Below the pieces are notes generated by a model that saw nothing but the letters and a program-made list of their open reading frames with translations, did no database searches and was not told the DNA's origin. Shown in pieces: positions 1-64,000 of a stretch of DNA of 64,000 nucleotides. The stretch lies in contig JAACJP010000029.1 in NCBI GenBank assembly GCA_013368375.1, positions 372,001 through 436,000 of the forward strand, written 5' to 3'. How positions within the stretch are numbered: the first letter of the stretch is position 1; the number at the start of each line of letters is the position of its first letter. The stretch is from Tricholomella constricta. Its lineage: Eukaryota; Basidiomycota; Agaricomycetes; Agaricales; Lyophyllaceae. The position numbers were made by a program, and so were the translations under genes.

Positions 1-1159
1 AGTGATTGGCTCCGATTCCGAATTCGTCGAGGTGAAGGCAGTGAGGGCTGTTCCGAAATCACAGGCCGTGTCAAGATGACCCTGTTATGTCGACCACCCG
101 CCAGACGAAAGATAAGGAAAGATAAGGAAGGAAGGTGGCTTCCACTCTAAATCCTGTTTCGGTGGCGGTAAGTCTCGGGAGTCGGTAAGTTTGATATCTG
201 GGTGCCAAGAAGATTCTAAAAAGGAGAGTACCCGATGGTCAACTTGGCCTCTCCTCTCCTCATCGATTCTAATGCAGAAAAATCTGATCTGAGACCGCAG
301 ATTGTGCTTGGCATCGGTTCCATTTTGTTGTTAACTCGGATAGTGCCGATGAATTAAAGGATGGATGGATGGATCCATCCATCCTCCTATGCGCATGATA
401 GAGGCCTTCGGTGAATGGCAGTTGTATTTGGAAGTTATATCATCGAATTCGATGCACAGAAGAACAGGGTAGAAGGCTATCATGAGCACCTCTGCCCAGA
501 ATCCAGATCTTGGAGGTCGCCAGGAAGGGGAGTTTGGCAAATAGCACCATGCCAAATATTGGTGTCACCAGCCTCAACCTTCAAAAATGTTCCAATGTTC
601 CAAATTCAGCCTTCAGGCTCTTTAAAGTTCGCCTAACCCTTAGGATGCCGCCACGTATCGATGGTGAAACAACCGTGTTATTCTTCAAAGCGCTTTGACG
701 TCCAGTATTCGTTCATTCGCTCCCATCTAGACGCGTCCACTCATCTTACGACCTGATGTCGGGCTTAGATCACTATGAGTCATCTACTAGCTTATGTATT
801 CTTGTTCGAAATCCTCCTCATTCAACGTGGCTTTCCGACTGCAAGGATCGGGCGACAGGCATTCCCTCGCTGCAGCCTCTATACTGCGCATATATAAAAA
901 TACTATAGCTAGCAGATGAAAGGTCGGTTCGAGATATTCCAACTTGACAATTCATGTTCAATTCATTGAAGACCACGTGTAGAAGCACTTTTCGTGCTTT
1001 GCTCGCTTCAACGCGTCGATCCGCACCCCAGAGTTGCAATTCTATTTCTGCATTCCCGAGATGCCCGTCGCTGCGCCAGAGCGATTAAAAGGCCAAAGTC
1101 ACCTTACATATTTCCAGCAGCTCTCCCTTTACATCCCCCCCCCACTGTCAAGGTTCGCT
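1..1159. other. Intergenic, no gene seen
   Basis: No credible coding region is visible here. The stretch holds a short GGAT/ATCC simple repeat around 358-385 and the presumed promoter of the ferritin-like gene that starts at 1160. Short open frames on both strands show no domain character. Confidence 0.5.
891..898 (+). promoter_or_regulatory. Possible TATA box of the ferritin-like gene
   Basis: TATATAAA lies about 260 bp upstream of the ATG at 1160. That distance is long, so a 5' UTR of over 200 nt or a different core promoter is equally possible. Confidence 0.25.
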
Positions 1160-2284
1160 ATGAAAACCTCCCCAATCATCCTCGCTTTTGCTATCCTCGC
1201 TGTCCAAGCCCACCCGAGTCCAGTCAAACGTGATGCTGCGATCGACGGTACCTTGAATTCAAGTATTAGCCTTTGAACCTTTGCCTGAGTCACGTAACGA
1301 AATATAGATGGTATCATTCTGAACTTTGCTCTTACCTTGGAGCATCTCGAGAACGCGTTCTATAAGGGCGGTTTGGCGAAATACGATGAAAAAGCGTTTG
1401 TTGCTGCGGGCCTTCCACCTTGGGCACGCGGCCGATTTTCCCAGATCGCTGGACACGAGGAGGCGCACGTCAACTTCCTTACCTCGGCTCTCGGTGACAA
1501 GGCTACCAAACCGTGCACGTATAAATTGTAAGAATCTTCATGTTTAGCGTTCCGTAAACTCACCTGCAACTGTAGTCCGTATGCCGACCCGAAATCTTTC
1601 GCAGCTCTCAGCCAGGTTCTCGAGGGTGTTGGTATGTAATTTATGTGCAGTCGTCATTGTACAACCACTAAACAGCTCTTCATAGGCGTATCGGCGTACC
1701 TTGGAGCTGCTCAATTCATCGAGAACAAAAGTTACCTGACCGCAGCCGCTAGCGTCCTCACTACGGAAGCCCGCCATGCCAGCTGGGTTGCTTCCGCCGT
1801 CGGTCGTGGCTCCGGTTGGAGCGGCGCTCTAGACGTAAGATGACGCCTCCTCTACTTGTCTTCCGTCGATTCTCACTTCAACCTCCCTTTTCGTTCTACA
1901 CAGGTACCCCTCACCCTTAACGCAGTGTACACCCTCGCCGCGTCCTTCATCGAATCATGTCCTTCTACCAACCCTCCATTGCCCGTCAAAGCCTTCCCCG
2001 CCCTCATCTTCGCAGCTAGAGCCACGCCCGGCTCTTTGTCGACGATCACCTTTGAATCCAGCGTCCCAGCGTCCACTCCACTTTTCACCGTCTTCTTCAC
2101 CGGTCTTTCGCAGAAGGTCGTCCCCATCATGGACGGAAACTCAGTAACCCTTCCCGCGGATCTGGTGGGCGTTGTTTACGCTGTTGTCAGCACGAGCGAC
2201 ACTACCGCTACCGATGAGAACATCATTGCGGGCCCTGTAATCCTCAATTTTGGCTTTGACTCTAATGGGCAGCTCGTTAAATAG
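1160..2284 (+). CDS. Ferritin-like domain secreted protein (Rds1-type)
   Basis: Five exons fit consensus fungal introns: 1160-1247, 1308-1527, 1576-1631, 1686-1834 and 1904-2284. The product starts with a hydrophobic signal peptide (MKTSPIILAFAILAVQA) followed by a likely KR processing site. The next part is a ferritin-like four-helix domain: LNFALTLEHLENAFY, then GHEEAHVNFL, then TEARHASW supply the Glu and His residues expected of a diiron or ferritin-like bundle. Known relatives are the stress-response protein Rds1 of fission yeast and many secreted Agaricomycete proteins; the biochemical role of the family is not firmly established. Each intron is about 50-70 bp and the reading frame is uninterrupted after splicing. 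A damaged paralogue lies at 21690-22385, on the other side of the transposon nest. Confidence 0.85.
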
Positions 2285-2714
2285 GTAATGCGGAGTTGCT
2301 GGGATTCTAGTTTAGCATGCCCTGCCTCTACTCTTTCGTTTGTATGTTGTACCTTGAGCTTCTTACGCCCGAGGGCGTCGACTAGTTTACCGCAGAATTT
2401 CTGTTGTCTTATAAACTGTTCAATAAATTGTGATCTTTAGCTCGAAATTCGAGCCTGGAAAGTGCAGCGTAATTTCCGAGTCACTTCTGAATGACTTCCA
2501 AGCTTCAACTAAAACGATATACAGAATGGTGCCACTACCACGGCTGAGTCCCCTACAGATCAATGATTACCCACACTGATGTCCCCTGCACTGCACCTTA
2601 GGTTAAATGTATCCGCATCAACGCGTCGCCGCAACGCGCAAAATGCATCCGAAAAAGGCAGGTCCTTGTTTGTCACTATTTGACTTTCCGGAACATGGAT
2701 AGATGGATGGATGG
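2285..2714. other. Gene 3' flank, no gene seen
   Basis: This is the 3' untranslated and intergenic sequence after the ferritin-like gene, running up to a GGAT simple repeat (2698-2714) into which the transposon nest inserted. An AATAAA-like signal occurs near 2422. Confidence 0.5.
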
Positions 2715-2895
2715 CAGGCTCCTAAAACCAGCACGCTCGTACCGCTCGATTTCGCATCTCAGAACTGCCACGCAATGTTTTATATGTAGAATTTTATCTT
2801 ATCTTATCAAGCCAAACATGAACATTTTCTATCCAAACAAACAAAAGGAAGGCCTAAACTCGCGGTAGAGCGGCTGATATGGGGAGGATGGTGGG

Positions 2896-3253
2896 TTGCT
2901 GTGAAGTTATAGCTACGACCGAAGACTGAATCTGAACCATCTAAAGTGTCAGAGCTTGAGTGCGACGGGCGGTGCGGCTTCTGCTCACCTGGAAAATCTG
3001 AGGTCAAGTGCGAAGGCGACGAAGACTTCAGATCTCCAAGCGAGGCAAGAAGGGGTGCGGGGTCTCACCTTCGTCGCGGAGACAAGGGAGCTCGATCATG
3101 ATCGAGGAAGGCAGGGATAAGATGGGGAACGGATCCTAGTACGCGCGGGGCGTCACATCTTGTTCTCTGCGTGAGCTGCGCGGGCCGAGGAGGCGGTAAC
3201 GAGCGCAATTGACGTACCGGAGATTAGACTTATGTAAACAGGTTTAAAGTCGA
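2896..3253 (-). repeat. Terminal direct repeat, 3' copy, of the DIRS-like element
   Basis: The repeat is 358 bp and nearly identical to the 5' copy. The sequences just outside the two copies (2877-2895 and 3254 on) do not resemble each other, so the usual Ngaro A1-B1-A2-B2 split-repeat layout is not evident. Confidence 0.8.
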
Positions 3254-3452
3254 CTAATCACCCTTCGGTCGTCTCGTGAAGCTGACTCAAGGGAAATCAG
3301 GAGGTTTTAGCCGGACACGGGCTCGCCCTGAAACAGCGGCGGAGCCCTGAAAAAGGCTCGATTCTCGCGGGAAACGCTATGGGGCTAAGAAGGAAGAGGA
3401 AGAAAGATGGAGAGACTGAGACGGGTGTCGATTGTGAACCGTGAGGAGTTTG

Positions 3453-4418
3453 TTAGCGTTGGTGATTTCGGAGTGTGGCGGCGAGGAGGGTAGGATGGTT
3501 GCGGACATAAATTTGGTACGTTTCGGATGCCCATCGTCCAAGTGCTTGGATAACGTGACCGGGGACGCCGGCTTCAGCGTAGGCGGTCGCGCCTCCTGCT
3601 CGGAGGGATTGACCTCCTGTGCCGTCCGGGAAGAGAGGCGTGAGACGACGAAGGAACCAACGACGGGTGGGAATGGTGCCGTTCGAGCATAGCCACAGCT
3701 CGGGGTTCAAGGGGAAGAGAAGGTCGCGTGAGTGCAGGTAGGTGGAGAAGGCGCGGTGGGGGTCGTCTTCGGTGTTGGTAGATTGAATTAGGATCTTGTT
3801 GCCTTCGAAGAGTCGGTCCGCTTTATGGAAAGGGAGAAGGAAAGAGAAGTGGAGGTCTGTGAGTGTAGCCGAATGGCGAAGCGTTACTTTTCGGTAGTCC
3901 TGGAGTTTTTTCTTGTCAGGCCACGCGAGTTCCCCGAGTCGGAGGAGTCCGTGAAATCCGGTGAGTAGCATGGATAGAAAGAGTTTGTCGTCATGGGTGG
4001 TGCAGGGGGAGAGCCGGGCGCAAGCAGCTGCGAGCTCGGAGCGCGTAATCGCACGTCTGCGTGATGTAGTGGCAGCGTGAAGTTTCGTGCAGCCGCGGAG
4101 GGTGTTTGTGACGAGTTTGTGTTTGCGATTGGCATGGACGTGGGGGTAGAGGGGGGAGAGATTATTGCAGATACCGGATAAGTACGAAGTGACTGATTTA
4201 GTCTTGATGTAGTGGGACATATAAACGATGTATAAGCTGAGAGTGTCGGGGGTGGGATCGATAGGGAGTTGGTGAAGGGTGCAAAATTCGATGTAAGAGC
4301 GGAGGGCGGAGGAGTAAGAGTCGTGTGATGAAGGTTCAAGAACCGCGCCCAGAGCAATGTTCCGTTCGTGCTCGAGGCGCGCGCGTGGCCAGGCGGTCCG
4401 GGTGGGACGACTGGCCAT
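3453..4418 (-). CDS. Tyrosine recombinase of the DIRS-like element
   Basis: The protein has 321 residues. The N-terminal half (HDSYSSALRSYIEFC to TLSLYIVYMSHY) resembles the SAM-like core-binding domain of phage-type integrases. The catalytic half contains the first arginine in GFHGLLRLGEL, then SLRAGGATAYAEAGVP (the HxxR box, where His reads as Gln-Ser-Leu-Arg), GRW, and the presumed nucleophile in YQIYVR. Loss of the first His of HxxR is tolerated in many DIRS-like recombinases. It would join a circular DNA copy to the target. The ATG at 4418 follows the RT stop closely, suggesting a shared transcript. Confidence 0.85.
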   Translation of the reverse strand: MASRPTRTAWPRARLEHERNIALGAVLEPSSHDSYSSALRSYIEFCTLHQLPIDPTPDTLSLYIVYMSHYIKTKSVTSYLSGICNNLSPLYPHVHANRKHKLVTNTLRGCTKLHAATTSRRRAITRSELAAACARLSPCTTHDDKLFLSMLLTGFHGLLRLGELAWPDKKKLQDYRKVTLRHSATLTDLHFSFLLPFHKADRLFEGNKILIQSTNTEDDPHRAFSTYLHSRDLLFPLNPELWLCSNGTIPTRRWFLRRLTPLFPDGTGGQSLRAGGATAYAEAGVPGHVIQALGRWASETYQIYVRNHPTLLAATLRNHQR

Positions 4419-4430
4419 GGTTTCCTTGGG

Positions 4431-6683
4431 TTAAATCTGTGCCGCCCCCAGCGTCAATCGAGGGGGTGTAAATGGTAGGAGGGTCAGGCCTGGGGATAGT
4501 TCCCGGGCGACATCGAATTTATGGCGGGAGAGGGCGTTGGCGACGCCGTTTTCCTCACCTGGGATGTGTCGAACAGATAGCTGAACTCGGAAGCGGATCA
4601 GGAGGTCAACGGAGGTGATGAGGAAGGGGTTGTAGCGCGGGGAGGCGCGGAAAGAGTCAAAAATGTCCACAGTGTTCTGGCTGTCTGTAAAGATGGCGAT
4701 GCGTCTGGGGGCTGGCTGCAGCTGCGCAGCCCAGAGAAGGGCCGAAGTGACCGCCATTGCTTCGAAGAAGAAAATCCCCTTCGTCTTGTCACGCTGGTCT
4801 CGCTCGTTAATGGCGGAATGGAAACCCATGTTGCGTGATGGGGACCAGTAGCCCATGCCGGTGCCAGACGCATCGGTATAGAGCGTCTCGTCGGCGGTCG
4901 TAATGGGCCAGTCGACGGAGTCAAGAATGAAGATCCCGCTCGACGTTGTGATGTGGTCAGCTAGCCAGATGAGTTCACGGACGAGCTCGCGGCTCACCCA
5001 GATCTTTGCAAAAGGATTTTGCTTTCCACTCATCTTCATGTACAGATGACAGAGCCCCGGGCGAAGGAGGGGATAGACATTCAATGCCCAGTTAATCCAA
5101 CCTCCAAGCTTTTGGAACTCACGGAGAGGATGGCGTGTTCCGGGTACGGCGAAGGTGCGGATGGCAGTGAGGAGATCAGCGCGGGAGTCGTTCGGCATGG
5201 TGATGGTCATGGCGTTTGTATCGACCTCCATGCCGATGATGGTGAGCTTCGCTCCCCATACCTGTTTATCGTCGTTATGGGGAACACGGAGTTCATCCCA
5301 GAGGGTGAGGAGGTGAACCTGTTTAGCTGGCATGAATCTGTTGTACGGTGCGTAGTAAAGGAGGTTGTTTTCGAGCTCCCACGAGAAGGAGTCGTCAACG
5401 TACGCGAGGAGGTCGGCGAGGAGTTTGATGTAGATAGCAATCCAGATTACAAGGGCGAAGAAGGCCCCCCAGATGTCGCCAGCTGCACGATTCCCGAAGT
5501 TGTTGTTCCAATCAACGGTGTAGAGTCCATCGATTTTTACTACTTGCTTTATCTGCCAGAGCGGGTGCATTGGCATGGTCCTGTAGGCGCGGGCGACGTC
5601 GCTCTTGAAGAGGACGAGGCGGGTTCCCGGAGGTAACGAGGCGCGCGCTTTCCGTAGTACACGACCGAGATCCTGAAGGTTGTCGAGCGGAGTGGGGAAA
5701 GAGGCCTTTGGGATCATGCTATTGCGTGATAGCGGTTCCGCCGAGTGGTCGACGCAGAGGCGCGGCTTGGTTGGATTTCGCTCTGAGATGGTGACCGGTA
5801 CGGCGAGCATGCCGGGAAGGAGTCGAGAGAAAGTGGGGAAGAAAGCTCCCAGTTCGATTTCCTTGTCACGCTGAGCGATAGCAGTAGCGACGTGTCCTGG
5901 GTTTCGGAGTGGATAGACATCTCCGAAGGTTGTGGGAAGGACAACACCGGCAGTAATTGCTCGCGGCCAGAAACCGAAACTAAAACCATTGCAGACAGAA
6001 TCGACCAACGGCTGATTCGGGTGCGTGCGTAGTAGGTCGCGGAACACGGAAACGTTAATAGGACTGGATACGCGAAAGAGATGGGGATAGTTATATATGG
6101 TGGTGCATGCAGTGAGGTTCGAAAGTTCATTATCTGGGACAGGCGAAAGAGGAGGCATGATGGTAGAAGCAAAGGCAAGCGTACATCGTGTTGCGTCTCG
6201 TTCCTCCTTATCCGCGTCCTCAGCCCAGATCAGATCTCGGGCGTACGAGGGCCGGTAGTGAAGGAGGAGTTCGACTGAGGATGAGCTACTTCCGGTTCGT
6301 CCCTCGAGCAGGTTGAGAGGCTGAGGGGCAGTGGCTCGCAACATGTCCAGTGTTTCGGCACCTGGAGCAAATGTGGGCGTAGGCACAGGCACTATTTCCG
6401 TTGGGGCATTGCCCGTCATTCCAGCGTCTGCAAGCGTCTCTACGTCGGCTTGAGGAAGCCCGTCGAGACTGGACGTCACTATCTCCAGAGGCTCCGGCGT
6501 TTTGAAGCCAGAGCATAGAGAGGTCGGCAAAAGCGGCATGATCCGTGAGGAGGAGGTCTCGTCGCTGAGCCACTCGAAGTCGCACAGCTCGATCGAACTG
6601 AATGACCCGAGAGTGGCGGGTTGGGGCGAAGGATGCAAAGAGTTGTTTGACGTATTTGCCGTATGCAGCCAATTCGGCAGCAC
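4431..6683 (-). CDS. DIRS-like reverse transcriptase-RNase H
   Basis: The frame of 750 codons opens inside gag, but similarity to the family begins near the gag stop, with HPNQPLVDSVCNGFSFGFWP around 6030-5970. The RT core includes LVLFKSDVARAYRTMPMHPLWQIKQV and the catalytic motif LAYVDD. RNase H follows with LYTDASGTGMGYW, an FFFEAMAV glutamate, FTDSQNTVDIF and a final NALSRH segment, supplying the D-E-D-D set. The frame lies +1 relative to gag, so expression by frameshift or reinitiation is likely; no clear signal was found. The stop at 4431 lies 12 bp before the recombinase start. No frameshift or stop interrupts the domain. Confidence 0.85.
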   Translation of the reverse strand: MLPNWLHTANTSNNSLHPSPQPATLGSFSSIELCDFEWLSDETSSSRIMPLLPTSLCSGFKTPEPLEIVTSSLDGLPQADVETLADAGMTGNAPTEIVPVPTPTFAPGAETLDMLRATAPQPLNLLEGRTGSSSSSVELLLHYRPSYARDLIWAEDADKEERDATRCTLAFASTIMPPLSPVPDNELSNLTACTTIYNYPHLFRVSSPINVSVFRDLLRTHPNQPLVDSVCNGFSFGFWPRAITAGVVLPTTFGDVYPLRNPGHVATAIAQRDKEIELGAFFPTFSRLLPGMLAVPVTISERNPTKPRLCVDHSAEPLSRNSMIPKASFPTPLDNLQDLGRVLRKARASLPPGTRLVLFKSDVARAYRTMPMHPLWQIKQVVKIDGLYTVDWNNNFGNRAAGDIWGAFFALVIWIAIYIKLLADLLAYVDDSFSWELENNLLYYAPYNRFMPAKQVHLLTLWDELRVPHNDDKQVWGAKLTIIGMEVDTNAMTITMPNDSRADLLTAIRTFAVPGTRHPLREFQKLGGWINWALNVYPLLRPGLCHLYMKMSGKQNPFAKIWVSRELVRELIWLADHITTSSGIFILDSVDWPITTADETLYTDASGTGMGYWSPSRNMGFHSAINERDQRDKTKGIFFFEAMAVTSALLWAAQLQPAPRRIAIFTDSQNTVDIFDSFRASPRYNPFLITSVDLLIRFRVQLSVRHIPGEENGVANALSRHKFDVARELSPGLTLLPFTPPRLTLGAAQI

Positions 6684-7565
6684 GGTGGGGGAAGACGTAG
6701 ATCATGGCCTCCCAGGCCGAGTCACAGGCGATGACCCACTCTGAATGTGTTCTGACGGTACGGGCTGGGGCAGTAGGTCCTGCAACGATCTCGAGATGTC
6801 CAAGTCTCTCTCGTCTCTGGTCATCGAAGGAGACCGAGTAGAGAGAGGAGAGGACGCGGTCGAAGTCGACCGCCTTTCCTGAGAGTAGGCTGGACCACTC
6901 GGTGCCTGGGAACTGTGGGCACCGAGGCGAGTTGGTGAGCAAAGACTTCGCGACCTTGAGATCCCTCGCAAAGTTTTCGAGGGCGAGCTGAGTCCTTCTG
7001 AGGTCAGGCGAGAGGACTGAGGGCGTCTCCTCCTCCTGAGCGATCCATGGGAGAGTGGAGACGTCGATGCGACGCCTAGAGGAGACTTGGCCGTCGTCGT
7101 CGGAGGAGGAACGGGGTCGCTTAGCCGGAGGAGCAGGATCAGAATGTCCGTCGTCTGTAGGGTCTGGATCGTGTGTGTTCCTAGGCCCACCGTCCCCGGG
7201 CTGGTCGTCCTCTCCGGCTCCGTCGGGGACACGAGCGCCGTGAACGGCAGCGTTTGCTCGGAACCGTTCAAATCCATCCAGGATGGCGACGAACGAAGAG
7301 AAAGCCGCGACAAAAGCGTCGGCTTCGGGGTCTGCGCCGTCCTTACAGAGGATGTCGTGGATGAGGAGGATTGCCGAGGGCTTGGAAAACTCGCCGGCTC
7401 GGTAGCGATCCGTGACTGCAGTGCAGAGTCTCGAGATCTAGGAAGAGAAGGGAGGTGGTGAGTCTGGCCTCCCGTCCCCGTTACCTCCGAGCCGTCGGTT
7501 TCCCTCTGAGTCTGACTGGTCGCCGTCCGGTCGCTGCTGACTTTCCTGCGCTTGTTGGCCTTCAT
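6286..7565 (-). CDS. DIRS-like gag with zinc fingers, one intron
   Basis: I place the start at the ATG of 7565 (MKANKRRKVSS) and an intron at 7484-7438 (47 bp, GTAACG to CCTAG). This joins in phase to an open frame running from 7437 to the stop at 6286, giving about 411 residues. The frame downstream of the intron is open well upstream of any ATG, which is why a spliced start is needed. The C-terminus has a CCCH-like finger (CRRWNDGQC...CAYAH) followed by a CCHC knuckle (CSRCRNTGHVASHC), as in nucleocapsids. The middle shows the conserved helical segment LLTNSPRCP to LSSLYSVSFDDQRRERLG. The 3' end overlaps the RT frame. An intron inside a retroelement gag is unusual. Confidence 0.7.
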
Positions 7566-7619
7566 GGGGTCGTAGATCGGTCATATGAGGCTGAGCCGAT
7601 GGGAATTAATGACAATATA

Positions 7620-7789
7620 TTGCTGTGAAGTTATAGCTACGACCGAAGACTGAATCTGAACCATCTAAAGTGTCAGAGCTCGAGTGCGACGGGCGGTGCG
7701 GCTTCTGCTCACCTGGAAAATCTGAGGTCAAGTGCGAAGGCGACGAAGACTTCAGATCTCCAAGCGAGGCAAGAAGGGGTGCGGGGTCT
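7620..7789 (-). repeat. Terminal direct repeat, 5' copy (first part)
   Basis: This is the coding-side part of the 5' repeat. It continues at 18035-18227 after the chromovirus; 170 + 193 minus the 5-bp duplicated GGTCT gives 358 bp, matching the 3' copy exactly. Confidence 0.8.
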
Positions 7790-8263
7790 TGTTAGGGGAA
7801 CACCCGTTCACGCCCTCCGACGCTCACCAACTGTTCCCCGACACGTGCGCTCGCTCCTGACCGATCGCGATCCCGACCCCGACGCTCTGACCCAAGCGTC
7901 GGTGTACATATTTACCTTACTCACTTCCTGTCATTCCCCTCATTTCCCTGTTCATATTCCCGATCACCTGACATCCCGACGACGGTTACCATCAGACAGC
8001 ATCCGGAACCCGCTCATCATTATCACCTGTCATGGTTATCACATGTCGTTATTATCACATGTACAGTACACTATGGAAAGCCTGCCCTCATGTATCACAC
8101 TTGTATATAGCCGGCCCCCTGGCATCTGGGAATCCTTTACACTATTCTCTTTGGATTCCCCTTTGCCAGGTAAGCCTTATTTACCTCGTTACAGTACATC
8201 AATATAACTTTGGATTCCCCTTTGCCAGTACGACTAAGCTCTGCTCTAAAGGTTGCCCTAACA
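7790..8263 (+). repeat. 5' LTR of the chromovirus
   Basis: It has TG...CA ends with an 8-bp perfect inverted terminus. It carries a TATA box at 8104-8109 and the decamer at 8139-8148 that is complementary to the primer site just past the LTR. Confidence 0.95.
8104..8109 (+). promoter_or_regulatory. LTR TATA box
   Basis: TATATA lies about 35 bp upstream of ACACTATTCT (8139). The spacing is what would be expected if transcription begins at or next to that decamer. Confidence 0.55.
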
Positions 8264-8265
8264 GC

Positions 8266-8275
8266 AGAATAGTGT
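8266..8275 (+). promoter_or_regulatory. Candidate self-primer binding site
   Basis: AGAATAGTGT begins 2 nt after the LTR end and is the exact reverse complement of ACACTATTCT at 8139-8148. No tRNA-type TGG site follows the LTR. Tf1-type elements prime minus-strand DNA with the first 11 nt of their own mRNA; the layout here matches that scheme. Confidence 0.6.
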
Positions 8276-8387
8276 CTCTTAGAAACCCGACGAAGCCGAC
8301 CGACCAGCTTCCGCGCCGAAACACGCGTCTGCTACACGCGACCGTCCAACGCGCGCTCGCTGATCGCCCGCCCAGTCCCGTTTCGAG

Positions 8388-9631
8388 ATGTCCGAATTTG
8401 GTGACATGCCGCTCGAACGACCGTTCTCTCCCTTCCTCACGACGGAGGAGCGGTTGGCGAATATGGAAGCCACGATTTCGGCTCTCTCCGCCTCCAACAC
8501 ATCCAACTCGGCCTCTATGGACCGCCTCTCCGCTCTTTTCGAAAAACTCATGTCGGGGACACCCCCCAATCCCACCCCCGCTGCTCCCGAAGCAGACACG
8601 ACCCCTCCGCCGCCTGAGACGATCCCTCCGTTGCCTGCGACGACCCCTCTGCTGCCAGGCGCTCCGCAATCAGGATCGCACCACCTCCGACCATCGCCCC
8701 CTCCCATTTACGACGGCGCCCGGTCAGGCGGTCGCGCGTTCTGGAACGCCTGCAACCTCTACTTCTCCTTGTGCGGGGGAAGTTTCGCCGACGACCACGC
8801 CCGAATCGTATGGGTGCTGTCGTACATGCAGCACGGACGAGCCGCCGACTTCGTCAGTCGAGTGTTCCAGTTCGGAACCGCCAAGGACGTCTTTCCCGCC
8901 TGGAAGGACTTCGAAGACACCTTCCGTGGCGAGTTCTTCCTCTTCGACGAAGTCGCTGACGCCGCGCTCATCTTGGAGTCGACGGCGTACTTCCAGAACA
9001 GTCGGTCGATCGACGAGTACATCGACTCGTTCCGATCCCTGTGGGTCAAGGCAGGCTACCCCGATGGGCGCCACCTGGTCCTCAAATTTTGTCGGGGCAT
9101 GGACCCAAAGCTTTCGAGGCGACTTGGAAGCATCACCACGGGTCGCCCGCACGACGAGAAGATTGAGGAGTGGCTGAGGATCGCCTGTTCTCAAGACTTC
9201 ATCATGAGGTCGGAGGACGACTTCCACCGTCGGATGGTCCCGACAAAGGCGCCGGACGGCCGCCCAACCACCGCCGTAGCCGCACGATGGGCGTTCGCTA
9301 CTGCCCCCACTCCCATTCCCACTCCCGCTTCTGCCCCTCCCGCCCCTCGCGCTCCATCGCACCAGCCCCTAGGCCGCTCCCCCAGGGCGTCCCGATGGAT
9401 GTCGATCGGATGCGCGACCGGGTCGCACCTGCCGACGACCACTGCTTCCGGTGCAAGAAGAAGGGTCACTACTCTCGTGACTGCCCTTTGCGCTGGGACG
9501 TGCGCCACATGCTCGATGATGAGCTGGAGGCGCTTATCATGGAACGTCTAGCTCGCAAGGACGCAGTCCCCGCCGACCCGACTCCATCGTCGGCCGACGC
9601 GACCGCCTCCGACGCCGAGGAGGGTTTTTAA
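8388..9631 (+). pseudogene. Chromovirus gag, one indel
   Basis: The ATG at 8388 opens a frame with a coiled-coil-like start (LTTEERLANMEATISAL), a proline-rich spacer and the Retrotrans_gag core (RAFWNACNLYFSLC to FRSLWVKAGYPDGRHLVLKFCRGM). The CCHC knuckle CFRCKKKGHYSRDC lies in the frame -1 to this one. The switch falls between about 9366 and 9384 with no recognisable slippery site in phase, so I read it as a mutation of this copy. The knuckle frame continues to the stop at 9629-9631 and carries the pol frameshift signal. Product: capsid and nucleocapsid. Confidence 0.8.
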
Positions 9632-9664
9632 TCACACAACGGGTGGAACGTACGCCCCCGTTGT
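9622..9664 (+). promoter_or_regulatory. -1 ribosomal frameshift signal between gag and pol
   Basis: The heptamer GGGTTTT (9622-9628) is in phase as G GGT TTT, directly before the gag TAA. After a 7-nt spacer, ACAACGGG (9636-9643) pairs perfectly with CCCGTTGT (9657-9664) across a 13-nt loop. Slipping back one base leads straight into the pol frame, which is open from there. All three classical components are present. Confidence 0.7.
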
Positions 9665-12600
9665 CTAGTCGTAATCGGTTCGCTCCTTTATCCGTAGAAT
9701 ATGCCAATACACCTAATATTGCTGCTATTCCGATGAGTGAACCGACCGACAAAGACGTACAAAACCCCTCCGACCCGACGACACCGATCGCAGTCGCAAA
9801 GCTGATCGCCCCATCGCGTCGTGGCCTACCCCGCTGGGAAAAGCGACTTCCTAGTCGCTTCATCGCCGCTGCCTCCCCCTGCCCCAGATCCCTGTGGCTC
9901 AACGTTGAACTGGAGACCACCGACACCCAGGAGTCGCACGCCGTCACTGCGCTAGTGGACAGCGGAGCGACCGGCAGCTTTCTCAATATCGCTTTCGTCG
10001 AGAAACACAAACTCACGACCAAGGTGCTTAGTCGGCCATCCCCAGTTTACAACGTAGACGGCACCCTCAACGAAGGCGGTTCGGTCTCTTGCATCGTAGA
10101 AGCTGTCTTGCGATACAATGGTCATACCGAACGAGCCGTCTTCGGGGTCACCCAGTTAGGCAAGCACGACATGATCCTCGGGTTCAACTGGCTTAAAAAC
10201 CACAACCCTGAGATCGACTGGGAGACCAAAGAGGTGAAGATGAGTCGCTGTCCGATGCAGTGCGACACCTGCAAGGATGAGGTCAAAGCCGATCGGCGCG
10301 CACGTACCAAAGTGCGCGCAGCAATCCGTGCCTGTCGAGCCGATGGCATCCCGATGATTGAGCCTGACCTGCGGGCCCCGACCAATCCGTACGTGGAGGA
10401 CGACTCTGATGACGACGAGTTCCTCCCCTACACTCCGATCCTGGAGGAACCCGACCCAGAGTCCGACGACTTCCTGACGGAGACCTTCCTGAATGGCGAT
10501 CGCATCTTCGCGACCGCGATCCATCCGACCCCGACCGCCGAACATATTCGGGCCAGCCAAACGACATCGCAGCGACTTGCGGAAGCGCACGCTGCTAACT
10601 CCGTGCCCAAAACGTTCCGCGACGCCGTACCCACCCACCTCCACGACTTTGAAGATGTCTTCTCCAAAGTTGTGTTCGATGAGCTCCCAGAGCGCAAGCA
10701 ATGGGACCATGCGATCGAACTGGAGCCGGGCGCGTCACCAACCGGCACGAAGGTCTACCCGCTGTCACCGGCGGAACAGGTTGAACTCGACGCGTTCCTC
10801 AAGGAGAACCTCGAGTCGGGTCGGATCCGTCCGTCGAAGTCGCCCATGGCTTCGCCAGTGTTCTTCATCAAGAAGAAGGATGGTGCGCTCCGGCTGGTGC
10901 AGGACTATCGGACGCTCAACGCGCTTACGGTGAAGAACCGGTACCCACTGCCGCTCATTAGCGAACTGGTGAATAACCTTCGCGGCGCGCGGTACTTCAC
11001 CAAGCTGGACGTCCGATGGGGGTACAACAATGTTCGGATCAAGGAAGGCGACGAGTGGAAGGCAGCGTTTCGGACGAACCGCGGTCTCTTCGAGCCGCTC
11101 GTCATGTTCTTCGGCCTCACGAACAGCCCCGCCACATTTCAGACCATGATGAATGATATTTTCCGCGATCTGATCGCTGAAGGTGTTGTTTGCGTGTACC
11201 TCGACGACATCTTGATTTATACCAAGACTCTAGAGGAACACCGTCGGGTCGCGCGATTAGTACTGGACCGACTTCGCGAACATCAGTTGTTCTTAAAGCC
11301 CGAGAAATGCGAATTCGAACAGACCAAGATCGAGTATCTGGGGCTGATCATTTCGCAAGGGCAAGCGGAGATGGACCCTGTTAAGGTCGCTGGAGTGTTG
11401 GAATGGCCAGCGCCGAAGAACAAGAAGGAAGTGCAAGCATTCCTAGGCTTCACTAACTTCTACCGACGGTTCATCCAGGACTTCTCGCATCACGCCCGAC
11501 CCCTGTTCGATCTGACAGGCAAGGACGTCGCCTGGCGGTGGGGAGAGTCGGAGCAGTCGGCCTTTGGCCTTCTGAAGTCGGCGATCACATCGGGGCCCGT
11601 TCTCATGTTCCCTGACGACGACCGACCGTACCGCATCGAAGCCGATTCATCTGACTTCGCAACGGGCGCGGTCCTGTCGCAAGAGTCGCCGTCCGACGGT
11701 AAATGGCACCCCGTCGTGTTCTACTCAAAGAGCTTGAACGCCGTCGAGCGGAACTACGAGATCCATGACAAGGAGATGCTAGCGATCATCCGGTCTCTGG
11801 AGGAGTGGCGACACTTCGTAGAAGGCGCAAAGCACAAGGTGGAGATCTGGACCGACCACAAGAACCTTGAGTACTTCCTCACCGCGAAGAAACTCAATCG
11901 GCGTCAAGCCCGATGGTCGCTCTACCTCGCTAACTTCGACGCCCTCCACCACCGTCCTGGCCATAGCATGGGCAAACCCGATGCGTTATCGCGTCGCCCC
12001 GACCATGGCGACGGAAGCGCCGACAACGCCAACATCGTGCTGCTCAAACCAGAGTTCTTCGCCGTTCGTGCAACTGAAGGCCTTGCACTGGTCGGAGAAG
12101 AGGATGACGTGCTGAAGGCAATTCGCAAGGGCAACCGCGATGGCGCACAGGAGGATGCGGTCGCGAAAGCGGCGCAACTGGTCAGGGCATCTAAGATCGC
12201 CGGTCGCTCCCTTCGCTTTCGCGAGTGGGGAGAGGAAGGCGGTCTGCTCACGTTCCGTGGACGGATCTATGTCCCGAACGTTCCTGACCTCCGCCGACGC
12301 ATCGTGGAGCACCACCACGACTCCAAGGTCGCCGGTCACCCAGGTCGCTGGAAGACGTTAGAGCTGGTGTCGCGCAACTACTGGTGGCCCCAGATGTCGC
12401 GCTTCATCGGTTCCTACACCAGCACCTGCGACATGTGCTTGCGCACGAAACCCCGCCGCCAACTCCCCGTCGGACAGCTGCAGCCGCTCCCATTCCCGAA
12501 GGCCGATGGAATGTCGTGTCGGTCGACTTCATCACCGAACTCCCCGAGTCCAATGGCCACGACGCGAACATGAACGTCGTGGACTCGGTCGGAAAACGCG

Positions 12601-13374
12601 CGCACTTCATCGCGTCGCACACGACTTGTTCGGCTTTGGGGGCTGCAAACCTCTACCGGCGCCACGTCTGGAAGCTCCACGGTCTCCCAGATGCCTTTGT
12701 CTCCGATCGAGGTCCACAGTTCGTCGCCGAATTCACGCGCAAACTGTACCGACTCCTGGGTATCAAGCTGTCGGCTTCGACGGCGTACCACCCGCAGACC
12801 GACGGACAGACCGAACGCGTCAACCAGGAGCTGGAACAGTTCTTGCGGGTCTTCTGCAATGAGCGTCAGAACGACTGGGAGGACCTCTTGCCCGACGCCG
12901 AATTCAGTTACAACAACCATGTACATTCGGCGACGCAGCAGACCCCCTTCCTGCTCGACACTGGTCGGCATCCACGCATGGGCTTTGAGCCACGTCGGGG
13001 CGCTTCCAAAAACGAGTCGGCCGACGAGTTTGTGGAGCGCATGAAGGAAGCACAGGAAGAAGCCAAGGCAGCACTCTCAAAGGCCAAAGACGACATGGAG
13101 CGGTACTACAACCAGCGACACGCCCCAACGCCCGACTACCAGCCTGGCGACAAGGTGTACTTGGATGCGACCGACATTTCTACGACCCGACCATCTAAGA
13201 AATTGTCGCATCGCTACCTTGGCCCTTTTGTCGTGCAAAGGCGAGTCGGCCCGCTCGCATACCGCCTCCTGCTGCCTCAGTCCATGAAGCGCATCCACCC
13301 AGTCTTCCACGTCGTGAAACTCATCCCCGCCGTCGCTGATCCGATCGAAGGTCGTCGGTCCAATCCTCCTCCTC
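9628..13374 (+). pseudogene. Chromovirus pol (PR-RT-RH-IN), frameshifted
   Basis: Pol is reached by -1 frameshift. Domains in order: retropepsin (ALVDSGATGSF, about 9945-9975), RT with LDVRWGYNNVRI, FGLTNSPATFQ and YLDD at 11197-11208, RNase H (EADSSDFATGAVLSQ, then EIHDKEMLAI), the integrase zinc domain (HHHDSKVAGHPG...CDMC), the DDE core (VSVDFITELP, FVSDRGPQFV, AYHPQTDGQTERVNQELE), and the C-terminal GDKVYLDATD and LGPFVVQRRVG part. A single missing base near 12497-12499, just before the DDE core, shifts the frame, so this copy cannot make integrase. The coding sequence is then broken at 13374 by the inner LTR element; its tail resumes at 17273. Confidence 0.9.
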
Positions 13375-13568
13375 TGTAAGGACGCAGGTCCATACTGGTC
13401 ACCTGTGTTGGCATTGTTTGGCAACGCCTTCGGCGTTGCCTATATCTATTGTTTATATCTATTATTTTAAGTAGATCTTCGCAACTTCATGTACAACTAG
13501 CAGAAAATGACATCTGGTCAAGCTCGGTTGTAGTGTGAAACGCGAGGTCGTCCTGTAGCACCGCTACA
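13375..13568 (+). repeat. 5' LTR of the hairpin element
   Basis: 194 bp. It includes two perfect hairpins: GGCAACGCC/GGCGTTGCC with loop TTC (13420-13440) and TGTAGC/GCTACA with loop ACC ending exactly at the LTR boundary (13554-13568). Confidence 0.93.
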
Positions 13569-13592
13569 TTTTTTTGAGCTATCCAGCTCTAC

Positions 13593-13628
13593 TGCTATAT
13601 CCAGCTATATCCCGCTATATCCCGCTAT
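13593..13628 (+). repeat. Decamer tandem repeat
   Basis: GCTATATCC(A/C) is repeated about three and a half times directly before the ORF of the hairpin element, in its leader. Confidence 0.7.
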
Positions 13629-13688
13629 ACTGCTTCTTTTCTTATTCTGGCCAATCAAACCCCTTTTGGCCAACACCGACATCTTGAT

Positions 13689-16421
13689 ATGACATCGAGA
13701 ACCACCCAGGACCATGCGACACGCGCATGGACACACGAGGCCGCGGACACGCGGCCACGTCACTCGTCGGAACCGCAGCTTGCGGCTCCGAGAGATTTTT
13801 CGATGCTCGAAGCATCGAAATTGATGCCACGTCACCTGGCAGAACCGCCGGCGGCGGTTCCTTCGAGCAAACTCGAACCGTTTCTATGGAACGGCACAGG
13901 CGAATCTTCGTCGCCTGTGCACGAAGACTGGATCGAGCTCGCCCTTTTACGGCGCGAGCTACAGCTCTTTTGGTCGGCTACTAGGATAACCGATGACAGT
14001 CAGCGACGCAGGCTCGAAGCCTGCGCTGAAAACGATGTATCTGAGTATTTCGGACGAATATACATTGATGTAGGACATACAGAGTACCTACAACGATACA
14101 TGAACGCGCTACGCGCACGCTATCGCGAATGGTGCGGTCAAGGAACCGCACCGACTAAAAGCACTACACCTTCCGCTTGGGAGGTAAAAATGGAAGCGTT
14201 CTGGGCGACGACGGACGTCCAGAGCCAGTACCGGCGTCGGAGGTTGCTAGAGAAAACCGACAACATGTACCGGAAGTATGGGGTAAAATGCATGCACCAT
14301 ACGGCGGTCGGCGATTCGTACGCCGACAAAACTATAGGAACACTGCGTGATATCGTGGACCTATACAGGAAGCGGCGTCCGAAGGACGCAAAACTAGGGA
14401 TATCGCAATCGTGCGATGCAAGTACGATGGTGCCGCAGGCGCCATCGCCAATAAAGTCGACGAGACCATCAACTGATGGTCTTAAAAACGAACGCTCGGA
14501 CGGCTTGAGTGCCGCCCCCTTCAAATCGATCGTGAAGCGATCCGAAAGACGCGAGAGCAATGGTCTCGCATCGGTGAACGTCACATATAGTGGCGGACAC
14601 GACGACCGCAACTGGCGAGCACCGTCGCCGACGCACGAGCAAAGTGGGCGACGGAGGTCAACGCCCAAGCAGGAGGCCTTTCAATCGGGCAACGTAGAGG
14701 GTATCGTCGAGCATCGGAGGATGCTCAAGGAGACACGAACCGAGGAGAACGTCGTATCCGAACGACGTTCTGGTGGAGGGGAGAGGTACCAGAGCAGTAG
14801 CCGCCACCCCACAAACGAGAAGATGAAGGAAACGTCGCAGAGCGACGTGTTACGATTCATGGGGCCCAGCAAAGGCGCAACAGATGCTGGCAAGAAAGGT
14901 GCCAGCGATACAACGTCGGAGGTGTCGAACATACGACATTCGGAGGCCGAGACACGTCGGGAAGGCGCAGGGAACGAGCACCGACGGAGTATGGTCCGGA
15001 CAGACCATGCTACAGATAAGGGCGCGCGGCAAGGTCGTGCGCATCAAGTCGAACCGCACCGAGAAGGTGTACCGGAGGACAGCAAGCGTCCTCCCACCAA
15101 GCCTAGGAACAGGCTTGCATCAGCGCGTTCAGTAACACGCGCTTACTCGTCATATAGGTACGCTACACCTAGACCCTACAGTGGCGCTATGGCCGCCACA
15201 TCGGTGTCGGAGAGCGCCAGCGTGCGCCCTCAACCGGAACGACCACCGGAGCACCCAAGAAGAGGTGCCGTCATCGATGGCGGAGAAGCAACTGCAAACG
15301 CATCCCAGATAACGGGGAGGCACACGAGCGGACCAAGGAGCTTACCTGGTCTGCAAAACGCTGGGCAGAGCCCAGCAGCAAAACCGAGCACAGCACGTCT
15401 AGTTAAAGACGTGCGAGACAAGCATCCGGCATTACCGGAGGTGTGGACAAAAGTCCGCAAGGGAGAAGATGGGGGTGGTGAACGCCCATCGAAGAAGACT
15501 GAACGCCACGGGACGACGACCGCAAATGTGCAGACGCCGGCATACCCGGAGGTGGACTTCCACATTGCGTGGTGGATAGCACGACGCATCGACGATGGAA
15601 GCGAATGGAACGAGACGTTCCGGGAGCTAATGCACGATCGGCCGGAAGACAATGTGCGCCGGGTCTGGAGGTGGGTGAGGTACCACCTCCGGCATCACAG
15701 AGAGGAACTCCGTGCGGACACGGGGTTAATGGGCGTCAAGCCTGTTGCGGAGACGGCGTCAAGCGCTGTATCCGATGGTGGATCTAGTGACCGACCCAGT
15801 GAAGCGGGAAGGTCAAGATCGAGTTCGCAAATTGGACAGGAGCGAACACGTACCCCCGACCATGTCCTAGACTGGGTAGAGGGTAATTCGAGAACCTACT
15901 CGCGCAGTATGAGCGCGATTAGGGGCAATTACGACATGGTGGTATCGACACCATCGGCAGCTCGGAATGAAATGTCCACCGAGCGATTGGCGTGTATGCG
16001 CCAAATTGTTCATCGCACATATGGCGATGAACCGGAAGGGGAAGACGACGGGAATGGTGAGCGGTCCGAAGGTCATTCGGAACGCTCAGAAGCATGGCAT
16101 GTCCGAACATATGAATGTGAGGACGCATGCCACGAGTACCAGTACCTCGATGAAGACGGGAAGGAAATTCACGTCTACGAAGTGGAGAGCGATGGGGAAA
16201 CCAACGCTCTCGAGGCGGAATATGATAGCTACCGTGAACGTGGTAGCTATCAAGAGGAGGAGGAGAGTGGCGCTGAGCATAGCGGCTCGGAAGACGCTCG
16301 GTCTAACGACGAGCAGGAGAATGGCGCTGCACATAGCGGCCCAGAAGACGCTCGTTCGAACGACGAGCAAAGCGACGAAAGCGCTCGTTATGATGATAAT
16401 GAGTGCACCGACTCCGATTGA
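13689..16421 (+). CDS. Unidentified 910-residue protein of the hairpin element
   Basis: The ATG at 13689 opens the only long frame. I do not recognise the family. The protein is charged and largely hydrophilic, with no signal peptide, membrane segment, zinc knuckle or retroviral enzyme motif. Two related helical blocks are visible: LFWSATRITDDSQRRRLEAC with a following YLQRYMNALRARYREW (about residues 97-155) and AFWATTDVQSQYRRRRLLEK with TLRDIVDLYRKR (about 175-232). A third WWIARRIDDGSEWNETFREL to WRWVRYHLRHHREEL (about 622-675) may be related. The C-terminus is acidic and includes a 20-residue tandem repeat with HSGSEDARSNDEQ. It sits where gag would be and may be a nucleic-acid-binding or capsid-like protein; that is inference from position only. 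Codons are constrained by the hairpin array throughout. Confidence 0.75.
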   Translation: MTSRTTQDHATRAWTHEAADTRPRHSSEPQLAAPRDFSMLEASKLMPRHLAEPPAAVPSSKLEPFLWNGTGESSSPVHEDWIELALLRRELQLFWSATRITDDSQRRRLEACAENDVSEYFGRIYIDVGHTEYLQRYMNALRARYREWCGQGTAPTKSTTPSAWEVKMEAFWATTDVQSQYRRRRLLEKTDNMYRKYGVKCMHHTAVGDSYADKTIGTLRDIVDLYRKRRPKDAKLGISQSCDASTMVPQAPSPIKSTRPSTDGLKNERSDGLSAAPFKSIVKRSERRESNGLASVNVTYSGGHDDRNWRAPSPTHEQSGRRRSTPKQEAFQSGNVEGIVEHRRMLKETRTEENVVSERRSGGGERYQSSSRHPTNEKMKETSQSDVLRFMGPSKGATDAGKKGASDTTSEVSNIRHSEAETRREGAGNEHRRSMVRTDHATDKGARQGRAHQVEPHREGVPEDSKRPPTKPRNRLASARSVTRAYSSYRYATPRPYSGAMAATSVSESASVRPQPERPPEHPRRGAVIDGGEATANASQITGRHTSGPRSLPGLQNAGQSPAAKPSTARLVKDVRDKHPALPEVWTKVRKGEDGGGERPSKKTERHGTTTANVQTPAYPEVDFHIAWWIARRIDDGSEWNETFRELMHDRPEDNVRRVWRWVRYHLRHHREELRADTGLMGVKPVAETASSAVSDGGSSDRPSEAGRSRSSSQIGQERTRTPDHVLDWVEGNSRTYSRSMSAIRGNYDMVVSTPSAARNEMSTERLACMRQIVHRTYGDEPEGEDDGNGERSEGHSERSEAWHVRTYECEDACHEYQYLDEDGKEIHVYEVESDGETNALEAEYDSYRERGSYQEEEESGAEHSGSEDARSNDEQENGAAHSGPEDARSNDEQSDESARYDDNECTDSD
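16266..16375 (+). repeat. 60-nt tandem repeat in the 910-residue ORF
   Basis: Two direct copies start near 16266 and 16326, encoding the acidic repeat with HSG(S/P)EDARSNDEQ. Both copies keep the CTCG...CGAG stem although the loop sequence changed. Confidence 0.7.
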
Positions 16422-17078
16422 GCGTGTTGGGCTCGTTGTGCCCAACAGTTCCTATCCAGGTCTTTGAGATGCGATATGAGACGCATCAGTCCGGCAGCCG
16501 TATCGGTTATGTGTCGACGTTGATAAACGTCGAGGTGGCAGCCTACGCGACTTTAACCACAGTCGCAGCGATATCCATCGCTGAAATCCTTGTGGCGTAT
16601 ACGTCGGCGCGATAAATAGCGCCTCAGTCTTCTGCGGTGGTTCAACCAGCCCTGGTCTGGCAGTTGCAATAGCTGTCGACGAGGAGTCGAAGACGGAGCC
16701 AAAAAATCGATGAAGCCATAAATCACCGGCTAACGACTCGATTGGCGACTATCAAACCAACTCAGGCGCGAAAGTCATCGTTGGGCATTATGTGTCCAAC
16801 CCTAGCCAGTACGTCCGCGGAACATGGACGCCAATCTCTCAGAGACTGGAGGAACAAGTCGCGGTCGACAGAATCGACACTACGTTAGGGCCATGACCTA
16901 ACATTATCATTATTCCATATCGTCGGGGTACCAATACCCAGACGCGACAACTGTGGCGCATAAAATATGCGCAATACATTCGACTATTGTTGCGCGTACT
17001 GTACGCGCAATATATACGACATTCCCTCGACATCTGCCCGGGTGTAAAGATTGCTGAGTGCAATCTTAAAGGGGGGTA
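16422..17078 (+). other. Non-coding tail of the hairpin element
   Basis: No gene is seen. The 657 nt are packed with perfect hairpins up to the polypurine tract at about 17068-17078. Confidence 0.7.
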
Positions 17079-17272
17079 TGTAAGGACGCAGGTCCATACT
17101 GGTCACCTGTGTTGGCATTGTTTGGCAACGCCTTCGGCGTTGCCTATATCTATTGTTTATATCTATTATTTTAAGTAGATCTTCGCAACTTCATGTACAA
17201 CTAGCAGAAAATGACATCTGGTCAAGCTCGGTTGTAGTGTGAAACGCGAGGTCGTCCTGTAGCACCGCTACA
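17079..17272 (+). repeat. 3' LTR of the hairpin element
   Basis: 194 bp, seen as identical to the 5' LTR on comparison by eye. Confidence 0.93.
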
Positions 17273-17978
17273 TCCTCCCCCCGACATAATCAACGACGAA
17301 CCCCATTACGAAGTTGAAAAGATCCTCGATAGCCGAACCTTCCGCAAAAAACTACAGTACAAGGTCCTGTGGAAAGGCTATGGTTACGAAGAAGCTTCAT
17401 GGGAACCTCGCGAAAATGTCACCGCCCCCGATCTGGTACGCAAGTTCCACCGCGACAACCCCGACGCTGCCCGCCACATTCGTGGCATGTTCACATTATC
17501 CCCGGCCATCTTCGCCACCGCTACCCCGCACCGAGTCGTTGCGATTCAAAAGGGGGGTGATGTTAGGGGAACACCCGTTCACGCCCTCCGACGCTCACCA
17601 ACTGTTCCCCGACACGTGCGCTCGCTCCTGACCGATCGCGATCCCGACCCCGACTCTCTGACCCAAGTGTCGGTGTACATATTTACCTTACTCACTTCCT
17701 GTCATTCCCCTCATTTCCCTGTTCATATTCCCGATCACCTGACATCCCGACGACGGTTACCATCAGACAGCATCCGGAACCCGCTCATCATTATCACCTG
17801 TCATGGTTATCACATGTCGTTATTATCACATGTACAGTACACTATGGAAAGCCTGCCCTCATGTATCACACTTGTATATAGCCGGCCCCCTGGCATCTGG
17901 GAATCCTTTACACTATTCTCTTTGGATTCCCCTTTGCCAGGTAAGCCTTATTTACCTCGTTACAGTACATCAATATAA
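17273..17978 (+). pseudogene. Chromovirus integrase tail: chromodomain
   Basis: After the inner element the pol frame continues as YEVEKILDSRTFRKKLQYKVLWKGYGYEEASWEPRENV, a canonical chromodomain (aromatic residues Y, W, W/Y and the WEP motif). It would tether integration to heterochromatin. The frame shows no stop before the 3' LTR and reads through to 17978, inside the LTR. It is separated from the rest of pol by 3.9 kb. Confidence 0.85.
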
Positions 17979-18034
17979 CTTTGGATTCTCCTTTGCCAGT
18001 ACGACTAAGCTCTGCTCTAAAGGTTGCCCTAACA
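17561..18034 (+). repeat. 3' LTR of the chromovirus
   Basis: 474 bp, matching the 5' LTR except for about three substitutions. It is followed by the GGTCT target duplication at 18035-18039. Confidence 0.95.
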
Positions 18035-18229
18035 GGTCTCACCTTTGTCGCGGAGACAAGAGAGCTCGATCATGATCGAGGAAGGCAGGGACAAGATGGG
18101 GAACGGATCCTAGTACGCGCGGGGCGTCACATCTTGTTCTCTGCGTGAGCTGCGCGGGCCGAGGAGGCGGTAACGAGCGCAATTGACGTACCGGAGATTA
18201 GACTTATGTAAACAGGTTTAAAGTCGATC

Positions 18230-19031
18230 AAACTCGCGGTAGAGCGGCTGGCAAAAATGGGATTCGGGGATCCCGGCGTTCCCGAATAAACCCTACCGTA
18301 GGTGCTACGTAACTCGTCGCTTAGCCATTTACAACGCATGCATAAACATTCCCACAATCGAGACGTGGACCCTTTAATCAGACATTTGTGACATTGACGA
18401 GAGGTGTATCTTGGGTGTATCCGTCGACATGCGCTAGGACACATCATTAATTTCGAACTCACGAAGTTTCTTCTTGGTGATACCGCGGGCGATGTAGTGA
18501 AGGCCGGCATCCCGTTTCGTTGGGAGCAGAACAGTGCCGGGTAAGTGCTCTTCATTGTCCTGTGGGCCCAGGCTGTTGATGCAAAAAATAACTGGGGATA
18601 AAATACTGAGGATAACATCACTATGGCTGTATTTTTTGTTGTACAGAAGGCTGACGAGGACTTCCGGCACTGTAGTGTTGGCTTGCGTGATTTTCGAGAG
18701 TAAATAATCGAGTTTCTGCGAGTTGAGTACAATTTTCGATGCAGTCTTTTCTTACGAGTAGGAACCAGACACCTTTTCTTATATGGCTTTGTACCTTCGA
18801 GTGATCACTAATTATCATTGAGGAGTTTGCGGTGCAGTCTCTCGAGAACTAACAGGGGCTTTAGGTACAATGTCACAAATGTCTGATTAAAGGGTCCACG
18901 TCTCGATTGTGGGAATGTTTATGCGTGCGTTGTAAATGGCTAAGCGACGAGTTACCTAGCACCTACGGTAGGGTTTATTCGGGAACGCCGGGATCCCCAA
19001 ATCCCATTTTTGCCAGCCGCTCTACCGGCGG
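18230..19031. other. Outer MULE interior and inverted arms
   Basis: After the DIRS-like element the left MULE arm continues (18230 to about 18417) and is repeated in inverse orientation at about 18885-19031. The 470 bp between contain no transposase; the same interior, shortened, occurs in the copy at 19032-20001. Confidence 0.7.
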
Positions 19032-20001
19032 CAGGCTCCTAAAACCAGCACGCTCGTACCGCTCGATTTCGCATATCAGAACTGCCACGCAATGTATTAT
19101 ATGTAAAAATTTATCTTATCTTATCCAGCCAAACATGAACAATTTTCTATCCAAACAAACAAAAGGAAGGCTCAAACTCGCGGTAGAGCGGCTGGCAAAA
19201 ATGGGATTCGGGGATCCCGGCGTTCTCGAATAAACCCTACCGTAGGTGCTAGGTAACTCGTCGCTTAGCCATTTACAACGCACGAATAAACATTCCCACA
19301 ATCGAGACCTGGACCCTTTAATCAGACATTTGTGACATTGACGAGAGGTGTACTATCCGTCGACATGCGCGTTGACATGCGCGAGGACACATCGTTAATT
19401 TCGAACTCACGAAGTTTCTTCTTGGCGATACTGCGGGCGATGTAGTGAAGGCCGATCCCGTTTTGTTGGGAGCAGAACATGTGCCGTGTAAGTGCTCTTC
19501 TTTGTCCTGTGGGCCCAGGCTGTCAAGCAAAGAAAATAACTGGGGATAAAATACTGAATATATCACTATGGCTGTAAATTTCGTTGTACAGAAGGCCGAC
19601 GAGGACTTTCGGCATTATGTTACTGGCTTGTGAGATTTTCAAGAGTAGGTAATCCAGTGTTTGTGAGTTGAGTCGATGGATACACCTCTCGTCAATGTCA
19701 CAAATGTCTGATTAAAGGGTCCAGGTCTCGATTGTGGGAATGTTTATTCGTGCGTTGTAAATGGCTAAGCGACGAGTTACCTAGCACCTACGGTAGGGTT
19801 TATTCGAGAACGCCGGGATCCCCGAATCCCATTTTTGCCAGCCGCTCTACCGCGAGTTTGAGCCTTCCTTTTGTTTGTTTGGATAGAAAATTGTTCATGT
19901 TTGGCTGGATAAGATAAGATAAATTTTTACATTATATACATTGCGTGGCAGTTCTGATATGCGAAATCGAGCGGTACGAGCGTGCTGGTTTTAGGAGCCT
20001 G
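19032..20001. mobile_element. Second MULE-type MITE copy
   Basis: CAGGCTCC...GGAGCCTG termini, flanked by the perfect 9-bp duplication TACCGGCGG (19023-19031 and 20002-20010). The element is 970 bp with inverted arms of about 330 bp (19032-19366 against 19672-20001) and a 300-bp centre without coding capacity. It inserted into the right arm of the outer copy of the same family. Confidence 0.85.
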
Positions 20002-20136
20002 TACCGGCGGTAGAGTTTGAGCCTTCCTTTTGTTTGTTTGGATAGAAAATGTTCATGTTTGGCTTGATAAGATAAGATAAAATTCTACATATAAAACATT
20101 GCGTGGCAGTTCTGAGATGCGAAATCGAGCGGTACG

Positions 20137-20835
20137 CAAGGGGCTGGGGTGGTCAAAATTTTGGACCAGACGTTGAAATATTATTTACAGCAGTTAAGGA
20201 ACCCCCCCCTCCCCCCCTCCCGTGGGAACTATTTACTTGATATAGTAATATGATGCAATCAATAATTTGTCATCCTGCTGCACACTGTCACCTCTTGGCC
20301 TTATGCACAGAACAGTGCCAAAGAGAGCCATTGTTGAGGGGTAGGAAGACATCAGATAGCCAGGTTTCCTAAGGAAGGGAATTGACTCACATGCTCGGTT
20401 CGCAGCCCACAGTTGAGCACTGCACAATATGATTGTCATTGTCATTTGCATTAGTAACATGCCTGCAATGGCACACATTCAAAAGTCCACCTCCTTCTCT
20501 TGCTTGTGTTATTATCCCAGGCTCATTGATGCAGTCCACTTTCGCACCACCAGCCTTGCTGTTACTTCATTCAAAAATTCACCCGTGCCGCCGCGTCTTT
20601 GATGGACTGATTAATCACCCTAATTTGGAAGAGGTTGCCTGTTTTTGAAGTACAGCTGTCTTCTGGGTGCCCGTGTTACTGTCTCTATGCAGAGCAACAA
20701 TCTGGTGCTTGTAGATACATTTCTATGTGGAATTTAGCAAAATATTTTCAATGTCGGAAAATTATTTAGAGCTCGGGGTACCCCCCTCCCTCCCCCTATG
20801 CTCCGGTCCGGCATTTCCGGCCCGGGGGCCCCTTG
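20137..20835. mobile_element. hAT-like MITE
   Basis: A 699-bp insertion with CAAGGGGC/GCCCCTTG termini and a perfect 8-bp duplication GCGGTACG (20129-20136 and 20836-20843). The 8-bp duplication with short CA-type termini is the hAT signature. C-rich tracts lie near both ends (20201-20223 and 20779-20797). No transposase is encoded. Confidence 0.8.
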
Positions 20836-20875
20836 GCGGTACGAGCGCGCTGGTTTTAGGAGCCTGGATGGATGG

Positions 20876-21689
20876 ATGTATTACCCGCAGCGGTCATGAC
20901 TCTGTCGTCGTTCAAAACCTTCACATGTCAGTCAGTTTAGCTGCTTTGATTTCATGTGCAACGAGGAATACCTGTAGAATCGCTGTTCAAGCTCAAGTCT
21001 CACTCGGTCGCCCCTTTCGCATCTTCGGATCGAGTCTCAAGTCCCTATTGACTGCTGGGATTTTCTCCATGGCTCGGGTGTTCTGATCCTATCGTGAAAT
21101 CTGGTAATTGGGACTAGCTAGGGTTCTTTCTCATTTTCGGCATCTCGTGCATCCTGAAGAATCAGACTGGACTACGGGCAGGGCAAGAGGCCTGAGTCCT
21201 GTGGCAAAAGCAACACTTAGGCCAATGTCTTGAAAAATTCCTCCTTTCTTCGTAAATTTTCTTCGGGACAAGCAATTCATCGGGCCCCAAAGGGAGACTA
21301 AGCTCACCGAAAAATCTGGTTCATCCAAGTCTCACTGCTCATTCGATCAGAACTCTTATCTTGACTTCACGAACTCTTGCAAAAATGATCTGCCATTATC
21401 GCCGCCTCTCTTGATGCCCTCGCCATTGCTCACCCTGCCCTCGAGATCGAGGCGCGGGCCCCTAAAATGAATGGTCAGCTCCTCACCTCGAGGTTGCATT
21501 TCATAAGTCGGCCTCCAACGTTTCAAGCAGCACTCTTTTGACAAGGCTGGTGCCCGACGGCGCCTGTGAGCAGCTCGTCGTCTTGTTCTGCTGCCCAATT
21601 ACATCATTTCTCGAAATTGGGTGTCCTGAGTCGTGACTACTTGAGTGGTGCCGATGCTCGAATACAAAACACCTTTAAATTGTACGCAC
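20876..21689. other. Intergenic, no intact gene seen
   Basis: About 800 bp between the transposon nest and the ferritin-like pseudogene. Short frames lack domain character. The part nearest 21690 may be eroded 5' sequence of the pseudogene. Confidence 0.4.
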
Positions 21690-22385
21690 ACCTTTTACAT
21701 GTTCTGGACAGTTACTTAGTGGATGTTCTTTGTTCTCAGCCCCATCAACGACCCCAAGTCGTTCTCCGATCTCGCACAAGTCTTGAGAACGTCGGTATGT
21801 GCACTCATGGCTCTAATCACGAGTAAAGTTATTCCCCTTTTTCTTCTTTTCACGGCGGGTGTGGTGCGTACATCGACGTCACGGGCAACTGACCAAACAG
21901 GTCAACACTGGCTCCGCCAGCATCCACGCCAGGCGAGACTCAACGCGGCCTACGCCGACGGCGTCGAGGGCTGGGATAATGCTTTCGACGTGAGCTACAT
22001 TTCTAATCGCTCCTTCCTCGCAGATCACAACTGAACATCAATCCTCACTTACAGATCCCCCTCATCATGAGCCAAGCTAACACGCTTGCCGCGCCCTTCA
22101 TCGTCAAGTGCCCGAGTTCGGACCCCCCGCCTTCCCCCCCTTCAGGTCTTTCCCACCCTCACCATTCCCGATAGCGCCGACCGAGACACCGTCACCGTCA
22201 AATCCAAGATCCGCATCCCCGCCTCAATGTAGCTCTACGCGGTCTTCCTCTTCGGCCTCAGCCAGTCCGCAACGGCAAGGCCACGATCCCCAAGAACCTT
22301 GCGGGCCAGGTCTACTGTCTTGTCAGTATTAGCTCTACTGGCATCACAGACCGCACCACCGTCGCTTTGGTACTTCCTTTAAGAT
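21690..22385 (+). pseudogene. Ferritin-like paralogue, degraded
   Basis: Pieces in several frames match the gene at 1160-2284: PINDPKSFSDLAQVL (compare PYADPKSFAALSQVL), then PLIMSQANTLAAPFIVKCPSSDPPLP (compare PLTLNAVYTLAASFIESCPSTNPPLP) and LYAVFLFGLSQS (compare LFTVFFTGLSQK). The copy carries an in-frame TAG in front of LYAVF and several frame changes, and lacks the 5' part with the LEHLENAFY helix. It is a dead duplicate of the secreted ferritin-like gene. Confidence 0.65.
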
Positions 22386-22460
22386 GCTATACATAGAAAC
22401 TTGTATCATTAGCTAGTAATGGATCCAATACCATTCTTCACATTCGGAAAATAATGGTCC

Positions 22461-22468
22461 TGACGTCA
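22461..22468. promoter_or_regulatory. CRE-type site upstream of glyoxalase I
   Basis: TGACGTCA, a perfect ATF/CREB palindrome, 87 bp upstream of the ATG. Fungal Atf1-type stress regulators bind this sequence; its use here is inference. Confidence 0.4.
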
Positions 22469-22492
22469 CCATCACTCTCATGCCGGTCCGGG

Positions 22493-22499
22493 CTATATA
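22493..22499 (+). promoter_or_regulatory. TATA box of glyoxalase I
   Basis: CTATATA lies about 60 bp upstream of the ATG at 22555, leaving room for a short pyrimidine-rich leader. Confidence 0.45.
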
Positions 22500-22554
22500 G
22501 CTGTCTCAACTTTCTGTCTTCCGTCTTCCTTCTATCTTCCCATCCAACTTCACA

Positions 22555-23325
22555 ATGCCTCGCACCGCAGAAACTGCCAGCTTTAAAGTAAGTTTTTCAG
22601 TGCTCGACCTTTCATCACCAACTTATCTAGCCTCCATAGTTCAACCACACCATGATCCGCGTCAAGGATCCCAAGGTGTCTCTGGCGTTCTACCAAAATG
22701 TGAGTCATGCACGTCCCTTCTTAAATCGATTACTGTACCTTGTGCACTGCCAATCTCTAGGTTCTCGGGATGGAACTCTTGTCTGGTTAGCGTTCTTATC
22801 AAGCACGATCGATGAACGTTTGAACTCTGATATTCCAACTCTCGTTCCAGAGAAGAAGTTCGACGATTTCACGCTCTACTTCCTCGCGTTCAACCACGAC
22901 GGGCGCGAGCTCACCTCCGAGGAGAAGGAAAAGTCGCGTTTTGCTCGCGAAGGTTCGAGTTGGAGTCCCCAGACCAGTTTTGACTGATACTTACGCGTTC
23001 TCTCCACAGGCGTCCTCGAGCTCACCCACAACCACGGTACGGAGTCGGACCCCAGTTTCCAGGGCTATGCAAATGGGAACACCGAGCCCGGGAAGGGCTT
23101 CGGGCATATCGCGATCACGGTGGACGACGTTGAGAAGGCGTGTGAGCGCTTTGAGAAGCTTGGGGTGATGTTCAAGAAGAGGCCCAGCGATGGGAAGATG
23201 AGGCATATCGCTTTCATTCTGGATCCTGATGGGTGTGTCGATGTCCTGAGCTATTGAATTGTGCTGACTGAATTGCCTGGTCTAGGTATTGGATTGAGGT
23301 CGTCCCTGGAGTACTGGACTTGTGA
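22555..23325 (+). CDS. GLO1: Glyoxalase I (lactoylglutathione lyase)
   Basis: Six exons join in phase: 22555-22587, 22640-22699, 22761-22785, 22851-22952, 23010-23232 and 23286-23325, giving 160 residues, about the family size. The enzyme isomerises the methylglyoxal-glutathione hemithioacetal to lactoylglutathione in the cytosol. The metal ligands are recognisable: the first position in [11 protein letters not shown], Glu in [10 protein letters not shown], His in [11 protein letters not shown], and Glu in DPDGYWIEVV. The glutathione-binding region [12 protein letters not shown] and the loop [15 protein letters not shown] are typical of monomer-sized eukaryotic forms. The stop is followed after 22 bp by a full-length LINE, so the 3' UTR of this allele is split. 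Confidence 0.92.
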
Positions 23326-23347
23326 ACAGGGTATTTCGCTAATGTTA

Positions 23348-23361
23348 AAGTGTAATTATAT
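23348..23361. repeat. LINE target-site duplication, left
   Basis: AAGTGTAATTATAT, repeated exactly at 31970-31983 after the poly(A) tail. Confidence 0.9.
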
Positions 23362-23978
23362 AGGGGGGGGGCTTGATCCCGAACCACCATGTTGGTCGGA
23401 ATTTCACACGCCCAGTGAGCGGCTGTGCGACGTGGCAGTGAACGCCCGCCGTTCCTACTACTCCGTAGGAGGGGTACAACACCAGTACACCCAGAGTGCC
23501 TACCGAGGTAGTGCAGGAGCCCCCCCCCATACCCAAACACCCAAGCAAGCCCCGAAGCAAGCTAAGGGACAGCGACACGGCGAAAACCACTCGAGAATTG
23601 CAGCAGTTCGTCACAATGGCAACCAGGCACACACATCCGTCTGCCCCGAGTATAAGCGTACATAAGCATTACTACCCTAAACCTATTTACACTAAGTTCG
23701 CTATCCAGCTATCCAAGCAGGGAGCGCTGACCCGCCCCGAGAAGGATAGAGCGTACCACCCACTGTCCCTCACCAGATAAAACCCAACAGGCTACGCACT
23801 CCAAAAAAGGGGCCCTACCCCAAGACAATTGACGCCTGACCTAAACTTCTTCGGGAACGCCCCCTCACCTTAAAGGCGATAGTCTACACCCCAAATACGT
23901 AATGTGAACAAGGACGCCATCATATAAAGCGAGGAAAAAAGGGCTAACCCCCCCACAGAATCACCCACCTACGAAGCC

Positions 23979-24461
23979 ATGTCCACAGAAACACGCCCCC
24001 CTCCTAAGATCGTCTCGATGATCGCAACACCAACCCTCCTCATCAAGAAAGATGGAACCCGCCACCTAACGTGGACATGCGAGGACTTCATATCGCCCGA
24101 ACCGGTACACGTAGGCGACATGATGATTATCCTAGCAAGAGAGGAGGGCTGGGAAAGAGAGATCAGGAAGATCCGCGTCGTGGTCGAAAGAGTCCTACAA
24201 TCGGGAAATCTGGCCTGGGTACACCTCCACGTAACGGACAATATGCAGGAAAGCTCCTCAATACACGTCCCATCCCAATTTGTCCGCCTCGAATACGCTG
24301 GCTTCATTCAACACCTCTATGGCCCACGGGTAAAGTCAACACCACCACGAACTATTAGCGAGAACACAGCTAATAAAAGCTCACCAGACGCTAAAACGCC
24401 CGGCCCCCGCAGAACCACAGACCCACTCAAGCGGGAACAACAGCGTCCCGGAAGAGCGTGA
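23979..24461 (+). CDS. LINE leader ORF (160 residues)
   Basis: An ATG-initiated frame ahead of gag. The first 110 residues look like a folded domain with alternating hydrophobics (HLTWTCEDFISPEPVHVGDMMIILARE to LAWVHLHVTDNMQESSSIHVPSQFVRLEYAGFI); the rest is basic and disordered. No family is recognised. It may be a third element protein or the first exon of a longer gag isoform; there is no in-phase splice that I could defend. Confidence 0.45.
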   Translation: MSTETRPPPKIVSMIATPTLLIKKDGTRHLTWTCEDFISPEPVHVGDMMIILAREEGWEREIRKIRVVVERVLQSGNLAWVHLHVTDNMQESSSIHVPSQFVRLEYAGFIQHLYGPRVKSTPPRTISENTANKSSPDAKTPGPRRTTDPLKREQQRPGRA

Positions 24462-24707
24462 GAAAAGAGTGCCGGATAAGGAAGACGGAGAAAGGGCAAA
24501 CGATAATAGTCACATGTAAAATCGTACGATACAACCTCACAAAACCCCCCATTCTCCACACTGGCGTTCCCTACACAAATCAGAGACTCGAACAAGAGAC
24601 CCCCGGAAGGTAGTCCAGCTAAGAGCGCCGAAGACCGACCACGTCCTCTCCAGAAACCTCGGAGGCTTACGAACCTGGATTCTCAGTTCCCGGACTCCCA
24701 CACGGAC

Positions 24708-26137
24708 ATGCCGTCCCAAGAAGATGACCCGTTTGGTACCATCGACCGGGAAACGGAACTCATGGACGCCGCCATGGCTGACTTCCCACCACTCCCTCCC
24801 CCAGGAGTAAGCAACCAAGCGCTCGCCAGACAGGTACGCTAAGACACAGAGCAATAAAAACCCAAACAACCACTGACGAATGGTTATAGTCGCTGAGCGG
24901 GCCACGTCACGGTGCGTCCCCATCGCCCTCGCAAGGATCCCCCTCCCCGGCGATGAACCACCGCGGGGACGCACAAAAACGACAGAACCACACCCAGGAC
25001 GCTCCCCAGCAAACCCCAAAGGAACGGGCAGACGCCCTCCACTTTTTTAAGGACGCAGGCTGCCCCTGGGAGCTCACAGACGCAGGCAACGGCTCCGCCG
25101 GCAACCAAAACGGGCTCACCTGCACCGCGACCCCCAACGGAGGCTTCCCCGAAATCCATCTCAGAGCGGCACCGTCGTTCAACGTCACCACAGCTCTCCT
25201 TCTCAGATGGCAAAATAAGACGGGCCCGAAGGTATGGGCGCGCATGTACGACGGGAAGTTTGACCCCCGCCCACTCGACGACGTTCTCCTCATCTGCGAC
25301 CTCATCAAGAAGACGGTCGATGCAGAGGACGTCATCGTGGCCCCGCCAACACGCCTAAACCAGACCGCAGGAAGGATCCAACACCCCTTCCACTTCCTGA
25401 TCACGGATATCAGCCAATCGGCCGCGGACACCCTCATCGAGAGGCAAACCATCTCGACGGCGGAAGCCACCATCTTCATAGTGCCGTACGAGCCGATAAC
25501 ACCATCCTTCATCATGTCTCTATGTGACCTCACGTACCCCCTTACCCCGAAGTCCCACGAAGACGCCGCAAGCTTCGTCCGACAGACCCTCCACCGACAC
25601 TCCGCAATCGCGAAGTTCATCCACGACCACCTGGAGGGCCCACCGGATGCCAGGGTAGTGGCCCAAGCCTACGCATCTATCTACGTCAAAGGCATACTGG
25701 TTCACCGCCTGGCGGGCCCCGAAGGCCCCAGGATGAAAAGCAAGCCCCAGATCGTCTGGAACGTGTACTTCGGAGTTACACTTAAGCTCGCGCTCGCCAA
25801 CTTCTACACCCTGATCAGCATGATCCGAGACCTATCCTTCTCCACGGGCGACTACGGCGAGGGGCGCCCCCTCAAAGGCGACGCAACGTTCCAATGCGCA
25901 GGCTGCAAGTCCACCGACCACCCGAGGGCAATGTGCCCCTTTATGGACCTCCCAGGGTGGCTGGGCCCAAAGCGACAGGAGGTCTCGGACCAACCCTACC
26001 TCGGATCGGCGACACGAGGATCATCCAGCTCCCGTCACCCCGGAGGCGCCGGAAGAGGACGAGGCAGAGCCCGAGGGCGCGGCAGGGGACGGGGCGGCCG
26101 AGGCCGCGGACATGAGGGAAACTATGACCACAACTAA
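24708..26137 (+). CDS. LINE ORF1 (gag-like), one intron
   Basis: The start MPSQEDDPFGTIDRETELMD at 24708 joins through an intron at 24834-24889 (56 bp, GTACGC to TTATAG) to the frame ending at 26137, giving about 457 residues. Alternatively translation may begin at the in-frame ATG of 24953. The body contains RRAAPSFNVTTALLLRWQNK-like and VDAEDVIVAPPTRLN segments shared with the orphan ORF at 40451. A CCHC knuckle (CAGCKSTDHPRAMC) and an RG-rich tail (GRGRARGRGRGRGGRG) supply RNA binding. It coats element RNA for target-primed reverse transcription. Confidence 0.75.
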
Positions 26138-26632
26138 ATCTACACCTACATACTGCCATACCAACGTCCAAATACAAAATGGATTTCGAGACGTCTCTCA
26201 TGATGTGACATACCCAGGTGTGAGGATCAGGGGAACACGAACCAGCAAAACTTTCCGTGTGCAAACCAAGATGAATTTACTGGCCGTACGCGGCACAGGT
26301 AATCCTGGGGAGCACAAAATGCACCTAACGGTGATAAAAGAAAAAACGGCAGTCTACACTGAGTAGAGGACGGTGCCGTGCAGCAGCCCTGCTCAAGCCA
26401 CAGATGAATTCGTATGCCCCACCACACGAAGGAACCTGTCGACAACGTCCCCCAGCCCACCCCTGGGTCAAAAGGGTGGCGATCCTGGCATCTGGTTGAA
26501 CGCTAGGTGAGTCTTCCAACCGCCTCCACACTAACACCCCCAAATTTTACAGATGACGCACTCGGTAACGGACAAAACCCCGCCATCTCCAGAGGGGGTA
26601 ACGAACCGACCGCCGATCGCCCCAATGACGGA

Positions 26633-29600
26633 ATGACCGGAGAGGAAGGCGGAGTCCCTCGGGACAACTGGGGACCTCCAAACCCTAGTCCCTCGCCACC
26701 GCGAGGAGGCGGCCCGAGAGCCGCGGCACACAATGAAGTGCCAGACGCGACCCCAAGTGACGGGGGAAGGCCCGAGAGGCCAGCGTCAAGACCACATAGG
26801 TCTAGCCACCCTGAGGGGGGAGAACATGAAAATCCATCACAGAATGTGGAACCGCCACAAGCACAACCGACCCAGGCAGAACACCCGGGTCCAAACAGGA
26901 GCCAACGCAGAGCCCAAGAAAGACTGAGCAGAAAAAATACGAAAGCCGCAATTCGAATCGCATCACTGAATATCAGAGGCTACAGAACGGCAGGGGACAG
27001 CAGATCCGGAACCAAATGGCTCCACGTAAATCAGCTCCTGAGAGACAAGAAGATTGGAATCCTAGCAGTACAGGAAACCCACCTGACAGAAGAACGGAGA
27101 GACGAGCTAGAAAAACTCTTCTCCAAGAGAATGAAAATCTTCATATCAAAAGACCCGGACAACCCTACGGGCCGAGCGGGAATCGCCATCGTATTGAACA
27201 AAGAAATTACGAACATAACCGGAGCCAAGATGACGGAAATAGTACCCGGAAGAGCCATAATGATCCAGACAAACTGGCACAAGGCAGAGAAAATAACAAT
27301 ACTAGCGATCTACGCACCAGTACTCACAAGAGCGAACGAAAACGCGGAATTCTGGAAAACGATCAAAGAATTCTTCATCGAACACCCGAGAATCAAAGTA
27401 GACTTACTTACAGGGGACTTCAACGTGGTGGAGGATATGATTGACCGCCTCCCAGTACACAACGATCCCCTAGAAGCGGTAGAGGAGCTACGGGAACTCC
27501 GGAACCTACTCGGACTAGTCGATGGATGGCGGACGACCCACCCGACAACGAAAGCATACACCTTCTTACAAGATGCCACCGCATCCCAGTCAAGGCTAGA
27601 CCGAATATACACATCCCCCGAAATCCTCCAATCAGCGAGAGAGTGGATGATCGAACACTCAGGAGTTCCGGGGACAGACCATAAACTAGTATCAGTACAA
27701 GTCGCGCACCAAAACGCACCTTGGATCGGGAAAGGCAGATGGTCAATCCCCGCGCACATACTAAAAGACAAAATATTCATCAAGACAATGAAATCCGAAG
27801 GCCGGAAAGCAATAGTGGAAGCCGGAAGACTCAAAGATACGAGAACGGCTGAAAGCAACCCACAAACAGTATATGCCGCTTTTAAGTCGAAGATCATGCA
27901 GACCGCACGCCAGCGCGATAAGGCGATAATACCAAAAATAGAAAAACAACTCAGAGAATTCCAAGACGCCCTAAGCCGAGTCCACGAAGACGAGTCACTA
28001 GATGAAGACGAGAAAGCAATAGCGGCAGCAGACATAGAATCGAAGACGAGGTCGCTCCAACAAAGGAAACACGACAACAAAAGGAAACGAACCGCAGTCC
28101 GGAATAGACTGGAAGGCGAAACCATCTGCAAATACTGGACGAAGTCGAACAAAGAAGCGAAGCCGAGGGATCTAATCTACGCCTTGAGAAAGAACGTCCA
28201 GGATCAACACAACCAGCCTCCAACCTACGAAACAAACTCCAAGAAGATGGCGGACCTTGGAAAATCATACCACGAGTCCCTACAGTCGGCCGACGACCAC
28301 CCCCCCGCACTAGACAAACAGACTGCGACGCAGGAAGTCCTAGACTGCCTAACAAAAACGACGTCAGAGTCTCAAAAACGAGAACTAGCTGACGGAATAT
28401 CGCGTGACGAAATAAAAGAAGCGATAAAGAAAGCGAAGAATGATACGGCCGCAGGCCTAGACGGTGCCACAAACGAACTGTGGAAAGCGTTGAAAAATAA
28501 GTATGACGAAGATTCGAAAATAGAGGACCCAAATGCATTCGATGTAGTCGACCTCCTAGGACTAGTGTTCAATGACATATTAGAACACGGTATCACCCAG
28601 TCATCCTCCTTCGCCGAAGGATGGATGTGCCCCCTCTACAAGAAAAACGACAAGAACGACATCGCGAACTACCGGCCCATCACCTGCCTCAACACAGATT
28701 ACAAACTGTACACCAAGTGCCTCGCTATACGCCTGGCTGATGTCGCCCCGGACCTAATTCATCCCAGCCAAGCAGGATTTATACCTGGCAGGCGAATAAC
28801 AGACCAAACGAAACTCATTCGGCTGATGATGCAATACGCGGAAAGCACGAAACAAAACGGGCTGATAGTGGCGCTGGACCAAGAAAAAGCGTACGACAAA
28901 ATAGATCACCAATACCTCTGGCAAACGCTCACTAAATTCGAGATCCCGGAGAAATTTATTAACACAGTAAAGTCACTATATGAAAACGCGGAAACCCAAA
29001 TCATGATAAACGGATTCAGGTCCTCACCATGGAAAATAACAAGAGGTGTACGCCAAGGCGACCCTCTCTCATGCATGCTGTTCGACCTGGCAATAGAACC
29101 CCTCGCGGCGTCGCTGCGAGCATCAGATCTACAAGGCTTTCAAATCCCGGGCATCGAAGAGAAACTGATCGCGAACCTGTTCGCTGACGACACCACGGTA
29201 TTCCTGTCAGAAAATGACAACTTCTCACATCTCACCCAAATCCTCAACAAATGGTGCACCGCGTCCACCGCGAAATTTAACAACGGAAAAACTGAAATCA
29301 TTCCAATAGGTGAGAAAGACTTCAGAGAAAACGTAATGGCAACGAGGAAAACAAACCAGAACATGGACAGGATCCCCGAAAACGCGCACATAGTCTTAGA
29401 AGGCGAAGCCGTGAGGATTCTCGGTGCGTGGTACAGAAACGGCGCAGAGGCAGAAGGCCCATGGTCAATCGTCCTTGACAAGATTGACGCAAGTCTCGAA
29501 AGGTGGGAAAGAAGCAATCCAACCATAGAAGGCAGGAAGCTAATAACGAGCATGGTAGTCGGCGGAATGACACAATACCTCACCCAAGTTCAGGGAATGC

Positions 29601-31786
29601 CGAAAGACATTGAGAAAAAACTAACGAAAGTGATCCGAACCTTTGTCTGGAAAGAAAAGAAATCGCCCATCAGCGAAACGACACTATTCCTACCGATCGA
29701 AGAGGGAGGACGAGCCCTGCTGGACTTAGAATCCCGAAACGAGGCAATAGAAGTTATGTGGCTCAAATCATATCTAGACCTCGGAAACAAAAGGCCATTA
29801 TGGGCATCGGTGGCGGACGAACTGCTCGCACTAAACGTACCGAAAACGGAAACGAACGTAGACAAAAGAGTACGGCACAACGTCTTCCTGCAATCATGGA
29901 AGTCCTCATCGTCAGGAAAAGCGGGAATAAGCGCAGACATTAGAAACCTGCAGAAAACAGCAAAAAAGTTCGGACTACGCACCGAAGGTATTGCATTCTC
30001 GAAAGACATAGCAAATATGAGACCAATATGGTACCACTGCGACGCAAGTAAAAAAATCAGAAGACTGAACAACGGAGCAACAAGCGAATGCCTGAAGAGC
30101 AAACATAGAATGAGAACGGTGGGAGATGCAGCACAAATAGTGCTACTACTTGAAGAGCAGACCCACATAAGAACAACAAACTGCGTGTGCACTGGGTGCA
30201 CCACCCAGAGAACTACAGTAATGTGCGAACACCCACACGACTGCGCAAAGAAAGCGGAAGCATTACTGAACACCCTACACGAAAAATGGGACCCGAGACG
30301 TATCCCTATGCCGGTAGAAGGCCCTCCGGAAGAAAACCCGGAAGACGGAGAGGCAGAATGGTCGCCTCTTCCAGACAACATGCTAACAACAGGAAGCCTA
30401 GCGAATATCTTCCGTATCTTCACACAAGGAGAGAAAAGCACAGGTCTACCCAGAGTGATCACCCAGGTGGATGAGGGCCCAGTACTCCAAGTAGCCACGG
30501 ACGGATCGTGCTTTGACAACGGCCTAGAGAATGCAAACGCCGGAGCGGGTATTTTTTACTCGCAAGACGGAACAGACAACCTAAGTATCAAAGTTCCCCA
30601 AAACTACACCCAGTCGAACCAAACGGCAGAAATTCTCGCCCTGAAGGAAGCCATAGAAAGAGCGCCCCCAGAAGGCAGACTACACATTGAACTAGACTCG
30701 AAGTACGTCATCCAGAATGTAACATCGCGTCTACAAAGAAATGAGGATGAAGGATACATCATAACAAAAAACGCGGACCTGCTGAAGCTCACCCTAGCCC
30801 GGATTCGGGCCCGGGGGACGGTCACGAGAGTAAAGTGGGTCAAAGGCCATAGCGGCCACGAAAGAAATGAAGGTGCAGACAAACTAGCGGACGCTGCCAC
30901 AAATCTGCCCCAGCCGCAGGATTTTAACGGCACCATAGACCTAAGCCTGCAAGTCACCGGGGCAAGACTGCAAAGTATAACACAAGCCCTAGCGTACAAG
31001 ACGATAAGGGACATAAAAGCGACGAAACGACCCATGACAAGGACAAGGACCCAAGACAACCTAGCACAGATTAAGGATGCAGTAGAAGACGCTTTTGGGG
31101 GACGCCCGACGTCGGCATCTATATGGAAAAGTGTCCGAAGAAAGGAATTCTCGAGGCCCCAAAGATACTTCCTCTGGATGGCAATCCATGACGCATACAT
31201 GATCGGTACTCACTGGCTGAGGGCCACAATGAGTCAGGAAATGCAGGAGAGGGCGACTTGCACACACGACGGATCAATCGAAACGATGAAGCACATCCTA
31301 ACGCAGTGCGAATGCACAGGCCAGCAAGAAGTCTGGACTGAAATGGAGAATCTATGGAATGGGGTACGAGCGGACTCATGGTATCAACCCACGCTAGGGC
31401 TGACGCTCGGAACTCCAATGGCAGAAGTCAAGACGGATACCGGGAGAGTACTAAAGGGAAAAACAAGACTCTTCCGCATACTGATGGTGGAATCCGCCCA
31501 TCTGATATGGAAATTGAGATGCGAAAGACTAATCCAAAACGAAAACAGACCGCACTCAAAAATAGAGATACGGAATAGATGGCGAAAGGCATTAAACGAT
31601 AGGCTCGACCTGGACCAACGTATGACCGATAAAAGATACAGAGAGAAGGCGCTACCCAGAAAACTTGTCCTCGACACATGGGCAGGCGCACTACACAAAG
31701 AAGAGAACCTCCCAGAAGACTGGATTGGAGTTAACGGGGTTTTAGTGGGTATAGGTGACGCGAGGCGACAACTCGGCATAGGCTGA
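26633..31786 (+). CDS. LINE ORF2: endonuclease-RT-RNase H
   Basis: The first in-frame ATG is at 26633; the frame itself is open from 26507. Domains: AP-type endonuclease (IASLNIRGYR, VQETHL, TGDFNVVEDMIDR, SRLDRIY, GTDHKLVSV), RT with YRPITCLNTDYKLYTK, QAGFIPGRRITDQ, VALDQEKAYDKIDH, RGVRQGDPLSC and FADD (about 29182-29193), then RNase H (VATDGSCFDNGL, TAEILALKEAIE, ELDSKYVI, KGHSGHERNEGADKLADAA). The C-terminal segment has CTHDGSIETMKHILTQC, the zinc-ribbon-like motif of the group. No stops or frameshifts are seen. A GTGAGT...TTTACAG segment at 26507-26552 could be spliced out of the leader. Confidence 0.9.
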   Translation: MTGEEGGVPRDNWGPPNPSPSPPRGGGPRAAAHNEVPDATPSDGGRPERPASRPHRSSHPEGGEHENPSQNVEPPQAQPTQAEHPGPNRSQRRAQERLSRKNTKAAIRIASLNIRGYRTAGDSRSGTKWLHVNQLLRDKKIGILAVQETHLTEERRDELEKLFSKRMKIFISKDPDNPTGRAGIAIVLNKEITNITGAKMTEIVPGRAIMIQTNWHKAEKITILAIYAPVLTRANENAEFWKTIKEFFIEHPRIKVDLLTGDFNVVEDMIDRLPVHNDPLEAVEELRELRNLLGLVDGWRTTHPTTKAYTFLQDATASQSRLDRIYTSPEILQSAREWMIEHSGVPGTDHKLVSVQVAHQNAPWIGKGRWSIPAHILKDKIFIKTMKSEGRKAIVEAGRLKDTRTAESNPQTVYAAFKSKIMQTARQRDKAIIPKIEKQLREFQDALSRVHEDESLDEDEKAIAAADIESKTRSLQQRKHDNKRKRTAVRNRLEGETICKYWTKSNKEAKPRDLIYALRKNVQDQHNQPPTYETNSKKMADLGKSYHESLQSADDHPPALDKQTATQEVLDCLTKTTSESQKRELADGISRDEIKEAIKKAKNDTAAGLDGATNELWKALKNKYDEDSKIEDPNAFDVVDLLGLVFNDILEHGITQSSSFAEGWMCPLYKKNDKNDIANYRPITCLNTDYKLYTKCLAIRLADVAPDLIHPSQAGFIPGRRITDQTKLIRLMMQYAESTKQNGLIVALDQEKAYDKIDHQYLWQTLTKFEIPEKFINTVKSLYENAETQIMINGFRSSPWKITRGVRQGDPLSCMLFDLAIEPLAASLRASDLQGFQIPGIEEKLIANLFADDTTVFLSENDNFSHLTQILNKWCTASTAKFNNGKTEIIPIGEKDFRENVMATRKTNQNMDRIPENAHIVLEGEAVRILGAWYRNGAEAEGPWSIVLDKIDASLERWERSNPTIEGRKLITSMVVGGMTQYLTQVQGMPKDIEKKLTKVIRTFVWKEKKSPISETTLFLPIEEGGRALLDLESRNEAIEVMWLKSYLDLGNKRPLWASVADELLALNVPKTETNVDKRVRHNVFLQSWKSSSSGKAGISADIRNLQKTAKKFGLRTEGIAFSKDIANMRPIWYHCDASKKIRRLNNGATSECLKSKHRMRTVGDAAQIVLLLEEQTHIRTTNCVCTGCTTQRTTVMCEHPHDCAKKAEALLNTLHEKWDPRRIPMPVEGPPEENPEDGEAEWSPLPDNMLTTGSLANIFRIFTQGEKSTGLPRVITQVDEGPVLQVATDGSCFDNGLENANAGAGIFYSQDGTDNLSIKVPQNYTQSNQTAEILALKEAIERAPPEGRLHIELDSKYVIQNVTSRLQRNEDEGYIITKNADLLKLTLARIRARGTVTRVKWVKGHSGHERNEGADKLADAATNLPQPQDFNGTIDLSLQVTGARLQSITQALAYKTIRDIKATKRPMTRTRTQDNLAQIKDAVEDAFGGRPTSASIWKSVRRKEFSRPQRYFLWMAIHDAYMIGTHWLRATMSQEMQERATCTHDGSIETMKHILTQCECTGQQEVWTEMENLWNGVRADSWYQPTLGLTLGTPMAEVKTDTGRVLKGKTRLFRILMVESAHLIWKLRCERLIQNENRPHSKIEIRNRWRKALNDRLDLDQRMTDKRYREKALPRKLVLDTWAGALHKEENLPEDWIGVNGVLVGIGDARRQLGIG

Positions 31787-31969
31787 GCTGCCATGCGACA
31801 CCTGAGTCCCACACGATGTGCGTAAAGCATTTCCTCGTAGGTACATTTAAACAGAGACAAGGCCTTAGGCCCTTGTCACGCCAAGCGGGCGAGTCGGAGA
31901 CGACATTGTGCGTCGGCTGATTCGCCAACCCAAACGCTACACCAAAAAAAAAAAAAAAAAAAAAAAATT

Positions 31970-33394
31970 AAGTGTAATTATATGGTGACTGCTGGACGCA
32001 GGGACTGAATGAAAAGTCCGATTCTTCGACCTTCCAATCTCATGGCCGGGGTTCAAGGCGTTTTGAAGCACTGATCAGGACTCATGGCACCTGAAGATGT
32101 AGGTTTAATGTAAGTGTGCATCATGCCGTTCGCGAGAGCAAGATACATGAAATATAGAGAAATAAATTCGCAGGCAAGATAGAAGATACGAGACAAGCAG
32201 ACAGGCACCTGGCACAGACCACTTCCGTTAACTTTAGTATTCACCCTCTGTTATACATCACCTCCCAGCGTCATTTAACAAGAATACTTCGTTCGTTCTC
32301 AGTCCAGGCCAATAAGCAAGCAAGCGGAGCATTCCAGAAAATTTATTTTCCAGTCCAAGTCGAAGAGTCTTCATTTTCTTTATTCCTGCGATGATAGTAT
32401 GAAGCGGCAAATCCTGGAGTACCCAGCATGAGCAAAAGTTGGGGCTCAAGACTTGCACTGGGACGAGGAAAAAGGAGAGGTCACTCATACCCAGCAGGAA
32501 CGAGCTAGCTCAAGACTGCACTGGGATAAGGAGGCGAGTATCCACCGCGACAGAATTGAGAAGAGAAGCCCGTCCCTACCGAAGAGCTGCCGGTCGCGAA
32601 CACCGATACCAAAGACGAGCCTGAAGAGCCTGAGGAGCCTGACGGCCGACGTCCTGGGCCAATGTGGACCGGGCGCGGTGAGTCTGGATTTGGTCACTTT
32701 GAAGACGGCATGCATACGTGCGTGAACAGGAGCCAGAAGGAACCAAGTAGGTAGATAGATAGATAGGCTGGAAGAAACTGTGATCTACTACTAAATAGTA
32801 CTCACGCGACTGACTCGGGTAGTACTAAGTGATAAATAGTAAAAGTCACACAGGACGCTGTGCAGTACATAACAATCCCGAGGTCATTTTTAAATTGGGT
32901 ATACGGTATCCTCGAGTGTATTCCTCCATTCTCTTCAGGAACAGCTCCAGATTGAGATATCGCGCTTTTGGATGTGTGATCCACGCAAGTTGTTGATTTT
33001 AAACAAGACCACATTCAATTGGGGCCCCCCTAACGGAGCCCAGGACTCGGACGCTTTTACAGTACATACAACAAGGATTCATCCACTAAATCTGTAAGCT
33101 ACGTATCTTTTAAAGCGCAAGAAGTACGCGAGCAGCCCACACAGGACGTCTCGAGACCACACCTGCGCGCGCACTCATATGAATAAAAAGAAATCACCAG
33201 CACGCGCGAGAAAAAAAAGAAAAAAAAGAAAGGAAAACCTCAGGCTCGTCGTGACGTACATCGATCAACAAGCACAGGCTAAACTTTAAGTAGGGAGGTA
33301 GAGGAGAGAGAAAGAAGAAGAGAGACCATATAGGTCCAAAGCCCAACAAACGTTCAAACTTCCACAACTCCCTTTCAATCCATAAAATCCATCC
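31970..33394. other. Target duplication and intergenic sequence
   Basis: 31970-31983 is the right copy of the LINE target duplication. What follows is the displaced glyoxalase 3' flank and intergenic DNA. It holds a GATA simple repeat (about 32752-32768) and an A-rich tract (33188-33235). No gene is seen. Confidence 0.5.
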
Positions 33395-36300
33395 TCAAGT
33401 CATATACTCCCAAGCCTGCCTAGGCGGTGTGATCGACAGCCTCCCATGGATCTTCCGATGGCGCAAGTTCTTGACCTCGGTGTTGATGAGGTCGCGCAGG
33501 CGCTCCAGGTCAAGGCTCCGTTCGCCCCGGGAGCCCATGAGGATGTTCCGCCAGATGCCGGCTGCCGCGACAGAGTTGTCGATCGGGAGCTGCGTCGGCC
33601 GGTGCAGGCGCACCATCTTCTGCTCTAGGTGGTCTGGGCTTGGGTAGTTGGCGTTGGGCCAGGCGATGCGGATGGCGAACCACCAACCGAGGGGCTGTGT
33701 ATTATATATAATAAGAGGGTGGATCTGAGTATGCAGGCGTGTTGTGAGTCGGGGGAGGATGGAACTTACGCGTCCGTCCATGATGGTGCGCCCCGAGTAT
33801 GAGTCGTACGTCATGAGGGTGCCTTCGGGTAGCGAGTACCTTATTCACAAATCAGCACAAGTTCGAACAAACACAAATGAGGGGGAGCATAAATATAATT
33901 ACTCACCGATGGACGACCCAATGATCCACCTCCGACCTATGTTTTGACAGGACAACCAGCAGCCTAGGCATTCCAGGGAGGCCAAACGGGCTCCACAAGT
34001 CCCTGAGCATACCACACGCGTTCCCATGCTGGCCATTATACACCGCATTGCTGATCGCCTCCGCCAGATTCGGCGGCACAAACAGGCGATCCACAATCCC
34101 GGGCGGGTTATCGGTGAGCCTGGCGCGGACATAGCGCTTGTACGTCTGCGTAGACCAAATGCTCAGCGCAACCTCATCGACCTGCTGCCCCCGGGTCGTG
34201 CTGTTCAGCGCCTGGTCGACCTCGGGCTGCGACCAGATCACCGCCCACGACAAGAGCCGCTCATGGATCAGCTGCCACGGCGTCAGCTGCGGCTGCGAAT
34301 CCTGAACATAGTCCACAGCGCTCCACGGGCCCTGGGGTGTGGTAACTGCATTCTCCCCGTGTTCCGCATCCTCATTCTCCTCTTCTGGTAAGGCAGGCAG
34401 CGGCGGGGAATGCGAGCCATCCCTCTCCGCGTACGCGCCGCCTTCGCCGTTCGTATCAGGGATCGTCGGCAGGCCCGACGGGGGCTTGTGCTCGTCGTCT
34501 TCATCATCAAACTCATCCAGCTGCTTCCGCTCCCGCTCCCTTGCGACCTCCCAGGTATGGTGCGATCGTCCAGACTGGCTGCCCTGCTCACGCTGGCGCA
34601 GGCGGTAAAACTCTTCCTCAAGGATCTGCTTCCCTGACGAGTCGTCGTGGTCCTCCGCCATGCCGTACGCACCGCGTTTGATCGCGCGCTCCCTCTGCGT
34701 ATCCGTCTGCTCACTGAACCCATCGTCGTCTTCGTCGTCGTCCTGATGGTGGTCGTTGCCGTGCGTCTCGTCGATGACGAGCTCGCTTTGGGCGCCTTGG
34801 AACATCGAGTCTGCGACCGTGCCGGTGGGCTGCGTCTGGAGGTGCACGGTCTGTGTGAGGGGCGTGCGAGAATACTCCTCGCCCTCGTATGCGAATCGGG
34901 AGTCGTTGACGCCGTTCTGGGAACGACTGCCAGGGCGCAGGTTCTCGATCTTGGGCCCGAGGCTTTCGATCCGTTGCTGCATGAGCACAAGCTCGCGCTT
35001 GATGTCAGATGCCCATTGGGGTGGTTCCTGTAAACAAATCAGCGTCGATAGTCAAGCAAAGATAGAGACACGCACGTCAGAGTCTCGAAGAACACTCGGA
35101 CTGTGGTCGTGGTGCGCTTTCTTGTACTGTCTGAGTGACTAAAAGGCACGTTCATCGCAGATCAAATCACAGCTCAAGTGAGTGGGATACTTACCTCATG
35201 ATCATGCTTCATCCCCAGTTTCTTCACGCGCTGCAGGACCGCCTTCCTCAGCGCCTTCTTCACCACCTCATGTGCACTTGGATCGCTCTCCTGGTGCAAC
35301 AACACGCACAGCTCCATGTCATGATAGTGGTTCGCGACGCTGGGCTCCAACGGCTCAGCGTAATACGAAGTTCGAGGCGTAGCCGCCAACGCCGCCCGCA
35401 CGATCCTTGCCTCTTCTTGATCAAGGTCCCCCGGTGATCTCGCGCGCGGCGTCGCGTCCCCATCGTCCCTGTGTTGGGACTCGTGGGCATAATGGTGGGA
35501 TGGCTCGATCGTGCGCCGCGAGGTGGCTACCGAGGGCTGTTTCGTGGATGCACGCGAGGACGGGGCCTTGCCGTTCCCATTGACCTGCGATGGGGCTTGC
35601 GAGGGGGCTTTACTGGCCTGGGACGGGGCCTTGGAGCGTTTCGACGGTGCGACAGAGGGCGACTTTTCATCTTCTTCCGGAATCACCACTGCGCGTCCGC
35701 GCATGGCAGCGTGGAGCAGATCATCCGTGGTTGGGGCGTGGCGGTATGGGGAGAAGGGCCGGCTCTGGTGTCCGCCCGACATTACTGAACCAGGCCCTTG
35801 AGATCGGCCTGTCATCGCGGATGATCAGATCAGAGAAAAAAGAGAGATTAGATAAAAAGATCACGTACCTGCGCCGTTGTATTGTTGTTGCCGAGATCCG
35901 CTGCGTGACGGAGCCTTGGAGGGTGATTGTGGGACGCGTGCTTGTGAGGGCGACTCCGAAGGTGAGATGGATGCGGCCTTGGAGCGGACTTGAGGTGACT
36001 TTGCGCGCGGAGATTCGGGGAACTCTTCGTCACCTACTCTGCTCTCGGGTAACGCGGGATACGCGGTACCCTGCTCTGTAGCGCGAGTTTTCGTAGTGAC
36101 GCGAGTCCTTGCCGACATCGGTGACATGGCCCGTTGGGCAGCGCTTCTTGGAGACTGGACGGGAATTAACGAATGTCACGGCATGAATTTGGTACTCACC
36201 ACTGGCTCTTCACGTCTGTTCAAATCAGTATTTGTTCCTCTGGGCGACATTGCAAACTCGGAAGGTGGGAGAGGCACTCTGGCGGCGTGAGCAGATTGGC

Positions 36301-37087
36301 CGCCCTCGGCTTCCCCATTCCAGTGTCCTTGTGAAGCTGGTTTAGATTGAATCTGCGACCAATTGGGCTGTGAATTCGGTTGATATCAAAGCCTCGGCGA
36401 AAGACGGTAAACATACATTCCAAGAGTTTTGTGCAAAGGGATTGTTATTGGAGGCAGGAGGCTGGTCATCCATAGGTAAAGGACCAAAGTTTCCAAAGGA
36501 GGGTCCTGAATCATAAGACTCGTATTTTGGTCCAGGGGGATCATTGGGACCTGGTTCCTTCTGAAAAGATGTCAGAATGACTCAAACAGTCGGTGTATAC
36601 ACCTACCACAGGAAGAACGGTTTCCCCAGCCTCTGAAGTACGTCCCACCTGGACATTCGAGTCCACATCGTCATCGTCATTATGAATGGCGTTTCCGCCA
36701 TTCATGTTCGTAAAGCTCATTGGGGAGTTTGCGAGGTCTACTAGGGCTTCGCTGGTTTTGCTTCGGGGGGCTGGAGAGTGAAAGCCAGGTGAGCGAACGC
36801 GGGGGGAACCAAGCTTGCTCCGGAACTCTTCCGCGTCAACGAGGGAGCGCGGAGGGGTATTGTCTGGCACATCACTGTCCATGCCTTCGAGATATCGAAG
36901 AACTGTCTGTATGCTTAACATGCATTGTTCGGGTGGCGCCATATTACGAAGCACATACCTTTCTCACTTGGGGCTATATGAAGCATTGATCAGCAGCCGT
37001 AAAGTTCCACGGAAGCATGCCATTCATACCTGGAGTAGAAGACCGGAGAAGAATGGGAGTAAGAACCTCCTTCTCTGAAGCAGCCAT
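33395..37087 (-). CDS. Multi-exon protein with C-terminal Ulp1-like region
   Basis: I read one minus-strand gene from MAASEKEVLTPILLRSS (37087-37030) to the stop at 33395. Clear coding blocks are about 36912-36607, 36560-36425, 36340-36190, 36150-35870, 35815-35200, 35030-33903, 33843-33770 and 33690-33395. The exact joins near the 5' end are not settled: the small exon near 36973-36959 does not phase cleanly. The N-terminal two thirds are Ser/Pro/Lys-rich and probably disordered (SPSKAPSRSGSR, SKAPSQASKAPSQAPSQ), followed by an acidic stretch. The C-terminal 250 residues are folded: WQLIHERLLSWAVIW, VDEVALSIWSTQTYKRYV, HRSEVDHWVVHRYSLPEGTLMTYDSY, then PTQLPIDNSVAAAGIW. The HW...YDS...Q pattern resembles C48/Ulp1 peptidases without the catalytic cysteine. 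Family not recognised with certainty. Confidence 0.6.
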
Positions 37088-38671
37088 GGTGTTTGTGTTT
37101 GGAGTAGGAAAGGGTAGCGCGCGGGTGGAGGATATTGGGGTGGCACAGGAAGAGCAGATCGCAGAAAGAGGTTATAAGTGCAAGGGCGAGGACCGATTTA
37201 AAGGCCGATACAAGGACAGAAGCAAAAAGATATCGCAGGGACGTGAAGAATTCGAAAAATATAAACGCAATTGCTGTGGAACCAGCAGCCGAGTTTGGAG
37301 ATAGGTGCAGAAGTCAACCACGTCCAAACATACGCAAAGTTAACCTTTAAGCGAGACCGGGAGACAATTGCCAGTGTCCTCGCACAGCTTCAAGCACATA
37401 TTCAGCATGTATACGCTGAAATCCATTTCTGGGTTCCAACGAAGGACAGTAAGTGCCAGCTGCAGTTGATGTCTTCAGATGCCGCAGTTCTATCCTCTTG
37501 TCACGGAAACGCACCCACGTTGAAACGTTGAAGTTTGAACGCTTTCAACATTGATGATGCGCTTTGTTCGGTAAAGGTCTTCCCTAAGTAAGAACGATCG
37601 ATATTTGTCGTACAGATCTGAGACAAGTATACCCGATTTCCGCAGCGGAGGCAATTTCTGCTATGCAGGATGCATGGAATTACTTGGCGCGTCACGGACA
37701 CCCTACAAAGTAATACTTTTCTACATTACACCATAACAGAATCCTGCAGCGCTCCCTCAATCGTCCTGATGGCACCAAGCCGACACATAATTCAGAGAGA
37801 AAACTATCCTCGGCGATCTTGATTAATCAATAGCGGATGAACGGGCGCCTTTCGAGCGTGGAAGGAGCAATGGCGATTTCCCAAGAGTATGAGATAGATC
37901 CGCGCTGCAGCTGTAGGGCTCATCAATTTCCATCATGGGTGTACGGCGTTTCTTTTGGTGATATGTGATTCCATGGGGTACCTCCAGAGGGGTATATACA
38001 CATATAAGTACACAGAGAAGACGTCGTGGTGCGAGACACGACACGGCGGCAAGGAAGATCGCACGTTTGCCGGCAGGATACTGTATTACATCGGCATAGT
38101 CAGGGGCGATGGGGAGAGCCTGACACTGCTTATGGCGCCACAGGCGGCAGGCCGCAGTGGTCAGGAACGCAAGGCTAGGAGTAGCTTTTGTACTAGGCGA
38201 TCATGATGCAAGCTTGACTTGAAAGAAAGATTGCACCAAGCGTCCGTTCTAGCTCGAGATTATTCTAACAGGGTGTAGTATATTTCTGAAAGGATGGTCA
38301 GATTATCCTTGAAAGGTCTTCATGGTGGGAGATTACAGATGATTTATATCGTCCACAGCATGGTGGGCTTAAAGACCAAGTCGAATGCAGAGAACGCGAT
38401 CCCTAGCGTTGTGAGTTGTCTGTGTAGAGACTATGGATATGTCAAGTTCAAGTTAGTGCAGACTAACGAGGGCGCCCGCACTGGGTGGAATGTGGTACAA
38501 ACAGAAAGCTCTCTAGTAACATCGATGCCCGTAGTCTTTGAATGAAGAGAATTTGTCGACTGTCAACTCTGCGGCCGCAGAGTCAAAGGACGTGCACGCG
38601 TGACCGGAAAAATCGGGACGCGGGGACGCGTCCGCGTCCAAAATTTACTTGTGTTTCCTTATTTGCTCGCG
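37088..38671. other. Divergent intergenic region
   Basis: Separates the minus-strand gene ending at 33395 from the plus-strand gene starting at 38672 and should hold both promoters. No convincing gene is seen; the short frames have no domain features. Confidence 0.45.
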
Positions 38672-40252
38672 ATGTCCTTTCCCACTCGTTCTCTCGCCAG
38701 CTGCTCCTCCTCCCGGCACCTCCGTCTCCTGCAGAGAGTCCTCCGGTCTCCTCATCGTTATTTCTCAGCCGCGCCAGCCTCATCGAAGCTAGAACTGCCC
38801 CCGGAGTCCGAATGGCGAAAATACTTTCCACCGGCGCTGCAAGTGAACCACCGCGTCTCACTTCGCAATGCAGAGACGGCGGCGAAGCTCGCTGACGCTT
38901 TCGTCCCTGAAGGCTCGGAGGGCAAGGTCATTCTGGAGGCCTTCCCAGGTACGTGTTGATGCTCTCATTGGATACAGAGGAAGCTTTTTGAACTGACGAC
39001 TGACTGACTGTTCGTGTGACAAGGACCTGGCCAGCTCAGTCGTGCACTCCTCAATCTTCCGAAAAATAGGATAAAGAAGATTATTATCCTGGAGGACTGG
39101 GAGCCGTACCTTGAATACCTCAAGGTAAGTTCGGGAACGCTTTTGTAAAGTAAACTATAAGTTCAACTCGCATTTTTGCAGCCGCTTCAAAAGGCGGATT
39201 CGCGTGTGATAGTGGTTGGAAGGGACGGATACAACTGGGACTCTTATCAGCTAATATCCGAATTGGGGCTGCTGGATGACGTGCCCAAGCTGGGGTGGGA
39301 CCAAGGTGGTGTGTTCCCATTCGCCACTGCAATTTATCCCATCTCTGAATCAAAAGCAATTATCTAGTCCACCCTCAACTGCAATTCATCTCCCACCTCC
39401 CATCTACCGTCAACGGCGAGCAGTTGATCTCCCAGCTTCTCCGGACAGTGCCCGAACACCAATGGCTCTTCCAATACGGGCGTGTCCCCTTAAGCTTCCT
39501 TCTCAGCGAACACGTCTACAACGTCCGTATATCCCTAACACCGCACCCCAAACTCCTCAACTCAATATATCCCACAGCGCGTAACCGCCACCATCGACGA
39601 CCCCTCCGCCCGTTGCAAAGTCAGCATCATCGCCGAAGCCAGCGCGCACATCACCTCCGCGCTCCCCTCCTCCGTGCTCAACCCCTTCGACCAGCACTTC
39701 CACCCCGTCACCTCCGCCCACGCCAAGGCCGCAGACCTGAAAAGGAGCAGCCGCGCCGTGGGGCTGCCCTTCCAGAGCATGAACCTCGTCCCCCGCCAGC
39801 ACCAGCTCATCCGGAAAGGCCAGACGGACGCGTGGGACTACTGCTTGCGCCGCCTCTTTGTGCGCAAAGCTACGGAGCTTAGGACTGCCCTTCCGTATGT
39901 ACCCCCTCCCCCCCCGTTTTTCCTTTGCGTGGAAACTGCTCGGTGGTGGCTAATTGCGCTTCTTGTTTTTTTTTTTTTTTTTTTTTTTGATAGTGGACTT
40001 GCGCCTGGTGCGCAGATTCTTTTGAAGAAGGTTACGGATCCGGCGCTCCCTGACTCGGAAAGACTGGATGTTAGGAAGAAGGTTAATAAGCTCCAGGCGC
40101 ATGAGTGGGCTATCCTTCTTAAGGCTTTCGATGAGTGGCCATTCAAACCTGAGGTATTTTTTAGGTCCACAATTTCGGAGTTTTTGGCTGATTTGTTTGC
40201 GATGCAGGATCTGACCATTGGGGACTTTATGATTCGTTCAAAGAATGCCTGA
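38672..40252 (+). CDS. MTF1: Mitochondrial transcription factor B / rRNA dimethylase family
   Basis: Exons: 38672-38948, 39024-39124, 39182-39305, 39368-39522, 39578-39894 and 39994-40252. The N-terminus is Arg/Ser-rich without acids (SRHLRLLQRVLRSPHRYFS), a good mitochondrial targeting sequence. The SAM-binding motif spans an intron: ILEAFPGPGQLSRALL. The acidic end of the second strand is seen in IIILEDWEPYLEYL. VPLSFLLSEHVYN and FHPVTSAHAKAADLKRSSRAVGLPFQ follow the RrnaAD fold. In fungi this family acts as the specificity factor of mitochondrial RNA polymerase (Mtf1). The intron at 39895-39993 contains a T-run of over 20 nt. A last intron of about 50 bp (GTATTTTTT to GATGCAG near 40153-40206) may also be spliced. 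Confidence 0.75.
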
Positions 40253-40450
40253 TTTACATACATAGAAGGAGAAGGAGAAGGATGCAGACGACATACAGTA
40301 AGATATGCATTATAAATATATATATAATCTTTAGGATAGATAGTGGAAATACCGCTGTTGTTTATGTGCTGACGGCGTGAGTTAATACTCGGGTACCGTA
40401 ACCGTTGCGTCGCATTTTATTGCCATCTTACCCTGACAAGGTACTAGGTA

Positions 40451-41815
40451 GTGACGACTCACGATGGCCCGACAACCCCCGAGGACCTCGACGCACACTC
40501 CCAACACTTTCCTCCTCAAACCGATCCCCAACCCCAAATGCAGGTAACCCCGCCGCAGGACTCCGCGCCGGACATGTCTCGAAAAAACGAACAGCCACTC
40601 CACTTCCTCCTCCGGCCTACAACCAAGCCATGGGAAGTAATAATCGAAGACGACAACCTCGCAAGGAACCAAAAAGGCCTCGTATGCACTGCCCCCCCAC
40701 CCGGGGGCTTCCCAACCGTCCACCTACGCTCCGCCCCCTCATACAACATCGACCCCAAGCTCCTCCCACGCTGGCAGAACAAACCGGGCCCAAAACTCTG
40801 GGCACGGCTCTTCGACGGGGCCTTCGATCCCGCCCCCCTCAGCGCAGTCGAATCAATCCGAACCATCATACGCAAACTCGTCGATGCGGAAGACGTCATC
40901 GTCGCGCCCCCCATGCGCATGTACAACACATACGGCCGCTTGCAACCTCCATACCATTTCCTGGTATCCAACCTTTCCCAAAAAGCGGTTGACACCCTTT
41001 TGGAATGGGGCACGGTCTCGACCGCGGAAGCGACTGTGTTCTTCGTGTCTTACGACCCGCCCATCCCGACCTTTGTGATGAGCGTCTGCGACCTCACATA
41101 CCCCCTCAACGCCAGATCCCACGAGTATTTCGCAGATTTCATGCGCGAAAAGCTAAAGCACAACCCCGCCATCGGGTACTTCATACAGCAGAACCTCGAA
41201 GGCCCCCCTGTCGATGACGCTTATGCTTATGCCGAAGTCAAAGCCCTCTACGCCTCCATCTTCGTCAAGGGCTTTACCGTCCACCGCCTCCCCAAGATGC
41301 CCGAGGACGAGGACCAGGGTCGCAGGGGTAGGACCAAGACCAGGGGCAAGACCAGGACCAAGATGCTGGGTCCGCAAATCGTGTGGAACGTGTACTTCGG
41401 CCTCCCCCTCCGCCTCTCCCTAACGAACTACTACGCCCTCATCAACCAGATCCGGGACCTCACTTACATGACCTACGACTACGGGGTCGGCCGCGTGCTC
41501 CGGGGGGCGACGACTCTAGAGTGCGCGGGCTGTAAATCTATGGACCATACGAGGGCGTTGTGCCCCTTTATGAACCCCAACTTCCGCGGGTGGCTTGGCC
41601 CGAGACGAAGGGAGGTGTCGGACCAGCCGAGTTCTTATCCTGCTGCTGCTGCTGCTGCTGGTGGTATGGAGGATGTTGTGGAGGATGCTGTGATTGATGC
41701 TGAGATTTCTGACGGTTGGGGTGGGGGTGGAGGTGGAGGTGGAGGTCAAGGAAGGTCACGGTTGTGGGAGAGGGGAAGAGGTCGCAAAGGCCGTCGTCGC
41801 AATCGCCCCTGGTAG
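40451..41815 (+). CDS. Orphan LINE ORF1 (gag-like) protein
   Basis: About 424-454 codons without interruption. The most upstream codon in the open frame is GTG (40451); the first ATG in frame lies about 30 codons in, ahead of all conserved sequence. Similarity to the LINE ORF1 runs throughout: TVHLRSAPSYNIDPKLLPRWQNK, LVDAEDVIVAPPMR, SVCDLTYPLNARSHE, GPQIVWNVYFGLPLRLSLTNYY and the knuckle CAGCKSMDHTRALC. The tail differs: an alanine run, an acidic stretch and a nine-glycine run coded by a G-rich repeat (41713-41748). It lacks the first exon of the LINE ORF1. An intact frame in an otherwise old copy suggests either trans-mobilisation or a host function. Confidence 0.7.
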   Translation: MTTHDGPTTPEDLDAHSQHFPPQTDPQPQMQVTPPQDSAPDMSRKNEQPLHFLLRPTTKPWEVIIEDDNLARNQKGLVCTAPPPGGFPTVHLRSAPSYNIDPKLLPRWQNKPGPKLWARLFDGAFDPAPLSAVESIRTIIRKLVDAEDVIVAPPMRMYNTYGRLQPPYHFLVSNLSQKAVDTLLEWGTVSTAEATVFFVSYDPPIPTFVMSVCDLTYPLNARSHEYFADFMREKLKHNPAIGYFIQQNLEGPPVDDAYAYAEVKALYASIFVKGFTVHRLPKMPEDEDQGRRGRTKTRGKTRTKMLGPQIVWNVYFGLPLRLSLTNYYALINQIRDLTYMTYDYGVGRVLRGATTLECAGCKSMDHTRALCPFMNPNFRGWLGPRRREVSDQPSSYPAAAAAAGGMEDVVEDAVIDAEISDGWGGGGGGGGGQGRSRLWERGRGRKGRRRNRPW

Positions 41816-42060
41816 AATCTCAAACTGCTCATCTACCGTTTATGCCGCATACCCTCTCCTACGAATTATGATTCATGCTTTTACGACGAGTACAGGCTGA
41901 GGTGTCTTGAAATGACCCACACAGAGTGCGTAACGCATTTCCTCGCGGTAATTTCGAGTACGAACGATAGTGAGGCCTGTGGTCCTCGTTCAAGAGCGAG
42001 CAAGGTAAAGGCGATATTGTACGCCGGCTCCCTCAAACGCTCCATCAAAACAGGGAGAAG
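40451..42060 (+). mobile_element. Gag-only LINE derivative
   Basis: The ORF1 homologue at 40451-41815 is followed by sequence related to the 3' UTR of the LINE at 23362: both have CCCACAC, then TGCGTAA(A/C)GCATTTCCTCG, an AGGCC...CTCG/CTTG hairpin-like segment and a final CAAACGCT(A/C)CA(C/T)CAAAA. ORF2 is absent. No clear target duplication or long poly(A) remains, so boundaries are approximate and the insertion is older. This is the structure of the half-LINEs known as HAL1 in mammals. Confidence 0.65.
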
Positions 42061-42303
42061 AAAGAAAGGCAGTCACGATAACCTTGTCTTACAGGATGCA
42101 GCGATCCGAAGTATGCACGATATACAGAGTCAAAAGGTCTGCCTGACCACAACTTATCCGAACCAGAGAATAACATGCAGATAATAACGGTACAAATAAA
42201 TAGACAAAATAGCATTCTACATCACCCAACCAGTTACTAGACGCACGCAATCATCATCATCAAAAATTCCTTTTAACCATAAAAAAAAAACTCGTAACGC
42301 ACC

Positions 42304-45300
42304 TCACAAGTCCTGCGATTCCACCTCCACCAGCTGGGTCTCCTCCCAATTCGCAATCAAACTCGAATCGCCGACCTGCGGATCCTGACTCTCCGTAGCG
42401 TCCTGCGTCACGGCCTCAGGCTCAGCCTCTGCCACACTGGCAGGCGTATTCGCGTCCGACATCACGATGTCCGTCGCCTGCGAATCCTGTGTCTCCTCCG
42501 CTCCTTCACCAGAGGCAGCGGCGGAGGCGGAGGCGTTGAGGCCGGAGCCCTTCTTGGCTTTGGTCGTAGTGGTTTTCCTCTCTATCTCCTTCTCCTTGCC
42601 TGGTTTGGGTTTGGGTTTGGGAGGCGGCATCCCAAAAAGAGTCGTCTGCCGCACCACGCCCTTCTCCTGATTTCCTGGTGGCTTCGCGAACGGACCTAGA
42701 AGGGTGTCATCCGTCTCGATATTCCAGCGAAGATGACAAGAGCAAACGACGAACGTTTCGCATGCGCTTGCCCTCCGGCATCATCCTCAGCAGCACCGAC
42801 TTTATCGAAAAAGCTCTCGCTTTTCTGGATAGTCCTCCCATTGTTCCCGTCGCTTTTCCTTGCAAAGGGGTTGCGCGACTCTTGGCCCGGCTTTCGTGCA
42901 AAAGGGTTGGTCTCTGTAGTAAGTACTATAAGTCAGATAACGTTGCCTTGACTTTTACATTATGCATGCGTTTTGGCCTTGGGAACTTACTTTGCCTGGG
43001 CGGGGGAGGCGTCGCGAAGCTGAAATCAAGATCATCGGCTTCCGTCCTCTTCCTCTTGCCATCACCTGGACCAAAGGACGGGGACGGTGAATCAACCGCC
43101 GCATCCAAGGACGGAGTTGGGTCTCTAGGCAACAGAACCGGAGCCGGTGCCACAGAGCTATACCTCGTCGTTTCGATCACGGGTGCAGTCACCCGCGCCA
43201 GCCTCGGTCTCTCGATCGTAGGTGGCGGCCGTACGTCGCCGAGCAGATCTACGCGCGAGGACCCATTAGCTGTAGATTTAGATAGCTGGACGACTTCCCG
43301 CAGGGGCGGATCGGGTTTAAGCCACCTTCTGCGTTTGTTTCGTGCGGCGATCAGCCTGTCGTCGGTCTCTTCACGCTCGGCCTGGAGGATGCGAAGCTTC
43401 TCTGCCAATCCAACGAGGTGGTAGAAGTCGGCAAGTTTTATTGCTGCTCCGAATGTTTCGGTCTGGTGGAGGAGCTTGGCGAGCTCGATGGCGCGTGGTA
43501 CGTTGTCTGCCTTGCAGGCGGCTTGGATGAGGAGCATGAGTTCTCTGTCCACGGCCCGTTCGCGCGACACGATGGCGTCTGTAGTGAGTTCGTCTTCGAG
43601 GGAATCGAGGGCTGTTGAGATGTGAAGTAATTCACGTTCGACCCTGGGTCAAGATGAGTCGTGACACGAAAAGTGGCCAGATGTGATACTGACAATTCCC
43701 CCTTGGGCTCCTCGAGCCGGAATGGTATGTGCATAGGCAGTTCCTGAATAAGAGGCCGTGGAGATCCAGGATACTCTTGCCTACCCTTGTTTTAAATGCA
43801 TCATTAGCTTCAAGTTGCAACTTAGGTTGAGTTTTAAATCACACCTTCAGAATCAGACACAGGAGATTGCTCTCTGTGATCCCAACTGGCCAATACGATT
43901 CATCTTTTCCTTTGCGTCGTTCAAGCAGATTGGTGTCCATGACCCGTGCCCATGAAGCGTGATGAGGTATTCGGAATTTTGTGAGGATATGCACCCAGCC
44001 TGCGCTGTCGTAGATGGCTGGAGCCTGAAATGGTTTCCATCAGTCTAAATCACCAAAGGGAAAGGACGAGACACACCCCCTGATCCGTTAATCCTATCCA
44101 TTTAAGAACATGGCCTTTCGGTATCGGCAAGACATCGCGTTGTTTCACACTGAAGTCCTCGAAGTTGATAACCGAATATGAAAGATTTTGTGAGCCTGTT
44201 GGATGGCATTGCCAGTTAAGCTTATGTTATTTGCCCTAAAGCAAGTAAGAACGTACCGTCAATAGTCGTCGACCCTGCCCTGTGGACGACAAACACCCAT
44301 TCCGGGCCCGCAGCCATCGATACAAAGTCTGCACCAAGGCCCATGATCCTCCTCTCTCTTCCCGTCCCACTCAAGAACGTCAAGTCGCTCTCAGACGTCG
44401 CAATCACCACATTCCCATATCCGTGTAGATCAGAATCGTCGTCTTTCTGGCGGAAACTACGGGAGGAACGGAGACCGCCCGCTGCAACGCCCAGCACGGA
44501 CGATCCAGGCCGTTTGAGCACGTACGTCCAATCGCCCTGTTTATTCCACCCGCCGTAGGGTTTATATAGCACTTGCGCAGGATGAGCTTCCTCTGCGGGA
44601 CATGCGAAAACGGCTCCGCGTTCGCCTGGATTAAAGAGTTGATCGGTCGTGATCGGTCGTCAAAAACGCTTAATTAGAGTAAATATTCACCTAGGTAACC
44701 AAGATGGTATCTGAAGTGATCAGTGAAATTGTATCCTTGCCGCGCGGAGCGGTCAAAGAACTCGACGTTGACAATGTGGTGTGTGTCTTGATCGGTGACC
44801 TCGATGACACCAATCGTGTTGTAGGCTATATTGGACGACGTCAGCAGGGTACTTTAGCATATCTGGGCTCGTAATGTACCGAGGAGTCTCTTTTTACGAT
44901 CCATTGGTGTGGAGGCTGGCTGGAAGGGCGGCTGTGCCTTGGTGATACTCACTATTAAAAGCGACAGTGTCAGTAAGAGCAACGGGTCTAGAAACACAGC
45001 CTTACCCATCTCCTTCACGTACGCATCCTGCTTCTTTCCAGCCCCCTCTGAAGCATCCTGCAGTCCGCCTCCAAGATCGTCAATGATCCAGTCATCATCG
45101 ACATCGTCGAAGCCCGGGTCAAGTTCAGCATTGTCGTCTCGGAGGGCGTTTATAGTCGTAGCTTCTGCAATGTCATCAAACAAATTTGTTTTCGGTCTCG
45201 CAGGAATAGTTGCTGCGGCGTTGGTAGCGACGGAACGCTTGACTGGGTCAGGGAAGTTGTCGGGAATCGCTTTCGGCCAGCGGTTAAAGCCACCTTTGCT

Positions 45301-46579
45301 GTCAGTCCAAGCGATCAGGTCCTCTCGGGGTGAGAATGCCAGATGAGTAATAGTGGCCCCAGGGGTTCCGGGATGACTGTCAACGGCAAACGAATCAGGA
45401 TAATGCAAAGTATGCGGGCATTTGTATATCGTACCTTGCGATCAAACGTCGTGTCTGCGTCGACCACACATGAACCGTTGATTTAGAAGCAGAGGCAAGG
45501 TATACACCATTCACAGATATTGCAAGAGCTGTGATGGCCCCAGAAACCTCTTTGTCCGAGAATGTCGAAGTTTTCGTCCAGTCTGACCGAGACACGGTGA
45601 CAATTTCTGAAAAGAAAAGACGGCTCCATTTCTCGCGAAACAGTTTAGACGCCAGGGGAACTTACCATGAGCTCGGGACGCGACGTAGAAATACTGGCCC
45701 GAAGTATGCCATACTGCTGAGCAGTCGTGAGCGTATTCGTGTGACCTAAAAGCAACGATTTAGACGAGGGATATTTTCAGAAGGTGAGTACAGACGAAGT
45801 ATCCCCAATTGCTGGAATGATGCCCTCGATTATAGTTTCAATTTCAGGTTGTAGAGTTGACATCTTCCAGATGATGATTTTTCCATCGGAACCAGACGTC
45901 GTCTGAGAAATACATCATGAAAGGATGAGTAAATGGCAAGAATTGACGACGTACTAAGAGAGAAGAGGATGGATGCCATGTCGCCCTTCGCACACTTCCC
46001 ACATGACCTTTCAATTGCGAAACTATTGTGATATCCTCCAGATGCACCACTTTGACATCGAATGTACTAAGATAATGTCGTGTAAATGCATCCCAGAGAC
46101 GGTTCTTCGAGAAACTCACTCTGAGGTAATGGCCACCATCTTCCCAGTTGGATCGATCGCAAGGGACCTCACTGCTACACCACTAGCATCCCACACATGC
46201 CCAGTAAGTTCTGAGGTGTCCTTAACGTATTGCCTAACCACTGCATCCTCACTTCCTGACAACCAGCAGTAATCCTAAGTCGATATATCAGTGATTGCGT
46301 CCAGTCATACAGTAGGTGTAGGTGTCGTACCGCCGCTGCCACAGCCGTAATGGCTTGATCAGCTTCTGACGCTGTTGCAGGCTCGTAATCAGGCCCCTCA
46401 TCCATCTTCCATATCCGCACAATACAGTCCTCTCCCCCCGTATAAGCATGCCTGGCAATAATTGTCAGATGTCAAGCTCTCCGACAAGGCCATCATAGGA
46501 ATACTCACGAGCCATCCTTAGAGAGTACCAGACAGGTTATCCCAGAGTCATGGGCCTGGCTTGAGATAAGCTTCGACAT
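42304..46579 (-). CDS. CTF4: Ctf4/Mcl1/WDHD1 replisome adaptor
   Basis: The start [24 protein letters not shown] is at 46579, with the first intron at 46508. WD40 blades follow over about ten exons: [111 protein letters not shown]. Next comes an acidic linker ([15 protein letters not shown]), the SepB beta-propeller ([12 protein letters not shown] to [84 protein letters not shown]) and the helical bundle ([50 protein letters not shown]). Ctf4 is a trimer linking CMG helicase to polymerase alpha. The tail has RQTTLFG, a PIP-box-like motif. Exon borders beyond the first were not all fixed. Confidence 0.88.
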
Positions 46580-49500
46580 GAAGAGTAAGTATGACGAGGT
46601 CGTGTCGACGAGCGACGCGTTGCAGAAAAACACGCTTGTCACGGTTCCGTCACGCGTTTGTGGCCATCAGTAAACCGGGAAAGTTCCGCCTCTGCTAAGC
46701 GTTGGAAGAGTGAGGGTGGAGGCGATGCGAGGGGTAGCGGAGAACTGGGGCCTGCCAAGGCCGACCCCGAATATATTAATTTTTCTTGTATGTGACGCGA
46801 ATTTTCGAAGTGTGGCGAAAATCTTTGGACGGTAGAGGAAAAGTCGGCAGGAGGGGAAAGTATTGTCGTAGCAGGTGGTGAGGAGCTAGAAAGGCGAACA
46901 AGGAACTAAGAAAGAAAGAAAGAAGAAGAAAGGGCAGCGGAGGGTGGGCGAGCGAAGGACGAAGGATCGAGGTATCTACTAAAGTTAAGGTTTAGATGAC
47001 AGGTATCGTAAGTGGGCGGAAGCCGAGGCGTACTTGTCGAGATTCGTCGAAGACGAACTGAACATGGACCGGTGGTCAGCGCGAAGCGCGAAGGGAGGCG
47101 ACGCCTAGTAACGTACCGAAATTTTAATGACACTGTGTGAACGCGAAGCGTAAGGCGAAGCCTGGAAGTGTCACTAAATAACGGCGTGAGCTGACAGCAG
47201 CTGAGACGGGCGCGAAGCGCTTACCTGGGCCGAATGCGACAAAGACGAGGAGCAAATAATCGCGGCCCAGGGTTTTTGTAGCAAGCAGACCCCCCCACGG
47301 AAAACTTCCCCTTGCACCGCTTCGGCTAAACGATAGCGCAGTACTGGGGTCCGAAGGGAGCGAGACTGAATGAAGGATCGAGGATTCGATCCCCGCGCGT
47401 GCAGCAGAATTGATCCGCCCCGAGGGCGGAAGCACGTGGATGGGCGTTCCAGACCGAGTGCAGAGGCCTGCGAAATCGCTCCCTACCCCTGGAATCCGCG
47501 ATTGCGACGAGCAATGGGTTACAAGGGGAATACAAGTGGTATAATGTGATAAAAGTCCCTCGATTTACCAGAACCTTTTACCACTTCTTGTAAGGCCCAG
47601 TATTCGATAAACAGCTAGGGTCTTTTTTCACAATTGGAGGCTGTTTGTACATAATCTTGTACCACCTCCGTAATTGTTACAATTATAACGTGCATTGTAC
47701 CAATTGTATGATGTTGCTCATGGAAACAAATAGCTCGAAAGCTCGCAATAATTCTCAGAAATAAAACAGATAACCGAAAATCATTATTTGATTGTATACT
47801 ACAACATACTACTCGGTTCTACATGGCGCAAATGGACAACAGGGTCGGGGGATTTTGATGTGTGGTTGGAGGATGTTATGGATGATGTTGCGAGTTTTAT
47901 CAGAAGAGATAAAAAATGGATGTTTTCAGAAGGATGTTATGGATGATGTTGCGAGTTTTATCAGAAGAGATAAAAAATGGATGTTTTCAGAAAGGCGTAC
48001 CTCGACAAATAAGAGGCCAATTGTACCACGGAGTGATGATGGGACGGGAACAGCGAGCCTGGAGTTGCACCTCGGTGTGTGAGAAAATCAGACAAAAAAC
48101 AACAAATTCTCGAAAACACGGGTGCCCAAACACAGCTTCTTCGTGCCAATAAGCTTGGTGCCCACAATTGGGACAATCACAGGTACAAATGTGATCACGA
48201 AGAAGCCAGACTGCGACAGTAAGCAGGAGCAGATGAGAAATACATGAGGAAGACGCCAGCGAACGAAAAGATGGGGGAAGACTTCAACATTCAAAATTTC
48301 AACATTTGGTTGTCAAGGCGGGTTATTTCCGGAGCTGAGCTTTAACTGAGTTTTAACGACTTCATACAATTTCACAAACGCACGGACGCTAACAGTGTGC
48401 GATGTGCTCAATTGCGCTCATTCAATTTTGCACGGGTAAGGGATGGATGCCTTTTTGTGCTCTAGTTTATTTTTGAAAGAAATATCATGTTTTGATGAAA
48501 CAACAAATGTAGCGGGGACCACGGCTGGACAAGCCAAAATTATTACACAAAAGGCAAATCTGTTAAAAGTGTTCTGCCAAAGTGTAACCTCTTGTAACCT
48601 TCAATAATGATTACCCCGTTTTTCAACTACTTACCATTTTTCACAATTATCCCGAATTTCTGATAACACATTTTCGTTGCTCAATAACCTGACCAAATAA
48701 TTGTAATTGCAACAACCATTTATCCAACTTTTCCCGATTTACAGTCAGTGACTGTGGTCTAAGTTGCCGTCGCTTGTCAGGTTGTCGCTCTTCGACCACC
48801 AGGTCTATGTATTTCTTTTTTTGCTCATCTACTCGATCTTTACTACTGGCATCATCCTCTTCATACTCGGACCCGTCAATTTTCGCTTCTGCTCTTCTCA
48901 AGGCTATCTATCCGGACATGAACACAATCTAGTAGCTGTTCCGAAGTCGCCGGTCACTTACTCCGCGACGTTTATTTCATGGCATTTACTCGATTCAGAG
49001 GACGACCCTCGTAACACCTGTCGGGAGCTTGGTGGCATCAGTTCGGCCACTGAATGGTGTGATCGACTTGTTTATCAATTTGTTACTATCCGAGGCAAAT
49101 CACTTCAGATACACTTGAATTTAACGGGGTGAGGTTAACCTATCTATCGAACTGTTGATGTTTCAAGCTCTCACCAGAGTATCTTTCGATGAGCAGGAGA
49201 AACAGAATAAATCAACGTGTATGACCCACGGCAGCATGTCATATTTTCGCGGTCAAATGGACCCTTTTTGTGCTAGCAGTATGCGAACGTCTGCTCATCC
49301 GAGAGAATATCGCGCCTTCTGCTTTCCACATGCACGTCAGCTTATGGGCGTGAGTTTCCTTTGACATCATATATGTTTGAGCTATTTGAAATCAACGCTT
49401 CCGAATAAAGAGCACTTTACTGTTAACATATTGAGTTCAAGGAATGTGCATGCACGTCACAGGACCGCGCTTGACGGGAAGGGCAAGAGATCTTATTCCG

Positions 49501-49939
49501 GGCGCCCATGTAAGCTGGCACATTGGACGCACACCGCTGTTGTGACCCTCTGGTTTGTCCTCGCAACTCCAAAAAAAAAATCTGAGGCTCTCGTACTGTT
49601 GTTGGACAGGCACTGAAAGCGGCTAACTGCAGAGCCATCAGGACATCTAAGCTAACTACGAGACCCAGATGCAGATTATTATCTTACCATTTTTTGTTCA
49701 GTGATGACACAACAAATCACCTTGGACGGCCACAACAACAGCTTGCAACAGATGAGTCGTGTACGTCTCCCTGCCTTGTATGGAGCCGAGCGCCCAGTTG
49801 CATAATGATATAGTTTTGGACATTCTAGATTTCCAACCGGCTCCATCCCGCTCTTCCTTGATCCCTCGAGCACACTCGTATGTAAACAACTTTCGTAAAT
49901 CAAACCACGCTCCGTCGCGTTTCTTTCTCTCTCCAGCAT
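46580..49939. other. Gene-poor region
   Basis: Holds the CTF4 promoter, a stretch rich in GCGAAGCG-like words (47040-47220), a 61-bp tandem duplication and AT-rich sequence from about 47560 to 48720. The minus frame 48901-48647 (KDRVDEQKKKYIDLVVEERQPDKRRQLRPQ) and the plus frame 48764-49132 are short and unrecognised. I would not annotate a gene here. Confidence 0.4.
47871..47992. repeat. 61-bp tandem duplication
   Basis: Two essentially identical copies start at 47871 and 47932 (GGATGTTATGGATGATGTTG...). The identity implies a recent duplication. Confidence 0.85.
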
Positions 49940-50431
49940 ATGGAACCATTCCCCTACCCAATCTTCCCCCTGATATGTACCTCCCTCAGCATATCGACTC
50001 TCTCCTTGATATTCGCAACGCTCAGCATAAGCATCCATCCAATTCTTTGGGTTTTCCCCGCAGTCTTCATTTCCACTGTTGCCTATCACGCCGTGACGAT
50101 CCTCATCTCGAATGGGGAGTCCCCCGGCTCCCTACGACTCTTCTCCCTCACCAATCTTCTCGTCGCCTGCGCTCTAACATGTCTATGGGCTGCAGTGTGC
50201 GGGATAGCCATCGCAATTACAGTACTTTTGGTCAAGGGACGGCTACAAGACACACTTTCACCACAAGGAACGTGGAGCGTGGTGGTTCCCTGCGTTTGTG
50301 CGTTCTTAGAGGCAATCGTCATGGGATCCATCGCGACGCAGACTAGGAAAGAGCGAAAGCGGATTTTGTACGCTGCAAAATGGAAATGGAGGCCCGGGCA
50401 CAGCACTGCTGCCTTGTCGCAGTGGAGGTAA
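49940..50431 (+). CDS. Small multi-pass membrane protein
   Basis: 163 residues from an ATG preceded by a pyrimidine-rich leader. Four hydrophobic segments: IFPLICTSLSISTLSLIFAT, WVFPAVFISTVAYHAVTILI, LLVACALTCLWAAVCGIAIAITVLLV and VVVPCVCAFLEAIVMGSIAT, followed by a basic tail TRKERKRILYAAKWKW. The pattern is like small tetraspan proteins of basidiomycetes; the family is not identified. No intron is needed. Confidence 0.6.
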   Translation: MEPFPYPIFPLICTSLSISTLSLIFATLSISIHPILWVFPAVFISTVAYHAVTILISNGESPGSLRLFSLTNLLVACALTCLWAAVCGIAIAITVLLVKGRLQDTLSPQGTWSVVVPCVCAFLEAIVMGSIATQTRKERKRILYAAKWKWRPGHSTAALSQWR

Positions 50432-50799
50432 CCAGCTCATCATTTACTGTCTCTAGATTCCATCGCTGAATCATAGTTGTGTTGGTAGTATCGGCTCACG
50501 GTCGGTAGGATGACTGTCTCCGCGATTGACGCCCGCACTATTGCATCACATTCGGCCGATTCGGATCAAGCCTGTCGGTGCGGTACATACATCCAGTCGA
50601 CGCCGGATATTCAATTACATAGACGGCTAGGCTGGCATCACCTTATCGCCTATTCGTACTGTCCAACCAGCTGCTTTGCCGGCTCACTGCATCAACAGGA
50701 CATATCAACAAACACCAATTATACGCGACCCATCTCTACACCGCACACATATCGATGGTGATCTAGACAATTAATAGTACAATACACAGCCTACCCAAA

Positions 50800-53700
50800 T
50801 CAATCGTGAACCTCGAGGACCCCTCCATCAGAATCATCGCTGTCGTCCTCATGCGTGTCACCGCCTTCCTTTTTACCTGATCCTTTCGACGCCTTCTCCC
50901 CTTTATTTAAGGCATCCTCAGCACCAGTATTTGGATCCTTCTCCTTAAGAGGCACGTCCTCCTCCTCGACAGGAACCTTCGAAGTGAAAGATTCCGCCAA
51001 TGAACTGACTGTAGTGACAGCCATATCAAGGACCGCCTCGACCCTTTTTCTGAGCGTCTCGTTCGAGCTTGAGACAGTCTGTGATCACAACAAAACAAAA
51101 AGATTTTCAGCGGACGAAACAATTATAGACGGAGCAGCCTCGCACGGGAGTGGAGAGAAGGCTCGAACATACCAGTGTAAGAAGATTGATGTGGGCGTCT
51201 ACCTCATCAAGCCGCACGATCAGCCAGGGGTCATGATCATCTTCACCCTGTTCACGGTCCTCCTCATCAGCCGCATCCGGCATGTGCAGCTCGACCTTCC
51301 CGAAATGCGCCTCGAGGAACATGATGAGTCTCTGAATACGTATGAAATGCGAGGTCTGGGCATCACGGTCGGAATGCGGATGCGCATGTGAGTGCGAATG
51401 CGAGTGCGCCTGTGTTGTCACTGGAGAGGTGGCTCGATATCAGTACGGAGAGCAGTAGCATAGATAAAAAAAGAACTTGCATTTGACAGATGCCGGGCTC
51501 TTATCGATGCCCGTAATTAGCGCCAGAGTCGAGTCCGCGATCATGTCATTACTGGCGCTTGACTCCCATTCTAAAGTTAGCTCTTGATCATGGGTCTGCT
51601 TGACGTCCACAGCCCCCATCACCTATCAGGATCATCAGGATCCCGATTGAAAATCAGCAGATTTTACACCCACGAGATGGCGACTCAATGCTTACCCGCA
51701 TCGTTGGGACACCATCCGTGTCAAGACCTTCTTCGACGGTTCCATACATACCCTCTAGATGCCATCGCACAAGGTCCCATCGTACACCGAGAACAATCTT
51801 CTGCCGTTGCGTGACCGTGCACGTTGAGAGACCCGTGAAGTCTCTGAGATCGCGAGGATCAAGGAGGGTGTATGAATAATCCTTGGCGACCAACAGGCCA
51901 GATAGAATGTCGTTCGGTTGAGGCGGTTTGTCCGCGAGAGTACCGATTGCCTAACGGGACGAGGGCTCGTTCGTTGTTCATCTCGGAGTGAAGCGGCGGT
52001 CAGCTTACCTTGGCTACCCTTTCTCCGCGGAACGAGAGATTCAAAGTCTCTAGGTTACGAGGTGTGTGGATCTTGACGTCCTCGTCACGCTCCTTGTATC
52101 GCGATGTCATGGCACCGCGCAGACGGGCCATCGCATTTTGTTCACCATGTACAAGTACCTGAAGTATGGCGAGTGAGATAGCGACAAATAACATTGACCT
52201 TGACGGCTTACAACATGCTGCGCCTTAACAGCTTCAATGAACTCCGAATTTTGAGAGTAATCCACGTGTGCGCTGAATGAGATATATTCGACGGATATCT
52301 TTCGAGGAATTGTGGCGCCTTTGAGGGATATGAAGTCTTCTGGCTCGGTCATAATGTCCTAAGAAAGGGGGAGAAGGATCGTAAGCTTCTGGGGACTTGA
52401 CTTCGCGCCAAAGATTCATGAAAGAAACAAGTCGAAACACTCTGACGGGGTGACCAATGGCGAGTGGGATAAACATATTGTCCATTGATCACAGTATATA
52501 CAAGAGCAGCATATGTATGTAGGTCCGCGTTTCCAAAGTTATTACTCACCCTGGCTAATGTTCCTTCGATAGAGTAACCAGTGATGATGAGACCGTTCCG
52601 AGAATCCGGTGCCCAGAGCTCGAATAACTCGCGACTTGGGCCGGTCTGCATAAATCCAGGACTCGCGAGTACAACGCACGGTGGGCCTTCAGCGATCTTC
52701 TTTTCCCAGCCCCGCGTTTGAGGTACGTGCGAGATATGTCTAAACGACAGGCCGACCTTAACATTTACCGTACATTCGGATTATTAGAAACTCACTTGAA
52801 GACGAAGGGGTTATCGCGCTTTGCAAACCTTGAGCGAATGTTGGAATTCATCGTATGAATGTACGTCTGATAAACAGCCATGCACTTCCGGGCCAAACTC
52901 GACGCGTAGTATATCGGCACGTTGTGGAGGTCGGGGTGTTTCTTCCAATATTCGTCCAAGACGAGCAGAAGCTCTTGTGCGCGACCCAAAGCGAAGGCAG
53001 GTAAGAGAACATGGCCTCCTCGTTTGACAATCGCGTGGATGAGGCTGGTAAATCGTTGTTCTTTCTCTTCTCTGCCTTCTAAACTCTGAACACCATAAGT
53101 ACTCTCCACAATTAGGACATCGGGTCGAATGGGCGGCAGTTCAGCTTTAACAAGATGTCGGTCCTCTTCGCGCGAGTAATCGCCCGTGTAAAGAATTTTA
53201 AGCCCAGCGATATCAATGAGAAACATGCATGCCCCCAGAACGTGACCAGCGTGATATGGAGTGAAGGAGACTCCAGGACATACGGTAATTAGTTGATGGG
53301 CCGATACTGGAATGATGGAGGCCAGGGACATTGACATATCTAGAGGAGTAAAAAGAGCGTCCGAGGAAGATGAGCTAGATAGACAAATAGGGCTCAGAAC
53401 CGCGTTACGGAGGTCGGGGAAAGGAAAAAACCTCATTCGAACATAATCCTGCATCATGAACTTGTGCACAGCTTTTGTGGGATGCGTCATGTAGACCTTG
53501 CCCTTGCCATCTCTAAAGTTCGTCTAAAGGCGAAAGTAAGCCTCGTAAAAGTCGCTTTCGAGAAAACTGACATGCCTTCTCAGTAATATAAGTGAGAGCT
53601 GCAGCGTGGTCTAAATGAAAACTGGAGCCACTCGTCAGATATACGTTGGAAACAGAATTCAGATTGCGTACTGTGTGACTAGAATAGCATCCACTGTGCT

Positions 53701-53868
53701 CCAGTCCAACTCGTCAATAAACGGAAGAGAAGCCATTCCGCTGTAAGCTGGATGAACTCCTGCATCGCAAACTATCGTCCTTCCGCGGTATTGCAGCACG
53801 CAACATGAACGTCCCACTTCTTGGCCAGCGCCCAGGAGAGTAACACTCAGAGTTGGTGTATCAGCCAT
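50800..53868 (-). CDS. YSH1: Pre-mRNA 3' end endonuclease Ysh1/CPSF73
   Basis: The start is MADTPTLSVTLLGAGQEVGRSC. The metallo-beta-lactamase motif is built across the first intron as THFHLDHAA. Further metal and beta-CASP motifs: [109 protein letters not shown] and VLVHGEQNAMARLRGAM. The C-terminal part (AHSHSHSHAHPHSDRDAQ, then HFGKVELHM) matches the CPSF73-100_C region with an added His-rich stretch and acidic tail. It cleaves pre-mRNA at the poly(A) site within CPF in the nucleus. The second intron (53575-53524) begins GC rather than GT. Ten or so exons; the stop is at 50800. Confidence 0.93.
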
Positions 53869-54046
53869 CGTAAAAGCCGTTTCTGCAGCTTTTATGTGCA
53901 GACGTAGTAGTGACCAGGTGAGGAATTAGAGCAAAGCTGAGCGAGCCAAGTTCAAGCACAAATGAAACCGCGCCGAGAGAAAATCTGTTACGTAAGCAAA
54001 AACTTCAATCCAGGCGGAGGGATCTCTGTCTCCACTCGTCTACCTT
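53869..54046. promoter_or_regulatory. Divergent promoter region
   Basis: 178 bp separate the YSH1 start (minus) and the small gene starting at 54047 (plus), so the promoters must be shared or overlapping. Confidence 0.4.
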
Positions 54047-54672
54047 ATGGCTCATCCAAAGCGACCAAGATCAAGCGAGAAAGCTTGTCAAAAATACGCT
54101 GATGCGAAACGGGCCATAAAGAAAAAGCATAAACGTGCTGCTAAATTCAAAAACGAGCAGCTTCGGGTCATGCTGGACAGCCAAACGTCGACGCTGTATT
54201 CGGTACGCGCGCCTCGCTGCACGACAATCATTATAGATTGATCAGACTAATGTCTCACGCAAATCATAGGTCAATAAAGCTTCCAACCCGATGGACAGCA
54301 TCCCTCAATCTCATAACACCTCTGTGGATACTGTTCAGGATTTGACAAGGACCTTGCGGAACCTTTAGACTCTCTGGAGCAATGGACGACGCCTTTCACT
54401 TCAGCATTTGAATCTGATTGCACGTCAACACCGGTTCGATCAACGCCCCCTCCAAAACTTGACATCCCATCTGATCTTAATCCGGGCCAGCACACGCACG
54501 GACCTTTGACAGCTCTGGGACCTCGCCTTAATCGAAGGCGATACTTACTTGCCCTGAAATGCAATCGAACGGATCTTGTTTCCTCAGCCCCGAATGATGC
54601 ACCACGAGACTGCACATCGCTCTTCAACGGCAAATCTTCTCCTAAACCATTTCCAAGTTGTCTAACTACCTG
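54047..54672 (+). CDS. Small lysine/arginine-rich hypothetical protein
   Basis: The start MAHPKRPRSSEKACQKYADAKRAIKKKHKRAAKFKNEQLRVML is strongly basic and helical, reminiscent of a bZIP basic region though no clear leucine zipper follows. An intron at about 54202-54270 (GTACGC to CATAG) continues the frame as VNKASNPMDSIPQSHN to a stop near 54368. A second good frame, PLDSLEQWTTPFTSAF to LNRRRYLLALKCNRTDLVSSAPND, ends at 54672 and may be a further exon, but no in-phase join was found. The gene is likely real; its 3' structure is unsettled. Confidence 0.45.
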
Positions 54673-54689
54673 AATTGAAGTGGTTGAAA

Positions 54690-54935
54690 TAAGCCATTGA
54701 CGGAAGTTTCTAGAGTCTCATTACACCCTTCGTCTTCTCGAATCCTTTCCCTTGTCGAAGATAATACAAAGTCGATTTCCATCTATGGAAGTTGTGTTCG
54801 ACGGGTCAGCAGACCGCCTCCAAACCCAAGCATCCTCCGGCCCAAGGCGTATCCACTGACACACACAGCATATGCATCATATACTGATGATGATCGTAAA
54901 CACTTGCTCCCGGTTTGCATTACAGGGAACCCGAA
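54690..54935. repeat. Dispersed duplicate flanking the DUF6533 gene, left copy
   Basis: Shares GACGGAAG, ATTACACCCTTCG, CCATCTATGGAAGTTGTGTTC, ACACACAGCATATGCA and GATGATCGTAAA-type blocks with 57405-57640, in the same orientation and order. The copies have diverged substantially. Confidence 0.6.
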
Positions 54936-55087
54936 ACTGAATAGAATACTGCTCCGAAGAGTTCACATGATCTTCATCCACAGTCTCGCCTAGATCACTG
55001 AAACTACAGGCTCATCCCTCCTTGATGATATGTTTTTGCTTTATAAATCACCTCCTCTCCTCAAATTCTCCAAGTTTTCTTCTTCAT

Positions 55088-56698
55088 ATGTCAATACCAG
55101 CCGATCTTTACAAGCTCTTGGTAACAGCATGGTACCACAATACCATCGTCCAATACGCTAGTGGTAAGTCTAATTCATCTAAAGGTACTTACCTAACCTT
55201 TTCGTATCAGTCAGTGCCGTGACATTCTACCTCTATGACTACAGTCAGTTTACCTTTTCTTTCCTTACACTACCGCAATTGAACAGCGTCCACGTAGCCC
55301 TCACGCTAAAAGACGAGGTTCGTCTGTTTGATTCATGTCATGTTTGCAATGATCTCTCATAACCTTTGAAGGTGGAATACTTTTGGGTACATAAGCTCCC
55401 AGGCTATGGTTTCTTGTTCCAAATTCTCACTATGGGCTAGAAATCTCGCCTCACGCCAATCAAAGTTCTCTTTCTCGTCGTAAGCTTTACATTTCCTTTG
55501 TGGACCGAGAACATCGTTGACCTCCGAGCTAATACAGAATCGTTATCTCGCCATGGTATTGGCAATCGTTAATGCGGCGTGTACGCACTTCTATTTATCT
55601 CTCCTTTCCGCTGTTGAGACGGTCGATGATCCTTTCAGTCGATGTGCAACCACAAGCAACCAAATTTACGTATGCGTATAATTCTCTGAGGTAGTAAATT
55701 CTTTCTGACTGACTTATCTAGATGTGCGTTGCTTCTGCGCTACGAAAACTGCGATTGATAATTAAAACGCTATCATTTAGGTACCTTTTGGGGTCAGTTT
55801 GGCATCTGGTCAGGTAAGTGCGCTGGTGGCAATTTCGACCATTTCATCTGAAAATTTTCAGGAATACTCCTTTCGAGCATTGTGGAGAGTACGTGTTCTT
55901 TCTGTTCACGACCTTAGAGACACCAATAATGGCGGCCGTCACAGTCGTTCTTCAATTTCGTGTACATGCTCTCTACAACCAAAGTGCGACGAGTCTCTTC
56001 CAAGTTATTTATCACAGAGTTCTAATTACCTGTCACAGACAAAATCGTCTTGTTCGTGGTATCTGCTTTGTTTGTAGTAGAGGTGGGGAGTATGTGCGTT
56101 ATTGGAGGATTATACGCACATGTGCGCTGTATGTCCAATACCGTTTCCCGAAGCACAATCTGACACCGTTTCTAGTGCAAACACCAGCAGTTCCAATTCC
56201 GGGTACACCGTTCTGCCAAAATTCAACCACTGCATCGTATCTCTTTGCCTTCCAGTAAGTAACACTTGTATTCCTGTGGGACTTTCTCGGTAACATTGAT
56301 GATGTCTGCACAGAATACCTCTCATAGGATTCGAGTTTATTTTACTGTGCCTGGTATTATTTAAAGGTATTCTACACTATCGAATACTTCAGGATGCAAC
56401 GTGGTCCACTTCCCGAATCCTCTCTGTTCTCCTTCGCGACTCTGTGCTCTATTTCTTGAGGTACGATATCATAGGCCTCTTATTTCCATTCTTTGCACAA
56501 TTGACTTACCTTTTCCGTAGCATCTTCGCCGTCCTCTTGATCAACACCATCATGTGGGAGGTCGGCCCACCCACCCTCTTTCCTTTAGCTGCAACATGGT
56601 CCGTCGTGATACCGACGACGGCTTGCAATCGGATGTTGATAAACATGCGAAAGGCCGGTGGGACCGTCCATCACAGCTTAAAAATTCCCATGAGCTAG
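55088..56698 (+). CDS. DUF6533 multi-pass membrane protein
   Basis: Short exons assemble to MSIPADLYKLLVTAWYHNTIVQYASVS, then AVTFYLYDYTLTLKDEVEYFWKS, RLTPIKVLFLVNRYLAMVLAIV. This is the DUF6533 signature (YDY...LTL.DEVEY.W followed by a helix with NRY). An apparent in-frame TAG near 55439 lies inside a 54-bp GT-AG intron, so the gene need not be broken. Later exons give ETPIMAAVTVVLQFRVHALYNQ, RIPLIGFEFILLCLVLFKGILHY and the last helix FAVLLINTIMWEVGPPTLFPLAATWSVVIPTTACNRMLINMR. Seven hydrophobic segments are expected. The family is greatly expanded in Agaricomycetes and has no established function. Confidence 0.7.
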
Positions 56699-56891
56699 GT
56701 AATCTAAATGTTATGCCTGGCACGGTTAACGCCACATAATTTTATGACTAGATGATGCTCAACACCCTGTCGAGTATTTCTTACGCTATGTATTTACAAA
56801 AAAACTGCACGGATAGCTGTGTAACAATGTGTATAACATGATTTACAGGGGGCGCACTGCGGCAAGCCTAACGCAGCCTGCGCGACTAGAT

Positions 56892-57374
56892 TTACTCCTT
56901 GACAGAATCGCGAGCATGACAACAACTTACGCGCCAACGATATATGCTGATATCAGGGGGCAGGGAGGTTCTCTGCCTGTATGCTATGACTTGAATGGCA
57001 TCCACTGTCCAGTTCAGCTTTTCGAGTAAGATCTCCGCCGCAAGTGGCGGGCTACGCTTTCTTTGTCCTATAATTTTTGACGGTCGTACGGACGCCTCAG
57101 CAGCCGCTATTGACTGCGTTGTGTATGGGCGTTCCCAATTAGACTTTTCATTGCTGCCGTGGGCACACTTAGACTGCTCCTCCACTGCTGCAGCCTCGCG
57201 CAGCAGCGCAGTCACCTGCGCCGGCGCCACGCTCAGGTCACTACGGTAAACGTAGACCTCGCCAGTCGCCTTCATCAAGAAATGCAAACGATCAAATCTG
57301 ATTTTCTGAGCGCTTAAATGATCACAAGACTTCACACCGCTTTTCACTGTAACGGCGTATATCCTGGTCAACAA
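56892..57374 (-). CDS. Hypothetical 160-residue frame, doubtful
   Basis: An ATG-started minus frame with average composition (MKATGEVYVYRSDLSVAPAQVTALLREAAAVEEQ). No family is recognised and no intron is visible. It overlaps nothing else convincing but could be a chance frame in old repeat DNA. Confidence 0.25.
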   Translation of the reverse strand: MLTRIYAVTVKSGVKSCDHLSAQKIRFDRLHFLMKATGEVYVYRSDLSVAPAQVTALLREAAAVEEQSKCAHGSNEKSNWERPYTTQSIAAAEASVRPSKIIGQRKRSPPLAAEILLEKLNWTVDAIQVIAYRQRTSLPPDISIYRWRVSCCHARDSVKE

Positions 57375-57404
57375 TCTCCAAGCTGTCTACGTGGTGGAAA
57401 TCAA

Positions 57405-57640
57405 TCATTGGCGGAAGATTATGGAGCTTCACTACACCCTTCGCCTTCTGAATTTCTTCCTCCCACCGGGTCGTTTTCTATCTATGGAAGTTGTGTTCGA
57501 TACCGGCCTAGAAGTACTTTACTGATACATACAGCATATGCAGAGTCATATCTTGATCCTGATCGTAAAATGTTGCGACTGGTTTGCATTAAATTTGTCC
57601 TGGTTTGCATTATATTTATACAGGGAACCAGGGGGGGTCC
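57405..57640. repeat. Dispersed duplicate flanking the DUF6533 gene, right copy
   Basis: Direct, diverged counterpart of 54690-54935. Confidence 0.6.
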
Positions 57641-57673
57641 AATCACACAATCGCTGAAATGATGATGACAGCC

Positions 57674-57886
57674 GTCGGCGTGTGGGAAATTGATGAGAGC
57701 ACGGCTGATGCCGCTGTCAACTCACGGACAGGAATAAGCAATAATAACAAGTGTTTATGTACTGAGGAACATGAGAACACAGCCTCGAGTGCGCTGACGC
57801 CCAAGCTGGCCCGATGTGGACTTGCCGCGATGCCGTGAGTTGACAGCGGCATCAGCCGTGCTCTCATCAATTTCCCACACGCCGAC
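57674..57886. repeat. Perfect 54-bp inverted repeat
   Basis: Arms 57674-57727 and 57833-57886 are exact reverse complements around a 105-bp spacer. The right arm ends precisely where the LTR of the next element begins. Confidence 0.9.
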
Positions 57887-58400
57887 TGTGATGCCGTTCT
57901 GGATAACTTCTCGAGAGGAGGAGTCCTGCGAGCCCATGGACCACAGCGCTCACGTAGAGGCGTTATCCATGGGCGGGAGGCACGATCGGACCACAGCTCT
58001 CCTCGGAGGCGTTACCCGATCGCGCAGATGGTTGAGAGGAAGAAGGGAGGAATCGGGTCACAGCCTTCTTGTGAGGCGTTACCCGATTCTTCCCGCGCTA
58101 TGTGACCCTCAGCGGAGGGAGATCTTGACCCGTCCGGGGACTCTGTAAACCTGAGTGAGGTGAGCTGTAGCCCGGCTCCGGGTCCTAGGCCTAGGAGTAG
58201 GCAACGCCTGGCTCGCGGAGTAGACTTATTGTCAGGTAGCGAGCAAGGCAAAGATGGATAATATATGTGATGCGCGTCCATAAGGGACGCGCGAGGCATT
58301 TATACAGTCGTGCAAGATTATGTAAGATTTATGTACATGTCCGGTTATAACTAAGTCCGAGCCGGGCTCGCGCGCGTCCAAATGTGTACCCGTCATCACA
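57887..58400 (-). repeat. 3' LTR of the second chromovirus
   Basis: 514 bp with perfect 7-bp inverted ends (TGTGATG...CATCACA). The second LTR lies outside the window. It contains a TATAAA-like promoter element on the minus strand near 58299-58304 and three tandem hairpins at 57932-58089. Confidence 0.8.
57932..58089 (-). other. Three tandem covarying hairpins in the LTR
   Basis: On the plus strand: GCCCATGGA (57932-57940) pairs with TCCATGGGC (57966-57974); CGATCGG (57983-57989) with CCGATCG (58016-58022); GAATCGGGT (58050-58058) with ACCCGATTC (58081-58089). The enclosed segments share CCACAGC or TCACAGC at the start and AGGCGTTA at the end. Stems differ in sequence yet stay perfectly paired. 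Confidence 0.8.
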
Positions 58401-58451
58401 GTGCCCCCCCGCGTGCAGACCGGATCGTATAAGCTTGGTCGACCCCCTCGT

Positions 58452-61400
58452 TCATCGTCTGCGTCGGCCCCTACGATTACCCGATTGATTGACCCTCTCC
58501 TTTTTACCGGGCCTATTCGACTTGCGTAAGTCCCGCGTCGATTGCTGTTGACCCATCTCGGGAATTTCGCCATCTTCGAGATCGGTGGCTGTACTCGGGC
58601 CGGGTTGCGTGAACCGATCTTGCAATGGGATAGGGTTCGAGAGGCGCGATTCGAGAGGAATTCGCCTCAAGGGCTCTGTTATCCTCTCAGACAGGGATGG
58701 TCGCGTTGACGGCCCTGCAACAGGAGCGATCGGTCCGAGCGGTAGGGGGGTTGGCAACGCGGCGGGCTGAGCAGGAGGCATGTTCGTCGCAGCATATCCC
58801 AACCGAGTGAGGACGTCAAGAACGGCTTGGCTGGTCAACTGGGCAAGCTGCGCAGGATCCAGAGTCGGAAGCGGTTTCGCTGTAGTTACGTCCATAGGAT
58901 GAGGGGAGGGACTACGAGCGGGACTCGGGGACCTCTGCCGCTGTTTCCCTTTCGAGGAGCTGGGGATAGGCCGAGGAGACGGTTGACGGCGCATTGGACG
59001 AGGGCGAGGAGAGGGAGCGCGGCGCTGAACAGGGGGAGGTTGACGATTACCGTCTCTCGAACTTCCCGGAACGTATTCGTTCATTCGCCGTCGTGGGGAG
59101 TTCGAGCGACGTGGCCAAGGCGATCGTTTGCGAACTGGAGGGCTTCGTTGAAGTGGTGATCGCCCTCTTTTCCGTAGCGCTGAATCGCGATCATCTCGTC
59201 TGAGGGGCGATGGCTCACGGGCGAGGTTACTGGGAAGCGGCGCTTGATCGAGTGTCGGGGGAAGTCCCGACGAAGACGCCAGTTCTCGATTCGCACCCGT
59301 GGCCATAGTAGCAGGAGTTACTACGCTGGCTTGCGCGAAGTCTTCCTCCGTGGCTCGCAGAAATTCAAAGCGGGCCCGAACGGGGGTGGAAGTCAGCGGA
59401 TAAGCTCCTCGCAACGCGGCCGCACCTTCGGGAGTCGCTAACGCCACCCAAAGCGTTTGGCGGAAGGAGGTCGACGTCCCGACGAGGTTGATGATCTGCA
59501 CCTCAGGCATTTCCCGAGCGGCCGCCCTTACCGCGTCCTCAACCAAGTCAAGCGGCGTGGTCAGAGGGAAAGGACTGGATCGTAGGTAGGGAGGTTCCAC
59601 CACCGAAGTCGGGAGGGGGGGTTCCATCAGGATCAATTCCGCCTCTGCAGCTCCTGTGGTAACGGGAACGTCGACGAGCATCGGTGACGGTGGTCGTGAC
59701 GATTCCGACCCCAAAGAGATCAGGGAGCCTTCGTCGCTGTCCCGTTGTCGAGCCGCGATGCTCAGTACGAACTGGTCGATCTCCGCGGCCAGTTGAGGCG
59801 GTATTACTTCTCTTTGGACGTCGGGCAAATCGGGTTTCGCTTCAGAAGGGGCCGGAGACGACGCTTCAGGGAGAATTTGGGCTTTCTCTTTCGCGAGCGG
59901 CGTACTCGTCGATCCCGGATCCGCCGCGGAGGGTAGTTTAGGGAGGGCGCTCTCCTCCGGCGGTTCAGGTTGCTTTCCCGCATCCCGCTTTGGGTCAAAC
60001 TGCAGGTAGACCCACCGAGATGCTTTGAGTCGTGCCTGGCTATCCACCGTCCAGTACGAGCCGGCCGGGGCTGGTAGCCCGAATACTCGCGGGTCCGTCG
60101 TCAAGCCGGGAGGGGGGAGGAGTTCGTAATCTGTCCGGAGTTCCCTCCGAAACTCTCTGTCATAATAACGATATTCCGTTCGCAAATCGTTATTCTTGCC
60201 GATCTGCACAAATTTATCTTCGCGAACTCCTTCCCACTTTCCCCATTTCCCCGTTCGACCTTGTATGCCCATTACAGCGGGGGGCTTAACCCAAGCGACG
60301 CGTCCTTCGTATAGATTGACGGTTTCCGGGGGAGGCGCATCTAATTTCGGGTTGGGCGGAATGCGGGGCTCTTCCGGTTCTTCCATATCGGCGTCGCCGC
60401 GGGCTGCGTAATCCTCTCGAGGAGATTCAGGACGCGGGGTTTCAGGACGGAAGGCCCATGCTCCGGTGCTTTCTCCGGTCCATCCTTGTTTCGTAGGGTG
60501 GGACAGCTCTCGATGGATCGCCAAAGCTCTGGGCTCGGGGCTGGAGTACGGGGGGGTCCTGTAATAGCTTCTGACGCTCCCGTTTCGTATAGCGACAAAG
60601 TCGTACGTGTTCCTTTCGGAGTCGAGGAATTGCACATCGGTACCCTCAGTCCAGCTACGTCGTTGATCGTGGGCGACCCTCATCGTCCATCGATCGTCGG
60701 GGTCCAACCGATGTACTACAAAACAGGGCACTCCCTGACTGAGGAGCCAGAGAGAGTCCTGTTCCCGGTTCCCGTTGATCCAGACTCCCAAGTATTTATC
60801 GTCTGCGGGGGGAGCGCCTTCCCTCCGCTTACGCACATCGTCGACGACGCTGCGCCACCCTACAGACATAAGTCGAGACGCGAAGGTTACCCACGCCATC
60901 CGGTCCTTCAGGTTCCGCTGAACTTCGACTCCCGCGTCCACGACTTCCTCCCACGTCGTTAGTCGAGCCAAACGATCTATTTCGCTTCGAAGAGGTAGTT
61001 GGGGGCGAGTGTCCCAGTAATAGGTGTAGCTATTTTGCAATCCAGCTAGATTCGCCATTGATTTCTCAAGCTCATCGAAGCGTCGTCGTAGCCGGGACAC
61101 GTATTCCGTCGATATGCGTCCGACGTGGGGGCCGGTACTCTCCCACTGTTTGCTGAATAGATCATATTCGGGAAGTTTGTCCCGCCAATTGTATCCCACT
61201 TGGGGCCGTAGAATGAAACCTCGCCAGGGTTGTCCGCTCACCATTTGCGGGGACACGGTGAAGTCGAACCGGCCCAGATGACCGTCTAAGCGGCGTTGTG
61301 TTCGGTCCCGGGGTATAGTAGGCGTCCATCCTTGGGGAACGACTCCGGGCAGGAAGGGGAATTGTTTCGAATTTGGCGACCATGCTACGAACTCCGAATT

Positions 61401-61532
61401 CACCAATCTTCCACCCAGTTGTTGGATTCGCGGTAAGTAAAAGGAGATCGAATCATCGACGACCGGAGGTTCTTCATATCCGGCGTTGCTGGCCAGACGG
61501 GGCGTTCCAAATGATCGGGAATCGTAGGGCAT
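58452..61532 (-). CDS. Extra 3' ORF of the chromovirus, 1026 residues
   Basis: The ATG at 61532 starts MPYDSRSFGTPRL. The first 300 residues appear folded: ISFYLPRIQQLGGRLVNSEFVAWSP, FDFTVSPQMVSGQPWRGFILRPQ, then YLGVWINGNREQDSLWLLSQGVPCFVVHRL. The rest is proline-rich, ending in an Arg/Ser/Pro tail (SPLQRSPPVRKRSPWPRR) like SR proteins. No membrane segment or signal peptide is present, so it is not envelope-like despite its position after pol. The N-terminal type also occurs in many Agaricomycete hypothetical proteins, probably from such elements. Function unknown; RNA binding through the RS-like tail is inference. Confidence 0.75.
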   Translation of the reverse strand: MPYDSRSFGTPRLASNAGYEEPPVVDDSISFYLPRIQQLGGRLVNSEFVAWSPNSKQFPFLPGVVPQGWTPTIPRDRTQRRLDGHLGRFDFTVSPQMVSGQPWRGFILRPQVGYNWRDKLPEYDLFSKQWESTGPHVGRISTEYVSRLRRRFDELEKSMANLAGLQNSYTYYWDTRPQLPLRSEIDRLARLTTWEEVVDAGVEVQRNLKDRMAWVTFASRLMSVGWRSVVDDVRKRREGAPPADDKYLGVWINGNREQDSLWLLSQGVPCFVVHRLDPDDRWTMRVAHDQRRSWTEGTDVQFLDSERNTYDFVAIRNGSVRSYYRTPPYSSPEPRALAIHRELSHPTKQGWTGESTGAWAFRPETPRPESPREDYAARGDADMEEPEEPRIPPNPKLDAPPPETVNLYEGRVAWVKPPAVMGIQGRTGKWGKWEGVREDKFVQIGKNNDLRTEYRYYDREFRRELRTDYELLPPPGLTTDPRVFGLPAPAGSYWTVDSQARLKASRWVYLQFDPKRDAGKQPEPPEESALPKLPSAADPGSTSTPLAKEKAQILPEASSPAPSEAKPDLPDVQREVIPPQLAAEIDQFVLSIAARQRDSDEGSLISLGSESSRPPSPMLVDVPVTTGAAEAELILMEPPLPTSVVEPPYLRSSPFPLTTPLDLVEDAVRAAAREMPEVQIINLVGTSTSFRQTLWVALATPEGAAALRGAYPLTSTPVRARFEFLRATEEDFAQASVVTPATMATGANRELASSSGLPPTLDQAPLPSNLAREPSPLRRDDRDSALRKRGRSPLQRSPPVRKRSPWPRRSNSPRRRMNEYVPGSSRDGNRQPPPVQRRAPSPRPRPMRRQPSPRPIPSSSKGKQRQRSPSPARSPSPHPMDVTTAKPLPTLDPAQLAQLTSQAVLDVLTRLGYAATNMPPAQPAALPTPLPLGPIAPVAGPSTRPSLSERITEPLRRIPLESRLSNPIPLQDRFTQPGPSTATDLEDGEIPEMGQQQSTRDLRKSNRPGKKERVNQSGNRRGRRRR

Positions 61533-61600
61533 TGTGATAGAAGATTTATTCGTTCGGGATGAAGGGAGATATTAATCGGCGTCCGATTCGTTATTTTGCG

Positions 61601-61860
61601 GGATCGTCACACAAGGCGTTAAAACACCGGTTATGATCCGTTGTTGGTAAGATTAGGTAAAGATTTAGAGGTTTAGACAGCGGCTCGGTCAGGAGATTGT
61701 TGTCGTCGCGGAGATGGCAAACCGTTGGTTCGCAGGATCATCACACAAGGCGTTATACACCGGTTATGATCCGTTGTTGATAAGATTAATACGAGTTTCG
61801 AAGATTAAACAGCGTTTCGGACAGGAGGACGTTGTCGAGAGTAGAAAGTTGATAGTTGCG
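61601..61860. repeat. Tandem repeat of about 134 bp
   Basis: Two imperfect copies start at 61601 and 61735 (GGATC(G/A)TCACACAAGGCGTTA, then CACCGGTTATGATCCGTTGTTG). They lie between pol and the extra ORF, where an internal promoter for that ORF would be expected. Confidence 0.7.
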
Positions 61861-61935
61861 AAGGTAAGGTGTTGATAGCTAAAAAGTAAGAAGGTTTGAT
61901 GGCACGTCGCGTCGTTCCCGGAACTTAGCAGTTAT

Positions 61936-63984
61936 TTATGTAAGCTTGTGCATCACGTGGTATTCGCGCTTCATCGCGGGCGCGTTTCGCAGAGCAAATT
62001 CCGATACCCAGCTGTCGTCGGCTGGATCGAATCCTTTCCAACGGATTAGGTACATTCGTCGGTTACCGTCTTTGCGGCTGGTCAATCGATGTCCCAGAAT
62101 CACTTCTACTTCATATTCCTCGGAGGCCATAAAGTCGCGCGTGGGAGGTAGCGTCGTTCGCTCGCCGAATCGAGGGTCGGAAGGAGTATATTTGCGGAGG
62201 TGTTCAAGGTTGAACACCGGATGCATGGGGTACGTATCAGGTAGTCGAAGTCGGTACACCATAGGGTTGACTTTCTCCATGACTTCGCAAGGACCGATAC
62301 TTCGTTGGATTAACTTCCGTCCCGTTCCTTCTACATCGACTAGTTCCAGGGAATGCGGATTAACTAGGGCCCAGTCGCCCTCCTTGAGTTCAACTAAGGG
62401 GCGTCGTCCTTTGTTGTAAGCTTTAGCTTGTCGTTCCTGAGCGAGTACTACAGCGTCGCGGGCGTTCTTTCGATGCATTTCCAATTCTTCTAAGAAGTTC
62501 TCACTCTTCTGGCTTGCGATGAAAGGCCTCGCGACCGGGTCTATTGCCGAGACTACAACGCCAGCAGTGGTCTGCGGTTTGTAGCCCATTAATAAAAAGT
62601 TTGGCGCGTATGTCGTCGAAGAATGTACAGCGGAGTTGTAGGCATGGGCGAGAGCTGACAGCCATTGCGCCCAAGAAGTTCGGTCCGTGGCCACGTACGC
62701 TCGTAACATTTGTTCTATTGTAGCGTTGAGTACTTCTGTTTGTCCATCGGTTTGAGGATGATGAGCAGAGGATAAGGCCATAACGCTCCCGTAACTTTCT
62801 ACTACGGATCTCCAGAACGCGGTAGACCACCGCCGATCTCGGTCAGCAATTATGCGCTCCGGCAATCCGTATACGTTCGCTACTCTTTCCACAAATAATC
62901 GCGCGAATCCTTCTTGAGATAGAGTTTCGTGCGTGGGTAGGAATAATCCGTACTTCGTGAGCTTATCCACGACGACGAGGACCGCTGTATACTTCATCTC
63001 CCCCGACGGAGGCAGCCCGGTAATTAAATCGAGAGACACTGTCGCGAATGGTCGAGCAGGAACATGGGCCAGTCTGAGACCTCCCATTTTCTTCAACCGG
63101 CTGGATTTGATTTTTTGACATACATCGCATGAATAAGCGAAATCGTAAGCGTCCTTCGCCATGGATGGCCAGAAAAATAAGTCCTTCAGTCGAAGGAGTA
63201 ATCTTCTAGGTCCTTCGTGCGCGCTCTCAAAGGGGGATTCGTGAATCCATTTAAGTATAAAGTTGGTTTGGCTTTTTGGCACACAAAGTCTCGTGTTCCA
63301 ATCGGCGTCTATGAAGTATAGCAATCCGTTATTCCCTCGTTGGAATCTTGAGGGTGTAAGGAGTTTCTGCGCGTTTGGAATTTCCTCAGGGTACTTCTTC
63401 GAGAAATAACCATCTTCCTGATAAGCGTCACGGAATCGTTTAATCAGGTCTGGGTGCATGGAGATCAGCAAGTGAGATTTCTTGCTCCAGTCATCGTCCA
63501 GAGCTTCGAGCGGCACTTTGACTCCAGTAGGATACGTCCAATGATCGTTGTTAGGAAATGGGAAGGCTCCAAGAGTCTGGTCTTTCTCTCCTCGCTGGTT
63601 AGCTTTCGCTTCACCAGTGCGAGGGTTGGATTCTTGCCGGTTAGCTTTCGCTTCACCGTCGCGTGAATCCAAGTCCCGTTGGTTTGCTTTTGCGACACCA
63701 CTACGGGTTGAGACTGGGGAGGCTTGTTTGTCTATAATATCCTCCCACCACCACACTGCGAAGGCCGCTTTCTTAGCCGGAGCGTAAGTGCCTTTATCTT
63801 CGGCGACTTGAGCAGCAGTTTGGGCGAGGTCATCTGGGATGATGGGTAGTACGTCATCGCGAGCGGGAGAATTATGCGGTGGAGTCCTTGGCAGCCTAGA
63901 AAGGGGATCCACATTTGAGTGTATCCTTCCTGGCCTGTGGACGATCTTGAGGCCTGGGTAAGCAGCGTACACAGCCCCCCACAC
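61936..63984 (-). CDS. Chromovirus pol, C-terminal half (integrase-chromodomain)
   Basis: Open from the window edge. It begins in the RNase H tail (HRPGRIHSNVDPLSRLPR), then a linker with repeated GEAKANQR-type units, the integrase zinc domain (HESPFESAHEGPRR...CDVCQKIK), the DDE core (VSLDLITGLP, IIADRDRRWST, AHHPQTDGQTEVLNATIEQML) and a chromodomain (YEVEVILGHRLTSRKDGNRRMYLIRWKGFDPADDSWV). Protease and RT would be upstream, beyond 64000. No frameshift or stop is seen in this part. Confidence 0.9.
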   Translation of the reverse strand: MWGAVYAAYPGLKIVHRPGRIHSNVDPLSRLPRTPPHNSPARDDVLPIIPDDLAQTAAQVAEDKGTYAPAKKAAFAVWWWEDIIDKQASPVSTRSGVAKANQRDLDSRDGEAKANRQESNPRTGEAKANQRGEKDQTLGAFPFPNNDHWTYPTGVKVPLEALDDDWSKKSHLLISMHPDLIKRFRDAYQEDGYFSKKYPEEIPNAQKLLTPSRFQRGNNGLLYFIDADWNTRLCVPKSQTNFILKWIHESPFESAHEGPRRLLLRLKDLFFWPSMAKDAYDFAYSCDVCQKIKSSRLKKMGGLRLAHVPARPFATVSLDLITGLPPSGEMKYTAVLVVVDKLTKYGLFLPTHETLSQEGFARLFVERVANVYGLPERIIADRDRRWSTAFWRSVVESYGSVMALSSAHHPQTDGQTEVLNATIEQMLRAYVATDRTSWAQWLSALAHAYNSAVHSSTTYAPNFLLMGYKPQTTAGVVVSAIDPVARPFIASQKSENFLEELEMHRKNARDAVVLAQERQAKAYNKGRRPLVELKEGDWALVNPHSLELVDVEGTGRKLIQRSIGPCEVMEKVNPMVYRLRLPDTYPMHPVFNLEHLRKYTPSDPRFGERTTLPPTRDFMASEEYEVEVILGHRLTSRKDGNRRMYLIRWKGFDPADDSWVSEFALRNAPAMKREYHVMHKLT

Positions 63985-64000
63985 CGCTAGTCTCCTGTTC

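Follow-up and report, generated by a model that had tools for sequence, protein, structure and literature searches.

Non-autonomous LTR elements of the LARD and TRIM types carry LTRs, a target duplication, and a polypurine tract and lack a polymerase. Retrozymes are small non-autonomous LTR elements that bear hammerhead ribozymes, and RNA structure matters to them. In the genome-scale ordered RNA structure (GORS) of persistent RNA viruses, pairing is diffuse, runs through coding and noncoding RNA, and is not conserved in position between relatives. Palindromes within coding sequence have been described in nematomorph mitochondria, where they reach 284 bp and imperfect repeats are not in excess (PMC6649704). 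Among the open-access papers listed in our literature searches, we found none on a retroelement built as an array of hairpins. Here, we describe such an element, A, in a 64,000-nucleotide stretch of DNA from Tricholomella constricta, which is called the window below.

Element A and its hairpin array

Element A is a complete LTR element at window positions 13375-17272, with 194-bp LTRs and a 5-bp target duplication. Its features are listed by position and strand, with the basis in parentheses.

13370-13374, no strand: 5' target site duplication TCCTC (sequence)
13375-13568, +: 5' LTR, 194 bp, TG...CA, with hairpins at 13420-13440 and 13554-13568 (LTR comparison, hairpin scan)
13420-17272, +: hairpin array, 45 perfect hairpins (hairpin scan)
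13569-13581, +: primer-binding-site position, a run of T and then GAGCTA (sequence)
13689-16421, +: 910-aa ORF with 33 hairpins and no Pfam match (translation, profile search, hairpin count)
13944-14444, +: two tandem copies of a domain of about 80 aa, at aa 86-162 and aa 163-252 (BLASTP)
16422-17067, +: 3' untranslated part with hairpins, the last at 17047-17067 (hairpin scan)
17068-17078, +: polypurine tract AAAGGGGGGTA, identical in family B (sequence comparison)
17079-17272, +: 3' LTR, 194 bp, with hairpins at 17124-17144 and 17258-17272 (LTR comparison, hairpin scan)
17273-17277, no strand: 3' target site duplication TCCTC (sequence)

The paired TG...CA LTRs, the 5-bp target duplication, and the polypurine tract are those of an LTR retrotransposon. 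The two LTRs of the window copy are identical across 193 aligned bases, and the target duplication is exact in 11 of the 13 other copies of A, with a one-base difference in 2. The primer-binding-site position starts without TGG. We found no reverse transcriptase or integrase of the kind that an autonomous Ty3 element carries, nor any other Pfam match in the 910-aa ORF (E up to 0.1), and there were no protein homologs of this ORF among 7,996 candidates scored. A belongs to a basidiomycete genome and is a non-autonomous LTR retrotransposon that was active recently. In a protein search with a CPSF73-like ORF, most matches were metagenomic, and Astraeus odoratus (74%) and Serendipita sp. (65%) were the only named species among the 120 matches listed. 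Its ORF is under purifying selection: no stop interrupts it in 10 full-length copies, the window copy included, and dN/dS is 0.43 to 0.52 between clades. A scan of window positions 8000-19500 (E up to 2) found no ribozyme or known RNA family within A and no hammerhead ribozyme in the LTR. Two weak matches to miRNA models lay outside A, at 18977-19231, scoring 45 to 46.5 bits where the gathering score is 140.

We counted as hairpins nonoverlapping perfect stems of at least 6 bp with loops of 3 to 8 nt. A contains 45, of which 17 have stems of at least 8 bp and the longest has 11, the maximum in family B as well. An earlier reading of the sequence alone had put the number at over forty, with about a dozen stems of 8 or more and about five hairpins expected by chance, and the counts bear this out: 200 dinucleotide-preserving shuffles of A gave a mean of 4.5 (sd 2.1, maximum 13), or 0.28 (maximum 2) for stems of at least 8 bp. 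Within the ORF, the 33 hairpins compare with a mean of 4.6 and a maximum of 12 in 100 synonymous-codon shuffles. Thus, neither control proposed by that reading attains the observed density. As it also claimed, hairpins occupy the ORF, UTR, and LTR alike, down to the final LTR base (17258-17272), and the neighboring chromovirus coding DNA has nothing comparable, with 5 hairpins in pol against 4.7 in synonymous shuffles. The ORF of a LINE in the window is likewise at chance (3 against 4.9). The 2-kb windows that lie entirely outside A hold 0 to 8 hairpins; the densest such stretch, at 46-49 kb, has 7 to 8 per 2-kb window and zero with a stem of at least 8 bp.

Hairpins are enriched at loop lengths from 1 to about 18 nt, an excess that has largely gone above about 20, so the pairing is local. 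We found no motif in the loops. Regular spacing was rejected: the CV of the gaps is 0.95, against 0.97 under random placement, and the array is dense, irregular, and nonperiodic.

Related families and the probable trans-mobilization of A

The same property is found in an autonomous Ty3 family of this genome, B, which is 11,009 bp long and has 118 hairpins across gag, pol, and a third ORF of 990 aa without a Pfam match. Its three ORFs contain 37, 27, and 43 hairpins, against 4.6, 5.0, and 5.3 in synonymous shuffles, and the conserved pol (ORF2) has the lowest density. The excess is strong in a more distant family, D (28 against 5.3 in ORF1 and 23 against 4.3 in pol), and weaker in a sister family, C. 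Thus, what had been read as the feature of one LTR element does hold for A, but not for A alone, since it is common to the Ty3 lineage of B, C, and D. All three have gag/CCHC/protease and RT-RNase H-integrase domains (B ORF2 was scanned in two pieces), with some gag and protease matches below the curated cutoff. A Tf2-type SH3 domain is above the cutoff in all three, and a Chromo match falls short of it in B (20.2 bits, cutoff 25.1) and C (20.3 bits) and is absent from D. B also has a polypurine tract and a 5-bp duplication, and 59 full-length RT entries in the genome are 96 to 100% identical to it. Two scans of viral contigs found no DNA relatives in other fungi. Conservation of hairpin positions between the pol genes of B, C, and D was rejected, with 2 of 27, 2 of 27, and 0 of 11 shared, all within chance.

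Folding energies were computed in 300-nt windows. Relative to shuffled controls, mean plus-strand z scores were -5.1 and -4.3 in A, -4.7 and -4.4 in B, -3.6 and -3.3 in C, and -5.0 in D, compared with -1.2 and -1.2 in the window chromovirus and -0.5 in the LINE. The excess of folding energy is 25% in A, 26% in B, 20% in C, 25% in D, 6% in the chromovirus, and 3% in the LINE. Selection on the plus-strand RNA specifically is partly supported: the difference between plus- and minus-strand z is clear in C (-1.18, se 0.29, and -1.11, se 0.25), weak in A (-1.13, se 0.50, and -0.68, se 0.34), and little or none in B (-0.33, se 0.16, and -0.16, se 0.23) and D (-0.27, se 0.34). Imperfect pairs in A and B show no clear surplus of G.U over A.C. 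Polarized changes in A favor G.U (losses, 20 G.T against 14 A.C; repaired, 10 against 20; Fisher P = 0.049), and those in B ORF1 show no such preference (losses, 20 against 22; repaired, 23 against 21).

A and B share cis signals. Their LTRs have in common a TGTAAGG start and a 32-bp stretch (91%). After the 5' LTR, both have a run of T and AGCTA (GAGCTA in A, AAGCTA in B), and before the 3' LTR, both have a hairpin and polypurine tract; in A, the hairpin at 17047-17067 directly abuts the tract, and B has the same layout with a compensated stem. The domain of about 80 aa that occurs twice in the A ORF occurs once near the N terminus of B ORF1 (gag), with 29 to 42% identity (best BLASTP E, 2e-13, for B against copy L010 of A). 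Because A has no polymerase and has LTR and polypurine-tract features in common with B, it is probably mobilized in trans by B of the same genome. The suggestion that A hijacks another element's proteins agrees with the existence of B, an autonomous family that carries such hairpins too.

Changes between copies and the origin of the hairpins

Comparison of copies suggests that hairpins have been both kept and added by evolution. In B ORF3, double changes that keep a pair numbered 9, 5, and 7 in three comparisons, against 0.35, 0.30, and 0.26 expected (maximum 3 of 500 in each); two of these comparisons are one copy pair read from either side. In A, pair-keeping double changes filled 16 cells against 6.8, a value reached by 0 of 500 shuffles; the 6 pairs that had double changes were an ordinary number (matched by 112 of 500), and further pair types were below shuffled.

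The changes that survive longest spare hairpins. At a stem threshold of 6, the 447 changes shared within a clade of A caused 45 losses against 77.6 at random (sd 8.7) and 36 gains against 17.6 (sd 3.7). Lineage-fixed changes in B ORF1 (n = 93) gave 11 losses against 18.8 and 12 gains against 4.5, and the unpolarized comparison of copy L035 with the rest (n = 384) gave 31 against 69.0 and 40 against 16.9. Changes private to L034 (n = 128) were near random (20 losses against 22.4 and 10 gains against 7.0), as were the 93 singletons of A (16 against 19.2 and 4 against 4.4) and, among these, the 69 of clade Y (L015, L017, and L019) alone (14 against 13.8 and 3 against 3.5). The LTR pairs of clade Y show one mismatch and one gap opening, against 7 to 8 differences estimated if all singletons arose after insertion; therefore, most of these singletons should predate insertion. 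Singletons in B ORF3 caused 6 losses against 13.4 and so are not simply random; none of the 45 made a hairpin (2.2 expected, threshold 6).

Stems chosen through an outgroup change at 0.54 to 0.67 of the local rate in A and 0.57 to 0.59 in B. The deficit is below all shifted controls in B but not in A (control minimum 0.027 against 0.035 observed), and it is small or absent in shallow comparisons. We set aside a halved stem rate in B ORF3 (0.097 against 0.193), since picking stems in one of the compared sequences can alone halve the rate, and did not use an "older" class of changes there (losses, 36 against 110.8; gains, 57 against 22.1) because it is not polarized. In A, dS is 0.063 in stem codons and 0.154 in other codons, a contrast that counts for less because L010 has a mosaic 3' part, nearly identical to the window copy. 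Decay of the array was expected in old copies of A, yet the outcome was mixed: broken copies L018, L020, and L021 have 8.4 to 9.6 hairpins per kb, against 8.5 to 11.7 in ten full-length copies, and only L016, with 5.7, is clearly lower.

The comparison of other copies that the sequence-only reading had called for thus revealed coordinated changes and a depletion of hairpin-breaking changes in surviving lineages. Together with shuffles that fall below the observed density, this rules out both chance and free decay. That reading had named two causes, selection on RNA structure and a replication process that writes palindromes. The first is better supported, because losses are about half and gains at least twice random among long-surviving changes and fresh changes have no clear excess of gains.

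We consider selection for structure likely: the lineage of A, B, C, and D would have been under long-term selection to cover its genomes, coding and noncoding, with short local hairpins. Density would persist while position seems irrelevant, since the families do not have pol hairpin positions in common and the hairpins are randomly spaced. Folding would matter in the genomic RNA and would help at the particle stage, through compaction or structure-based recognition by the lineage's own Gag. Such recognition could let A use B particles despite almost no common sequence. A particle-stage function, taken alone, is a tentative proposal, and so is our preference for compaction or recognition by the element's own particle over its main rival, a shield against RNA silencing. 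The whole explanation, in which A is a passenger of B, structure is selected throughout the lineage, and its role is in the particle, seems to us on balance probable. Hairpin density might itself be an identity mark, with particles taking hairpin-covered RNA whatever its sequence, which we regard as rather doubtful; if true, parasites such as A would stay mobilized only while their genes remained interlaced with hairpins.

Stems too short for Dicer could instead shield sense and antisense RNA from surveillance by blocking small-RNA binding and dsRNA copying. The diffuse, position-independent structure over coding and noncoding parts, as in GORS, the absence of stems above 11 bp, and a near strand symmetry that would let both RNAs fold agree with this; the window chromovirus and LINE manage in the same genome without such structure, and we judge a shield to be about as doubtful as the identity mark.

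It is unlikely, to a slightly greater degree, that stems arise by mutation and bring no benefit, reverse transcriptase copying one arm of a near-palindrome from the other by template switching. Hairpins can arise and persist through template switching (PMC8794818). In yeast genes, it homogenizes arms and inverts the spacers (PMC8604942), and it has been proposed for the hairworm mitochondrial coding palindromes (PMC6649704). In A and B, complementarity hardly differs between the strands, and individual events of the right kind occur: one pair of arms encloses the 3-base loop gaa in L015 and L019 and its inversion, ttc, in L017, and a double change private to L015 turned CCATGCG/CGCATGG into CCATGCA/TGCATGG. 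At a stem threshold of 7, the singletons of A made 5 hairpins against 2.1 (sd 1.5), and 40 young changes in B ORF1 made 3 against 1.8, so a small mutational excess of gains is possible. Hairpin density is lowest in the most conserved ORF of B, which would also fit a tolerated by-product. Against this, singleton gains at threshold 6 are about random in A and zero in B ORF3, mismatches survive over about 2% divergence, and stems end at 11 bp, whereas homogenization might give some long palindromes. A nearby reverse complement explains only 1 of 1,001 nonindependent change clusters, a block in L015 against L017, with short and gapped clusters excluded.

Selection at the DNA level, on cruciforms or hairpins in single-stranded cDNA that serve cDNA stability or strand transfer, for example, is improbable. 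B treats G.U and A.C alike, as would follow if pairing mattered in duplex DNA or in both strands, but the plus strand folds better in C by about 4 standard errors and in A by about 2, and stems of 6 to 8 bp are poor at cruciform extrusion. Chance or base composition, for which we found no support, can be dismissed on the shuffles, folding energies, coordinated changes, and loss and gain counts.

If selection for genome-wide structure is the right reading, this lineage provides a very strong natural example of a structural code laid over the protein code of an RNA genome. Its B copies number in the dozens and are nearly identical, its sister families have diverged, and its non-autonomous passenger has retained the code while having little else in common with them. 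The purpose of dense RNA structure, be it packaging, silencing evasion, or reverse transcription, could thus be tested here.

Comparison with known systems

Like LARD and TRIM, A has LTRs, a target duplication, and a polypurine tract and no polymerase; unlike them, it retains a 910-aa ORF, which evolves under purifying selection and contains a gag-leader domain twice. It resembles retrozymes in being a small non-autonomous LTR element with RNA structure and differs in that no ribozyme family was matched (window 8000-19500, E up to 2). Nematomorph mitochondrial genes also have perfect inverted repeats inside coding sequence, gained and lost between species (PMC6649704), whereas the repeats of A are 6 to 11 bp long, accompanied by many imperfect ones, and carried by a mobile element. 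B is close to the chromovirus-like Ty3/Metaviridae of Agaricomycetes, with ORF2 matches of up to 74% identity, a zinc-knuckle gag, protease, RT-RNase H-integrase, Tf2-type SH3, a weak chromodomain match, a polypurine tract, and a 5-bp duplication. Unlike these relatives, it has a third ORF of 990 aa, and the window chromovirus, 33% identical to B in RT, has no hairpin excess. The likeness to GORS is that pairing in A through D is diffuse through coding and noncoding parts, folding energy is below that of shuffled sequence along the genome, and no positions are conserved between families. The differences are that the genome here is that of a retroelement, that the stems are perfect and 6 to 11 bp long, that the folding excess is 20 to 26%, and that strand asymmetry is clear in C only.

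Hairpin excess and anatomy of element A

The sequence-only reading had described element A, a non-autonomous LTR element, as filled with hairpins (perfect stems of at least 6 bp, loops of 3 to 8 nt) beyond chance. This excess is real. We counted 45 hairpins against 4.5 in dinucleotide shuffles and, for stems of at least 8 bp, 17 against 0.28. Shuffling that exchanged synonymous codons alone gave 4.6 for the ORF, where 33 are present. In folds of 300-nt windows, z averaged −5.1 for the plus strand and −4.0 for the minus strand (−4.3 and −3.7 in a second run), while the host chromovirus gave −1.2 and −1.1 (−1.2 and −1.0). The controls fall short in shuffling and in folding, two of the checks that had been named.

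Features of element A
13375 to 17272: element A, with LTRs of 194 bp and target duplication TCCTC
13569 to 13581: primer-binding position, a T run then GAGCTA (AAGCTA in B, an autonomous Ty3 family), without the usual TGG start
Coding part: a single ORF of 910 aa
Polypurine tract: AAAGGGGGGTA

Element A is nested in the chromovirus (LTRs at about 7790 to 8264 and 17561 to 18035, 99% identical), between its integrase part and a stretch judged by eye to be chromodomain-like. The LTR of A has at least 42 matches in a genome search, and the ORF is free of stops in 10 full-length copies, the window copy counted. LTR pairs are identical over 193 to 195 bases in 7 of the 14 copies compared, so A has moved recently. 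Two A copies, L010 and L012, were set against the window copy. L010 is near-identical to it over the final third and about 12% different in the first part; it is a mosaic, perhaps made by template switching between two RNAs. Copy L023 holds a long inverted and tandem repeat block (1172 to 5652) within a 15.7-kb LTR-to-LTR stretch.

Elsewhere in the window, a mild local surplus of hairpins lies at 46801 to 48755 (9 in 2 kb, stems of 6 to 7, one 20-bp unit present twice). A miRNA model matched 18977 to 19231 on both strands, far under the cutoff; this is probably an inverted repeat. On the minus strand, 3453 to 7565 carries ORFs that we named by eye: one of 321 aa resembles a tyrosine recombinase, one of 750 aa an RT, and another a zinc-knuckle gag. 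This is possibly a tyrosine-recombinase retrotransposon.

The likely helper and the spread of the trait

Element A has no polymerase. We reached family B of the same genome through a weak protein match from A, 37% identical across about 100 aa. LTRs of both begin with TGTAAGG and share a 32-bp stretch surrounding a hairpin, 91% alike. In both, a T run and then AGCTA follow the 5′ LTR, and a hairpin with a polypurine tract, its stem differing by a compensated change, precedes the 3′ LTR. The A protein has two copies of a domain present once in B, near the N terminus of ORF1. B thus appears to be the obvious helper, which would supply the mobilization of A.

The B copy on contig C10 is 11,009 bp long, with LTRs identical over 221 bp and duplication CAAGT. 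Its three ORFs are a gag-protease of 1028 aa, an RT-RNase H-integrase of 1181 aa, and one more of 990 aa; a Pfam scan of ORF2 classes B as chromovirus-like only. This copy contains 118 hairpins, 40 of them with stems of at least 8 bp, against 0 to 1 per 500 bp in its flanks (0 to 3 for the copy on contig C19). Hairpins per kilobase number 12.0 in ORF1, 7.6 in ORF2, and 14.5 in ORF3.

An RT search of the genome, with 84 of 909 candidates scored, returned at least 85 rows. At least 68 were 94 to 100% identical to B (at least 59 of these full length at 96 to 100%), and at least 16, at 80 to 81%, form sister family C. The excess over synonymous shuffles is weaker in C than in B (12/4.3 and 11/4.6 in one copy; 4/2.9, 10/4.8, and 9/2.6 in another). 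It is strong in the more distant family D, whose pol is 58% identical to that of B (28/5.3, 23/4.3, and, partial, 11/2.9). The window chromovirus, with an RT 33% identical to that of B, has hairpins at chance level. Therefore, the property follows this Ty3 lineage, with unequal strength.

Change between copies

In aligned copies, stems were altered on both sides, shifted, or replaced in place, and there were gains and losses. Compensatory change, for which the earlier reading had proposed to test other copies, was found. The ORF3 sequences of 11 B copies fall into two groups that are 84% identical (B1, L039, L040, L045, and L048; L041 to L044, L046, and L047), despite RT rows 99 to 100% identical to the B query. 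This pattern in the sequences is evidence of module exchange between B elements. In three ORF3 comparisons, 9, 5, and 7 pairs had changed on both sides without losing complementarity, the first two comparisons being the same copy pair read from either side; with partners re-dealt, 0.35, 0.30, and 0.26 were expected (maximum 3, of 500). The frame was followed in part of the copies (L039 has one stop; L041 is out of frame at the offsets used). Ten A copies had 16 double-change cells against 6.8 shuffled, a count reached in 0 of 500 shuffles; their distinct double-changed pairs were ordinary (6 against 4.7).

We also picked stems in an outgroup and compared their rate of change with the local rate. 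Stem changes were 16/462 (local 0.064), 23/464 (0.075), and 20/476 (0.064) for the window copy and L010, 25/476 (0.079) and 22/462 (0.077) for the window copy and L013, and 23/357 (0.112) for B1 and L034. The stem rate fell below every shifted control in B, but not below every one in A, and the deficit was small or absent in shallow comparisons. Evidence for decay of the array in old A copies was mixed.

Young and older changes were then split in the manner of McDonald and Kreitman; the control was a set of random changes matched for kind and for trinucleotide context.

Hairpin losses and gains, observed (random)
Changes; losses; gains
A singletons (93); 16 (19.2); 4 (4.4)
A older (447); 45 (77.6, sd 8.7); 36 (17.6, sd 3.7)
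A singletons, stem threshold 7; 13 (12.2); 5 (2.1, sd 1.5)
A older, stem threshold 7; 28 (56.5); 26 (10.9)
Clade Y (A copies L015, L017, L019) singletons (69); 14 (13.8); 3 (3.5)
B ORF1, lineage-fixed; 11 (18.8); 12 (4.5)
B ORF1, L034-private, near random; 20 (22.4); 10 (7.0)
B ORF1, L035 versus rest, unpolarized; 31 (69.0); 40 (16.9)
B ORF1, young (40); 6 (8.1); 3 (1.8)
B ORF3 singletons (45); 6 (13.4); 0 (2.4)

Survivors keep and add hairpins, and new changes in A and in B ORF1 and ORF3 showed no clear surplus of gains. This is the pattern predicted by selection. Of the two causes first offered, selection on RNA structure thus fits the survivors, while a process that writes palindromes lacks a clear surplus among new changes. 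A modest mutational bias toward hairpins, or one hidden by changes after insertion, is possible: the threshold-7 gains of A singletons are mixed or adverse for selection, and we saw one 3-base loop inversion by eye. Against such a bias stand the gains of A and B ORF3 singletons at stem threshold 6, at or below random, and a scan for template-switch footprints, which found 1 reverse-complement, 0 reverse, and 0 complement cases in 1001 nonindependent clusters from 15 comparisons, short and gapped segments being skipped. In clade Y, LTR pairs were identical in 2 of 3 copies, and the third had one mismatch and one gap opening. By our arithmetic 7 to 8 differences would be expected if every singleton postdated insertion, so most singletons should predate it. 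L015 singletons were strand biased (G>A 15/25, C>T 6/25), a pattern as from damage to minus-strand cDNA.

Folded strand and possible role

RNA is our first choice for the folded molecule, with a plus-strand preference that is clear in C, weak in A, and slight or absent in B and D. For the strand difference in z, C gave −1.18 (se 0.29) and −1.11 (se 0.25), A gave −1.13 (se 0.50) and −0.68 (se 0.34), B gave −0.33 (se 0.16) and −0.16 (se 0.23), D gave −0.27 (se 0.34), and the chromovirus gave −0.14 (se 0.25) and −0.15 (se 0.20). G.U was not commoner than A.C in imperfect stems of A and B; among polarized changes, A leans to G.U tolerance (P = 0.049), but B does not. Loops are A rich (0.35 to 0.36, against 0.28 to 0.29 between hairpins).

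Hairpin positions in pol were not conserved between families, the loops yielded no motif, and the hairpins were spaced at random. These results favor a bulk property of the RNA over a fixed set of signals. The hairpins would serve the lineage's own cycle, for example in RNA compaction or RNA uptake by its particle. We prefer such a role to a general defense against the host because a non-autonomous passenger keeps its hairpins and the array is missing from two other retroelements in this genome.

Among the open-access papers listed by our searches, none dealt with a retroelement built as an array of this kind. In other systems, PMC6649704 describes coding palindromes in mitochondrial genes of Nematomorpha, PMC8794818 treats template switching as a maker and keeper of hairpins, and PMC8604942 describes arm homogenization and spacer inversion by template switching in yeast genes.
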